From a virus: a stretch of DNA of 36,355 nucleotides. The stretch covers positions 1-36,355 of IMG/VR virus record IMGVR_UViG_3300032073_000089; one strand, written 5' to 3'. Under the pieces are notes generated by a model that was given only the letters and a program-made list of their open reading frames with translations, was not told the origin of the DNA and did no database searches. Position 1 is the stretch's first letter. Every line of letters starts with the position of its first letter. Made by a program: the position numbers and the translations under genes. Below, piece by piece: positions 1 through 36,355 of the stretch.

Positions 1-3000
1 CTTGGTCAACATCTATCACTCCCCCTAAACCTTGCCAGTTACCATCTTTATAGCCTTCGAACTGACTTGTAGTTGTATTTAAGCGTAGCATTCCGGCCGC
101 AGCTGTTGGTCTTTGGGCTGTAGTTCCGACTGGAACTTTTATTGCATCGGTAGATTCTACATGCAATTTAACAGAAGGATTTGTTGTGCCTACACCTACG
201 TTGCCGTCAGTCTTTATTCTAATTCTTTCATAAGTGTTTGTCTTTATTGTTAAAGGATGATTAGAATTTGAGCCTATAGTAACAACAGAATCAGAAGCTA
301 TTAAATCAAGTTTAGTATGATCAGTATTATCTTGAAGTCTTATAGTTGGTGTATTATTCGTCTTAATATGAAAATTAACATCTGGAGCAGTTGTGCCTAA
401 ACCAACGCGCTTATTATAAGAGTCAAGTACTATATCTCCTTCTACGCTTTTTAATATTAAATTATTTGAACCTCCATAATAGTCTTGTTTAATTTCTGCT
501 CTTAACGAATTAGAAGCATTATAAAAAGCAATTTTATTAGTTTTTGTTCCTGAGCTTGCTGATCCTTGGAGTCTTAATTCTGGACTATCTTTTAATATAT
601 GTAAACTTGAAGAAGGAGAATCTAAACCTATTCCAATATTACTTGTTGATGTTATTTTAGCTGATTTTAAGTTGGCGTAACTTTGTATAGTTATGTCATT
701 ATCGTCCGCTATTTCAGTCGTGTTTATTGTGGCAAATCTGTCTTCTGACTCGTCCCATATAAAACCTACGTTAGTATCATTACCTCTTTCTGCAATAAAC
801 CCTGCGTCTAAAGTTGCTGATCCTGTTTGATTCTTAGCTAGATATAAAACTGGATCTTCTACGAGTACGTTAGAAGTATTTACTGTAATAGTTGTTCCAT
901 CAACAGTTAAGTTACCGCCCACAGTAACATCGTTTGCAAAATTCTTAACGCCAGATATATTCTGTTGGCCAGTATTAAAAACAACTTGTCCGCTAAGAGA
1001 GTCTATGTCTGCGGTATTCAGAGAGGCTTCACCACTAATTGAATGAATATCACGATGTAGCTTAGAGCCTGTAGTAGCAAGGTTTGTATTTGCAGTATTT
1101 AAAGAGCCGCTTAATGAATCTATATCCGCTGCGTTAAGAACAACATCACCGCTAATTAAGTGAATGTCACGGTGTAAATTAGAGCCCGTAGCTGCAAGGT
1201 TAGTAGTCAAAGTAGAGTCAGCAGAATCAACATATGACTTTGTAGTTAAATGACCATTTTGAGTTGGCGTAGCTGCAGAGGCTGTTCCGTCTACTGTTAG
1301 ATTTCCTGTGACGTGAACAGAGTCAGCGAAAAACGCATCATCTTCTACAAAAAGATCACCTCTTGTTGTGATACTATTCGTACTCTCGTCGCCAAGCACA
1401 AAGTCACCGCTTACAGCTAAATCTCCTAATACAGTTACGTTATTAGAAAAAGTCTTGTTCCCTTGGATTGTTTGGCTACCTGTTAACAAAACTGCGTCGC
1501 CGCTTAAGTCTCTTATATCTGTTTGCAGATTTGAGCCGCTATTTCTTATTTGAGTCTCTAAATTAAAGCCAGACGAAGCTAAATTAGATGTAAGGGTAGA
1601 GATGTCTCCATCGTTGCTTGCAATCTGACTTTGTAAATTTTGTCCGGTAGTAGCTAAATTAGAATTTGTTGAGTTTAAGCTGCCACTGATTGAGTCTATA
1701 TCAGCAGTATTTAATACAGTATCTCCACTGATAGCATGAAGATCTCTATGTAGCACTGAGCCGGTTGTTGCTAAGTTTGTGTTTAAATTTGCAATATCTG
1801 TGTCGTTGCTAGAAACAGAACCGCTTATAGTATCTATATCTGATCTGTTTAAATTTATTTCGCCGCTTAGACTATGTAAATCTCTATGTAAATTTGATCC
1901 AGTTGTAGCTAGATTAGTTGTTAGAGTCGAATCGGCAGAATCAACATATGACTTTGTGGTTAAATGCCCGTTTTGAGTAGGAGACGCAGCTGAGGCGTTT
2001 CCTGTAACAACTAGGTTCTCTTTTATATATACTGAACCAGTAACATAAACTCCGCTTTGTACATATAAATTACCAGATACACTTGGGTTTTCTCTTAAGC
2101 TGCCAGCAGAGATAGAAACCCCAGCTTCACTTACAGTTGATACTTCTCCTGCATCAGATAAAGTTATTCTAGCTCCGCCTAGTCCTAGGTTGATAGTATT
2201 GCCATCAAAATGACCAGTTTTTACATATAAATTATTATATTTTATTTGAGGATGACCTATGTCATAAAGCCCGCTATGTGAAGGATATATAGATCTTGTA
2301 TTTAAATCTCCTGTAACATAAACATCATCACCAAAAAAGGCATCATCATCTACATATAAATCACCTCTTGTTGTAATTCTATCAGTGGTTTCATCACCAA
2401 GAGTAAAGTTGCCACTAACAGATAAATTACCTAAAACATTAACATCATTAGCAAAAGTTTTATTTCCTTGTATATTAGTTTGCTCACCTGTTGTAAATAC
2501 TACTTGACCACTTAATTCATTTATATCAGATTTTAATCCTGCTCCTGTAGTTACTAAATTATTATTACTTGTGTCTAAATTTCCACTAACTACATGAATA
2601 TCTCTATGTAATAAAGAACCTGTTGTATTTAAATTTGTAGAAACTGAATCTACATAAGATTTTGTGGTTAAATGGCCATTTTGAGTAGGGTTAGCCGCCG
2701 AAGCGGTTCCGTCTACAGTTAAATTACCGGTTATATGTACTGCGTCAGCAAAGAAAGCGTCGTCTTCTACGAAAAGGTCGCCTTTCGTGGTAATTCTGTC
2801 TGTAGTGGAATCGCCTAAAGTAAAATCCCCGCTTACATTTAGATTTCCTGATACAGTGAGGTCATTTTGTATAAATACATCTCCTGAATTATCGACTAGG
2901 AAACCAGCTTCGGCAGTGACAGAATTAGAGCCAGAAACATGAGAAGTTAGTACCCTATTATCGCCTTGACCTGAGAATATTAAAGCGGGACCTGCGGGAC

Positions 3001-3127
3001 CTGCCGGACCTTGTGCCCCAACAAAATTGACAGTAGACGCAGGGGTAGTAGTGTCACTGATGTTTACAACCGTGGCTGTAGCCTTAGGTGTATTGAGTTT
3101 AACAGTAACTTGATCTTGATGAGACAT
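1..3127 (-). CDS. modular tail fibre, C-terminus beyond window (partial)
   Basis: An open frame runs from ATG at 3127 to the left window edge with no stop (about 1042 codons), so the 3' end is missing. After about 35 residues comes a short collagen-like GPAGPAGPA stretch. A module then recurs about three times: 'LGD.TTDRITT.GDL.V.DDAFF' followed by 'LTVDGTASAA.PTQNGHLTTKSYVDS'. Between copies lie 'LHRD.H..SG' repeats shared with the 1957-aa fibre next door. Nearer the edge are 'DGTTITVNTSNVLVEDP', 'GFIWDESEDRFATINTTE' and NVGVGTT-type blocks, ending 'GTTAQRPTAAAGMLRLN'. These are familiar in aquatic-phage fibres and often precede an S74 chaperone, which may lie outside the window. Likely role is host adsorption. 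TTAGG lies upstream of the ATG. Fibre identity is secure; the receptor is unknown. Confidence 0.85.
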   Translation of the reverse strand, partial: MSHQDQVTVKLNTPKATATVVNISDTTTPASTVNFVGAQGPAGPAGPALIFSGQGDNRVLTSHVSGSNSVTAEAGFLVDNSGDVFIQNDLTVSGNLNVSGDFTLGDSTTDRITTKGDLFVEDDAFFADAVHITGNLTVDGTASAANPTQNGHLTTKSYVDSVSTNLNTTGSLLHRDIHVVSGNLDTSNNNLVTTGAGLKSDINELSGQVVFTTGEQTNIQGNKTFANDVNVLGNLSVSGNFTLGDETTDRITTRGDLYVDDDAFFGDDVYVTGDLNTRSIYPSHSGLYDIGHPQIKYNNLYVKTGHFDGNTINLGLGGARITLSDAGEVSTVSEAGVSISAGSLRENPSVSGNLYVQSGVYVTGSVYIKENLVVTGNASAASPTQNGHLTTKSYVDSADSTLTTNLATTGSNLHRDLHSLSGEINLNRSDIDTISGSVSSNDTDIANLNTNLATTGSVLHRDLHAISGDTVLNTADIDSISGSLNSTNSNLATTGQNLQSQIASNDGDISTLTSNLASSGFNLETQIRNSGSNLQTDIRDLSGDAVLLTGSQTIQGNKTFSNNVTVLGDLAVSGDFVLGDESTNSITTRGDLFVEDDAFFADSVHVTGNLTVDGTASAATPTQNGHLTTKSYVDSADSTLTTNLAATGSNLHRDIHLISGDVVLNAADIDSLSGSLNTANTNLATTGSKLHRDIHSISGEASLNTADIDSLSGQVVFNTGQQNISGVKNFANDVTVGGNLTVDGTTITVNTSNVLVEDPVLYLAKNQTGSATLDAGFIAERGNDTNVGFIWDESEDRFATINTTEIADDNDITIQSYANLKSAKITSTSNIGIGLDSPSSSLHILKDSPELRLQGSASSGTKTNKIAFYNASNSLRAEIKQDYYGGSNNLILKSVEGDIVLDSYNKRVGLGTTAPDVNFHIKTNNTPTIRLQDNTDHTKLDLIASDSVVTIGSNSNHPLTIKTNTYERIRIKTDGNVGVGTTNPSVKLHVESTDAIKVPVGTTAQRPTAAAGMLRLNTTTSQFEGYKDGNWQGLGGVIDVDQ

Positions 3128-3144
3128 AAACCTAATCTATAGTA

Positions 3145-3513
3145 TTAAATATTTGTTACTTCAGGGTTAATGGTAAATTTACCAGCCAGCATCTTTATTA
3201 CAGATGTCTCTGCTCCCAAAGTACCTGTTACAAACCTTTCTAGGTCGTAAACAGCTTCTGTTACAGGTAAACCTGCAGTTTGGGATCCGCTTAGGTAAAT
3301 ATCTACATAACCACTTGGATACAAAGCACCGTTAGTACCGGTTACTATAGTTGGGTCTAAATCTATTAGGGCTCCTGTGTTACTGTATTTTCCCTTTACT
3401 TTACCTCTTACATTATAACCACTCAAATTAACAGGTGTTCCGTCGTTAGTGATTGTAAGCCTTACATTAACCTCGGAACCTTGTGTAACTGAAAAATTAT
3501 AACTACTAGACAT
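3145..3513 (-). CDS. small beta-rich (Ig-like / BppU-N-like) structural protein
   Basis: This 122-aa protein opens 'YNFSVTQGSEVNVRLTITND' and continues 'GTPVNLSGYNVRGKVK'. That pattern resembles the Ig-like N-terminal domain of phage baseplate upper proteins (BppU type), where a polar-loaded 'QG.' strand is followed by 'G.p.dLtGy'. There is no signal peptide or membrane segment. It lies between two fibre genes on the same strand (gaps of 17 and 44 bases), so it may be a fibre-attachment or baseplate accessory. GTGTAATA lies eight bases upstream of the ATG, and there is no strong Shine-Dalgarno. The fold call is by pattern only; function is inferred from neighbours. Confidence 0.6.
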   Translation of the reverse strand: MSSSYNFSVTQGSEVNVRLTITNDGTPVNLSGYNVRGKVKGKYSNTGALIDLDPTIVTGTNGALYPSGYVDIYLSGSQTAGLPVTEAVYDLERFVTGTLGAETSVIKMLAGKFTINPEVTNI

Positions 3514-3557
3514 CTCGATAGTATTACACCAAAATAAAGAGCAAAAGGGTTAATTAA

Positions 3558-6500
3558 TTAACTGGATTCAAGAGTTTTTACTCTTTCTTCTAAATCTTCT
3601 AGTTTTTCTATGTTTTCTTGTAGCGCAGCCCAAAGAACGGCTATCAAGCCTTTTTCATCTATACTCTGAGGTATTATCGCCCCTTCTGCATTTGTAGCAT
3701 CCTTTTCTCCTCTGACTATATTTGTATTAGATAGTTGAGCTTGTAATTCATGAGCTAAAAATCCTACCTTATTTGCGCTAGTACCTTCTAGCGGGTTAAC
3801 TGCACCTCCAACCTCATTCCAATTAAACCTATACACTGGAGTGTTTTTGATAACGTTTGTTGAGCAACATAAAGACGGCCAAGAAGTTAAGTTTGTTTTG
3901 TATCTATAGTCAGATGTCATGTTTATACATACTGACCAATGAGTTCCTGAGCCATCTCTCCAATAAGGATGACGGCTAGATCCATAAGAGTAAAGACTTC
4001 CTTTTGAAGCATCCGATGAACCCGCTAATGCACATGAGCCACTTGAAGAACAATTCCAGAAATGTATCCCTCCGGGATTAGTTCCGGGTTCAATATGTAT
4101 ACCAGCTGCTCCGTTAACTACTGTGCCAACTCCGGTATAATAAGCTGCTTCACCTGTAAGTCCGCTTTGGACAGTTCCGGTTCCAGTTGTTGCGCATATA
4201 CAAATTGCGCTTGCACTTTTTCGAGAAACCGTTATGCCTGTGCCCCCTACAAACTCTATATCATCTGTAGTAGAATCACTACCAGTTAGCCTTAACTTAG
4301 TCGTAGAGCTCGGAACAGAAGTAGTATAAGTAGCACCAGTTCCGGTAGATATAGGACCGCATGTCAAAGCTGTAATCCTACCGTAGGCGTCTAAAGTGAT
4401 TGTGTCGATTTTACAATTAGTGTCATCACAACCATACGTAGCCGCCCCCGGACCAGTAGCAGGTAAAGATATGGTCCCTGAGCTCGTAATTGTTCCTCCT
4501 GAAAGACCGTTTCCTGCAACAATCTGAGTAACACCTGTCGAGTTAATAGTAAGACAACTCCCACTTGCTGATAATGTAATATTAGATCCTTGGCAAAGGA
4601 TTATATCTTGAGCTCCACTACTTGCTCCAGACTTAGTCATCCTAAGGCAAACAGCTGTGCCTGAATTACGGTACCAACTACTTGTAAAAATGTTTTGAGT
4701 ATTATTGTCTGTAGAGGTAATGCTAATTTTATCTGCGCTACAATGACATATTTGAGTGGCTCCTCCCCCAACAAAACAAACATCATCAGTTGCATTTCCA
4801 GCTGAACCAGAAGCTCTTGATAACCTAATAGCAGCTATATTTGATATGTTCTGAGAATTTATACTGTAAGTATTAGCATTAGCTCCATCATCAATACCTA
4901 ACATAGTTATAACATTAGCACATGTTAATTCAGAAGCTTCTGCAGTATTTCCGCTATTATTACCTAAAATAGTCGAATTTGGAATAGTAAGTGTCTCGTA
5001 AGCCCAATCAGCTGATATTGCTGTATCACTAAGATTATTACCGGCTGAATCTGAAATCTTAACCAAACCCAACGTTGAGCTATTAGCTTGGCCGTAAGTT
5101 GTATCAGTAAAGCAAGCGTTTACTGGAACCGCTGTTTTAAGATTGTCAAAAATGTAGTTGGAAGTTATTGCTGTGTCTGTTACATTATCAGCGGGAGTTC
5201 CTGAAAGTTTTACTAACCCAAGAGTTGAAGCATTAGCTTGGCTATAAGTAGTATTAGTTGCAGCTATTGTTATCTTATCTGTAGCATGAGAGAGTGTTAT
5301 ATTAGACCCTTGAACAAAGCATACAGTATCAGTATTAGTATTAGCTATAACGGTACCACAGCATGTTGCTCCATTATATACCCCTATGCATTTAAATATG
5401 GTTTGACTTGAGCCTTTGTCAGTATTGCATATAGTATCAGATACTGTAAAAGAATCAGCAGTAGAATGCAAGCATAAACCTGAATCTACACATACTTGTA
5501 CGACTGTACCGTCATTAGTAGTTAAATTACTTATATTATCAGCATCTAAGTTCGTTATATTTGCTCCGTCTCCGTAAAATGCACCACATATCTTTCCTGA
5601 ACCATTACTTGATACAATACAAGCGTTTGTGCCACATGTGCATAACATGTTAGTTTTGATCCAATGATTTGTTCCATGGTTTAAGCTTCCACTAGTATTT
5701 ATATTACCAGAGAAGGTATAAGTGGCAGAATTAATAGCGCTAGAAACAACACAGTTATCTGTGCCAGTCGTACATAACTTAAGCACAGTGACATCAGCAC
5801 TCGTTGGTAAACTTATTTGTGGAGTAGTTCCAGCAGTAGCAGCCAATGGACTCGCAGCTGTAACACAGGTAACTGTACCTAGGCAAGTAGTGAAAGCCGT
5901 ACTATTAAAAGCATTAGTCCCTAAAGGTGAAGTTATACCTGCTGCACTACATATCTCCCCAGCGCTTTGGTCTGCTGTAGCTCCATTCTCAATCCCTGCT
6001 AATTTTGTTGTGTGACCCGCAACGGTAGTATTATTAGCTACCTCGGTATCAAAATCAGAAATCGTAGACGCAGTCTGAGTACCGGTATGATTCGCTCTAC
6101 CTAGTAAACAAGTATTAGTGTGGTTAGTCGTAGCTGTGGTCCCGATAGTTATATTGTTAGCGTCAGTATGAGTTAAAGTTATAAGCCCTCCAGCAACCAT
6201 CTTTATGTCTTGAGTTCCGCTACCAGCGCCAGCTCTAGTTAACCTAAGGAGAACATCGTTAGAAGAATCAACCCATGAAGAGGCGTAAGTGTTTTGGGTA
6301 TCTGCGTCAGTTCCACTAGCAGCAGATGTAATCCTTCCTTGATCATCTACGGTTATATTTGCTCGAGTATAGGAACCAGCAGTAACAGATGTATCATCTA
6401 ATGAGATACTAGGGGTCGCTCCTGCTGTAGCGGTCAAGCCTGCACCTACGGAAACAGAAGTAACTGTGCCTTGGCACTTAGCATCTGCTGGCAAAGCAGC

Positions 6501-9431
6501 CAATGTAATAGCTCCAAAAGATCCATCATGCTTCAAGAAGTGATTAGCGGTTCCTTGAGCTGGTACAACGCCCTGATTACCCGTGCCTACGCAAGTACGT
6601 ATTTGACTAGGAGTTAAATGCGCAGTAAGCGTTCCTTGACACTTGGCTGTGGCTGGTAAACGATCAGCATGTATATTTCCTGTTAAAGAAGCTGCGTTGT
6701 AGGCTCCTTTAAGGCAAGTGGTATCTACACAGTTATCTGTGCCAGTCGTACACAACTTAAGCACAGTGACATCAGCACTCGTTGGTAAACTTATAGCGGG
6801 AGTAGTGCCACCAGAAGAAACTAAAGGAGAGGAAGCTGTAACAGCGGTAACTGTACCTGCGTTATCTGTAGCTCCAGCACATATACCATCCAATTTATTC
6901 TTAAGGGTAGTAGTAAAATCGTTAGCGGTTGGAACAGTAACACAGACAGTCCCATTACTTACACTGAGACCGGTCCCAACTATTACTCCACCAAGAACGC
7001 CAGTCGTTGCTTGTTTTAAACTAATCGAACCAATACTAGTAATAGCACCACCATTATCTGTAAATAAACCCGTGCCTGCGGTAAGAGAGAAAACTGTACC
7101 TGTACAAGCTGTAGCTGTGGTTCCTATAGTTATGTTGTTAGAGTCAGTATGAGTTAAAGTTATAAGTCCTCCAGCAACCATCTTTATATCTTGAGTTCCG
7201 CTACCGGCGCCAGCTCTAGTTAACCTAAGGAGAACGTCGTTAGAAGAATCAACCCATGAAGAGGCGTAAGTGTTTTGGGTATCTGCGTCGGTTCCACTAG
7301 CAGCAGATGTAATCCTTCCTTGATCATCTACGGTTATATTTGCTCGAGTATAGGAACCAGCAGTAACAGATGTATCGTCTAATGAGATACTAGGGGTCGC
7401 TCCTGCCGTAGCGGTCAAGCCTGTACCTCCGGAGACAGAAGTAACTGTGCCTTGGCACTTAGCATCTGCTGGCAAAGCAGCCAATGTAATAGCTCCAAAA
7501 GATCCATCATGCTTCAAGAAGTGATTAGCGGTTCCTTGAGCTGGTACAACGCCCTCATTCCCCGTGCCTACGCAAGTACGTATTTGACTAGCAGTTAAAT
7601 GTGCAGTAAGCGTTCCTTGACACTTGGCTGTAGCTGGTAAACGATCAGCATGTACATTTCCTGTTAAAGAAGCTGCGTTGTAGGCTCCTTTAAGGCAAGT
7701 GGTATCTACACAGTCATCTGTGCCAGTCGTACATAACTTAAGCACAGTAACATCAGCAGTCGCTGGTAAACTTATAGCGGGAGTAGTGCCACCAGAAGAA
7801 ACTAAAGGAGAGGAAGCTGTAACAGAGGTAACTGTACCTGCGTTATTCGTTGCTGTAGTCGATATAGTAAACTTAGAATCATTAGTCCGAGCAACTGAAA
7901 TAAGACCAGTCCCTACAAACTCAATATCATCTGTGGTAGAGTCACTACCAGTTAGCCTTAACTTAGTTGTAGAGTTTGGTATAGAAACACTATAGGTAGT
8001 GTTCGTTGAATCGTAAGCTGGCACTTCCCAACTACCATCTGCTTTTAAAAACTTACCTCCATGACTAGCAGGTAACTGGGCTACGTAACCAACTTGTGAT
8101 GTTGACACCTGTTGCCAAGTATTCGTATTCACCCAAGGTACATTTACCACAGCCTCACAAGAAGAATTAAGCTGCACAGCATAAGATCTACTAGCTGTAC
8201 TCGAAACGCTTTCTGAGGCAACTGTTTGCGCTGTATCGCTTACTAATTTAATTCCACCAAGAGCTGAGTTACTAGAAGAAGGCAAAGAATAATTATTAGC
8301 AGTAATCCAAGACCCATCTTTTCTTAAAAAAGTATTATTATGAGTAGAACTACCAGCCGGAAGAAGACTGCCTGCTGAATAATTAGATGAGACTCCAAGT
8401 ATACCGGGTTTATTTAATATAAAAGCATCCGAAGAATTAGATCCTTGAGTCCAGTCAGCTTGAACATTAGCCTCTCCGCCAGCAGCTCCAGCTGAACAAA
8501 TAGTTACTGTTTGATTAGTGGCGTCAGTAGATATGGTCGTATTACTACCAGCTACAAAAGTTAAAGTATCAGTGATTCCTGCAGCTACGACATTATCTTC
8601 ATTAGCCACAGCGATAGTTTTAAAAACATCAGAAGCTTTTCCGTGAGCTACTCCGCTCACTACATGAATATCTCTATGCAGTACATTTCCAGTTGTATTT
8701 AGATTAGTGGTTAGGTTAGATATATCGGTATCGTTACTATCTATTCTACCGCTTACAACATGAACGTCACGATGCAATTTATCTCCAGTCGTATTTAGAT
8801 TAGTGGTTAGAGTGTTTATTGAACCACTTAAAGAATCTACATCCGCAACATTATCATCTATAATGCCACTCAAAGTTCTAACTATAACTCCGGTAGAGAC
8901 AAGATTTGTCGTCAAGGTATCTATAGAACCACTTAAAGAATCTACATCCGCAACGTTATCATCTATAACACCACTCAAAGTTCTAACTATGACTCCGGTA
9001 GAAACAAGATTTGTCGTCAAGGTGTCTATAGAGCCGCTTAAAGAATCTACATCCGCAACGTTATCATCTATAACGCCACTCAAAGTTCTAACTATGACTC
9101 CGGTAGAAACAAGGTTTGTTGTTAAGGTATCTATAGATCCGCTTAAAGAATCTACATCTTCATAATTATCAACTACAATTCCACTTAATACATCAAGGTC
9201 TCCACTTAAGATATGAATGTCTCTATGTAGTACTTGCCCACTATTAACTAAGTCCGCTCCTCCACCTGCGCTACTAGATATTTGTTGCCAAGCGCCATCC
9301 TTTTTAAGGTAGACCTTATAAGGAGAGTCGGTGGTATAGAAAAGTCCTCCGTCAGAAACTGTGTCTAAAGCAGCAGTTTTCTCACTATCTAAACCAACGA
9401 TTTTATCGCTAACGTACCTTTTGACAGCCAT
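3558..9431 (-). CDS. giant repeat-rich, cysteine-rich tail fibre with C-terminal S74 chaperone
   Basis: 1957 residues. Residues about 30-60 form a short 'GLFYTTDSPYKVYLKKDGAW' entry module, followed by an 'LHRDIHILSG' motif. Three 35-residue repeats (about 94-198, 'DSLSGSIDTLTTNL') come next, then two more HRD.H..SG motifs. The long shaft is made of GTVTSV-type modules ('GTVTSVTASSPLVSSGG', 'ISLP'), including a near-perfect 735-bp duplication. From about residue 300 on it is unusually rich in cysteine, with recurring 'LCTTGTD.CV' and 'KCQGT'. The last 118 residues are a peptidase S74 intramolecular chaperone: 'SDYRYKTN' supplies the Ser1840/Lys1845 pair, followed by 'VGFLAHELQAQL' and a terminal coiled coil with 'RVKTLESS'. 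S74 domains trimerise fibres and then cut themselves off. Probable receptor-binding fibre. Confidence 0.88.
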   Translation of the reverse strand: MAVKRYVSDKIVGLDSEKTAALDTVSDGGLFYTTDSPYKVYLKKDGAWQQISSSAGGGADLVNSGQVLHRDIHILSGDLDVLSGIVVDNYEDVDSLSGSIDTLTTNLVSTGVIVRTLSGVIDDNVADVDSLSGSIDTLTTNLVSTGVIVRTLSGVIDDNVADVDSLSGSIDTLTTNLVSTGVIVRTLSGIIDDNVADVDSLSGSINTLTTNLNTTGDKLHRDVHVVSGRIDSNDTDISNLTTNLNTTGNVLHRDIHVVSGVAHGKASDVFKTIAVANEDNVVAAGITDTLTFVAGSNTTISTDATNQTVTICSAGAAGGEANVQADWTQGSNSSDAFILNKPGILGVSSNYSAGSLLPAGSSTHNNTFLRKDGSWITANNYSLPSSSNSALGGIKLVSDTAQTVASESVSSTASRSYAVQLNSSCEAVVNVPWVNTNTWQQVSTSQVGYVAQLPASHGGKFLKADGSWEVPAYDSTNTTYSVSIPNSTTKLRLTGSDSTTDDIEFVGTGLISVARTNDSKFTISTTATNNAGTVTSVTASSPLVSSGGTTPAISLPATADVTVLKLCTTGTDDCVDTTCLKGAYNAASLTGNVHADRLPATAKCQGTLTAHLTASQIRTCVGTGNEGVVPAQGTANHFLKHDGSFGAITLAALPADAKCQGTVTSVSGGTGLTATAGATPSISLDDTSVTAGSYTRANITVDDQGRITSAASGTDADTQNTYASSWVDSSNDVLLRLTRAGAGSGTQDIKMVAGGLITLTHTDSNNITIGTTATACTGTVFSLTAGTGLFTDNGGAITSIGSISLKQATTGVLGGVIVGTGLSVSNGTVCVTVPTANDFTTTLKNKLDGICAGATDNAGTVTAVTASSPLVSSGGTTPAISLPTSADVTVLKLCTTGTDNCVDTTCLKGAYNAASLTGNIHADRLPATAKCQGTLTAHLTPSQIRTCVGTGNQGVVPAQGTANHFLKHDGSFGAITLAALPADAKCQGTVTSVSVGAGLTATAGATPSISLDDTSVTAGSYTRANITVDDQGRITSAASGTDADTQNTYASSWVDSSNDVLLRLTRAGAGSGTQDIKMVAGGLITLTHTDANNITIGTTATTNHTNTCLLGRANHTGTQTASTISDFDTEVANNTTVAGHTTKLAGIENGATADQSAGEICSAAGITSPLGTNAFNSTAFTTCLGTVTCVTAASPLAATAGTTPQISLPTSADVTVLKLCTTGTDNCVVSSAINSATYTFSGNINTSGSLNHGTNHWIKTNMLCTCGTNACIVSSNGSGKICGAFYGDGANITNLDADNISNLTTNDGTVVQVCVDSGLCLHSTADSFTVSDTICNTDKGSSQTIFKCIGVYNGATCCGTVIANTNTDTVCFVQGSNITLSHATDKITIAATNTTYSQANASTLGLVKLSGTPADNVTDTAITSNYIFDNLKTAVPVNACFTDTTYGQANSSTLGLVKISDSAGNNLSDTAISADWAYETLTIPNSTILGNNSGNTAEASELTCANVITMLGIDDGANANTYSINSQNISNIAAIRLSRASGSAGNATDDVCFVGGGATQICHCSADKISITSTDNNTQNIFTSSWYRNSGTAVCLRMTKSGASSGAQDIILCQGSNITLSASGSCLTINSTGVTQIVAGNGLSGGTITSSGTISLPATGPGAATYGCDDTNCKIDTITLDAYGRITALTCGPISTGTGATYTTSVPSSTTKLRLTGSDSTTDDIEFVGGTGITVSRKSASAICICATTGTGTVQSGLTGEAAYYTGVGTVVNGAAGIHIEPGTNPGGIHFWNCSSSGSCALAGSSDASKGSLYSYGSSRHPYWRDGSGTHWSVCINMTSDYRYKTNLTSWPSLCCSTNVIKNTPVYRFNWNEVGGAVNPLEGTSANKVGFLAHELQAQLSNTNIVRGEKDATNAEGAIIPQSIDEKGLIAVLWAALQENIEKLEDLEERVKTLESS
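6130..6864. repeat. 735-bp duplicated fibre module, copy 2 (C-terminal)
   Basis: This block matches 7111-7845 at a constant offset of 981 bases, with only scattered substitutions and no indel noticed. It codes for one shaft module of the giant fibre: GTVTSV segments, 'LCTTGTDNCVDTTC', 'HADRLPATAKCQGT' and 'TYASSWVDSSNDVLLRL'. The near-identity at DNA level implies recent duplication or gene conversion within the fibre. Confidence 0.85.
7111..7845. repeat. 735-bp duplicated fibre module, copy 1 (N-terminal)
   Basis: Direct repeat partner of 6130-6864 in the same reading frame. A shorter, more diverged relative of one end ('CTTGTDNCV' segment) lies near 5740-5820, so the shaft seems to have grown by repeated module copying. 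Confidence 0.85.
8838..9152. repeat. three tandem 105-bp repeats in the giant fibre
   Basis: Three consecutive 35-codon units ('DSLSGSIDTLTTNL...TLSGVIDDNVADV') have almost identical DNA. The landmark 'aagatttgtcgtcaagg' recurs at 8901 and 9006, with a near copy at 9111. A fourth partial unit continues to about 8796 and then diverges into the HRD.H motif. Confidence 0.88.
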
Positions 9432-9449
9432 ATACTTTATAAATTACAC

Positions 9450-10283
9450 TTAATACCCTTGTCCGTATCTATGTTTGACAGCTTTGCAATTACCTAGAAC
9501 CTCTCCACTAGATAAAGCTCTGTTGTAGCAACCTACCATACCTATATTTGTGTTCAAACCTGAATCTAAATTTCCACCTATATAAAATTGTTGATATACC
9601 CCATTCACGGTACCGTCATGAAACCCAGAAGTATTGCTGGACGGAAAAGTCCCAGTACCTTTGACAAGCCCATCTAAATAGCCAATCATTCTACCATTCG
9701 AGCTATCATACGTCATAACTGCATGCCTAAAGTCAGAGCCAGAAATAGAAGGATCATTAACGTCTGAAAGAACAACCTCAACCCCTGTCCAAGGATGATT
9801 TAAAGTCTGATCTACTTTGTTTGAAGCAATGAAAGCGTTAATTCCGCTAATCTCCCCTCCGTTACCAGTTTTTGCTATTAAACCGTAAGAGAAACCGCTT
9901 TTGTTCGCATCTGTATTCCCAAATATCACAGCTCCATCATCAGGAGGAGAATTTTCCCCAGAAGTCTTTATTTCGAAGAAAGCTTCGATTGTAAAACTAG
10001 AATCATCATCTTTTAAGACGCCTAAAGACCTTAGCCCTGTAAAGTTAGCTCCAGATATCGCAGCGTACTTATTTGCTGCATCGTCAGGGTTTCTGAATTT
10101 ATAATACCCACTCGTGTGATCGTAAAGACCTGAATCAGTTAACTTTACATCAAGTCCACTTGGAGCCAAGTCTTTCCAGTTTTCTGTGTTATGATCGTAA
10201 CTTCTTTGGCTATAGCCGTCTGCCCTGAATACTAGTCCATCTGTATTCACCCTATATTTTCCATAATTTACTTTACTTGACAT
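9450..10283 (-). CDS. LamG/ConA-like lectin-domain virion protein
   Basis: 277 residues. Residues about 85-265 form a laminin-G-type concanavalin A-like jelly roll: 'SFTIEAFFEI', a central 'GFSYGLIAKTG', 'DFRHAVMTYDSSNGRMIGYL' (the hallmark 'W/RH.v.tyd...g....Y.dG' strand pair), and a closing 'YIGGNLDSG...IGMVGCYNRALSSGEV'. This domain commonly binds glycans, and in phages it sits on fibres or virion decorations. It starts three bases after the upstream LamG gene ends and has a good AGGAGG ribosome site. Glycan-binding adhesin is the likely role; the sugar is unknown. Confidence 0.75.
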   Translation of the reverse strand: MSSKVNYGKYRVNTDGLVFRADGYSQRSYDHNTENWKDLAPSGLDVKLTDSGLYDHTSGYYKFRNPDDAANKYAAISGANFTGLRSLGVLKDDDSSFTIEAFFEIKTSGENSPPDDGAVIFGNTDANKSGFSYGLIAKTGNGGEISGINAFIASNKVDQTLNHPWTGVEVVLSDVNDPSISGSDFRHAVMTYDSSNGRMIGYLDGLVKGTGTFPSSNTSGFHDGTVNGVYQQFYIGGNLDSGLNTNIGMVGCYNRALSSGEVLGNCKAVKHRYGQGY

Positions 10284-10285
10284 TT

Positions 10286-12220
10286 TTAATATCCTCCTGA
10301 ACTACTAGAGGCGCTAGTAGAAACATTAACTGTTGCATTATTAGTTGTATCAAAATCCTCTGCTCCCTGCAAATAGTTATGTAAAATTTGCTTTCTACTT
10401 AATGCCTTTTTGTACACTGAAACTTTATATATTTTACCTTCTGCGTAATTCTTTCCACTTGTATAATTATTAATAGGGTAAGAGCCAATTGAGGCTTTTA
10501 AATCTGTACCGTCGTAAAAAGTAGTATTTTTTAATGAATATTTTTCGTAATCATTTACATCTTTAGGAGATCCATTAGAAGGAAAACCTGAATTATCATC
10601 TACAAATGTAAGAGTATCCGAAGAGCTGCCCCCAAAAGATGAATTAGATATTGTTGTTAATAAAGATACTCCATCAAATCTACCTAAGGCATTTATTGAT
10701 CTATATATCTTGAAACTAGTTGCGTCTGGGACATTTGACCAAGCTAAGCTCATAGCAGAATTAGAATTTTTTATTAAAGCCTTTTTTAGTATACTTGATT
10801 TAGATTCTCCTGTCTCATTAAAAGATGAAATTTTATAGTTCGCTGTTGAGCCTGCTTTAAATTTTTTAGAAGAGTTATTAGAAGATTCAAAGGATTTAAC
10901 CACAAGATTAGAAGGAGCTTTTAAATCAGATAATCTTTCTATACTTTTTTCTTTGCTATCTACATATATTTTTATTTTACTAGTAGCTGAGCTAGAATCT
11001 ACAACAACAGAAACATTATGAATAGTATTATTAGATATAACAGCTTCTTTTGTGAAAGCGCTAGTAGATAAAGAGTTAGTGTTATAAAAGTCGCAAAATA
11101 CTCTATTATTAAATACATATATATATTGTTTTTTAGACACATCAATATTAGATACAAACTTAGAGTTTTCTGTTACATCACTATAGAAAAGAGTTGAGTA
11201 TTCATTATCAGCAGAAGTTAAATTAATCCAAAAGTCGTAAGTCTTTTTATTTGTAGACCCTAAAGATAAAGATGAAGATGCTCCAGTCTCTCCTTGCTTC
11301 AAACCTAGATCAACAAAAGAACCAAAAATCCCATTAGAAGAATAAAGAGGAGTATTGTCTACGCCAAAAGTGGCCCCTCCTAAATTAAAAGAGTTATTAT
11401 TACTGCTTAAGTCTTTCAGTCCTGATGCAGAGCTTCTAAATGAGTGAGCAACTGAACTAGCACTTTGAGCAGGTCTTCCTTTTATAAAATTAGTCTTATG
11501 AGTTGAGCCAGAATAAATCTTCTTATTTTTTTCTAATTGTAAGTTTTTAAATAGTATGTATCCATGTTTTCCAGCTTTACCTGCGTTTCCTGTTTGATAA
11601 GGATAGTTTCCTTTAGGGTACATTCTAACACTGTAATTAATATAAGACTGTATAGTACCTGTAGAGCCCGTATAACCTACTCCTGTATTACCTGACGCTA
11701 TAGGAGTTTCTTTCAATAGAGTTGGTTTTATTAGTAATTGTATAGATTGCCAAGTGCCTTTCTTGCTATAATCATAAAGGCCCCAAATAGAAGGGTAGTT
11801 TGTAGCAGACACCCTTACTACTCCTGTTTGTTGTATACCGGTAGTAACATGTGACTCAGAAACAAATACATCAACAGATAAAGTATATTCAGAACCTATA
11901 TTCAAAGGTATGTTACTCCATCCCTGACTTAAACTAGCGCTTATGAAAGAGCTGTCGCTGTAAGGAACTTTATAAACAACATCGTCGTCAGTTATGTTTC
12001 CCGGAGCTAGTGACTTGAACATTCCTTGCTGATTAGGGTCTATATCTTTGTATATTCTGTAAAAATCGTAACCAGTTTTAATATCAAAATCAGTATCTAC
12101 TTTAGCTGTCTCTATTAAGTTTGTAGAAGGTTCACCAGAAAAACTTTTATTAGATAGTTCGTTAGTATATAAAACTAAACTATCTGTTAACTTTCTTCTT
12201 GTTCCATTATACGCAGCCAT
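10286..12220 (-). CDS. multidomain adhesin: CBM-like region, LamG with inserted Fn3-like domain
   Basis: 644 residues. Residues about 90-230 contain 'SEYTLSVDVFVSES' and 'GYILFKNLQLEKN', which resemble carbohydrate-binding modules of the CBM4/9-like jelly-roll type. A LamG-like domain begins near 325 ('KTYDFWINLTSADNEYSTLF', 'NTIHNVSVVVDSSS'). A fibronectin III-like segment at about 436-540 ('APSNLVVKSF', 'YKISSFNETGESKSS', 'SFKIYRSIN') appears to interrupt it. LamG-like features then resume: 'AEGKIYKVSVYKKALSRKQI'. The end is low complexity (SSSSGGY). It sits one to three bases from its neighbours in the adhesin operon. Host-surface glycan binding is inferred; domain borders are approximate. 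Confidence 0.72.
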   Translation of the reverse strand: MAAYNGTRRKLTDSLVLYTNELSNKSFSGEPSTNLIETAKVDTDFDIKTGYDFYRIYKDIDPNQQGMFKSLAPGNITDDDVVYKVPYSDSSFISASLSQGWSNIPLNIGSEYTLSVDVFVSESHVTTGIQQTGVVRVSATNYPSIWGLYDYSKKGTWQSIQLLIKPTLLKETPIASGNTGVGYTGSTGTIQSYINYSVRMYPKGNYPYQTGNAGKAGKHGYILFKNLQLEKNKKIYSGSTHKTNFIKGRPAQSASSVAHSFRSSASGLKDLSSNNNSFNLGGATFGVDNTPLYSSNGIFGSFVDLGLKQGETGASSSLSLGSTNKKTYDFWINLTSADNEYSTLFYSDVTENSKFVSNIDVSKKQYIYVFNNRVFCDFYNTNSLSTSAFTKEAVISNNTIHNVSVVVDSSSATSKIKIYVDSKEKSIERLSDLKAPSNLVVKSFESSNNSSKKFKAGSTANYKISSFNETGESKSSILKKALIKNSNSAMSLAWSNVPDATSFKIYRSINALGRFDGVSLLTTISNSSFGGSSSDTLTFVDDNSGFPSNGSPKDVNDYEKYSLKNTTFYDGTDLKASIGSYPINNYTSGKNYAEGKIYKVSVYKKALSRKQILHNYLQGAEDFDTTNNATVNVSTSASSSSGGY

Positions 12221-12221
12221 C

Positions 12222-13064
12222 TTAGGTTATTATGTTATCACTTGCTTTATACATTATAGAATTTACTACTATGTTTTCGTAATTATAAGACTGACCACTA
12301 TGAGGCATTCTAATATAGTTTGTCATTACATCGTATTGTACTCCCCCTTCTTGATGACCTGTAACTATATTATATAAAATTGCTCCACTTTGCACATGAC
12401 TTACGCTAGACTCTGCGCTTACTTTATCTACATATAAACCTTTATTTAAATGAGGAGTCTTGTCGTAATGAACTCTACCTGATACATTAGACTCTACATC
12501 TTTTTTACTTAAGTAATCAGAAGATACATGAGCTTTAAGAGAAGTATCTAAATTAGTTATTTTTGTATTTAATTCTCCACTTGTTGTTCTAACGTGACCA
12601 GTAACGAAGCCGCTTATCCCTGTACCGCTACCTCCTGTTATTAATATACTTAAGTTTTCTCCAGAGGTTATTAGATTGCCGCTTATAGAATCTATATCAG
12701 CTTGATTATCTACTATAAGTCCACTTAGGTACCTTACGTCACCGCTAACTTCTCTAGTGTCGCCACTAACTTCTACTATGTCTGCTTTAAGATCGGAGTT
12801 GATACTTGTAGTATAGCCACTAAGAGCCACACCAGATGAACCTAAGTCGCTTCTTAGGACTCCACTTACTGAATCTATATAGCCGGAGATAGCGCCACTA
12901 ATAGATAGCACATCTCCTGTTGATATAAATTGAGCTGGGTTACCAGTATAAGGATAGAAACCTGTAGTATTAGAAGAACTACCAGATAAACTACTATTGT
13001 CAGGTCTTAAGAAATACTCTTTTAAACCTTCAAGATCAATCTGGCCTGTTCTAATGGAAGACAT
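12222..13064 (-). CDS. fibre-like protein sharing an N-terminal module with the 21136-22167 gene
   Basis: 280 residues, rich in Ser-Gly pairs. The N-terminus 'IRTGQIDLEGLKEYFL...SGSSSNTTGFY' matches the start of the 343-aa protein encoded beside the portal ('INTGQVDSEGFRVFL...SGSNSYTSGFY'). The middle has 'GDTREVSGDVRYLSG' and 'DSISGN' repeats like those of the giant fibre. The C-terminus ('YNYENIVVNSIMYKASDN') is unique. It is probably a virion fibre or fibre-connector whose shared N-terminus docks to a common site. No enzyme motif is seen. Confidence 0.7.
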   Translation of the reverse strand: MSSIRTGQIDLEGLKEYFLRPDNSSLSGSSSNTTGFYPYTGNPAQFISTGDVLSISGAISGYIDSVSGVLRSDLGSSGVALSGYTTSINSDLKADIVEVSGDTREVSGDVRYLSGLIVDNQADIDSISGNLITSGENLSILITGGSGTGISGFVTGHVRTTSGELNTKITNLDTSLKAHVSSDYLSKKDVESNVSGRVHYDKTPHLNKGLYVDKVSAESSVSHVQSGAILYNIVTGHQEGGVQYDVMTNYIRMPHSGQSYNYENIVVNSIMYKASDNIIT

Positions 13065-13084
13065 AAAGGCATAACAAATTCACC

Positions 13085-13468
13085 TTATCTTCCTTGAGCC
13101 AATATAGATTTTACTTTGCTGGAAACATCTTGAGGCTTCTGAGCAGTAGTCTGTTTAGGTTTCTTAAAAGATAATATGTGTTTCTTGAACTCTCTAACTA
13201 ATCTGTTAGTTAATAATTCTCTGTTTTCCACGGGAAGAACGCCTAGCTTTATAGCGTGAGAATGTAAATCACTCTTATTCATAGCCTTAATTTGAGAAGA
13301 ATATTCTTCTTCGTTTAAGGTTCCATACTTTGAGCTGCCTTCATCTCCCCATATTTGATCTAGAGTAGTCTTCTCGAACTGCTGCTTTTCTTCCATAGCA
13401 TGAGTCTGCATAATCTTTTTCGAAGAAGCTTTACTCTTTTTACTTGATGTTTTTCTTTTCGCTGCCAT
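13085..13468 (-). CDS. small basic protein with possible SAP/LEM-like helices
   Basis: 127 residues. The first 20 are almost all Lys, Ser, Arg and Ala, suggesting nucleic-acid contact. The middle 'MNKSDLHSHAIKLGVLPV' followed by 'NRELLTNRLVREFKKH' has the helix-turn-helix spacing of SAP/HeH/LEM-type DNA-binding hairpins. The tail is again basic. It is the first gene after the capsid terminator, has its own AAAGGA ribosome site, and has GTGTAAAGT and TGTATAAC upstream, so it may start a separate transcript. I do not recognise a family; a head-completion or DNA-binding virion role is speculative. Confidence 0.6.
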   Translation of the reverse strand: MAAKRKTSSKKSKASSKKIMQTHAMEEKQQFEKTTLDQIWGDEGSSKYGTLNEEEYSSQIKAMNKSDLHSHAIKLGVLPVENRELLTNRLVREFKKHILSFKKPKQTTAQKPQDVSSKVKSILAQGR

Positions 13469-13494
13469 AACTTATTCCTTTATCCGTTATACAT

Positions 13495-13503
13495 ACTTTA
13501 CAC
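13495..13503 (-). promoter_or_regulatory. GTGTAAAGT motif upstream of the small basic gene
   Basis: One occurrence of the recurring GTGTAwA-type upstream motif, between the capsid terminator and the 13468 start. TGTATAAC follows closely and could be the actual -10. No -35 is visible. Confidence 0.3.
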
Positions 13504-13520
13504 AAAACCCCCCAAAAAAA

Positions 13521-13550
13521 GAACAAAAAAGCCCCCTCCGAAAAGGGGGC
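13521..13550 (-). terminator. Rho-independent terminator after the capsid gene
   Basis: A seven-pair GC stem (GCCCCCT/AGGGGGC, 13531-13550) with a six-base loop is followed on the minus strand by a T run (13525-13530). It closes the head-gene transcript directly downstream of the major capsid gene, as expected for a very highly expressed message. Confidence 0.9.
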
Positions 13551-13576
13551 TTAAATGTAATACTGTTTAATTTATA

Positions 13577-14752
13577 TTAAACAAGCAAGCCTACGATAGC
13601 GCGAGCATCGATACATACGCGGCCTTCTTCCAACGAACCGTAGAAACCGATTCTCTCATTACGTTGAGTGAACTGGTCATCTGGTTGAGTTGTGAATGTG
13701 TCGCCAGAATCAGAATCCTGAGCGATAGCGCGAATGAATGCACCCTTGCTGTTGTCGACACCAACGAGAAGTTCATCGTCAGCAGCCAAGCTAGCAGCGT
13801 GAGCACCACTAGTGCCGTTAGGACCGATAGAGCCAGAATCAAACTCATCAAATAGAGTGTTGTATTTCTGACCAATACCGAGTTCGTTAAGCTCAACAAC
13901 ATTAACACCATAGATCTCCTGCATACCAGCCTGATTAAATACATCAGTTCTGATGCTATCTGGGAGAGCAATAGATGTGCTTGTATCTGAACCAGCACCT
14001 GTAGATCCAGCACGAGTATTCATTGGCTGATAAGCGAAAGCGCGAATCTGCTCTTTGATCTCAGGGCTGACATACAAATCGGTAATACCGTTACTATAAG
14101 CAGCATCTGGAGTACCACCAGCCCATGATTGATTGATTCTCTTATTAAGAGTCATCAACTTATTCAAGTCAGCCAACTGGAAAGTGCTTTCCGAAGCTGC
14201 TGGAATAACATGTGAACCGGCTTTAAGGCCAGAGATACCTACGCTAGAAGCAGTAACGCTAGATGTACTTGCGTTAGCCAAAGCGTTAAGAGCAACTGCC
14301 CAAGCATTAGTTTCCTGTTTAAGGAGAACTTCTTGTGACATACGCTCTACCAATTTGCTGACTACATCGAGTCTAGCCTGTCTCGCGTATTTCTTCGTGA
14401 TAGAAACCGCGCTGTCCAAGCGATACGTAGCAATTTTCAGCTCTTGAATCGCAGAAACGTCTTGGGAAGTCGGAAGACCACCTGCTACGCTCTGTGACCA
14501 AGTGCTTACATAACCGTCATTAGTCTCGTTGTAATACAAGTCCAACGGATAGCTTGCGCCTTCGTCTTGATTGAATGGAGCGTCTGTATAGATCGCCCCT
14601 GCTGTTGCAGCTTGCTGCAAAACTCTTTGGATTACCGGGCCTAGAAAAGCCGCGAAAGCTTCAGATGCTTCACGAGCAACAAGCTGGTTCTTAGAACCCA
14701 TGGCTTTAATAAGCTCAACTTGTTCTGGAGTGTTTTTTAACTTAAGTCTCAT
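13577..14752 (-). CDS. major capsid protein, HK97 fold
   Basis: 391 residues. The first about 45 are helical and charged, like a short delta domain. The core has the HK97-capsid pattern: a beta-hairpin 'IYTDAPFNQDEGASYPLDLY' for the E-loop region, 'AIQELKIATYRLDSAVSITK' then a long spine helix 'LDVVSKLVERMSQEVLLKQE', and later 'LYVSPEIKEQIRAF' with 'VYGV'-like P-domain strands ('EIYGVNVVELNEL'). It is the last gene before a strong terminator, is preceded by decoration and protease/scaffold genes, and has a strong AAGGAG ribosome site. Gene order and pattern make this one of the firmest calls. Confidence 0.9.
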   Translation of the reverse strand: MRLKLKNTPEQVELIKAMGSKNQLVAREASEAFAAFLGPVIQRVLQQAATAGAIYTDAPFNQDEGASYPLDLYYNETNDGYVSTWSQSVAGGLPTSQDVSAIQELKIATYRLDSAVSITKKYARQARLDVVSKLVERMSQEVLLKQETNAWAVALNALANASTSSVTASSVGISGLKAGSHVIPAASESTFQLADLNKLMTLNKRINQSWAGGTPDAAYSNGITDLYVSPEIKEQIRAFAYQPMNTRAGSTGAGSDTSTSIALPDSIRTDVFNQAGMQEIYGVNVVELNELGIGQKYNTLFDEFDSGSIGPNGTSGAHAASLAADDELLVGVDNSKGAFIRAIAQDSDSGDTFTTQPDDQFTQRNERIGFYGSLEEGRVCIDARAIVGLLV

Positions 14753-14773
14753 TTTCTTAAATCTCCTTTCGAA

Positions 14774-15418
14774 TTATAGATCAATCTTTAATAGAATGAA
14801 CCCATCTGCATCTACAGAACCAAGCGCGGTACCAATCTTAGGCTGAGCTGCGGAGCCAGTGCTCTCAGTAGCAGAAGCACTAATAGCGCCTCCGTTTAGC
14901 ATATCAGCATAGATTGCGGAACCTGCAGTAACGGAGTTAGCTCCGCCACTAGTTAAGTTACCACTGTAAAGTACAATACCCTTAGTCAAGACAGGAACTG
15001 CCTGACCACTCACCACAGCCTGCATTTCAGCCGCCTTACGAGGGTTAAAGACTAGCTTTTCGCCATTCTCATCAACCTCGGCTACATCGTTAAGTGTAAT
15101 ACCGAAAGGTTGTTCACCACTCTTAAAAGGTTCTACTGTTGCAGTTGTGCCATAACGGAATGATACCGTGTTACTAAAAGAAGCACCGGGGTTACCGATA
15201 CCTGTTTTTCCTACTGGATCGTCGGAATTTTTCCAGCCATGTCCTTTAACAGAAACAAGAACGCCCTTATTGATCTTACCGCCATCGGCTTTAAGATCTG
15301 CATAAGAAGCGACCACGTCTCCGTCATCGTCCTGAAGGCTAAAAAGATTTACGACGTCAGTTTCGGCGTGTTGCCTAAAAGGCTTTAGCCGTTGTGTGTT
15401 TTTTACAAACGCTGCCAT
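14774..15418 (-). CDS. probable capsid decoration/stabilisation protein
   Basis: 214 residues between the prohead protease and the capsid gene, the usual place for a decoration protein. The N-terminus is basic. The rest is beta-rich and glycine-rich: 'INKGVLVSVKGHGW', 'ITLNDVAEVDENGEKL', 'VVSGQAVPVLTKGIVLY', and a closing 'KIGTALGSVDADGFILLKI'. This ends like the small beta-tulip and DUF2190-type decoration proteins ('..G.al...a.g...vkl'). AGGAG lies 11 bases before the ATG. The head role is likely from position; the exact family is not certain. Confidence 0.7.
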   Translation of the reverse strand: MAAFVKNTQRLKPFRQHAETDVVNLFSLQDDDGDVVASYADLKADGGKINKGVLVSVKGHGWKNSDDPVGKTGIGNPGASFSNTVSFRYGTTATVEPFKSGEQPFGITLNDVAEVDENGEKLVFNPRKAAEMQAVVSGQAVPVLTKGIVLYSGNLTSGGANSVTAGSAIYADMLNGGAISASATESTGSAAQPKIGTALGSVDADGFILLKIDL

Positions 15419-15436
15419 AATGTTTTAATCTCCTAA

Positions 15437-16078
15437 TTAGAATTTAATATCGAACTGTTCGACGCTGAAAGCGTCTTTAAATTTGTCATATGTAGACAAT
15501 TCAGAAGCCTCAGTAGAAGCAGGAACTACTTCTGCAGTAGCTTCGCCTCTGTCAAGTGCATCCTCAACAATGTTTTCAGAAGTTTCTTCAGAAGCGTTAG
15601 TAGTTTCGACAACTTCTTCAGCTTTGTTTTCTTCTTCTTTATTCGCCAAGACCTCTCTGGACTTGTCCCGTAAAAGAACTTTAACGTTAGAGGAGAAAGA
15701 TTCCCAATTCTCTTCGTCAAGTTCTTTGATTTGTGAAGCTAGAACTTTTCTATCCTCGTCTTCAAGAACGTAAGCCTCATCTAGAGAAGCCATTCTTTGA
15801 TTGAATAGTTCTTCAGATTCTCTCTGTTCTTTTTCGGTCTTCAAAGAACTAAGTTCTTCTCTGACGGAATCGAGTTCAGTCTTCAATGTTTCGCTGTCTG
15901 TAGATACAGACTCCAATCTATCTTGAGCCTCTTTGAGAGCTTTTTCTGCGGCGTGTTTTTCGGCTGAAAACCTCTCAGAAGCTTCCTTGAGTTCTGATTC
16001 AATAAAATCAGAAACAGCCGAGGCAGAAAGCTGCTTCAAAGAATCATCAGTGATTTCTTTAATACTTTCTATTTTCAT
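15437..16078 (-). CDS. predicted nested scaffold protein from an internal start
   Basis: ATG at 16078 is in frame with the protease gene (codon 275) and is preceded by GAGGA at 16086-16090, seven bases away. This site is better than that of the full-length start, which has no clear Shine-Dalgarno. The product would be 213 residues: 'MKIESIKEITDDSLKQLSAS', the coiled coil and the acidic C-terminus, with no protease. Lambda C/Nu3 uses the same nested arrangement. The prediction rests on the ribosome site and the domain boundary. Confidence 0.5.
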   Translation of the reverse strand: MKIESIKEITDDSLKQLSASAVSDFIESELKEASERFSAEKHAAEKALKEAQDRLESVSTDSETLKTELDSVREELSSLKTEKEQRESEELFNQRMASLDEAYVLEDEDRKVLASQIKELDEENWESFSSNVKVLLRDKSREVLANKEEENKAEEVVETTNASEETSENIVEDALDRGEATAEVVPASTEASELSTYDKFKDAFSVEQFDIKF

Positions 16079-16900
16079 AGCTATATCCTCGTTTTGGTTT
16101 ATTACAATATTTTGTTGTTTTTGTGAAGTTTCTTGTACCTCAGCAAAATTCTCTTCTTCTGCTTTTATGCTGTCTTTCGTTGCTACACCCTTGACATCAG
16201 CAGCTGGGGTTTCAGTTAAGCCTATACCTAAAGGGACAACATCCCCTACGACTTTTCTGTATACAAACATACCATCCTTGGTCTTTCCTTCTCCCCCTAA
16301 GGCTTTTAGATCTTTTTCCATAGAAGCTACCTCATCTTCATTATCAACGACGAGGCCATTCTCTATGTTCTTATCACTTCCTTCTAAAAGCACTAAATTA
16401 TATTCACTAAAGCCTAATTCCCAGCTAGCACTAATTTTCATGTAATCTTCACTTGTTGGGTCTCCAGAGCTTTCTATCAAATCTGAAATTTGACGATTTA
16501 CTATTTTCCACACAACTCCTCCAAGAGTTACGTTAAAAGGTCCTTCCATTTTTTCGACTTCTTCTTCGGAAAGAGGTTTATCGGAGCCAAACTCAGAAAA
16601 TCCAGCTGTTAGAATAGTTCCAATAACTCTATCTCTGTTATGTTCGATGTTAATTGGTTTATTTTTAAAGTCTTTATGAAAAGCCATAGCTGTTTTAGTA
16701 TCAACTACATCGCCATTCTTATTAACTCTATTAGCAACGAAAGCATTAAATGCTACCGGTAGTAAGTCTACGTTTTTCTCTGCGTCGATCTCAGGCAGGA
16801 ACTGAGCAACCTCAACAGAAGAGGCTAAGGCTAAATACTTATCTCTTTCTTCTGAAACTACAGGTTTTACCTCTGAACTAAATATTGTAGTATATTTCAT
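15437..16900 (-). CDS. prohead protease fused to internal scaffold
   Basis: 487 residues in two parts. Residues 1-230 are a herpesvirus/HK97-type maturation serine protease: 'NAFVANRVNKNGDVV', the catalytic His87 in 'INIEH', and the Ser in 'KISASWE' (157-159). Residues about 275-400 are a long acidic coiled coil ('EKHAAEKALKEAQDRLESV'), the scaffold that guides capsid assembly. The tail is acidic and ends 'YDKFKDAFSVEQFDIKF', a plausible capsid-binding end. Protease-scaffold fusions are known in several phages. An in-frame ATG at residue 275 with a good ribosome site suggests a separate scaffold product. It sits directly upstream of decoration and capsid genes. Confidence 0.85.
   Translation of the reverse strand: MKYTTIFSSEVKPVVSEERDKYLALASSVEVAQFLPEIDAEKNVDLLPVAFNAFVANRVNKNGDVVDTKTAMAFHKDFKNKPINIEHNRDRVIGTILTAGFSEFGSDKPLSEEEVEKMEGPFNVTLGGVVWKIVNRQISDLIESSGDPTSEDYMKISASWELGFSEYNLVLLEGSDKNIENGLVVDNEDEVASMEKDLKALGGEGKTKDGMFVYRKVVGDVVPLGIGLTETPAADVKGVATKDSIKAEEENFAEVQETSQKQQNIVINQNEDIAMKIESIKEITDDSLKQLSASAVSDFIESELKEASERFSAEKHAAEKALKEAQDRLESVSTDSETLKTELDSVREELSSLKTEKEQRESEELFNQRMASLDEAYVLEDEDRKVLASQIKELDEENWESFSSNVKVLLRDKSREVLANKEEENKAEEVVETTNASEETSENIVEDALDRGEATAEVVPASTEASELSTYDKFKDAFSVEQFDIKF
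16086..16090 (-). promoter_or_regulatory. internal Shine-Dalgarno for nested scaffold start
   Basis: GAGGA on the minus strand, seven bases before an in-frame ATG (16078) inside the protease-scaffold gene, at the end of the protease domain and beginning of the scaffold region. Confidence 0.5.
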
Positions 16901-16907
16901 GATATTT

Positions 16908-17339
16908 TTAATTTAAGCTATCTAGCCATCTTTGAGCATCTGCTCTCATTTCTTTGTCAGTCTGTAAATACAAATCTTCAGAACTATTAAAATTATAATT
17001 CTCTAAACCATATTTTTTTATTTCTCTCTCTGCTTCTTTAATCTCTTCCATAGATGGTTCAAAATAATCACCATCATCTATATAACCAGCACTAGAAGAA
17101 TTTAGAAACATATTAACTTTTGCTAAAGCTAAAGTAGAACTAAAAGAATCAGTAAGAGCATCTGTAAAAGTAGATTTTAATTTATCTAAAGTAATATCTT
17201 TATCGTTAGACAGGTTATGCTCTTTTACTTTGTTTTGAAGGGCTGTAACTAGCTTAGAAGAGAACTCTATCGCACTGGAATCTTGATTAGCGAAATCGCC
17301 TTGACCACTACAGTAAAATTCTACGTCTAAATGATTCAT
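16908..17339 (-). CDS. unknown head-operon protein
   Basis: No family is recognised. With the ATG at 17339 the protein has 143 residues. A GTG at 17360 would add seven, but it falls inside a GTGTATAATA promoter-like motif, so I prefer the ATG, which has TAGG just upstream. It is acidic and mostly helical ('DSSAIEFSSKLVTALQNKV', 'MEEIKEAEREIKKYGLENY'), with no signal or membrane segment. It lies seven bases before the protease-scaffold gene and just after a terminator, so it begins the protease-decoration-capsid transcript. A head-assembly role is a guess from position. Confidence 0.65.
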   Translation of the reverse strand: MNHLDVEFYCSGQGDFANQDSSAIEFSSKLVTALQNKVKEHNLSNDKDITLDKLKSTFTDALTDSFSSTLALAKVNMFLNSSSAGYIDDGDYFEPSMEEIKEAEREIKKYGLENYNFNSSEDLYLQTDKEMRADAQRWLDSLN

Positions 17340-17350
17340 ACAGCCTAAAT

Positions 17351-17360
17351 TATTATACAC
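17351..17360 (-). promoter_or_regulatory. GTGTATAATA promoter-like motif before the protease-capsid transcript
   Basis: On the minus strand, TG directly followed by TATAATA lies 11 bases from the 17339 ATG and just downstream of the terminator at 17378-17418. It is well placed to restart transcription for 143-aa gene, protease, decoration and capsid. No -35 hexamer is evident. Confidence 0.45.
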
Positions 17361-17377
17361 CTATTTTTTTAAAATTT

Positions 17378-17418
17378 AAAAAAAAATAAAAGAAAACCCC
17401 CAAGTAAATTGGGGGTTT
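17378..17418 (-). terminator. Rho-independent terminator after the 195-aa gene
   Basis: Ten-pair stem AAACCCCCAA/TTGGGGGTTT (17394-17418) with loop GTAAA, followed on the minus strand by a long T-rich tail. It ends the transcript containing the 195-aa gene, downstream of portal and FtsZ-like genes. Confidence 0.9.
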
Positions 17419-17447
17419 AAAATAAATAACAGAACTAAGTGCTCATA

Positions 17448-18035
17448 CTAAAACGGTCCGTCACCAGCTTCAGAGTGTAAATCGTTAGTAATATCTGGTA
17501 ATGCCGCAGTGGCTCCAGCAGTTATCATACCTGATTGTTTATAAGCGAAGGTGACACTATAGCTTCTTGAGTAAGTGTTTACAACTCCTGAAATACCCGT
17601 TACTGTACTATTATTTAGAGTTAAGTCTCCTCTTGAAACTGTCATGCTAGAAAGACCGCTGCCTTGTTTTACTCCTGAATCGTAAGCAACGAACGCGCTA
17701 TCAAGAACAGCGTTAACAAATTTCTGGGCTCCGCCATGAGCTTCTGTACCATTCGAATTAATAAAATCGCCTACTGTAAGTGAATAATTTTTTTCTAGTG
17801 GGTCTCCTATTTGGTTCTTAAGAGTTGCGTCACTATAAGGTGCCCCCGCTAACGATCCTAATGTTATCGGAATTACGATGCCTGTAACATTTGTATCATT
17901 ACCTGCTGTCACAACTTCTGCAGGTGATTTAACCCCGCCCTGAAGGTAGTGTATACCTCCAACCGCTGTACCAGAAGTAAGATAAGAAAGCTTACTTCCC
18001 CGAGTGTTTATATTAAAATTGTGTTCTGTTGACAT
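17448..18035 (-). CDS. unknown probable virion protein with dedicated promoter and terminator
   Basis: 195 residues, no recognised family. It is beta-rich and Gly/Ser/Thr-rich ('VTGIVIPITLGSLAGAPYSD', 'RGDLTLNNSTVTGISGVV', 'TYSRSYSVTFAYKQSG'), without signal or membrane segment, like many minor virion proteins. It has a strong AGGAG site nine bases before ATG, a TATAAATA element 16 bases upstream and a strong terminator downstream. It may therefore be expressed strongly and partly independently of the operon, which suggests an abundant structural protein. It sits between FtsZ-like and head genes, so a partnership with the tubulin is worth testing but has no direct support. Confidence 0.65.
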   Translation of the reverse strand: MSTEHNFNINTRGSKLSYLTSGTAVGGIHYLQGGVKSPAEVVTAGNDTNVTGIVIPITLGSLAGAPYSDATLKNQIGDPLEKNYSLTVGDFINSNGTEAHGGAQKFVNAVLDSAFVAYDSGVKQGSGLSSMTVSRGDLTLNNSTVTGISGVVNTYSRSYSVTFAYKQSGMITAGATAALPDITNDLHSEAGDGPF

Positions 18036-18051
18036 AATTAATTTCTCCTGT

Positions 18052-18059
18052 TATTTATA
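18052..18059 (-). promoter_or_regulatory. TATAAATA late-promoter-like element
   Basis: An exact match on the minus strand to the T4-type late promoter octamer, 16 bases before the 195-aa gene start and just ahead of its AGGAG ribosome site. It lies in a true intergenic gap after the FtsZ-like gene. The phage encodes its own sigma factor, so a dedicated late promoter is plausible. Confidence 0.5.
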
Positions 18060-18099
18060 TTCTGAATTACATTAGTTTTTCCTATTTTGGAAATTTTTT

Positions 18100-19251
18100 T
18101 TATTCTAGATCTCCTAGTTTCTTTAACTCTCCTAATTTCTCATCTGGAGTAGAGATTCCGCCTATGATAGTGAAAACTGTTAAATTATTTTTATCTCCAC
18201 TATATACACCTCTATGAACAACACTTCCAGATTTTAAAAGTCTAGTTAGCTGATCAAAAGCCTGATCAAGATTCGACTGAGGTATATCATCTAAAACTTC
18301 CTTTCCTCCAATTAGTATAGCTCCAGCTGCGTTTGCTGTCGAAATATCTATACCTCCAGACATACTGCCGCTTTGAGCAATACTTCTCACAGCTCTAGAA
18401 ATGTTGACTGGATCTTTCCAGTCTGCAACAGGCGTAGCCCCAAAAATGGTAATGCCAGAATCTAGCACGCTTTTGTAATCGCTAGAGTCAAAAGAGGAAT
18501 AAGAACTATCTTTTGAAGCTGTCATGTTAAACAAATGGAAGACACCTGCTGTACTCATATTAGCAGTTTGCCAAAAATTAGAGACAGAAACATTAGAGTA
18601 AATCTTGCTAGTTTTTTCGTTATCTATAATCACCAAAGGAGATACTACTCCTTGTTCAACAAGCTCACAAACTTCTTTTAAGGTCTCATAAGCGTTAGCG
18701 TTAACTCTTTTGCCTTCTGAATATTTCGGTAAAGCTAATATAACTCCTACCTTCTTAGAGTCAGAATTAAGAGTCTCTTGTAATTCTTGGGCTGTCTTGA
18801 CTAAAGGAACGACTGTTCCTGCTCCTGAGCCACCACCTGCTCCCGCACAAACAAAGATCCTATCTAGATCTTCGCCAAAAGATCTCCTCATAAAATCTAG
18901 AACATCATCTTTCTTTTCTTCGAAACATTTCGCTGCAACAGATCTATCTTTTCCTGCCCCTCCGGAGCCTATACATAGTTTGTTGTCAACATGAACAGTA
19001 TTTAAATCTTGTTGAGCTGTATTTACGACACCAATTTTTCTATAACCAAGTTTATGAAAGCTTTCTGCTATCCTAGAGCCACCTTGTCCCGCGCCAATAA
19101 ACGCAAATTTAAAAGCTCCTTCTACTTCGTCTTTTACTTCTTTCTTCTCTTCGGGCTCTGGCGGCAGAGGAATATCTGGCACTATTAAGTCTATATCCAC
19201 ACCACCCATATATTGGTTTACGTCTTGTATATTATCTTTATTTTCACTCAT
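18100..19251 (-). CDS. FtsZ/tubulin-family GTPase in the head operon
   Basis: 383 residues. Residues 1-45 are an acidic, proline-rich extension. The GTPase domain follows: 'KFAFIGAGQGGSRIAESF' (T1 loop 53-60), 'GVVNTAQQDL' (ribose/T3 region), the tubulin signature 'GAGGGSGAG' at 137-145 (FtsZ GGGTGTG), 'GVILALPKYSEGKR', and 'IIDNEKT' where FtsZ has 'PNDRL'. 'FDSSDYKSVL' (254-263) matches the FtsZ T7 loop 'VDFADVKTVM', keeping both aspartates needed for GTP hydrolysis between subunits. It should therefore polymerise and hydrolyse GTP. It starts two bases after the portal gene stop without its own ribosome site, so translation is probably coupled to portal. Phage tubulins (PhuZ, TubZ-like) position DNA or capsids, but they usually lie outside head operons. 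Confidence 0.88.
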   Translation of the reverse strand: MSENKDNIQDVNQYMGGVDIDLIVPDIPLPPEPEEKKEVKDEVEGAFKFAFIGAGQGGSRIAESFHKLGYRKIGVVNTAQQDLNTVHVDNKLCIGSGGAGKDRSVAAKCFEEKKDDVLDFMRRSFGEDLDRIFVCAGAGGGSGAGTVVPLVKTAQELQETLNSDSKKVGVILALPKYSEGKRVNANAYETLKEVCELVEQGVVSPLVIIDNEKTSKIYSNVSVSNFWQTANMSTAGVFHLFNMTASKDSSYSSFDSSDYKSVLDSGITIFGATPVADWKDPVNISRAVRSIAQSGSMSGGIDISTANAAGAILIGGKEVLDDIPQSNLDQAFDQLTRLLKSGSVVHRGVYSGDKNNLTVFTIIGGISTPDEKLGELKKLGDLE

Positions 19252-19253
19252 GA

Positions 19254-21134
19254 CTAAATTTTACTTTCTAAAAGCAAGCTAGCCAAATAATCATCTACTT
19301 GGTGCTCGCATGCTAAAGCCTCTACTTCTTCCACTCTGTTATGATTAGTGTCAGTAGGATTCTCAACATAATCTTTTGCTTTTTCAAGCCATTTACTTAT
19401 TGGCTCGTTTGCCATAACTACTCTAGAAACCTGATCTGATATTGACCTTATTTTATTAGTGACTCTTTTATTCTCATATTTTAATTTTAAATGATCTTGT
19501 ATTTGAGCTTCTAATTTTTGAGCAACAGCAAGATTCTCTTTTATTTTTTCTACACTAAATTTACAGCTACCAGTTGTATTCTCCCCTATTGGAGATACCT
19601 TTTTAGTAGTTTGTGGGGAAGTTTCTCCTTCTGGTCTTCCAACTTCAGATGAACCGCCTACAAGAGGATTATACAAGCCTTCTTCTTTCAAATCTCTAAA
19701 CTTCCTTTGAGAATCTACCGAATCACTTGGTTCTGGTAATCTTCCAGACTCCATTGCTTGCATTCCTTCTTCAGGAGTAAGTACTCCATATTGAAGAAGT
19801 TGAGCTACCACCCTATTCCAAGTAGTTTTATCTTTAAGTTCTATCTCTTCAAAATGCGGAGTAGGAAAATTTTTGAAACCTAGAGACTTGCAAATATTTT
19901 TTATCTCTGGAGTTAAAAATTGATTTATGAAAGCCGCTCTTCCTTGCTTAAGTCTTTCTATAAAAACTTGAACTTTGATACTAGTATTAGCAAACTTCTC
20001 TTCTCCAACTAAAATATTATTAAGGCCCATTTGTATATCTTGATTAACTACTTGATATTTCCTTGGGTCAAGTATTCCTGCTATATCAGGTATAACAAAC
20101 TTAGCTTCAGTCGTATAGTCGGAAACAAGAACCTTACCAACAGACTGGTTCTCAAAAAGCTTCTGCATAGTCTCAATGCTTCTTTGATTAACATTAAGAG
20201 TACCATCTTTCATTTCTGAACCCATAGTAATTAATAGTATTGCTTGATTAGTTGTCCTAGTAATCGCCATGTCCATTTTTTTCATTTCAGATTTCCAGTT
20301 AATGTCCTCTAAAACAGGATATCCCATAGGAACCGAAAAGGGCTCGTAATCTTGCTTTTTATAAAATACTGGAGTAACTTTATTTGGGTCAAGTTTAAAA
20401 GTTAATATACCTGCGTTTCTTCCTTTAAGAGCTTTTTTAGTTTCTGGATCTAAAGACTCGTAAACTTCCTTATCTTCATCTGTTCTTGGGTTTTTGAGTC
20501 TTTCTAATTCGTAGTCACTCAACACCTTATAGTACTGACCAGTGAAGAAAGATATATTTCCTCCCATTTGAATATCTGCAGGATTAAGAATTATATATCT
20601 CGAAGGTAGCGTTCCGCCTTCGGTAGCGCTCATAAGAGAAGATGTCCCGTATGTTTGAGTTATTTTTTTTAAATCGTCAGGCTGTATCTTTGTGTCAAAT
20701 CTATGAATAAAACAATTTCCAGACCTATAATATTCTCTGAAAAACTTATCAAGAAAACTTTGCATATCAATTTTCTTAAATAAAGCTTGTAAGAAATCTC
20801 TTGATTTTTTGCTTCCTCCAGTAAAGTAAATATTAGTAGAAGAAAACTCTGTCATTAAATCAATTACGTTTCTAAAGACAGCAAAATTATAATAAGCTTT
20901 TTGACAAAGAACTACAGCGTCTCTAACGTTTAGCGAACTTTTGTTCTTAACTCCTTTTGTATATTTAAAGGGAACTAAACCATTATCTATATTTTCAAAC
21001 CTATTTGTTCTTTCTATTTGCCCTCCTACATTTCTCCTAGTCCTAGAGGACTGATCAACAGTAGTATAAGGAGACGAAGCAAAACTCGTCATCATAGGTT
21101 TTAGTTCTTCTTTTTTATTTTCTTTCTTTGTCAT
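19254..21134 (-). CDS. portal protein
   Basis: 626 residues. Typical portal features are 'RDAVVLCQKAYYNFAVFRNV', then 'FREYYRSGNCFIHRF' (the portal 'd.l.yG.a.i.r' strand). A clip/stem region follows with 'MDMAITRTTNQAILLI' and 'IDL'-like helices, 'YQVVNQDIQMGLNNILVGE', and 'LTPEEGMQAMESGRLPEPSD', common near portal C-termini. The last about 110 residues are charged helices. It forms the dodecameric ring through which TerL pumps DNA. It is coupled to the FtsZ-like gene below and one base from the fibre-like gene above. Family-level confidence is high from motifs and from position two genes after TerL. Confidence 0.88.
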   Translation of the reverse strand: MTKKENKKEELKPMMTSFASSPYTTVDQSSRTRRNVGGQIERTNRFENIDNGLVPFKYTKGVKNKSSLNVRDAVVLCQKAYYNFAVFRNVIDLMTEFSSTNIYFTGGSKKSRDFLQALFKKIDMQSFLDKFFREYYRSGNCFIHRFDTKIQPDDLKKITQTYGTSSLMSATEGGTLPSRYIILNPADIQMGGNISFFTGQYYKVLSDYELERLKNPRTDEDKEVYESLDPETKKALKGRNAGILTFKLDPNKVTPVFYKKQDYEPFSVPMGYPVLEDINWKSEMKKMDMAITRTTNQAILLITMGSEMKDGTLNVNQRSIETMQKLFENQSVGKVLVSDYTTEAKFVIPDIAGILDPRKYQVVNQDIQMGLNNILVGEEKFANTSIKVQVFIERLKQGRAAFINQFLTPEIKNICKSLGFKNFPTPHFEEIELKDKTTWNRVVAQLLQYGVLTPEEGMQAMESGRLPEPSDSVDSQRKFRDLKEEGLYNPLVGGSSEVGRPEGETSPQTTKKVSPIGENTTGSCKFSVEKIKENLAVAQKLEAQIQDHLKLKYENKRVTNKIRSISDQVSRVVMANEPISKWLEKAKDYVENPTDTNHNRVEEVEALACEHQVDDYLASLLLESKI

Positions 21135-21135
21135 T

Positions 21136-22167
21136 TTAAGCTATCATTAAATGTCTACCGCCAGCAGCAGTATTTCCACTTACATAAAGAGCACCTTCTG
21201 GTAAGCTACCAGTATTAGGATGCACAGGTAAGTTCCTCATAAGTATTTGCAAACCACTTATGGTAAATATGTCTTTACCATAAGGACCCATATTTATTCT
21301 ATCGTCCTCAAATATATCCATTAGAGGCATTCCTGCTTTATCTGTTACAGAAAAAACAGGAGCATCTGTCCCATACCCGGCAGCAAGAGTTAGTAGAGCG
21401 CCGCTAGGATCATTAAAAGTAATCGACTCATTCTCATTGGAAATTAGTTTTATAGAGCCATCTCCAAAAGTAACCTTATCAGTCTTTATTCCTGAATTAA
21501 AAGTTTTCTCAGCACCGAAAACAGTAGAAGATTCCGAAGTTATATTCGAAACAGAAGTAGAAAGGCTCAACCCTGTCGCGTTTAAACTACTTTTTAAATC
21601 TCCACTTGAAGTAGAAACATAACCAGTCATTTCAGGATATCCCGCTAACTTCATCCAACCTTCACTAGTAACAGTATTTCCTGTTGCGACAAAAAGACCT
21701 TGACTGTCATCATGTCCAGACGAATAAGCTAAAGCGCCTGTTATCGAATTAGAGGCTTTAAAGTCTCCTGATCCAGAATGATAAAAACTACCAGATTTAA
21801 GGAATTCTCCACTTACTGTTGAAAAATTACCAGAAGCTGTTTCTATTTCTGATTGTAGATAACCACTCGCATCGTTAGCATATGTCTCGGCATGTCCTGA
21901 GACATCTACGGATTTTTGCCAAGCTAACTCTCCAGAAACATCTAAAGTGCCACTAAGCTGAGCGGATAAACCAGAAACTCTGGTCATTATATCTCCGCTA
22001 TAACCTGTAAAAGAATTTGCCCCTCCTTCTGTTAGAGACACAAAACCTGATTTATTCTCGTGAGTATAGAAACCCGAAGTATAGGAATTAGAACCTGAAA
22101 GTTTTTTGTTTAAAAAGACTCTAAATCCCTCGGAATCTACCTGACCAGTATTAATACTAAATGGCAT
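21136..22167 (-). CDS. fibre-like protein lodged between TerL and portal
   Basis: 343 residues, Ser/Gly-rich with repeated short 'SG' turns ('GLSAQLSGTLDVSGELAWQ', 'SGYLQSEIETASGNFSTVSG'). The N-terminal 45 residues match the start of the 280-aa fibre-like protein at 12222-13064 ('TGQ.D.EG...FL', 'SGS.S.T.GFY'). The C-terminus has 'GIKTDKVTFGDGSIKLISNE' and ends 'GSLPEGALYVSGNTAAGGRH', a pattern of fibre tips. It may be a neck or head fibre, or a short tail fibre displaced into the packaging cluster. TGTAAATA lies 17 bases upstream, so it may have its own late promoter. Confidence 0.7.
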   Translation of the reverse strand: MPFSINTGQVDSEGFRVFLNKKLSGSNSYTSGFYTHENKSGFVSLTEGGANSFTGYSGDIMTRVSGLSAQLSGTLDVSGELAWQKSVDVSGHAETYANDASGYLQSEIETASGNFSTVSGEFLKSGSFYHSGSGDFKASNSITGALAYSSGHDDSQGLFVATGNTVTSEGWMKLAGYPEMTGYVSTSSGDLKSSLNATGLSLSTSVSNITSESSTVFGAEKTFNSGIKTDKVTFGDGSIKLISNENESITFNDPSGALLTLAAGYGTDAPVFSVTDKAGMPLMDIFEDDRINMGPYGKDIFTISGLQILMRNLPVHPNTGSLPEGALYVSGNTAAGGRHLMIA

Positions 22168-22184
22168 AACAGCTATTTTCGATT

Positions 22185-22193
22185 TATTTACAC
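22185..22193 (-). promoter_or_regulatory. GTGTAAATA promoter-like motif
   Basis: Minus-strand GTGTAAATA, one mismatch from TATAAATA over its last eight bases, 17 bases before the fibre-like gene at 22167 and overlapping the end of terL. It has similar spacing to the TATAAATA at 18052. Confidence 0.4.
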
Positions 22194-24047
22194 TTAAAAG
22201 AACATAATAGGCTCAAAACTTTGCTTAGTAATGTTATTTTCTGTGTTACTTATATCGTTATATAGCTTAAGACCCCAATTCGCCAACATTAATGCCGAAT
22301 AATTATCTTTTCTGGCTTTATTAGGGGAAGTAGACCTTTTAAGGTGTTGAGGTAGGTCAAAATTCTGGGAACCTCTAGAAGTTGCTTTATGCTCCACTAA
22401 ACTGCATTGTTTCTTAGTTTGATATATCATATCGTCTTGGTGCTCAATAAAATCAAGCATAGACCACTCTTTTCTATCTTCTATAAAAATGAGTTTTTTA
22501 GGGTTAGGTAATCTAATTGAGCTTGTTCTATTAAAGAAGACCTCATTAGAAGCTGTTCTCGAAGCAAACCAAATTTTCTTATAGTCTATACAAGCTTGAA
22601 GATACTCATTAGCTCTTCTAATAAAATTACTAGTAAAAACTTGATTAAAACAAATTTGATTATTTTCTTGATTATATTTTAATTTAGCTGTTCTTAATGA
22701 CTTTTGGTATTCTAAACCTTCTGAGTCTGAGTTTAAAGGTATGGTTTTTAAGTTTATTCTAGCGTCTTTAAAAAATTGAGATTCATTACAACTATCTAAA
22801 TAAGTATCAGATCCAGCATTATCAAGGCATATAAAAACAATATTAAAAGCTTGAAGCAAATAAGCTAAATATTTTACATGATTATTTAAACTACCTAAAC
22901 CCGCATAAGAATGAACCAGAGTGCCTTGGCCTGTATTATCATCTATTTCCATTACAGCTATAGCAAAGTAATCGGCTGTAGGGCTATCGCTCATATTAGG
23001 GTCAATACCTAAAACATAACGCTTTCCTGATCTCCCCACCATTAAAGTGCAAGGCTCTTCCTCTCCTTTTAAAGTACAAAGCTCCATCTTCTTTGCGCTG
23101 AAATAGCTGTCACTTCCATCAGTGAACTGGGCGCAATATTCCCGTTGGAAAGAGAAATGAGAGGCTCCTCCTTCTTGAGCTTCTTCAATAATTGTTCTAT
23201 CAATCATTTCTTCCGGTAAGGCTTCGTAACCCATTTGAGATACGAAATACTTAGCATCACCTACGTCCTCTGGAGTTTGAATTTTACCAACCCACTCTTG
23301 ATATGTTTTATATAAATTTTCAAATGTATAACTAGCAGAAGAAAGAGCTATCATCTTAGACTTATTCTCAAACTTAGTTCTGTCTTCTTCTTTAATTACC
23401 CCATCAGCTACAAGCTTATCCTCTACTTCTTTTATTTCCATTCTACGCTTCATATCTTGAGGAGCGACAAGAAATGGCATTAAGACATTTTTGATTATAT
23501 CTTCTGGTAATAAAAGATACTCATCCAACACAAGTATATTTGCACGGAAACCACGTATTTTCTCACCACTTAAAGGTATTGCTGTTATAGTGCCTCCGTT
23601 TATTTTCCACTCGTATTGATCATTTCTTTTTGTTTTGGCTCCAAAAGCTTGAGCTAGTAAAGTGGCTTCTTTTGTTTCAACTATTTTTTCTATATTGTTA
23701 AAAATAAATCTAGCAGTACGAAAAGTTGGGCCAGCTATTAAGATTTTAGTATTAGGCTCAAATATACATTGAAGAAAACAATAAATCGAAGCTATAAAAG
23801 ATTTACCACAACCACGTCCCCATACGCACATACTAAAGTTCCTATTAAACATTCCTCGAAGAGTGATTTCTTGGAAAGGAGCTAATTTTATTCCTGTTAA
23901 GAGGTAAGTGGTAAAATATAAATTATTCCGAAGAAATTCAGCTAGAGTTATTCTTGCGTCTTTATCTTCTAGGAAGCCTTTTATTTTAGATAGACGATCA
24001 TTTACATCGTCAACTTCTCTTTGGTATTTCTCTGGAGACGACCACAT
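22194..24047 (-). CDS. terL: terminase large subunit (packaging ATPase and nuclease)
   Basis: 617 residues. The ATPase domain has Walker A 'WGRGCGKSF' (76-84), 'AGPTFRTARFIFNNI', Walker B 'ILVLDEYLL' (171-179) and coupling motif 'IALSSASY'. The RNase H-like nuclease domain begins 'YVLGIDPNMSDSPTADYFAI' with the first metal-binding Asp, then 'ICLDNAGSD', and a late acidic site 'FIEHQDDMIYQT' with 'RKDNYSALMLANW'. It pumps DNA through the portal and cuts it. It starts one base after the ERCC4-nuclease stop and has the normal TerL size. The call is firm. Confidence 0.95.
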   Translation of the reverse strand: MWSSPEKYQREVDDVNDRLSKIKGFLEDKDARITLAEFLRNNLYFTTYLLTGIKLAPFQEITLRGMFNRNFSMCVWGRGCGKSFIASIYCFLQCIFEPNTKILIAGPTFRTARFIFNNIEKIVETKEATLLAQAFGAKTKRNDQYEWKINGGTITAIPLSGEKIRGFRANILVLDEYLLLPEDIIKNVLMPFLVAPQDMKRRMEIKEVEDKLVADGVIKEEDRTKFENKSKMIALSSASYTFENLYKTYQEWVGKIQTPEDVGDAKYFVSQMGYEALPEEMIDRTIIEEAQEGGASHFSFQREYCAQFTDGSDSYFSAKKMELCTLKGEEEPCTLMVGRSGKRYVLGIDPNMSDSPTADYFAIAVMEIDDNTGQGTLVHSYAGLGSLNNHVKYLAYLLQAFNIVFICLDNAGSDTYLDSCNESQFFKDARINLKTIPLNSDSEGLEYQKSLRTAKLKYNQENNQICFNQVFTSNFIRRANEYLQACIDYKKIWFASRTASNEVFFNRTSSIRLPNPKKLIFIEDRKEWSMLDFIEHQDDMIYQTKKQCSLVEHKATSRGSQNFDLPQHLKRSTSPNKARKDNYSALMLANWGLKLYNDISNTENNITKQSFEPIMFF

Positions 24048-24048
24048 A

Positions 24049-25005
24049 TCAAAAAAGGTTTAAATCATAAGCTAATTGCAAGTCAAGCTTCTTGTAAACA
24101 TCGCCGGAAAAGAATATCTTTCTTGTTACTCTGGTTGCCTCTGTTCTTCCTTTTGCAAAAAGGAATTGAATATTATCATATCTTTGGATTATATCTCTAA
24201 CATTTCTCATCACATACTCAGGAGTGACTTGAACTTTTTTTGTTATAAATTTTAAATAGTTAAACTTCATCATATTATCTAAACTATTCTCGACTACAAC
24301 TACAACGTGAGCATCTTGCTCTTTAGCTCTATCCATTTCCCTACAGAATCTCTCGTACCCTCCAGAGAAAGTACCTATAAAATCTTTGGTCTCTTTTCTC
24401 TCGACATAGCAGTCGTTTCCTTCTTTATCTAGCCAGTAATCAGCGAACTTAAGTCCTTCTCTTCTGGTTCCATAATTTATATTTAAAGGTTTTTGCTCTC
24501 TAGTATCAACTACAATTTCGTAACCTTCTTCGATATTCTCTTCTATTTTATCTACAGGTATATTGTTAAATCTTTTATTAAGGCCTAATTCATGACACAT
24601 AGTATAGTAATTACCAAAGAGTTTTTGGTAATAAAATATAGGAGGCATCATAGATGATCTCATTTCTACTTGAGTAGGAGAGCTTTTTATATTTCTTCTT
24701 TCTATTCTGTCTTTAATAACTTGAACACAAAATTTTCTAGCATCTTCCTCAGAAGCAGACTCTAAATACTTTTTCATGTTTGGCCTAGAATTAAAATAAT
24801 TAGAAAAGTAATGAGCTTTATTTTTAAATTTAATTAAATCCCCTGTTAAAAGATCTCTGCGGGGATAGTACTTTTGATAATATTCCGCCATCCTCATTTT
24901 ATGCTTTCTTAAGTGCATATGAAGAGACTTTTCTGTTTCGAACTCCTCTCCATCTATCTTGCAAGTATAAACTACTTTCATACAATCTTTTAATTCTTTA
25001 CCCAT
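24049..25005 (-). CDS. ERCC4/XPF-type nuclease with degenerate zinc-finger-like N-terminus
   Basis: 318 residues from the ATG at 25005, chosen because AGGAGG (25012-25017) lies six bases ahead. An ATG at 25053 would overlap the upstream gene by 56 bases and has no such site. Residues 13-36 look like a C2H2 finger ('YTCKIDGEEF...LHMHLRKH') with the second Cys missing. Residues 163-290 form an ERCC4 nuclease: 'EIVVDTREQKPL' (Asp167), the 'VERKETKDF' motif (Glu202, Lys204, Asp208), and 'YERFCREMDRAKE'. XPF-family enzymes cut branched DNA. Next to terL, it may resolve replication branches before packaging. The nuclease call is firm; the substrate is unknown. Confidence 0.85.
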   Translation of the reverse strand: MGKELKDCMKVVYTCKIDGEEFETEKSLHMHLRKHKMRMAEYYQKYYPRRDLLTGDLIKFKNKAHYFSNYFNSRPNMKKYLESASEEDARKFCVQVIKDRIERRNIKSSPTQVEMRSSMMPPIFYYQKLFGNYYTMCHELGLNKRFNNIPVDKIEENIEEGYEIVVDTREQKPLNINYGTRREGLKFADYWLDKEGNDCYVERKETKDFIGTFSGGYERFCREMDRAKEQDAHVVVVVENSLDNMMKFNYLKFITKKVQVTPEYVMRNVRDIIQRYDNIQFLFAKGRTEATRVTRKIFFSGDVYKKLDLQLAYDLNLF

Positions 25006-26107
25006 TAACTGCCTCCTCTGGAGATAGACCAAAAATCCTAGCCTTAACGTCATCTATAGTTGAAAGCTTTTCGACTTCATCTTTTATGGTTTTCTTTCTC
25101 AATTCTGCCATTTTGATGAGCTCTTTTCTGCTCTCTTCATCTTTCCAAGTCTCTACTAAATTCAATATACTTGCATTATCTTGAACTTGTTTACTAAGCC
25201 TGTCGCTACGTTTTTGTTTTAGATCGCTGAGTAATTTATGCTGTCTATTTACGCAGGAGTTATACTCACCTTGAGCAGTATTGATGGCCTCAACTAAACT
25301 CATAGATATCCTTCTTCCTTCGTTGTCGCTTGCTGTTTCGTCAAGAAGACGCTGCAATCTACCTACTCTTCTTTGTATGTTGGAGGCTATAACAACCTCG
25401 CCTGAAAGCACAATATACTGATCTACTTCTTCTTGAGTTAAATCTGGTTTATTATAAGTATACCTCACAAAAGAAGACTCAAATAATTCTCTTTCTGTCT
25501 CGTTTTGGTAATTACTCATTTGATGAATAAAACGAAAAGTATGCAGGTAGCCCATAAGTCTCTCTATATCTTTTTTTTGCCTAGGGGTGACCTTTTCTTT
25601 ATCTATCCCGCTATCTAAAACAAACCTATTTATTCTACTCAACACTCTGTCAGGATGTTTAGGTGGCTTGTATTCGAAATTTTCTTCTTGCTCTATTTGG
25701 TTTTGCTCAAAATCTTCTCCATCTAAACTCTTACAGTATTCCGTAACCATTCTTGTCTCTGCGCTGAGACTTGTGAGTTTGTCGTTCAGGAATAATATGC
25801 GAGACATCTCTACATACTTCATTGTCCCTTTGTTATTTCTAATAAACTCTTTATGTTCGTCTGATAGACTTGGCTTTTCAACTTTTTGATATTCACTTGC
25901 TGGAATAGCGTTCAGATCAATCTCTGACAAAAAGGCTTTAACTGCTCTACCTTCTTTACTCCTACCGTCTCTTCCTGTGAATCCTGCTACATTTTGTATT
26001 AAATGCATCAGGGAGACATCAACCTTCTCGCCCCTTAAGAACTTATCTTTAGTTTCTATTAAAGCAGCTTTCTGTTCGTCGCTTAATTTGAAATCATCTG
26101 AACTCAT
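24998..26107 (-). CDS. unknown, possible small-terminase-like protein upstream of nuclease and TerL
   Basis: 369 residues from the ATG at 26107, which forms an ATGA overlap with the sigma-factor stop. A TTG two codons earlier is less likely. It is charged and almost entirely helical: 'MKYVEMSRILFLNDKLTSLS', a central 'TPRQKKDIERLMGYLHTFRF', and C-terminal helices 'RRVGRLQRLLDETASD' and 'LIKMAELRKKTIKDEVEKL'. No known motif is recognised. No other small terminase is apparent here, and small terminases are usually encoded just before terL, so this is a candidate on position alone. It overlaps the nuclease gene by eight bases. Confidence 0.65.
   Translation of the reverse strand: MSSDDFKLSDEQKAALIETKDKFLRGEKVDVSLMHLIQNVAGFTGRDGRSKEGRAVKAFLSEIDLNAIPASEYQKVEKPSLSDEHKEFIRNNKGTMKYVEMSRILFLNDKLTSLSAETRMVTEYCKSLDGEDFEQNQIEQEENFEYKPPKHPDRVLSRINRFVLDSGIDKEKVTPRQKKDIERLMGYLHTFRFIHQMSNYQNETERELFESSFVRYTYNKPDLTQEEVDQYIVLSGEVVIASNIQRRVGRLQRLLDETASDNEGRRISMSLVEAINTAQGEYNSCVNRQHKLLSDLKQKRSDRLSKQVQDNASILNLVETWKDEESRKELIKMAELRKKTIKDEVEKLSTIDDVKARIFGLSPEEAVNG
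25012..25017 (-). promoter_or_regulatory. Shine-Dalgarno that sets the nuclease start
   Basis: AGGAGG on the minus strand, six bases from the ATG at 25005. It lies inside the last codons of the 371-aa gene and supports the shorter start. Confidence 0.75.
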
Positions 26108-26814
26108 AACCAATCTATATCATCCTTTTCTAATATTTTTTTAGCTTTAATTATAATAGATTTTTGAATATTTTTAATTTGTTTGTATCCGGGACATCTA
26201 TTTTTCTCTGAAGTCTTAAAATTTAGCTCTTTTGCTATCTCTTGCTCTGGTTTATTTTGTATATAAAATCCTTCATAAACAACCCATTCATTATGCTTTA
26301 ATACTTGTTTTAACCTAGCATGCATTTTAGAAATCCCATTTTCAATGCTTATTGAGTCTTCGGATCTATTGTCGACTTCTGACTTGTGGTTCTCTAAGGG
26401 TAGAGCCATTTTAACATCATAAGCCGATTTTTTCTTAGAAACCCATCTTGCATACAAAGGGCACCTAGAATCTTGGGTTCCGTATATTGTGCAAGCTGAC
26501 TCTGATTCTGCAGCTGCGCATCTAACGCAAGGCTTACAGTAATTAGTATAATTATTTCTTACTAGATTTTTAAGTTGGTTTGATATTATCCTATTTAACC
26601 AAGGTAGCAAGGGCTTTGATTGATCATACAAATGCCATTTTTTGAATATATGTATTTTTAAAATTTGAGAGATATCTTCAAAATCCATCCAAGTTATTGA
26701 CGTTAAAGTCCACTTGCCTTTTCTTTTGTTTATCTCTTCATCTATTATCTCAATACTCTCTTCAAAAATAATTTTTTTCTTTTTTTTGGTTTTCGTCTTC
26801 TTTTTAGCCGCCAT
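26104..26814 (-). CDS. phage sigma factor with zinc-binding insertion
   Basis: 236 residues. The first 14 are nearly all Lys/Ala/Thr. Residues about 40-90 resemble sigma region 2 ('FEDISQILKIHIFKKWHLYD' then 'PWLNRIISNQLKNLVRNNY'). Residues 170-230 resemble region 4, a DNA-binding HTH ('NEWVVYEGFYIQNKPEQEIA', 'YKQIKNIQKSIIIKAKKI'). Between them a Cys cluster (93, 96, 99, 108, 118: 'CKPCVRC...CTIYG...CPLYARW') probably binds zinc. This is the architecture of divergent phage sigma factors that direct late transcription, comparable in role to T4 gp55. It overlaps the zinc-ribbon gene by 11 bases and heads the head operon. Confidence 0.78.
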   Translation of the reverse strand: MAAKKKTKTKKKKKIIFEESIEIIDEEINKRKGKWTLTSITWMDFEDISQILKIHIFKKWHLYDQSKPLLPWLNRIISNQLKNLVRNNYTNYCKPCVRCAAAESESACTIYGTQDSRCPLYARWVSKKKSAYDVKMALPLENHKSEVDNRSEDSISIENGISKMHARLKQVLKHNEWVVYEGFYIQNKPEQEIAKELNFKTSEKNRCPGYKQIKNIQKSIIIKAKKILEKDDIDWL

Positions 26815-27127
26815 CTTTAGGACTTTCTTGAGGTACTGGCTTCATTAAGTTAGATAAAGTTTGAGAGTTCTTTGACCCAAAGACGCATCCTTCTATGTCT
26901 AGCTCTAACGGAGGTATATCGGTACTTATCTTGATAAGCTCTTCTTCTATTTCTTGGTTTTCTGCCTCTATTTCTTTAGTCTCCGGCTTAGGAACGCTAC
27001 CATTAAAAGACGTTCCGCAAGAAGAACAAAAGTTTGGAGACTCTAACAAAGAAGAGGCTTTCGATAATACCCATGGGTTAGAACTACCGCACTTATTACA
27101 ATAAGTTACTTTTTTATACTTAGACAT
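26804..27127 (-). CDS. zinc-ribbon protein upstream of sigma factor
   Basis: 107 residues. 'YCNKCGSSN' (Cys10, Cys13) and 'FCSSCGTSF' (Cys34, Cys37) form a clear four-Cys zinc ribbon. The rest is an acidic tail ('EIEAENQEIEEELIKI') ending in a short unique segment. Zinc ribbons with acidic tails are common in transcription accessory proteins. Because the gene overlaps the sigma-factor gene and probably leads the transcript, a co-factor for late transcription is a reasonable inference but is not shown. Confidence 0.7.
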   Translation of the reverse strand: MSKYKKVTYCNKCGSSNPWVLSKASSLLESPNFCSSCGTSFNGSVPKPETKEIEAENQEIEEELIKISTDIPPLELDIEGCVFGSKNSQTLSNLMKPVPQESPKDGG

Positions 27128-27185
27128 ATTTTTTAAAACCCAGCAAATAGTTATTACAACTAACTATACTTTTAGAAAGAAAATT

Positions 27186-27464
27186 ATGGCTTCCTTCACT
27201 AATAACGATAAAGTAAAATACACTATAATCAAAAGAAGGCCTCATAAAATATATGATGCAGATGGTTTGTGTGACCCTCCAGAATACGAAAATCCTAAAA
27301 TACATATAGCCCAAGACCTCCCTCCAAAAAGGGAGATGGCTGTTGTTTTAGAGGAGATAATGCATGCCTTCTTCTGGGATATATCCGAAAAAGAAGTTAG
27401 AAAATTCTGCTCTACAGCGACAAGAATTTTACATAAAGATGGGTGGCGTAAGACCGACAGTTAG
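27186..27464 (+). CDS. small protein with degenerate HExxH-like motif
   Basis: 92 residues, the only plus-strand gene in this part. The N-terminal half has 'YTIIKRRPHKIYDADGLCDP'. The C-terminal half has 'VVLEEIMHAFFWDISEKEV' followed by 'CSTATRILHKDGWR'. Small phage proteins with 'hE.lHa..wd..e..v' occur in aquatic phages and recall the zinc-metallopeptidase helix. Here the first His is replaced (EExxH), so catalysis is doubtful. It is divergent from the zinc-ribbon gene (58-base gap with TATACT upstream), and its stop overlaps the phoH stop on the other strand. Confidence 0.65.
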   Translation: MASFTNNDKVKYTIIKRRPHKIYDADGLCDPPEYENPKIHIAQDLPPKREMAVVLEEIMHAFFWDISEKEVRKFCSTATRILHKDGWRKTDS

Positions 27465-28231
27465 ACATGAGGGTTAACTGATAAGTCTTTAAATTTAGTT
27501 ACTAAGAACCTAACCAGCTCTGATCTAACTACGTCAGACTCATCGAACTCAAAAGTATTAATGCCAAAGTTTTTGCTGGCTTCGTCTCCAAAAAGACCTT
27601 GTACTTTTTCGTATCCGCCTCTTGCTCCATTTTTCAAGTCTGTCTGAGCAGGATCTGCTAAAACAAAGCACTTAGAACCCATTCCTAATCTTGTAAGCAC
27701 GGTGACTATTTCTTTTAATGTGCTATTTTGGCATTCATCAAATATAAGACATTTAGAATTCCAACTCATACCTCTACAAAAATTAACAGGATAAGTAGAA
27801 ACTCTTTCGTCTTTCTGTAGCTTTTTGATTACGTTAGGGCAAACAAGCTCTTCCATTTTATGCAAGAAAGGAAGGTTGTAAAAATGAAGTTTTTGATCTG
27901 CGTCTCCGGGTAAAAATCCCATTCTTGAGTCGGAACTCTCGACTGCAGACCTTATATAGACTATCTCAGAAACTTTTCCTTCGTTTAGTAAATGCAAAGC
28001 ACAGTAAACGCTAAGTAAGGTTTTAGAGCATCCAGCAGGACCTTTTGCGAAAAGTATCTTTGACTCTTTAGCTAGAGCTATTTTTATGAATTCTTTTTGC
28101 TTATCTGTCCAATCAAAGTTCTCTATATGGAACTTTTCTCTATGTCTTATGGGTTCTCTTTGTAAGGCTTTACCTTTAATATTCTCTAGATCCAAAGAAT
28201 CGGCCAGTTGTTCAAATTTTAATTTTGGCAT
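27461..28231 (-). CDS. phoH: PhoH-like P-loop ATPase
   Basis: 256 residues. After about 40 residues comes the PhoH core: 'WTDKQKEFIKIALAKESKIL', Walker A 'GPAGCSKT' (64-71), 'GKVSEIVYIRSAVES', 'MGFLPGDADQKLHFY', Walker B 'CLIFDECQN' (161-169), 'LTRLGMGSKCFVLADPAQTD', and 'GARGGYEKVQGLF'. PhoH is a phosphate-starvation ATPase in bacteria, proposed to act on RNA, and is very common in marine phages, where its role is unsettled. The P-loop has Cys-Ser instead of the usual Thr-Gly before the Lys; the Lys and Thr remain. It is cotranscribed with the MscS-like gene upstream. Confidence 0.92.
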   Translation of the reverse strand: MPKLKFEQLADSLDLENIKGKALQREPIRHREKFHIENFDWTDKQKEFIKIALAKESKILFAKGPAGCSKTLLSVYCALHLLNEGKVSEIVYIRSAVESSDSRMGFLPGDADQKLHFYNLPFLHKMEELVCPNVIKKLQKDERVSTYPVNFCRGMSWNSKCLIFDECQNSTLKEIVTVLTRLGMGSKCFVLADPAQTDLKNGARGGYEKVQGLFGDEASKNFGINTFEFDESDVVRSELVRFLVTKFKDLSVNPHV

Positions 28232-28245
28232 AACAAGCTAGTATA

Positions 28246-28563
28246 TTAAGCTGCTTCCTCCATAGGTTTGATTTTCTTCTCTAATCTCAAACCTTTTATG
28301 TCTTCATTAGCAATATCTACTTTAGTTTTAGTGTCATTAAAGTAAAAAGTAGTACTTCTTAAACCTACTCTTACTATTCTACAAACTCTTCCTCCCATGA
28401 TATAAACATCATCAGATTTGATACCGCCAAAGAGAGACATGGAGACTGCTGCTGCAAAACTAGTTATGGTCTCTTTGAAAATAATACCTGCTGCTCCTGC
28501 GAGCAACAACCAACCGTGTTCGCCGATAAAACTCTGACCGGCACTTGCGATTTGATCTTCCAT
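28246..28563 (-). CDS. miniature MscS-like membrane protein A
   Basis: 105 residues from the ATG at 28563, which lies seven bases after GTGTATAAT. An ATG at 28581 is possible but would place that motif inside the gene. A single hydrophobic helix (about 17-40, 'GWLLLAGAAGIIFKE') is followed by a beta domain 'DDVYIMGGRVCRIVRVGLRS', 'TTFYF' and 'TKVDIANEDI'. This matches the MscS beta-domain pattern 'gD.i...g..G.V..I.lr.T.....g..v.iPN..l', cut down to one helix plus that domain. The 28620 gene on the opposite strand is its paralogue. It may be a subunit of a small membrane oligomer, though channel activity is unproven. Confidence 0.65.
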   Translation of the reverse strand: MEDQIASAGQSFIGEHGWLLLAGAAGIIFKETITSFAAAVSMSLFGGIKSDDVYIMGGRVCRIVRVGLRSTTFYFNDTKTKVDIANEDIKGLRLEKKIKPMEEAA

Positions 28564-28570
28564 ATAATAT

Positions 28571-28579
28571 ATTATACAC
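28571..28579 (-). promoter_or_regulatory. GTGTATAAT promoter-like motif, possible leaderless start
   Basis: TG directly followed by a perfect TATAAT on the minus strand, seven bases before ATG 28563. A start site at normal distance from this -10 would fall on the ATG, giving a leaderless message. No Shine-Dalgarno is present. Confidence 0.45.
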
Positions 28580-28597
28580 ATTTTAATTTAATATTCG

Positions 28598-28606
28598 GTG
28601 TAATTA
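28598..28606 (+). promoter_or_regulatory. GTGTAATTA motif before the plus-strand MscS-like gene
   Basis: Plus-strand member of the recurring motif, 13 bases before ATG 28620. A TATACT (28609-28614) also lies five bases before the ATG. Divergent with the minus-strand elements in the same 56-base gap. Confidence 0.35.
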
Positions 28607-28612
28607 TTTATA
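28605..28612 (-). promoter_or_regulatory. TATAAATA late-promoter-like element
   Basis: Second exact TATAAATA on the minus strand, located in the divergent gap and 41 bases before ATG 28563 (MscS-like A, then phoH). Confidence 0.4.
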
Positions 28613-28619
28613 CTGAAAC

Positions 28620-29066
28620 ATGAATCAAAAAATAATAGCTCCAGAGGCGCAAGCTTTACTAGAGCAAATGATAGGCCAATATGGATGGATTTTTTTATTT
28701 GCTTTTGCTGCAATTCTTTTTAAAGACGCTGTCCATAAAGCAGCTGAAGGTTTTCTAATATGGCTTGGTTCAGATTTCAAAAACGACGACATACTTTATA
28801 TTTCTGGTAGGCAAGCACGCATAGTAAGAGTCGGGATTTTGAAGACGATTTTTTACATGTCTGACCGCGGAACTAAAATGCTAGTTCCGAACGACAGATT
28901 AAAATTACTCGTAATTGAAAAACAACTTCCCAAAAACGGATCTTATCCATATTTATATAAAGCCGGGGAGTCAGGGTACGAAGAACAGGAAGAAAAACGA
29001 ATAGTAAGAGATAACCTTCCTGATATAGTAATGAACTTAAAGGACGAATCAAAAGAAAAAAAATAG
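28620..29066 (+). CDS. miniature MscS-like membrane protein B
   Basis: 148 residues, aligning end to end with the protein encoded divergently at 28246-28563: both have 'GW' before one membrane helix, 'K.DD..YI.GR..RIVRVG', 'T.FY..D..TK' and an Asn-containing loop ('VPNDRL' here, 'IANEDI' there). The 'GR.ARIVRVGILKT' and 'VPNDRL' parts fit the MscS beta domain. It adds a charged 45-residue C-terminal tail ('GYEEQEEKRIV'). It is first in a plus-strand run of small membrane-protein genes. Two family members with different tails suggest a hetero-oligomer or antagonistic pair, which is inference. Confidence 0.65.
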   Translation: MNQKIIAPEAQALLEQMIGQYGWIFLFAFAAILFKDAVHKAAEGFLIWLGSDFKNDDILYISGRQARIVRVGILKTIFYMSDRGTKMLVPNDRLKLLVIEKQLPKNGSYPYLYKAGESGYEEQEEKRIVRDNLPDIVMNLKDESKEKK

Positions 29067-29068
29067 TT

Positions 29069-29359
29069 ATGGAAAACTCAGTACATTATATTATAGAGGG
29101 CGTGTTAGCAGCAGGTGGATTTATGGTAGCTTTAATTATAAGAAGAGCATATCACAGCATAGATGAATTATGGAAAAAGCATGACGAAATGACCTCTCGC
29201 CTTACTAATATGGCTATCGACTTACCTAAAAACTACGTAACAAAGAATGATCTAACACATGCTATAGATATTATACATGATAGGTTCGACAAGCTAGACG
29301 CTAAGTTAGAAAAGATTTCTCAGAATACAAGAATAAAAAGAATGAACGACACTCAATAA
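29069..29359 (+). CDS. small membrane protein with one helix and coiled coil
   Basis: 96 residues. A single membrane helix near the N-terminus ('IIEGVLAAGGFMVALII') is followed by a charged helical tail ('SIDELWKKHDEMTSRLTNMA', 'LPKNYVTKNDL...IIHDRFDKLDAKLEK') typical of small phage membrane proteins in lysis or virion regions. It begins two bases after the MscS-like B stop. It could be a holin-like or membrane-anchoring partner; no enzyme motif. Function is not established. Confidence 0.7.
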   Translation: MENSVHYIIEGVLAAGGFMVALIIRRAYHSIDELWKKHDEMTSRLTNMAIDLPKNYVTKNDLTHAIDIIHDRFDKLDAKLEKISQNTRIKRMNDTQ

Positions 29360-29363
29360 GATT

Positions 29364-29747
29364 ATGCCAGAAGAGACAATAAACGATAACACAAGTCTAG
29401 GTATTAATCTTAAATGGCTGATTCAAATAATAGCTATTGCTGGTATGGCAGTATGGGGCTACTTCGGAATAACCTCAAAGATTTCGCAATTAGAAATAGA
29501 CGTTATGAGAATGAAAGACTCTGTACAAATGAATTCTGAATTTAGAGTTAAATGGCCTTTAGGTCAATTAGGGGCTCTCCCTGATGATGCTGAACAAAAT
29601 ATGCGCTTAAGATTCATAGAAGCTGATGTAGCAACATTAGAAGATCATGTAGACACCCTTAGAATAAAATCAGTTAAGCTAGAACAGGGTAGAGATGAAA
29701 TGCATGATGTTAAGCATCCTTTCTTACCAAATAGTAAGACGAAATAG
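29364..29747 (+). CDS. conserved aquatic-phage membrane/coiled-coil protein
   Basis: 127 residues. One membrane helix ('WLIQIIAIAGMAVWGYFGI') is followed by 'SQLEIDVMRMKDSVQMNSEF', the segment 'KWPLGQLGALPDDAEQNMRL' and a coiled coil ('DVATLEDHVDTLRIKSVKLE'). I recognise the 'LGALPDDAEQNMRL' segment as one found in hypothetical proteins of marine T4-like phages, where some are listed as structural. It sits four bases after the preceding membrane gene. Its role (lysis, membrane anchoring or virion) is unresolved. Confidence 0.72.
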   Translation: MPEETINDNTSLGINLKWLIQIIAIAGMAVWGYFGITSKISQLEIDVMRMKDSVQMNSEFRVKWPLGQLGALPDDAEQNMRLRFIEADVATLEDHVDTLRIKSVKLEQGRDEMHDVKHPFLPNSKTK

Positions 29748-29752
29748 CTCGC

Positions 29753-29983
29753 TTAAATCTCTCTTACCTTGAAATTCTCAAGATTCACATTGGCCATATT
29801 TTGAAAATCTACATTTCCTTCTCGGCTCATTTGTTCTATTTTGGCTAACGCACCATTAGGGTCAGCAGGATCGCTTTCATTTAAGTCTTTTTCAAACTCT
29901 TTCGGATCTATATCTTCGTCCATAGTCAAGCCCAACACTGCTTCATGGGATGCTGCCCACGTAATAAGAATTTTCTTAGCCAT
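29753..29983 (-). CDS. small acidic protein on the opposite strand
   Basis: 76 residues from the ATG at 29983. An upstream TTG extension is AT-rich and unconvincing. 'MAKKILITWAASHEAVLGLT' is followed by acidic 'MDEDIDPKEFEKDLNESDP', 'NGALAKIEQMSREG' and 'FKVREI'. No family is recognised and there is no membrane segment. It is a single minus-strand gene inserted into the plus-strand run, convergent with 29364-29747 and divergent from 30075-30305. The composition looks protein-like (Asp/Glu/Lys-rich with ordered helices), so I keep it. Confidence 0.55.
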   Translation of the reverse strand: MAKKILITWAASHEAVLGLTMDEDIDPKEFEKDLNESDPADPNGALAKIEQMSREGNVDFQNMANVNLENFKVREI

Positions 29984-30033
29984 AATCTTAAAAGGTTGTA
30001 GTGTTTTTAACCTCTTTATTAAAAAATATTTGA

Positions 30034-30046
30034 GTGTAATAATTAC
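30034..30046. promoter_or_regulatory. GTGTAATAATTAC motif in a divergent gap
   Basis: The core GTAATAATTAC is an exact 11-base palindrome, preceded by GT to complete the recurring GTGTAAT motif. It lies between the divergent 29753-29983 and 30075-30305 genes and could serve either strand or be an operator. Confidence 0.3.
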
Positions 30047-30074
30047 TTGCAAATGGTTACAAGTCTATGTTAAT

Positions 30075-30305
30075 ATGAATATATATTGTATCACATGGAA
30101 AGACGAGAGATGGAGCGCAAACAAAGAGGATTTAAAAGAAATAAATAAAATGATTAACAAAGGACAAGTTAGAAAAAAAAGTTTGTTGAGTTTAATTGAC
30201 CCTCAAGCAATCTTGTTATTTTTTATGTATGTGTTAGGCTTTGCGTATCATGGATTTACGTCTCTTTTAAAATGGTTAATTTTAAAGTTAAAACGTAATA
30301 AATGA
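30075..30305 (+). CDS. small protein with C-terminal membrane helix
   Basis: 76 residues from the ATG at 30075, which fits the composition; the upstream in-frame extension is antisense to the 29753-29983 gene. A charged N-terminal half ('ITWKDERWSANKEDLKEINK') is followed by one membrane helix ('PQAILLFFMYVLGFAYHGFT') and a basic end. Its stop overlaps the next start (ATGA), so it is co-translated with the lipoprotein gene. A membrane protein coupled to a small lipoprotein is reminiscent of spanin pairs, but i-spanins carry the helix at the N-terminus, so this is weak. Confidence 0.6.
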   Translation: MNIYCITWKDERWSANKEDLKEINKMINKGQVRKKSLLSLIDPQAILLFFMYVLGFAYHGFTSLLKWLILKLKRNK

Positions 30306-30598
30306 AATTTTTAATATTAATAATATTCGCTATATTCATTAGTGGATGCGAATCTCATGGCTGGAGATCTGTTGATCATAGTCATCATCGAGAGGTACAT
30401 TACATACATTACGACCATCACTATTACCACGACCATCATCACCATAACAAAAAGAGGCTCTCTAATAGTTACGAGTCAAAACCTTTACCTTCTAGAAAAA
30501 TAGCTCCACCACGAAGGCCTACATCTCCACCTTCAAGATCAATTACTAAAGGAGTACCTCAGCCCTCATCAAGAGAACCTAGCAAAAAAGAACAATGA
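30302..30598 (+). CDS. histidine-rich lipoprotein
   Basis: 98 residues. A lipoprotein signal ('MKFLILIIFAIFISGC', lipobox ISGC, lipidated Cys16) is followed by a striking His-rich stretch ('VDHSHHREVHYIHYDHHYYH' and 'DHHHH', residues about 25-48), then a basic, proline-rich tail ('RKIAPPRRPTSPPSRS'). It would be membrane-anchored and face the periplasm, and could bind Zn, Ni or Cu. Proline-rich small lipoproteins also include phage o-spanins, and the preceding overlapping gene encodes a membrane protein, so a lysis role is an alternative. It is coupled by ATGA to the HTH gene downstream. Confidence 0.75.
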   Translation: MKFLILIIFAIFISGCESHGWRSVDHSHHREVHYIHYDHHYYHDHHHHNKKRLSNSYESKPLPSRKIAPPRRPTSPPSRSITKGVPQPSSREPSKKEQ

Positions 30599-30942
30599 AA
30601 TTCCACGAATATCTAGTTGAACTTAGAAAAAGGAAATATCAAAATATTACTAAATTAGCTAAGCAATTAAAGGTAGACTATCAAATGTGGAGAAAAATAG
30701 AAAGAGGTATAAATCCTCCTCCTAGGAGAACTTTGCTATCTAAATTCTGCAATATAGTATTAATTAAAGAATACGAGAAAAATCAACTTTTTGAATTAGC
30801 TAGGAGATGGGAGCCTCATCCTGATACGAACACGACTAGACATAATTTATACCACGAAGGACTTGAACCAGATTGGGTACAGGCCATCATAAAAGAAAAC
30901 ACTCCAGATTACCCAGATAAATACTGGGGTAAAAGAACCTAA
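30595..30942 (+). CDS. XRE/Cro-like helix-turn-helix protein
   Basis: 115 residues. Residues 1-60 form a Cro/C1-type HTH: 'LRKRKYQNITKLAKQLKVDY' then 'QMWRKIERGINPPPRRTLLS', where 'W.kiErG...P' matches the end of the recognition helix and helix 4. The C-terminal half ('LARRWEPHPDT', 'EPDWVQAIIKENTPDYPDKY') is unique. It is probably a DNA-binding regulator, last in the plus-strand run, and its stop overlaps the DUF1552 stop on the other strand. Its target is unknown. Confidence 0.72.
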   Translation: MKFHEYLVELRKRKYQNITKLAKQLKVDYQMWRKIERGINPPPRRTLLSKFCNIVLIKEYEKNQLFELARRWEPHPDTNTTRHNLYHEGLEPDWVQAIIKENTPDYPDKYWGKRT

Positions 30943-32183
30943 ACAACATTTAGTTCTCCGGTCGAGTCTCCGAAATGTTTCATATCTATTCCGTGTTTAT
31001 GTAGTATGCTGACAAAAAGATCACACATTGGCTTTTCTTTCTTAACCCTAAAATGCTTGCCTTTATTATTACCACCTACTAACATACAAGGCAGCTCATC
31101 ATGATTATGTCGATTTCCGTCAGATATACCTGCTCCGTATATTACGTCAGTATTTTCCAACATATCATCTTTAGCTAACTTGTCTATAAACTCAGAGAAT
31201 AGTTTCACGTGGAACATATTGATTTTAGAAAGCGCAGCTAACTTATGAGGATCTTTTTGGTGATGAGATAGACTGTGGTGACCTTCGCTAATGCCTATTT
31301 CCCTATGATGTCCGTTATATCCATCGTGAGCTGTTAAAAAAGTTATAACCCTTGTAGTATCAGTTAAAAAGGCTAGATGCATTAAGTTGTATAATAGTCT
31401 AAACTTATCAGATTTTCGCTCTATATCAAAATTAAATTTAAAATCATTATCTAAATTAAATTGGTCTCTTCTTTCTAGTTCTAATTCTACTTCTCTTATT
31501 GAATACATATACTCATCTAGCTTAGCTTTATCACTTGCTGGAATATTATTAGATAATTGACGACTCTCTTCTAAAACAAAATCAAGAATAGACTTTTTAT
31601 ATAATTTCTGTTTCTGTTCTATTTTTTCAACATTAAACAACCTATTAAAAATATCTTGAGGGTCATACATAGATGCCATAGGTTGAGAAGCAGATTTCCA
31701 AGATAAATTATATTGATAAGCGCAACTATAACCAGAATCACACTTACCAATTATTCTAGCTTTAGAACCAGTAAATTGAAGACTATCAAATCTTGTAATA
31801 CCATTATATTCATCAGCTAAAAACTGATCCATAGACTTACCGGATCTAATCTTGGATTCATGTTTGTTAGCTTGCTTTCCAGTTAAAAATGTAGAGCATG
31901 CTCTGGCGTGATCTCCTGCTCCGTCTCCGTTAGCTCTAGCTTTGTCGTGAGTAAGCCCTGAAATCACTTGTAGGCTATCTCTAAAACTTTCCATAGGAGA
32001 AAGTACGTCTGGTATATCGATTAGGTCGCCGTATTGACTAGGAGTCCAATGATGCATGTTTATTCCATTAGGAACATATACAGCCGCGAATCTTTTAACG
32101 TCTCTCTTTACATTACCAAAGCACTCTAATCCGGGTAACGCCATAGAAAGACCCAGTGAACCTATAAATTTTCTCCTATTCAT
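30939..32183 (-). CDS. DUF1552 (HXXSHH) exported protein, alkaline-phosphatase-like
   Basis: 414 residues. The N-terminus 'MNRRKFIGSLGLSMALPGLE' is a twin-arginine export signal (RRKFIG plus hydrophobic stretch). The body matches DUF1552: 'FAAVYVPNGINMHHW', 'GDHARACSTFLTGKQ' (90-104), 'TFLTAHDG', the family motif H-x-x-S-H-H at 303-308 in 'ISEGHHSLSHH', and 'DVIYGAGISDGNRHNHDELP'. The family is related to DUF1501 and the alkaline phosphatase/sulfatase fold, and is found mainly in Planctomycetota, Verrucomicrobiota and some myxobacteria, usually beside DUF1588/1592 partners that are absent here. In a phage it is most likely host-acquired. The reaction is unknown; phosphate or sulfate ester cleavage is a guess. 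Confidence 0.88.
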   Translation of the reverse strand: MNRRKFIGSLGLSMALPGLECFGNVKRDVKRFAAVYVPNGINMHHWTPSQYGDLIDIPDVLSPMESFRDSLQVISGLTHDKARANGDGAGDHARACSTFLTGKQANKHESKIRSGKSMDQFLADEYNGITRFDSLQFTGSKARIIGKCDSGYSCAYQYNLSWKSASQPMASMYDPQDIFNRLFNVEKIEQKQKLYKKSILDFVLEESRQLSNNIPASDKAKLDEYMYSIREVELELERRDQFNLDNDFKFNFDIERKSDKFRLLYNLMHLAFLTDTTRVITFLTAHDGYNGHHREIGISEGHHSLSHHQKDPHKLAALSKINMFHVKLFSEFIDKLAKDDMLENTDVIYGAGISDGNRHNHDELPCMLVGGNNKGKHFRVKKEKPMCDLFVSILHKHGIDMKHFGDSTGELNVV

Positions 32184-32194
32184 GAGTCTAAAAG

Positions 32195-32203
32195 GTTATA
32201 CAC
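32195..32203 (-). promoter_or_regulatory. GTGTATAAC motif before DUF1552
   Basis: Minus-strand GTGTATAAC, 11 bases before the DUF1552 ATG. It overlaps the stop codon of the 106-aa gene and may give DUF1552 its own transcript. Confidence 0.35.
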
Positions 32204-32516
32204 TTTTAACTCTAGAAAGAATATCGTTTAGGTTATCGAAGGATATTCTATCAACCCTTAAATAAGGAGGTCTGACTATTTCGGTAGCTATCCTGAATCC
32301 TCTCACTTTATACTCAGGAAACACTATTTCTTCTACGAAATCATTTAGGCCTGTTTTTTTAATCCATTTAAAATACATATCCCTGTTTTGTTTTTTCGTT
32401 TCCAGCAATATTTCTGACTCTTTACCAAAGATATTTAAGTAAAGACATAAGCCCCTTATAGCTAAACTTTCAGTAGGCGGCTCAACTATCCCCTCATAAA
32501 AAATAATCCTCCCCAT
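32196..32516 (-). CDS. unknown 106-aa protein between phosphate permease and DUF1552
   Basis: No family is recognised. Mixed alpha/beta, basic, without a signal or membrane helix: 'RIIFYEGIVEPPTESLAIRG', 'YFKWIKKTGLNDFVEEIVFP', 'EIVRPPYLRVDRISFDNLND'. It lies 12 bases before DUF1552 on the same strand, and its ATG is six bases after a GTGTAAATA motif with no Shine-Dalgarno. A role with its neighbours is possible, but nothing in the sequence shows it. Confidence 0.6.
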   Translation of the reverse strand: MGRIIFYEGIVEPPTESLAIRGLCLYLNIFGKESEILLETKKQNRDMYFKWIKKTGLNDFVEEIVFPEYKVRGFRIATEIVRPPYLRVDRISFDNLNDILSRVKSV

Positions 32517-32522
32517 ACTATG

Positions 32523-32531
32523 TATTTACAC
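32523..32531 (-). promoter_or_regulatory. GTGTAAATA motif, possible leaderless promoter
   Basis: Minus-strand GTGTAAATA six bases before the 106-aa gene ATG. If this is the -10 region the transcript would start at or next to the ATG. It is the same nonamer as at 22185. Confidence 0.4.
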
Positions 32532-32605
32532 CAAGGTAAGGAGAGGATAGCTATTTTAAGTAAAAACGTCCTCAGAGGCCATTTACGGGCCATTAAAGGG
32601 CATAT

Positions 32606-33553
32606 TTAAAATAAGAAGTGAATAGCTAATACCATAACAACTGATATAGCTAACCCAACCATCATCTTTAGAAAATCTTTTAACAACATCGGGAAAACGA
32701 TTTTCATGTTATGAGAGTCACCTAAAGACTTAGTAGTTACAAAAGCCAGCTCTCTTCCTGCTAACAAACCAACAAATACCCAAGTAGTGCTCATAGGTAT
32801 ACTGTTATAGCTTTTAAAATACCAGAGTATAAGGCTATAAACTAAATCCACAATAGTTGCAGATCTAACATAATTTACATTAGCTTTAGAAAGCACAATT
32901 TTTTGAATCCTACCACCTTTTTCAAAAAACATAAAACCTAAACCAATAACAAATACTAAGCTAATTAATATCATTGTAATTACTGGGATCTCTCTAGGTA
33001 AGAATACTGCTATATTTGCCATGTCGTGAGAAAGCCATGTAAACCAAAGCCAGCCTGTTGTTAGCCATTGAGCGCAACGCCAAGCAGTTTCTCTCTGTGG
33101 AGCCACATCTTTTTGGTTCTCCCAATATTTAGATACTGCAAGCCAAATCACATAAGCAGCCGTTGCAGCGACTACATACCCCATAGCAGACTTGATTAAA
33201 ACTTTTTCCAATACGAGTGTACTAGCAAAAGCTGATAAAACTAAAAATGTTGTACTTACTGGAACTCCAAACCTAGTGAGAGCTACTAATATCATAGGAG
33301 CTAAAGCATGATACCATTCAACAGTCTGATAAGGTATTTTATCTAACCTTCCATAAGATATATCTCCACCATTTACTGTCCAGCCATACCAAATAGTAAA
33401 TAACAGGACAGAGCTAGCCGCTCCCCACATATAATACCATTTGAATTTTTTTGAATTTGAAGCGATCCATGTCCCTAAGGTTTGTACTGAGTCATTTGCG
33501 ATTACAGAATATGCCGCTAATAGAAACCCAACAATTACGTATACGTTCTCCAT
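32606..33553 (-). CDS. pit: PiT-family inorganic phosphate permease
   Basis: 315 residues from the ATG at 33553 (an ATG six codons earlier is possible). It shows the two-half PiT pattern: first-half motif 'IANDSVQTLGTWI' (cf. 'GANDvaNa'), 'PVSTTFLVLSAFASTLVLE', and second-half 'YNSIPMSTTWVFVGLLAGRE'. About eight to ten membrane helices make it shorter than many PiT proteins but of usual build for the 'ANDs.QTLGT' subtype. PiT carriers import phosphate, often as metal-phosphate, driven by ions. Pho-regulon phosphate genes occur in marine phages, but usually the binding protein PstS; a whole permease is unusual. TATAATA six bases before the ATG may be the promoter. Confidence 0.85.
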   Translation of the reverse strand: MENVYVIVGFLLAAYSVIANDSVQTLGTWIASNSKKFKWYYMWGAASSVLLFTIWYGWTVNGGDISYGRLDKIPYQTVEWYHALAPMILVALTRFGVPVSTTFLVLSAFASTLVLEKVLIKSAMGYVVAATAAYVIWLAVSKYWENQKDVAPQRETAWRCAQWLTTGWLWFTWLSHDMANIAVFLPREIPVITMILISLVFVIGLGFMFFEKGGRIQKIVLSKANVNYVRSATIVDLVYSLILWYFKSYNSIPMSTTWVFVGLLAGRELAFVTTKSLGDSHNMKIVFPMLLKDFLKMMVGLAISVVMVLAIHFLF

Positions 33554-33559
33554 ACCCTT

Positions 33560-33568
33560 ATTATACAA
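33560..33568 (-). promoter_or_regulatory. TTGTATAAT motif before the phosphate permease
   Basis: TG followed directly by TATAAT on the minus strand, six bases from ATG 33553. It is the same geometry as at 28571 and supports the shorter permease start with a leaderless message. Confidence 0.4.
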
Positions 33569-33604
33569 CATCCTTAGTTTAAGATCAAGTCACAATTACG
33601 TCAC

Positions 33605-33629
33605 AAAAAAACCACCCCCGAAGGGGTGG
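33605..33629 (-). terminator. Rho-independent terminator after amtB
   Basis: Seven-pair stem CCACCCC/GGGGTGG (33612-33629) closed on the minus strand by a TTCG tetraloop, which is very stable, then a T run. It separates the ammonium-channel transcript from the phosphate permease. Confidence 0.9.
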
Positions 33630-33653
33630 CTATGCAATAATATATTTTTATTA

Positions 33654-34898
33654 CTAACTTACTTGAAAATCTGGATAAGCAGTATGACCATGTTCTAAAA
33701 GATCTAATCCTTTAGCTTCTAGTTGACCATTAATCCTTACTCCTAACACTTTCTTAATAATACCAAATACTAATAAAGAAAATAAGAAAGAAAATAAACT
33801 TATTACTAATGTTCCTAATAATTGAATTAATATTGAATGCTCTGAAGAAAATATGCCTACGGCAACGGTTCCCCATACCCCACATACTCCATGCACAGCA
33901 ATAGCACCTACTGGGTCATCAATCTTAATCACCTTCTCAATAAAAGACGAGGCGAGACACAGTATAACTCCGGCGATAGCCCCGATTGTACATGCACTCC
34001 AGATGCCAACTACGTCTGCTCCTGCTGTTATTCCCACTAGCCCAGCTAGTACGCCATTCGTAGTCATAGTATAGTCTGGCTTCTTGGATTTCACCCAAGA
34101 AAATAACATCGCAGATAGCGCGCCTGCAGCAGCCGATAAAGACGTTGTAACACAGACAAAAGAGATAGAAGCTGGATCTGCACTTAAAACACTACCACCA
34201 TTAAAGCCATACCAACCAAACCACAACAGGAAGACGCCAATAGCCACTAAAGGCATGCTGTGTCCCGGTAAGGCCTTAACTTTTCCATCTTTATATTTAT
34301 CTGCTCTCGGTCCTAAAAGCCAAGCACAAGCTAAAGCAGCAAAGCCTCCAAAAGCATGAACGACGCTACTACCTGCAAAATCATAAAATCCCATTTTATC
34401 GAGGAAGCCTCCTCCCCATTTCCAAGCTCCAGCTATAGGATAAGCAACAGCAACTAATAAAGTAGCAAATATTAAGAAAGAAGATAATTTTACCCTCTCC
34501 GCTACAGCACCAGAGACTATTGTTGCTCCAGTAGCAGCGAACATAGCTTGAAAAAGAAAATCTGTCCAATAAGTATAATCAGCATATGCTTTTGTTAGAT
34601 TTGCAGTATCATCTGAAAATCCTATTGGTCCACCTATGCTTAGCCAGCCATTAAATAGCTCACCGGGATACATAGTATTAAAACCAATTAAAGCATAAGT
34701 AATTAAACCAACACTAACTATAAAAAGATTCTTAAACAAAACATTTACTGTATTTTTTTGTCTTGTTAAGCCGACTTCTAAACTTGAAAAGCCTAGATGC
34801 ATTATAAATACTAACAATGCTGATATTAATACCCATGCATTATCAATAATGAATTTTACGTCTTCCATAGCTAACCACTTTAGCATTTGGTGTGCCAT
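33654..34898 (-). CDS. amt: AmtB-family ammonium channel
   Basis: 414 residues, close to typical bacterial AmtB, with about 11 membrane helices. The pore twin histidines are present: His181 in 'DFAGSSVVHAFGG' and His336 in 'DPVGAIAVHGVCGVWG'. Asp173 (equivalent to E. coli Asp160) is kept, along with 'WFGWYGFNGGSVL', 'GATIVSGAVAERVK' and 'TTNGVLAGLVGITAG'. It should conduct ammonium across the inner membrane. No signal peptide of the E. coli kind is seen. The C-terminus keeps the 'GLD..EHGH.AYPDF' segment that binds GlnK, so host nitrogen control could still act on it. It has its own terminator. The family is certain; phage amt genes are rare. Confidence 0.95.
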   Translation of the reverse strand: MAHQMLKWLAMEDVKFIIDNAWVLISALLVFIMHLGFSSLEVGLTRQKNTVNVLFKNLFIVSVGLITYALIGFNTMYPGELFNGWLSIGGPIGFSDDTANLTKAYADYTYWTDFLFQAMFAATGATIVSGAVAERVKLSSFLIFATLLVAVAYPIAGAWKWGGGFLDKMGFYDFAGSSVVHAFGGFAALACAWLLGPRADKYKDGKVKALPGHSMPLVAIGVFLLWFGWYGFNGGSVLSADPASISFVCVTTSLSAAAGALSAMLFSWVKSKKPDYTMTTNGVLAGLVGITAGADVVGIWSACTIGAIAGVILCLASSFIEKVIKIDDPVGAIAVHGVCGVWGTVAVGIFSSEHSILIQLLGTLVISLFSFLFSLLVFGIIKKVLGVRINGQLEAKGLDLLEHGHTAYPDFQVS

Positions 34899-34930
34899 TT
34901 CAAAAAACTAAGCAAAATAAGAAGAAAATC

Positions 34931-34939
34931 AATATACAC
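34931..34939 (-). promoter_or_regulatory. GTGTATATT motif upstream of amt
   Basis: Minus-strand GTGTATATT, 31 bases before the amt ATG, in the gap after the small membrane gene terminator. It could be a -10 for amt; no convincing -35. Confidence 0.3.
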
Positions 34940-34963
34940 ATGAAGATTTTTATACATAACGAT

Positions 34964-34994
34964 AAAAAAACCCCTCACTATTTAAAGTAAGGGG
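34964..34994 (-). terminator. Rho-independent terminator after the small membrane gene
   Basis: Stem CCCCTcACT/AGTaAGGGG with one mismatch (34971-34994), loop of six, and seven Ts following on the minus strand. Confidence 0.82.
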
Positions 34995-35018
34995 CTTTCG
35001 TTTTATTTTTTAGTAAGA

Positions 35019-35321
35019 TTACTTTCCGCTGATCTCGAAAGAGATACCTTTAGTAACCTTTAAGGCGATGTTAGTAATCCAAGCGTAAGCTGCTCCGCCA
35101 ATCCATCCGCCAATACCTAGTCCAACTACTTTTCCTAGGTCTGCGCTTGCTGCAGCACTAACGCTTTTAATCGCTGCGTCTACGTCACCTAGGTTACCAG
35201 CCGCCAATACAGCTAAGACTGGAAGTAAGATTCCGCCAACGACACCCGTAACCGCCCCTAGCAAACCAAAGAAGTTAGCAAAAGGTATTACGCCGATACT
35301 ATTGATTGTCAATTTTTTCAT
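35019..35321 (-). CDS. small glycine-rich membrane protein (DUF3566-like build)
   Basis: 100 residues from the ATG at 35321; a GTG six codons upstream is less likely. Two hydrophobic segments are Gly-rich: 'FFGLLGAVTGVVGGILLPVL' and 'VVGLGIGGWIGGAAYAWITN', separated by a soluble 'NLGDVDAAIKSVSAAAS' loop. It ends 'LKVTKGISFEISGK'. The layout and ending resemble small DUF3566-type membrane proteins common in bacterial genomes, so it may be host-derived; the match is by eye only. It lies between the amt and outer-membrane-barrel genes with its own terminator. A 6-bp hairpin (CACTCT/AGAGTG) sits in its leader. Function unknown. Confidence 0.65.
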   Translation of the reverse strand: MKKLTINSIGVIPFANFFGLLGAVTGVVGGILLPVLAVLAAGNLGDVDAAIKSVSAAASADLGKVVGLGIGGWIGGAAYAWITNIALKVTKGISFEISGK

Positions 35322-35371
35322 ATTATTGCACAAATCCACTCTTTTCCCTCAACTTAAGGAGAGTGTTTTCT

Positions 35372-35380
35372 GTTTTACAC
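35372..35380 (-). promoter_or_regulatory. GTGTAAAAC motif upstream of the small membrane gene
   Basis: Minus-strand member of the recurring motif, 50 bases before the ATG. The leader between contains an inverted repeat CACTCT...AGAGTG (about 35338-35364). Confidence 0.25.
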
Positions 35381-35402
35381 ACTTTTTAGCACAAAAGAAC
35401 AT

Positions 35403-35430
35403 AAAAAAACCCCCGCCCGTAGGCGAGGGT
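35403..35430 (-). terminator. Rho-independent terminator after the outer-membrane-barrel gene
   Basis: GC-rich hairpin (35410-35429, one mismatch, loop of four) followed on the minus strand by seven Ts. The barrel gene is thus a stand-alone transcript with a clear promoter and terminator. Confidence 0.88.
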
Positions 35431-35468
35431 CAGTGTGTAGCGCGTATTTATTCCTTAGCGTCCGTGCC

Positions 35469-36176
35469 TTAGAAATTATACCTTAGACCAACGAGCCAAG
35501 ACCAGTCTCCATCAGCCTCATAAGAAGCAAAATTGAAGTTTTCTGTGTCGAAGTCGTTATCTACCCAATTGATTGTACCAAAAGGAGTCAATCCACCAAG
35601 TAGATCTGTCTCATAACTAACTGTTGCGGAAGCAACAAGCGAGTCGTAGTCATCGAACTTGTTCCAAGATACATTTGGAGTCACCCCAAGTCCCCAAACA
35701 GACCAAGAAGCTTCTGCTCCAATTGCGTAACCCTTCTGTTCGAGCTCAAAATCGTTTACAAGCTTAACATAAGGACTTAATACAGGATTGACCAAACCTA
35801 CTTTAGCTGCGATTTCAGTGCTGTCAGGTACGTTAGAAACACCACTTTGATGTCTAGAAACTTCACCGCCAACTCTTAAACCAAAACTATCGAAGCCTAA
35901 AGTTTTTCCTACTCCTAAATTCCAGTGAGACTCTGATGTGTCTTCCTCTGGAATTGCCAATAATGCACCACCTGTAAGGTCTAACCCTAATAATGCATTA
36001 GGTTTAGAAAATTTTGCCCCTACGAATGGTGCTTCAGATACTCTAGGTACACCGTTAATGTAAAGAGTATCCACATATCCTGCCTCAAGACTCAAAGAAG
36101 TACTCGGGGCTACATCTTCTGCATATGCGCTATGCAGACCAACTGTGAGCAATAATGCTGCTACTAATTTTTTCAT
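35469..36176 (-). CDS. outer-membrane beta-barrel protein
   Basis: 235 residues from the ATG at 36176, which puts a normal signal peptide at the start: 'MKKLVAALLLTVGLHSAYA' cut before Glu20 (AYA/ED). The mature part alternates polar and aromatic/hydrophobic residues in strands ('STSLSLEAGYVDTLYI', 'YAIGAEASWSVWGLGVTPNV', 'LVASATVSYET') and ends 'WLVGLRYNF', the terminal Phe that directs barrel assembly. The size fits a barrel of about 8 to 12 strands. In phages such proteins may exclude superinfection or change outer-membrane permeability. Beside ammonium and phosphate transporters, a nutrient pore is attractive but inferred. It has a textbook sigma70 promoter. Confidence 0.82.
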   Translation of the reverse strand: MKKLVAALLLTVGLHSAYAEDVAPSTSLSLEAGYVDTLYINGVPRVSEAPFVGAKFSKPNALLGLDLTGGALLAIPEEDTSESHWNLGVGKTLGFDSFGLRVGGEVSRHQSGVSNVPDSTEIAAKVGLVNPVLSPYVKLVNDFELEQKGYAIGAEASWSVWGLGVTPNVSWNKFDDYDSLVASATVSYETDLLGGLTPFGTINWVDNDFDTENFNFASYEADGDWSWLVGLRYNF

Positions 36177-36194
36177 AATAAAAAAGGTAGGTTC

Positions 36195-36208
36195 ACTCCA
36201 CAAGGAGT
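36195..36208 (-). other. 5' stem-loop in the barrel-gene leader
   Basis: A perfect ACTCC/GGAGT stem with a four-base loop lies within about 5 bases of the predicted transcript start (near 36212). 5'-terminal hairpins of this kind are known to stabilise outer-membrane protein messages such as ompA; here it is a prediction. Confidence 0.5.
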
Positions 36209-36218
36209 AAGTTTTGTA

Positions 36219-36247
36219 ATTGTATCATTAGCTTACACTTTTTTCAA
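36219..36247 (-). promoter_or_regulatory. sigma70-type promoter of the outer-membrane-barrel gene
   Basis: -35 TTGAAA (36242-36247) and -10 TACAAT (36219-36224), spaced exactly 17 bases, on the minus strand about 43 bases before the ATG. Each hexamer differs from consensus at one position. This is the clearest host-type promoter in the window and suggests use of host RNA polymerase early in infection. Confidence 0.75.
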
Positions 36248-36355
36248 GTCTTTTTTTCGCGCTAAAGCGCAAAAGGCGGCTTTTAAACCCAGCTATTAAT
36301 AAAAATAAATTAAAATAAATTAAAAAGTTTTAATATAAAAGAATTACCAAAGAAT
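36248..36355. other. AT-rich noncoding right end
   Basis: No open frame is supportable here on either strand. It contains a short GCGC-TAAA-GCGC hairpin (36259-36270) without a T run on the correct side for a terminator, then strongly AT-rich sequence with repeated 'aaataaatta' words. It may be upstream regulatory sequence. Confidence 0.4.

Follow-up and report, generated by a model that had tools for sequence, protein, structure and literature searches.

A tubulin-superfamily GTPase gene beside the portal gene of IMG/VR viruses and its possible late role in infection

The DNA analyzed here (the window), recorded in IMG/VR as a linear virus sequence of 36,355 bp, carries a cluster of head genes on one strand, within which lies a gene, here called TUB, for a tubulin-like protein (Table 1). 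The stop codon of the portal gene and the ATG of TUB are 2 bases apart, and a 64-nt gap follows TUB downstream. A preliminary description made from the DNA letters had called the upstream gene a portal, which agrees with structure comparison: all 50 of the 50 Foldseek matches listed for its low-confidence model (pLDDT 59) were phage portals, the best at 2.4e-5. The portal gave no Pfam match and no PDB sequence match, and PDB sequence searches using portal and capsid profiles were likewise without a match. By its profile matches the predicted terminase large subunit is a clear assignment. Between TUB and the putative protease lie a 195-aa protein that was detected in no clade but the window's own and matched no Pfam or PHROG family, and a 150-aa protein that gene clustering of 11 large contigs found conserved beside the protease whether or not the phage carries TUB. 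The putative protease, for which Pfam, PHROG and protease profiles gave no useful match, was also conserved in both kinds of contig. The capsid assignment is tentative, with a family match below the cut-off (PF25209 Phage_capsid_4, 1.2e-4, in 4/16 members), and it fits the presence of a Shine-Dalgarno site, as a match of at least 4 nt preceded the gene in all 49 of the homologues checked.

Table 1 Head-gene region of the window and the basis for each feature
Feature	Position	Strand	Basis
Probable major capsid protein	13577..14752	-	Weak PF25209 Phage_capsid_4 match, Shine-Dalgarno site
Putative prohead protease with a possible fused coiled-coil scaffold region	15437..16900	-	Position and motif only
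150-aa protein adjoining the protease	16908..17360	-	Gene clustering
195-aa protein, variable occupant of the portal-protease slot	17448..18035	-	Occurrence in the window's own clade, no family match
TUB, tubulin/FtsZ-superfamily GTPase, 383 aa	18100..19251	-	Pfam PF00091 and PF13809, AlphaFold2, Foldseek, VIA
N-terminal tail of TUB, residues 1-45, predicted disordered, acidic; proposed adaptor/tether site	19117..19251	-	pLDDT, motif conservation
Portal protein, 626 aa	19254..21134	-	Foldseek of model
Terminase large subunit	22194..24047	-	PHROG_2 (4.6e-25), PF03237 (5.2e-8)

The TUB open reading frame is complete from ATG to stop, and TUB is a genuine tubulin-superfamily GTPase by family, fold and motifs. 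PF00091 matched above its cut-off (E 1.3e-11, 45.6 bits versus 33), as did PF13809 (30.6 versus 27), and PF00091 exceeded the gathering score in 12/12 relative contigs as well. The best PDB sequence match was B. cereus TubZ, both with the single sequence (6.5e-14) and with a family profile (5.1e-18). An AlphaFold2 model built with 33 homologues (pLDDT 81, pTM 0.82) retrieved TubZ as the best Foldseek match (1.3e-23), followed by FtsZ and CetZ, and VIA-align placed CetZ2 (Z 35.3, 2.4 A over 312 residues) level with the TubZ structures 4ei7 (35.2) and 2xka (35.0). The nucleotide-binding and catalytic loops are recognizable as T1 GAGQGGSR (53-60), T4 GAGGGSGAG (137-145) and T7 FDSSDYKSVL (254-263); their key residues are practically invariant across 92 full homologues, in all of which both T7 aspartates (D255 and D258) are kept, while S, A or T stands where FtsZ has its T7 Asn. 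A chance or false-positive tubulin match is ruled out by these family, fold and motif tests together. The complete FtsZ/tubulin-like GTPase of the preliminary description, with its T1 loop, tubulin signature and T7-like loop retaining both catalytic aspartates, is thus confirmed, including by two of the checks it had proposed, a profile search and a structure prediction. Because loops T1 to T7 are intact, TUB is likely to be an active GTPase that polymerizes.

Phylogenetic analysis grouped the TUB homologues in one clade (support 99/100) outside both FtsZ (100/98) and PhuZ (100/100); the nearest neighbors of this clade were phage G and the TubZ-like tubulins of plasmids (85/94). A second tree, calculated without CetZ and with a more distant copy from a sister branch (described below), did not resolve the deep order, and here too the FtsZ and PhuZ clades (100/100 each) excluded TUB. 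Identification as a genuine FtsZ was rejected on this placement and on the score against the FtsZ equivalog model TIGR00065 (60 bits versus a cut-off of 295.2), and identification as a genuine PhuZ was rejected because the PhuZ clade leaves TUB outside. TUB shares the GTPase fold and loops of FtsZ and lacks its C-terminal peptide. Its similarity to TubZ of the TubZRC systems (B. thuringiensis and B. cereus plasmids, C. botulinum phage c-st) is closer, covering the fold of residues 42-383 (Z 31-35) and an FDxx(D/E)-type T7 loop in addition to the best PDB sequence match. Unlike TubZ, however, whose C-terminal tail binds TubR and TubY (PMC5322520), TUB has no tubR-like gene upstream and no long C-terminal tail, is located in a head operon and carries a conserved tail at its N terminus. 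A TubR partner or a centromere next to TUB was looked for and rejected, as there is no such gene and gaps of 2 and 64 nt leave no room; across 97 loci the upstream neighbor was the portal gene or a larger insert, not a small tubR gene.

To our knowledge, phage tubulins have been studied experimentally in two settings only, namely the nucleus-forming jumbo phages, with PhuZ, and the plasmid-prophage c-st, with TubZ. Like TUB, PhuZ of the Chimalliviridae is a phage-encoded, lineage-restricted tubulin, and it is repeatedly absent among relatives (PMC10299810). PhuZ forms a clade separate from TUB, however, and PhuZ of 201phi2-1 is not annotated beside a portal gene. The putative FtsZ-like gp138 of Bacillus phage G, the sole isolated-phage relative found by sequence (24.7% identity), lies among nucleotide-metabolism genes rather than beside a portal. 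The preliminary description had stated that known phage tubulins are not usual members of the head cluster, and these two examples bear it out. Tubulin and shell homologues have been described in PhiKZ-like jumbo phages from marine sources (PMC9123017), and the best viral structure match to TUB was an uncultured Caudovirales protein annotated in UniProt as 'FtsZ Cell division GTPase' (A0A6J5RW92; E 5e-31, TM 0.83, 26% identity). Viral tubulins are therefore already known, and it is the TUB family and its place beside the portal that appear to be new, as no description of either was found in the open-licence literature. Seven TUB-bearing contigs of 68-158 kb, all incomplete, contained no detectable chimallin and no multisubunit RNA polymerase (beta'); for chimallin this is suggestive only, because the control search detected just 2/4 phages that carry PhuZ.

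The two ends of TUB differ in character. The C terminus is one short conserved helix, whereas residues 1-35 form the sole part of the AlphaFold2 model with pLDDT below 50, which adds predicted disorder to the acidic, proline-rich composition already remarked on in the preliminary description. Within this tail a PDIP[L/M]P motif is kept in nearly all of the 92 homologues, and DLPDIPMP is retained in the sister branch at 44-50% protein identity. The disordered N-terminal tail is likely to serve as an adaptor site, and because the C-terminal helix offers no long TubZ-type tail, cargo would probably be held at the N terminus. A conserved tail at this end rather than at the C terminus would be a new means of cargo attachment.

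Scans of viral contigs returned 65 and then 200 TUB relatives, giving a family of at least 200 loci in IMG/VR, whose source samples we take from their metagenome identifiers to be mostly marine. A scan of genome contigs with the family profile yielded no relative, and a bacterial or archaeal origin of TUB was accordingly rejected. In two tubulin scans TUB lay downstream of the portal gene in every locus and ahead of the protease wherever the protease was covered. The portal-TUB distance was within 6 nt or overlapping in 77/97 loci, 1.1-1.5 kb in 19 and 3.6 kb in one, so the synteny survey suggested by the preliminary description places TUB directly after the portal in most of them; many of these loci are near copies of one another, and the counts are therefore not independent events. 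TUB starts placed at -17 and -23 probably reflect incorrect ATGs further upstream; the starts known from tblastn lie about 4 nt after the portal. Distances between TUB sequences followed those between portals closely (Mantel r 0.963, with 0/500 permutations as high), and TUB was the least diverged of four genes (0.366 versus 0.43-0.48). Its dN/dS ratios were mostly 0.01-0.05 and usually below those of portal, capsid and protease from the same pair, with dS near saturation in several pairs. TUB is under strong purifying selection and is inherited with the head genes, and it represents a third, widespread tubulin family, borne by uncultured phages and located in a late head operon under very strong constraint.

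The proximity of the two genes had led the preliminary description to suggest that the amount of TUB is tied to portal. Its observations, a 2-base spacing and no ribosome site of its own, are literally correct, but the latter applies equally to other genes: in the window no Shine-Dalgarno match of at least 4 nt was found for TUB, and the same was true of portal, TerL, protease, PhoH and others. Many TUB relatives do have such a site, which argues against portal-tied dosage as a conserved feature, and in about 20 loci TUB lies 1.1-3.6 kb away. Translational coupling to the portal was consequently not robust across the 97 loci, and the suggestion is not supported in the form in which it was argued.

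When portals of divergent TUB-bearing phages served as queries, at least 588 portal relatives were recovered, among which TUB is patchily distributed. The whole interval from portal to protease was devoid of TUB in 10 loci that were read, a further 25 had no TUB across at least 4 kb downstream, and no tubulin domain was detected in 19 of 20 whole contigs (up to 133 kb) with related portals. These TUB-free phages have portals about 50% identical and the same head-gene order. Mapped over the portal tree, presence and absence of TUB required 6 changes, at least 3 of which are forced by well-supported branches. TUB is an accessory gene that is mostly inherited with the head module and has been gained or lost several times, a pattern expected for an accessory cell-organizing gene. 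The sister branch, represented by two contigs with a portal relative at about 1e-197 (G046 and G048; 78,889 and 38,494 bp), carries a TUB copy with 44-50% identity in a different place: some 14 kb separate it from the portal gene, it is encoded on the opposite strand, and it adjoins a DUF1552 gene and lies near an ammonium transporter gene. The portal neighborhood is thus not obligatory, and the tail motif is retained without it.

Comparison of six large TUB-bearing and five large TUB-free contigs identified sigma-like, nuclease, TerL, portal, protease and capsid genes common to both groups, with TUB in 6/6 of the former and 0/5 of the latter. In the TUB-free contigs the portal-protease interval held four genes, all absent from the TUB-bearing contigs, of which one has a lysozyme-like domain (PF16754, 1.1e-8) and two appear lipoprotein-like by eye. 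The interval spanned 1.6-7.7 kb in phages that have TUB and 0.6-7.2 kb in those that lack it, and is a variable late cargo slot; the position of TUB therefore mainly argues for late expression and not for a part in head building. The PF16754 and lipoprotein-like genes at L222:6743-9187 (G013 26743-29187), in the TUB slot of TUB-free relatives, likely form a lysis cassette. A ClpP-like protease gene (L102:4671-5414; PF00574, 2.7e-28) was found near TUB in some genomes and far from it in others. It was present in 5/6 TUB-bearing and 0/5 TUB-free contigs, but as the TUB-free contigs in this comparison are close relatives, this co-occurrence is confounded with clade and the gene is not claimed as a partner of TUB.

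The interpretation we favor, to which we give slightly better than even credence, is that TUB is a lineage-specific late cytomotive phage tubulin whose filaments position DNA or procapsids, with cargo probably attached through the N-terminal tail. As a protein closest to TubZ-like tubulins, TUB would bind and hydrolyze GTP and polymerize head to tail into dynamic filaments. These would form during late infection, at the time of presumed head-gene expression, and would position or move cargo in the host, which may be replicated DNA or else procapsids and packaging sites, probably engaged through the conserved, disordered PDIP[L/M]P tail. Such filaments would resemble PhuZ in function, not in family, in phages whose (incomplete) contigs carry no detectable phage-nucleus genes. 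It is the relatives with the same head genes and either no TUB or TUB located elsewhere that make an organizer of the cell late in infection most likely, and not a builder of heads.

The same relatives weigh on a role at the portal itself, in which TUB is made in step with the portal and docks on it or on the procapsid for positioning, or is packaged or attached to the virion. Close or overlapping placement in 77/97 loci, joint evolution with the portal and the lack of a strong Shine-Dalgarno site for TUB, portal and TerL in the window, unlike capsid, are all consistent with this role. However, phages with a portal about 50% identical and the same protease and capsid genes manage without a tubulin, one or more genes separate portal and TUB in other loci, the sister-branch copy lies on the opposite strand some 14 kb from the portal, and the same slot carries lysis and fibre-like genes in other phages. 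The argument from position made in the preliminary description is weakened by these comparisons, and we regard the role as unlikely. Quite improbable, too, is a variant in which the PDIP[L/M]P tail links the filaments to portals or procapsids as sites of nucleation or attachment, TUB then acting as a capsid-borne motor that moves or orders procapsids with no phage nucleus.

Affinity to TubZ raises the prospect of plasmid-type (type III, TubZRC) partition, with TUB segregating an episomal phage genome in a carrier state just as c-st TubZ segregates the plasmid prophage (PMC7950403). The closest solved structures and sequences are indeed TubZ, and the tree points weakly toward phage G and the plasmid tubulins, but in plasmids a small gene immediately precedes tubZ, in the tubR place, where TUB has the portal; the 2-nt upstream and 64-nt downstream gaps leave little room for centromere repeats, and the missing TubZ-like C-terminal tail and late-gene position also count against partition, which we consider very improbable. 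We also see little chance of interference with host division, by which TUB would co-assemble with or poison the divisome, its PDIP[L/M]P tail mimicking the DIP-type C-terminal peptide of FtsZ. The conserved disordered tail with a DIP core and the FtsZ-superfamily fold are compatible with mimicry. On the other hand, the likeness of the two peptides is a weak resemblance between short motifs, TUB falls outside the FtsZ clade (100/98) and far below the FtsZ cut-off (60 versus 295), and a poison needs no full active site, which TUB has. Returning to the late cytomotive tubulin, its presence in phages without detectable nucleus genes suggests a tubulin-based intracellular organization that is not tied to the phage nucleus, and the natural distribution of TUB-bearing and TUB-free phages over one conserved head module makes its role testable by comparison.

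Several other genes of the window and its relatives are worth recording. An ammonium transporter gene (33654-34898, minus strand; PF00909, 2.8e-115) was absent from 20 related contigs scanned; as Amt-like genes were recognized by sequence inspection near TUB in the sister-branch contigs (L245:509-1729 and L246:513-1727), it appears to be a genuine metabolic gene carried by phages. A DUF1552/HXXSHH protein (30939-32183, minus; PF07586, 3e-81) has counterparts in 15 viral loci on contigs of up to 200 kb, some apparently from different phages with tail-sheath-like genes, and a membrane protein (32606-33571, minus) showed a weak phosphate-transporter (PHO4) match below the cut-off (0.0013). The 1957-aa repeat-rich protein (3558-9431, minus), with a weak C-terminal intramolecular-chaperone match (PF13884, 0.0062), is a probable fibre or receptor-binding protein. 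Elsewhere, a 158-kb TUB-bearing contig (L092-L099, G001) encodes ribonucleotide reductase, ThyX, IMPDH, sugar epimerases and an OrfB_IS605/Cas12f1-like (TnpB-type) gene. A 116-kb TUB-bearing contig (G002) carries lambda-type minor tail genes, RIIA/RIIB and its own tmRNA (L101:10829-11256). Beside these tail genes lies a 6037-aa open reading frame (L103-L104, G002:72847-90960); should it encode the tape measure, a tail length close to 0.9 micrometre would be expected.
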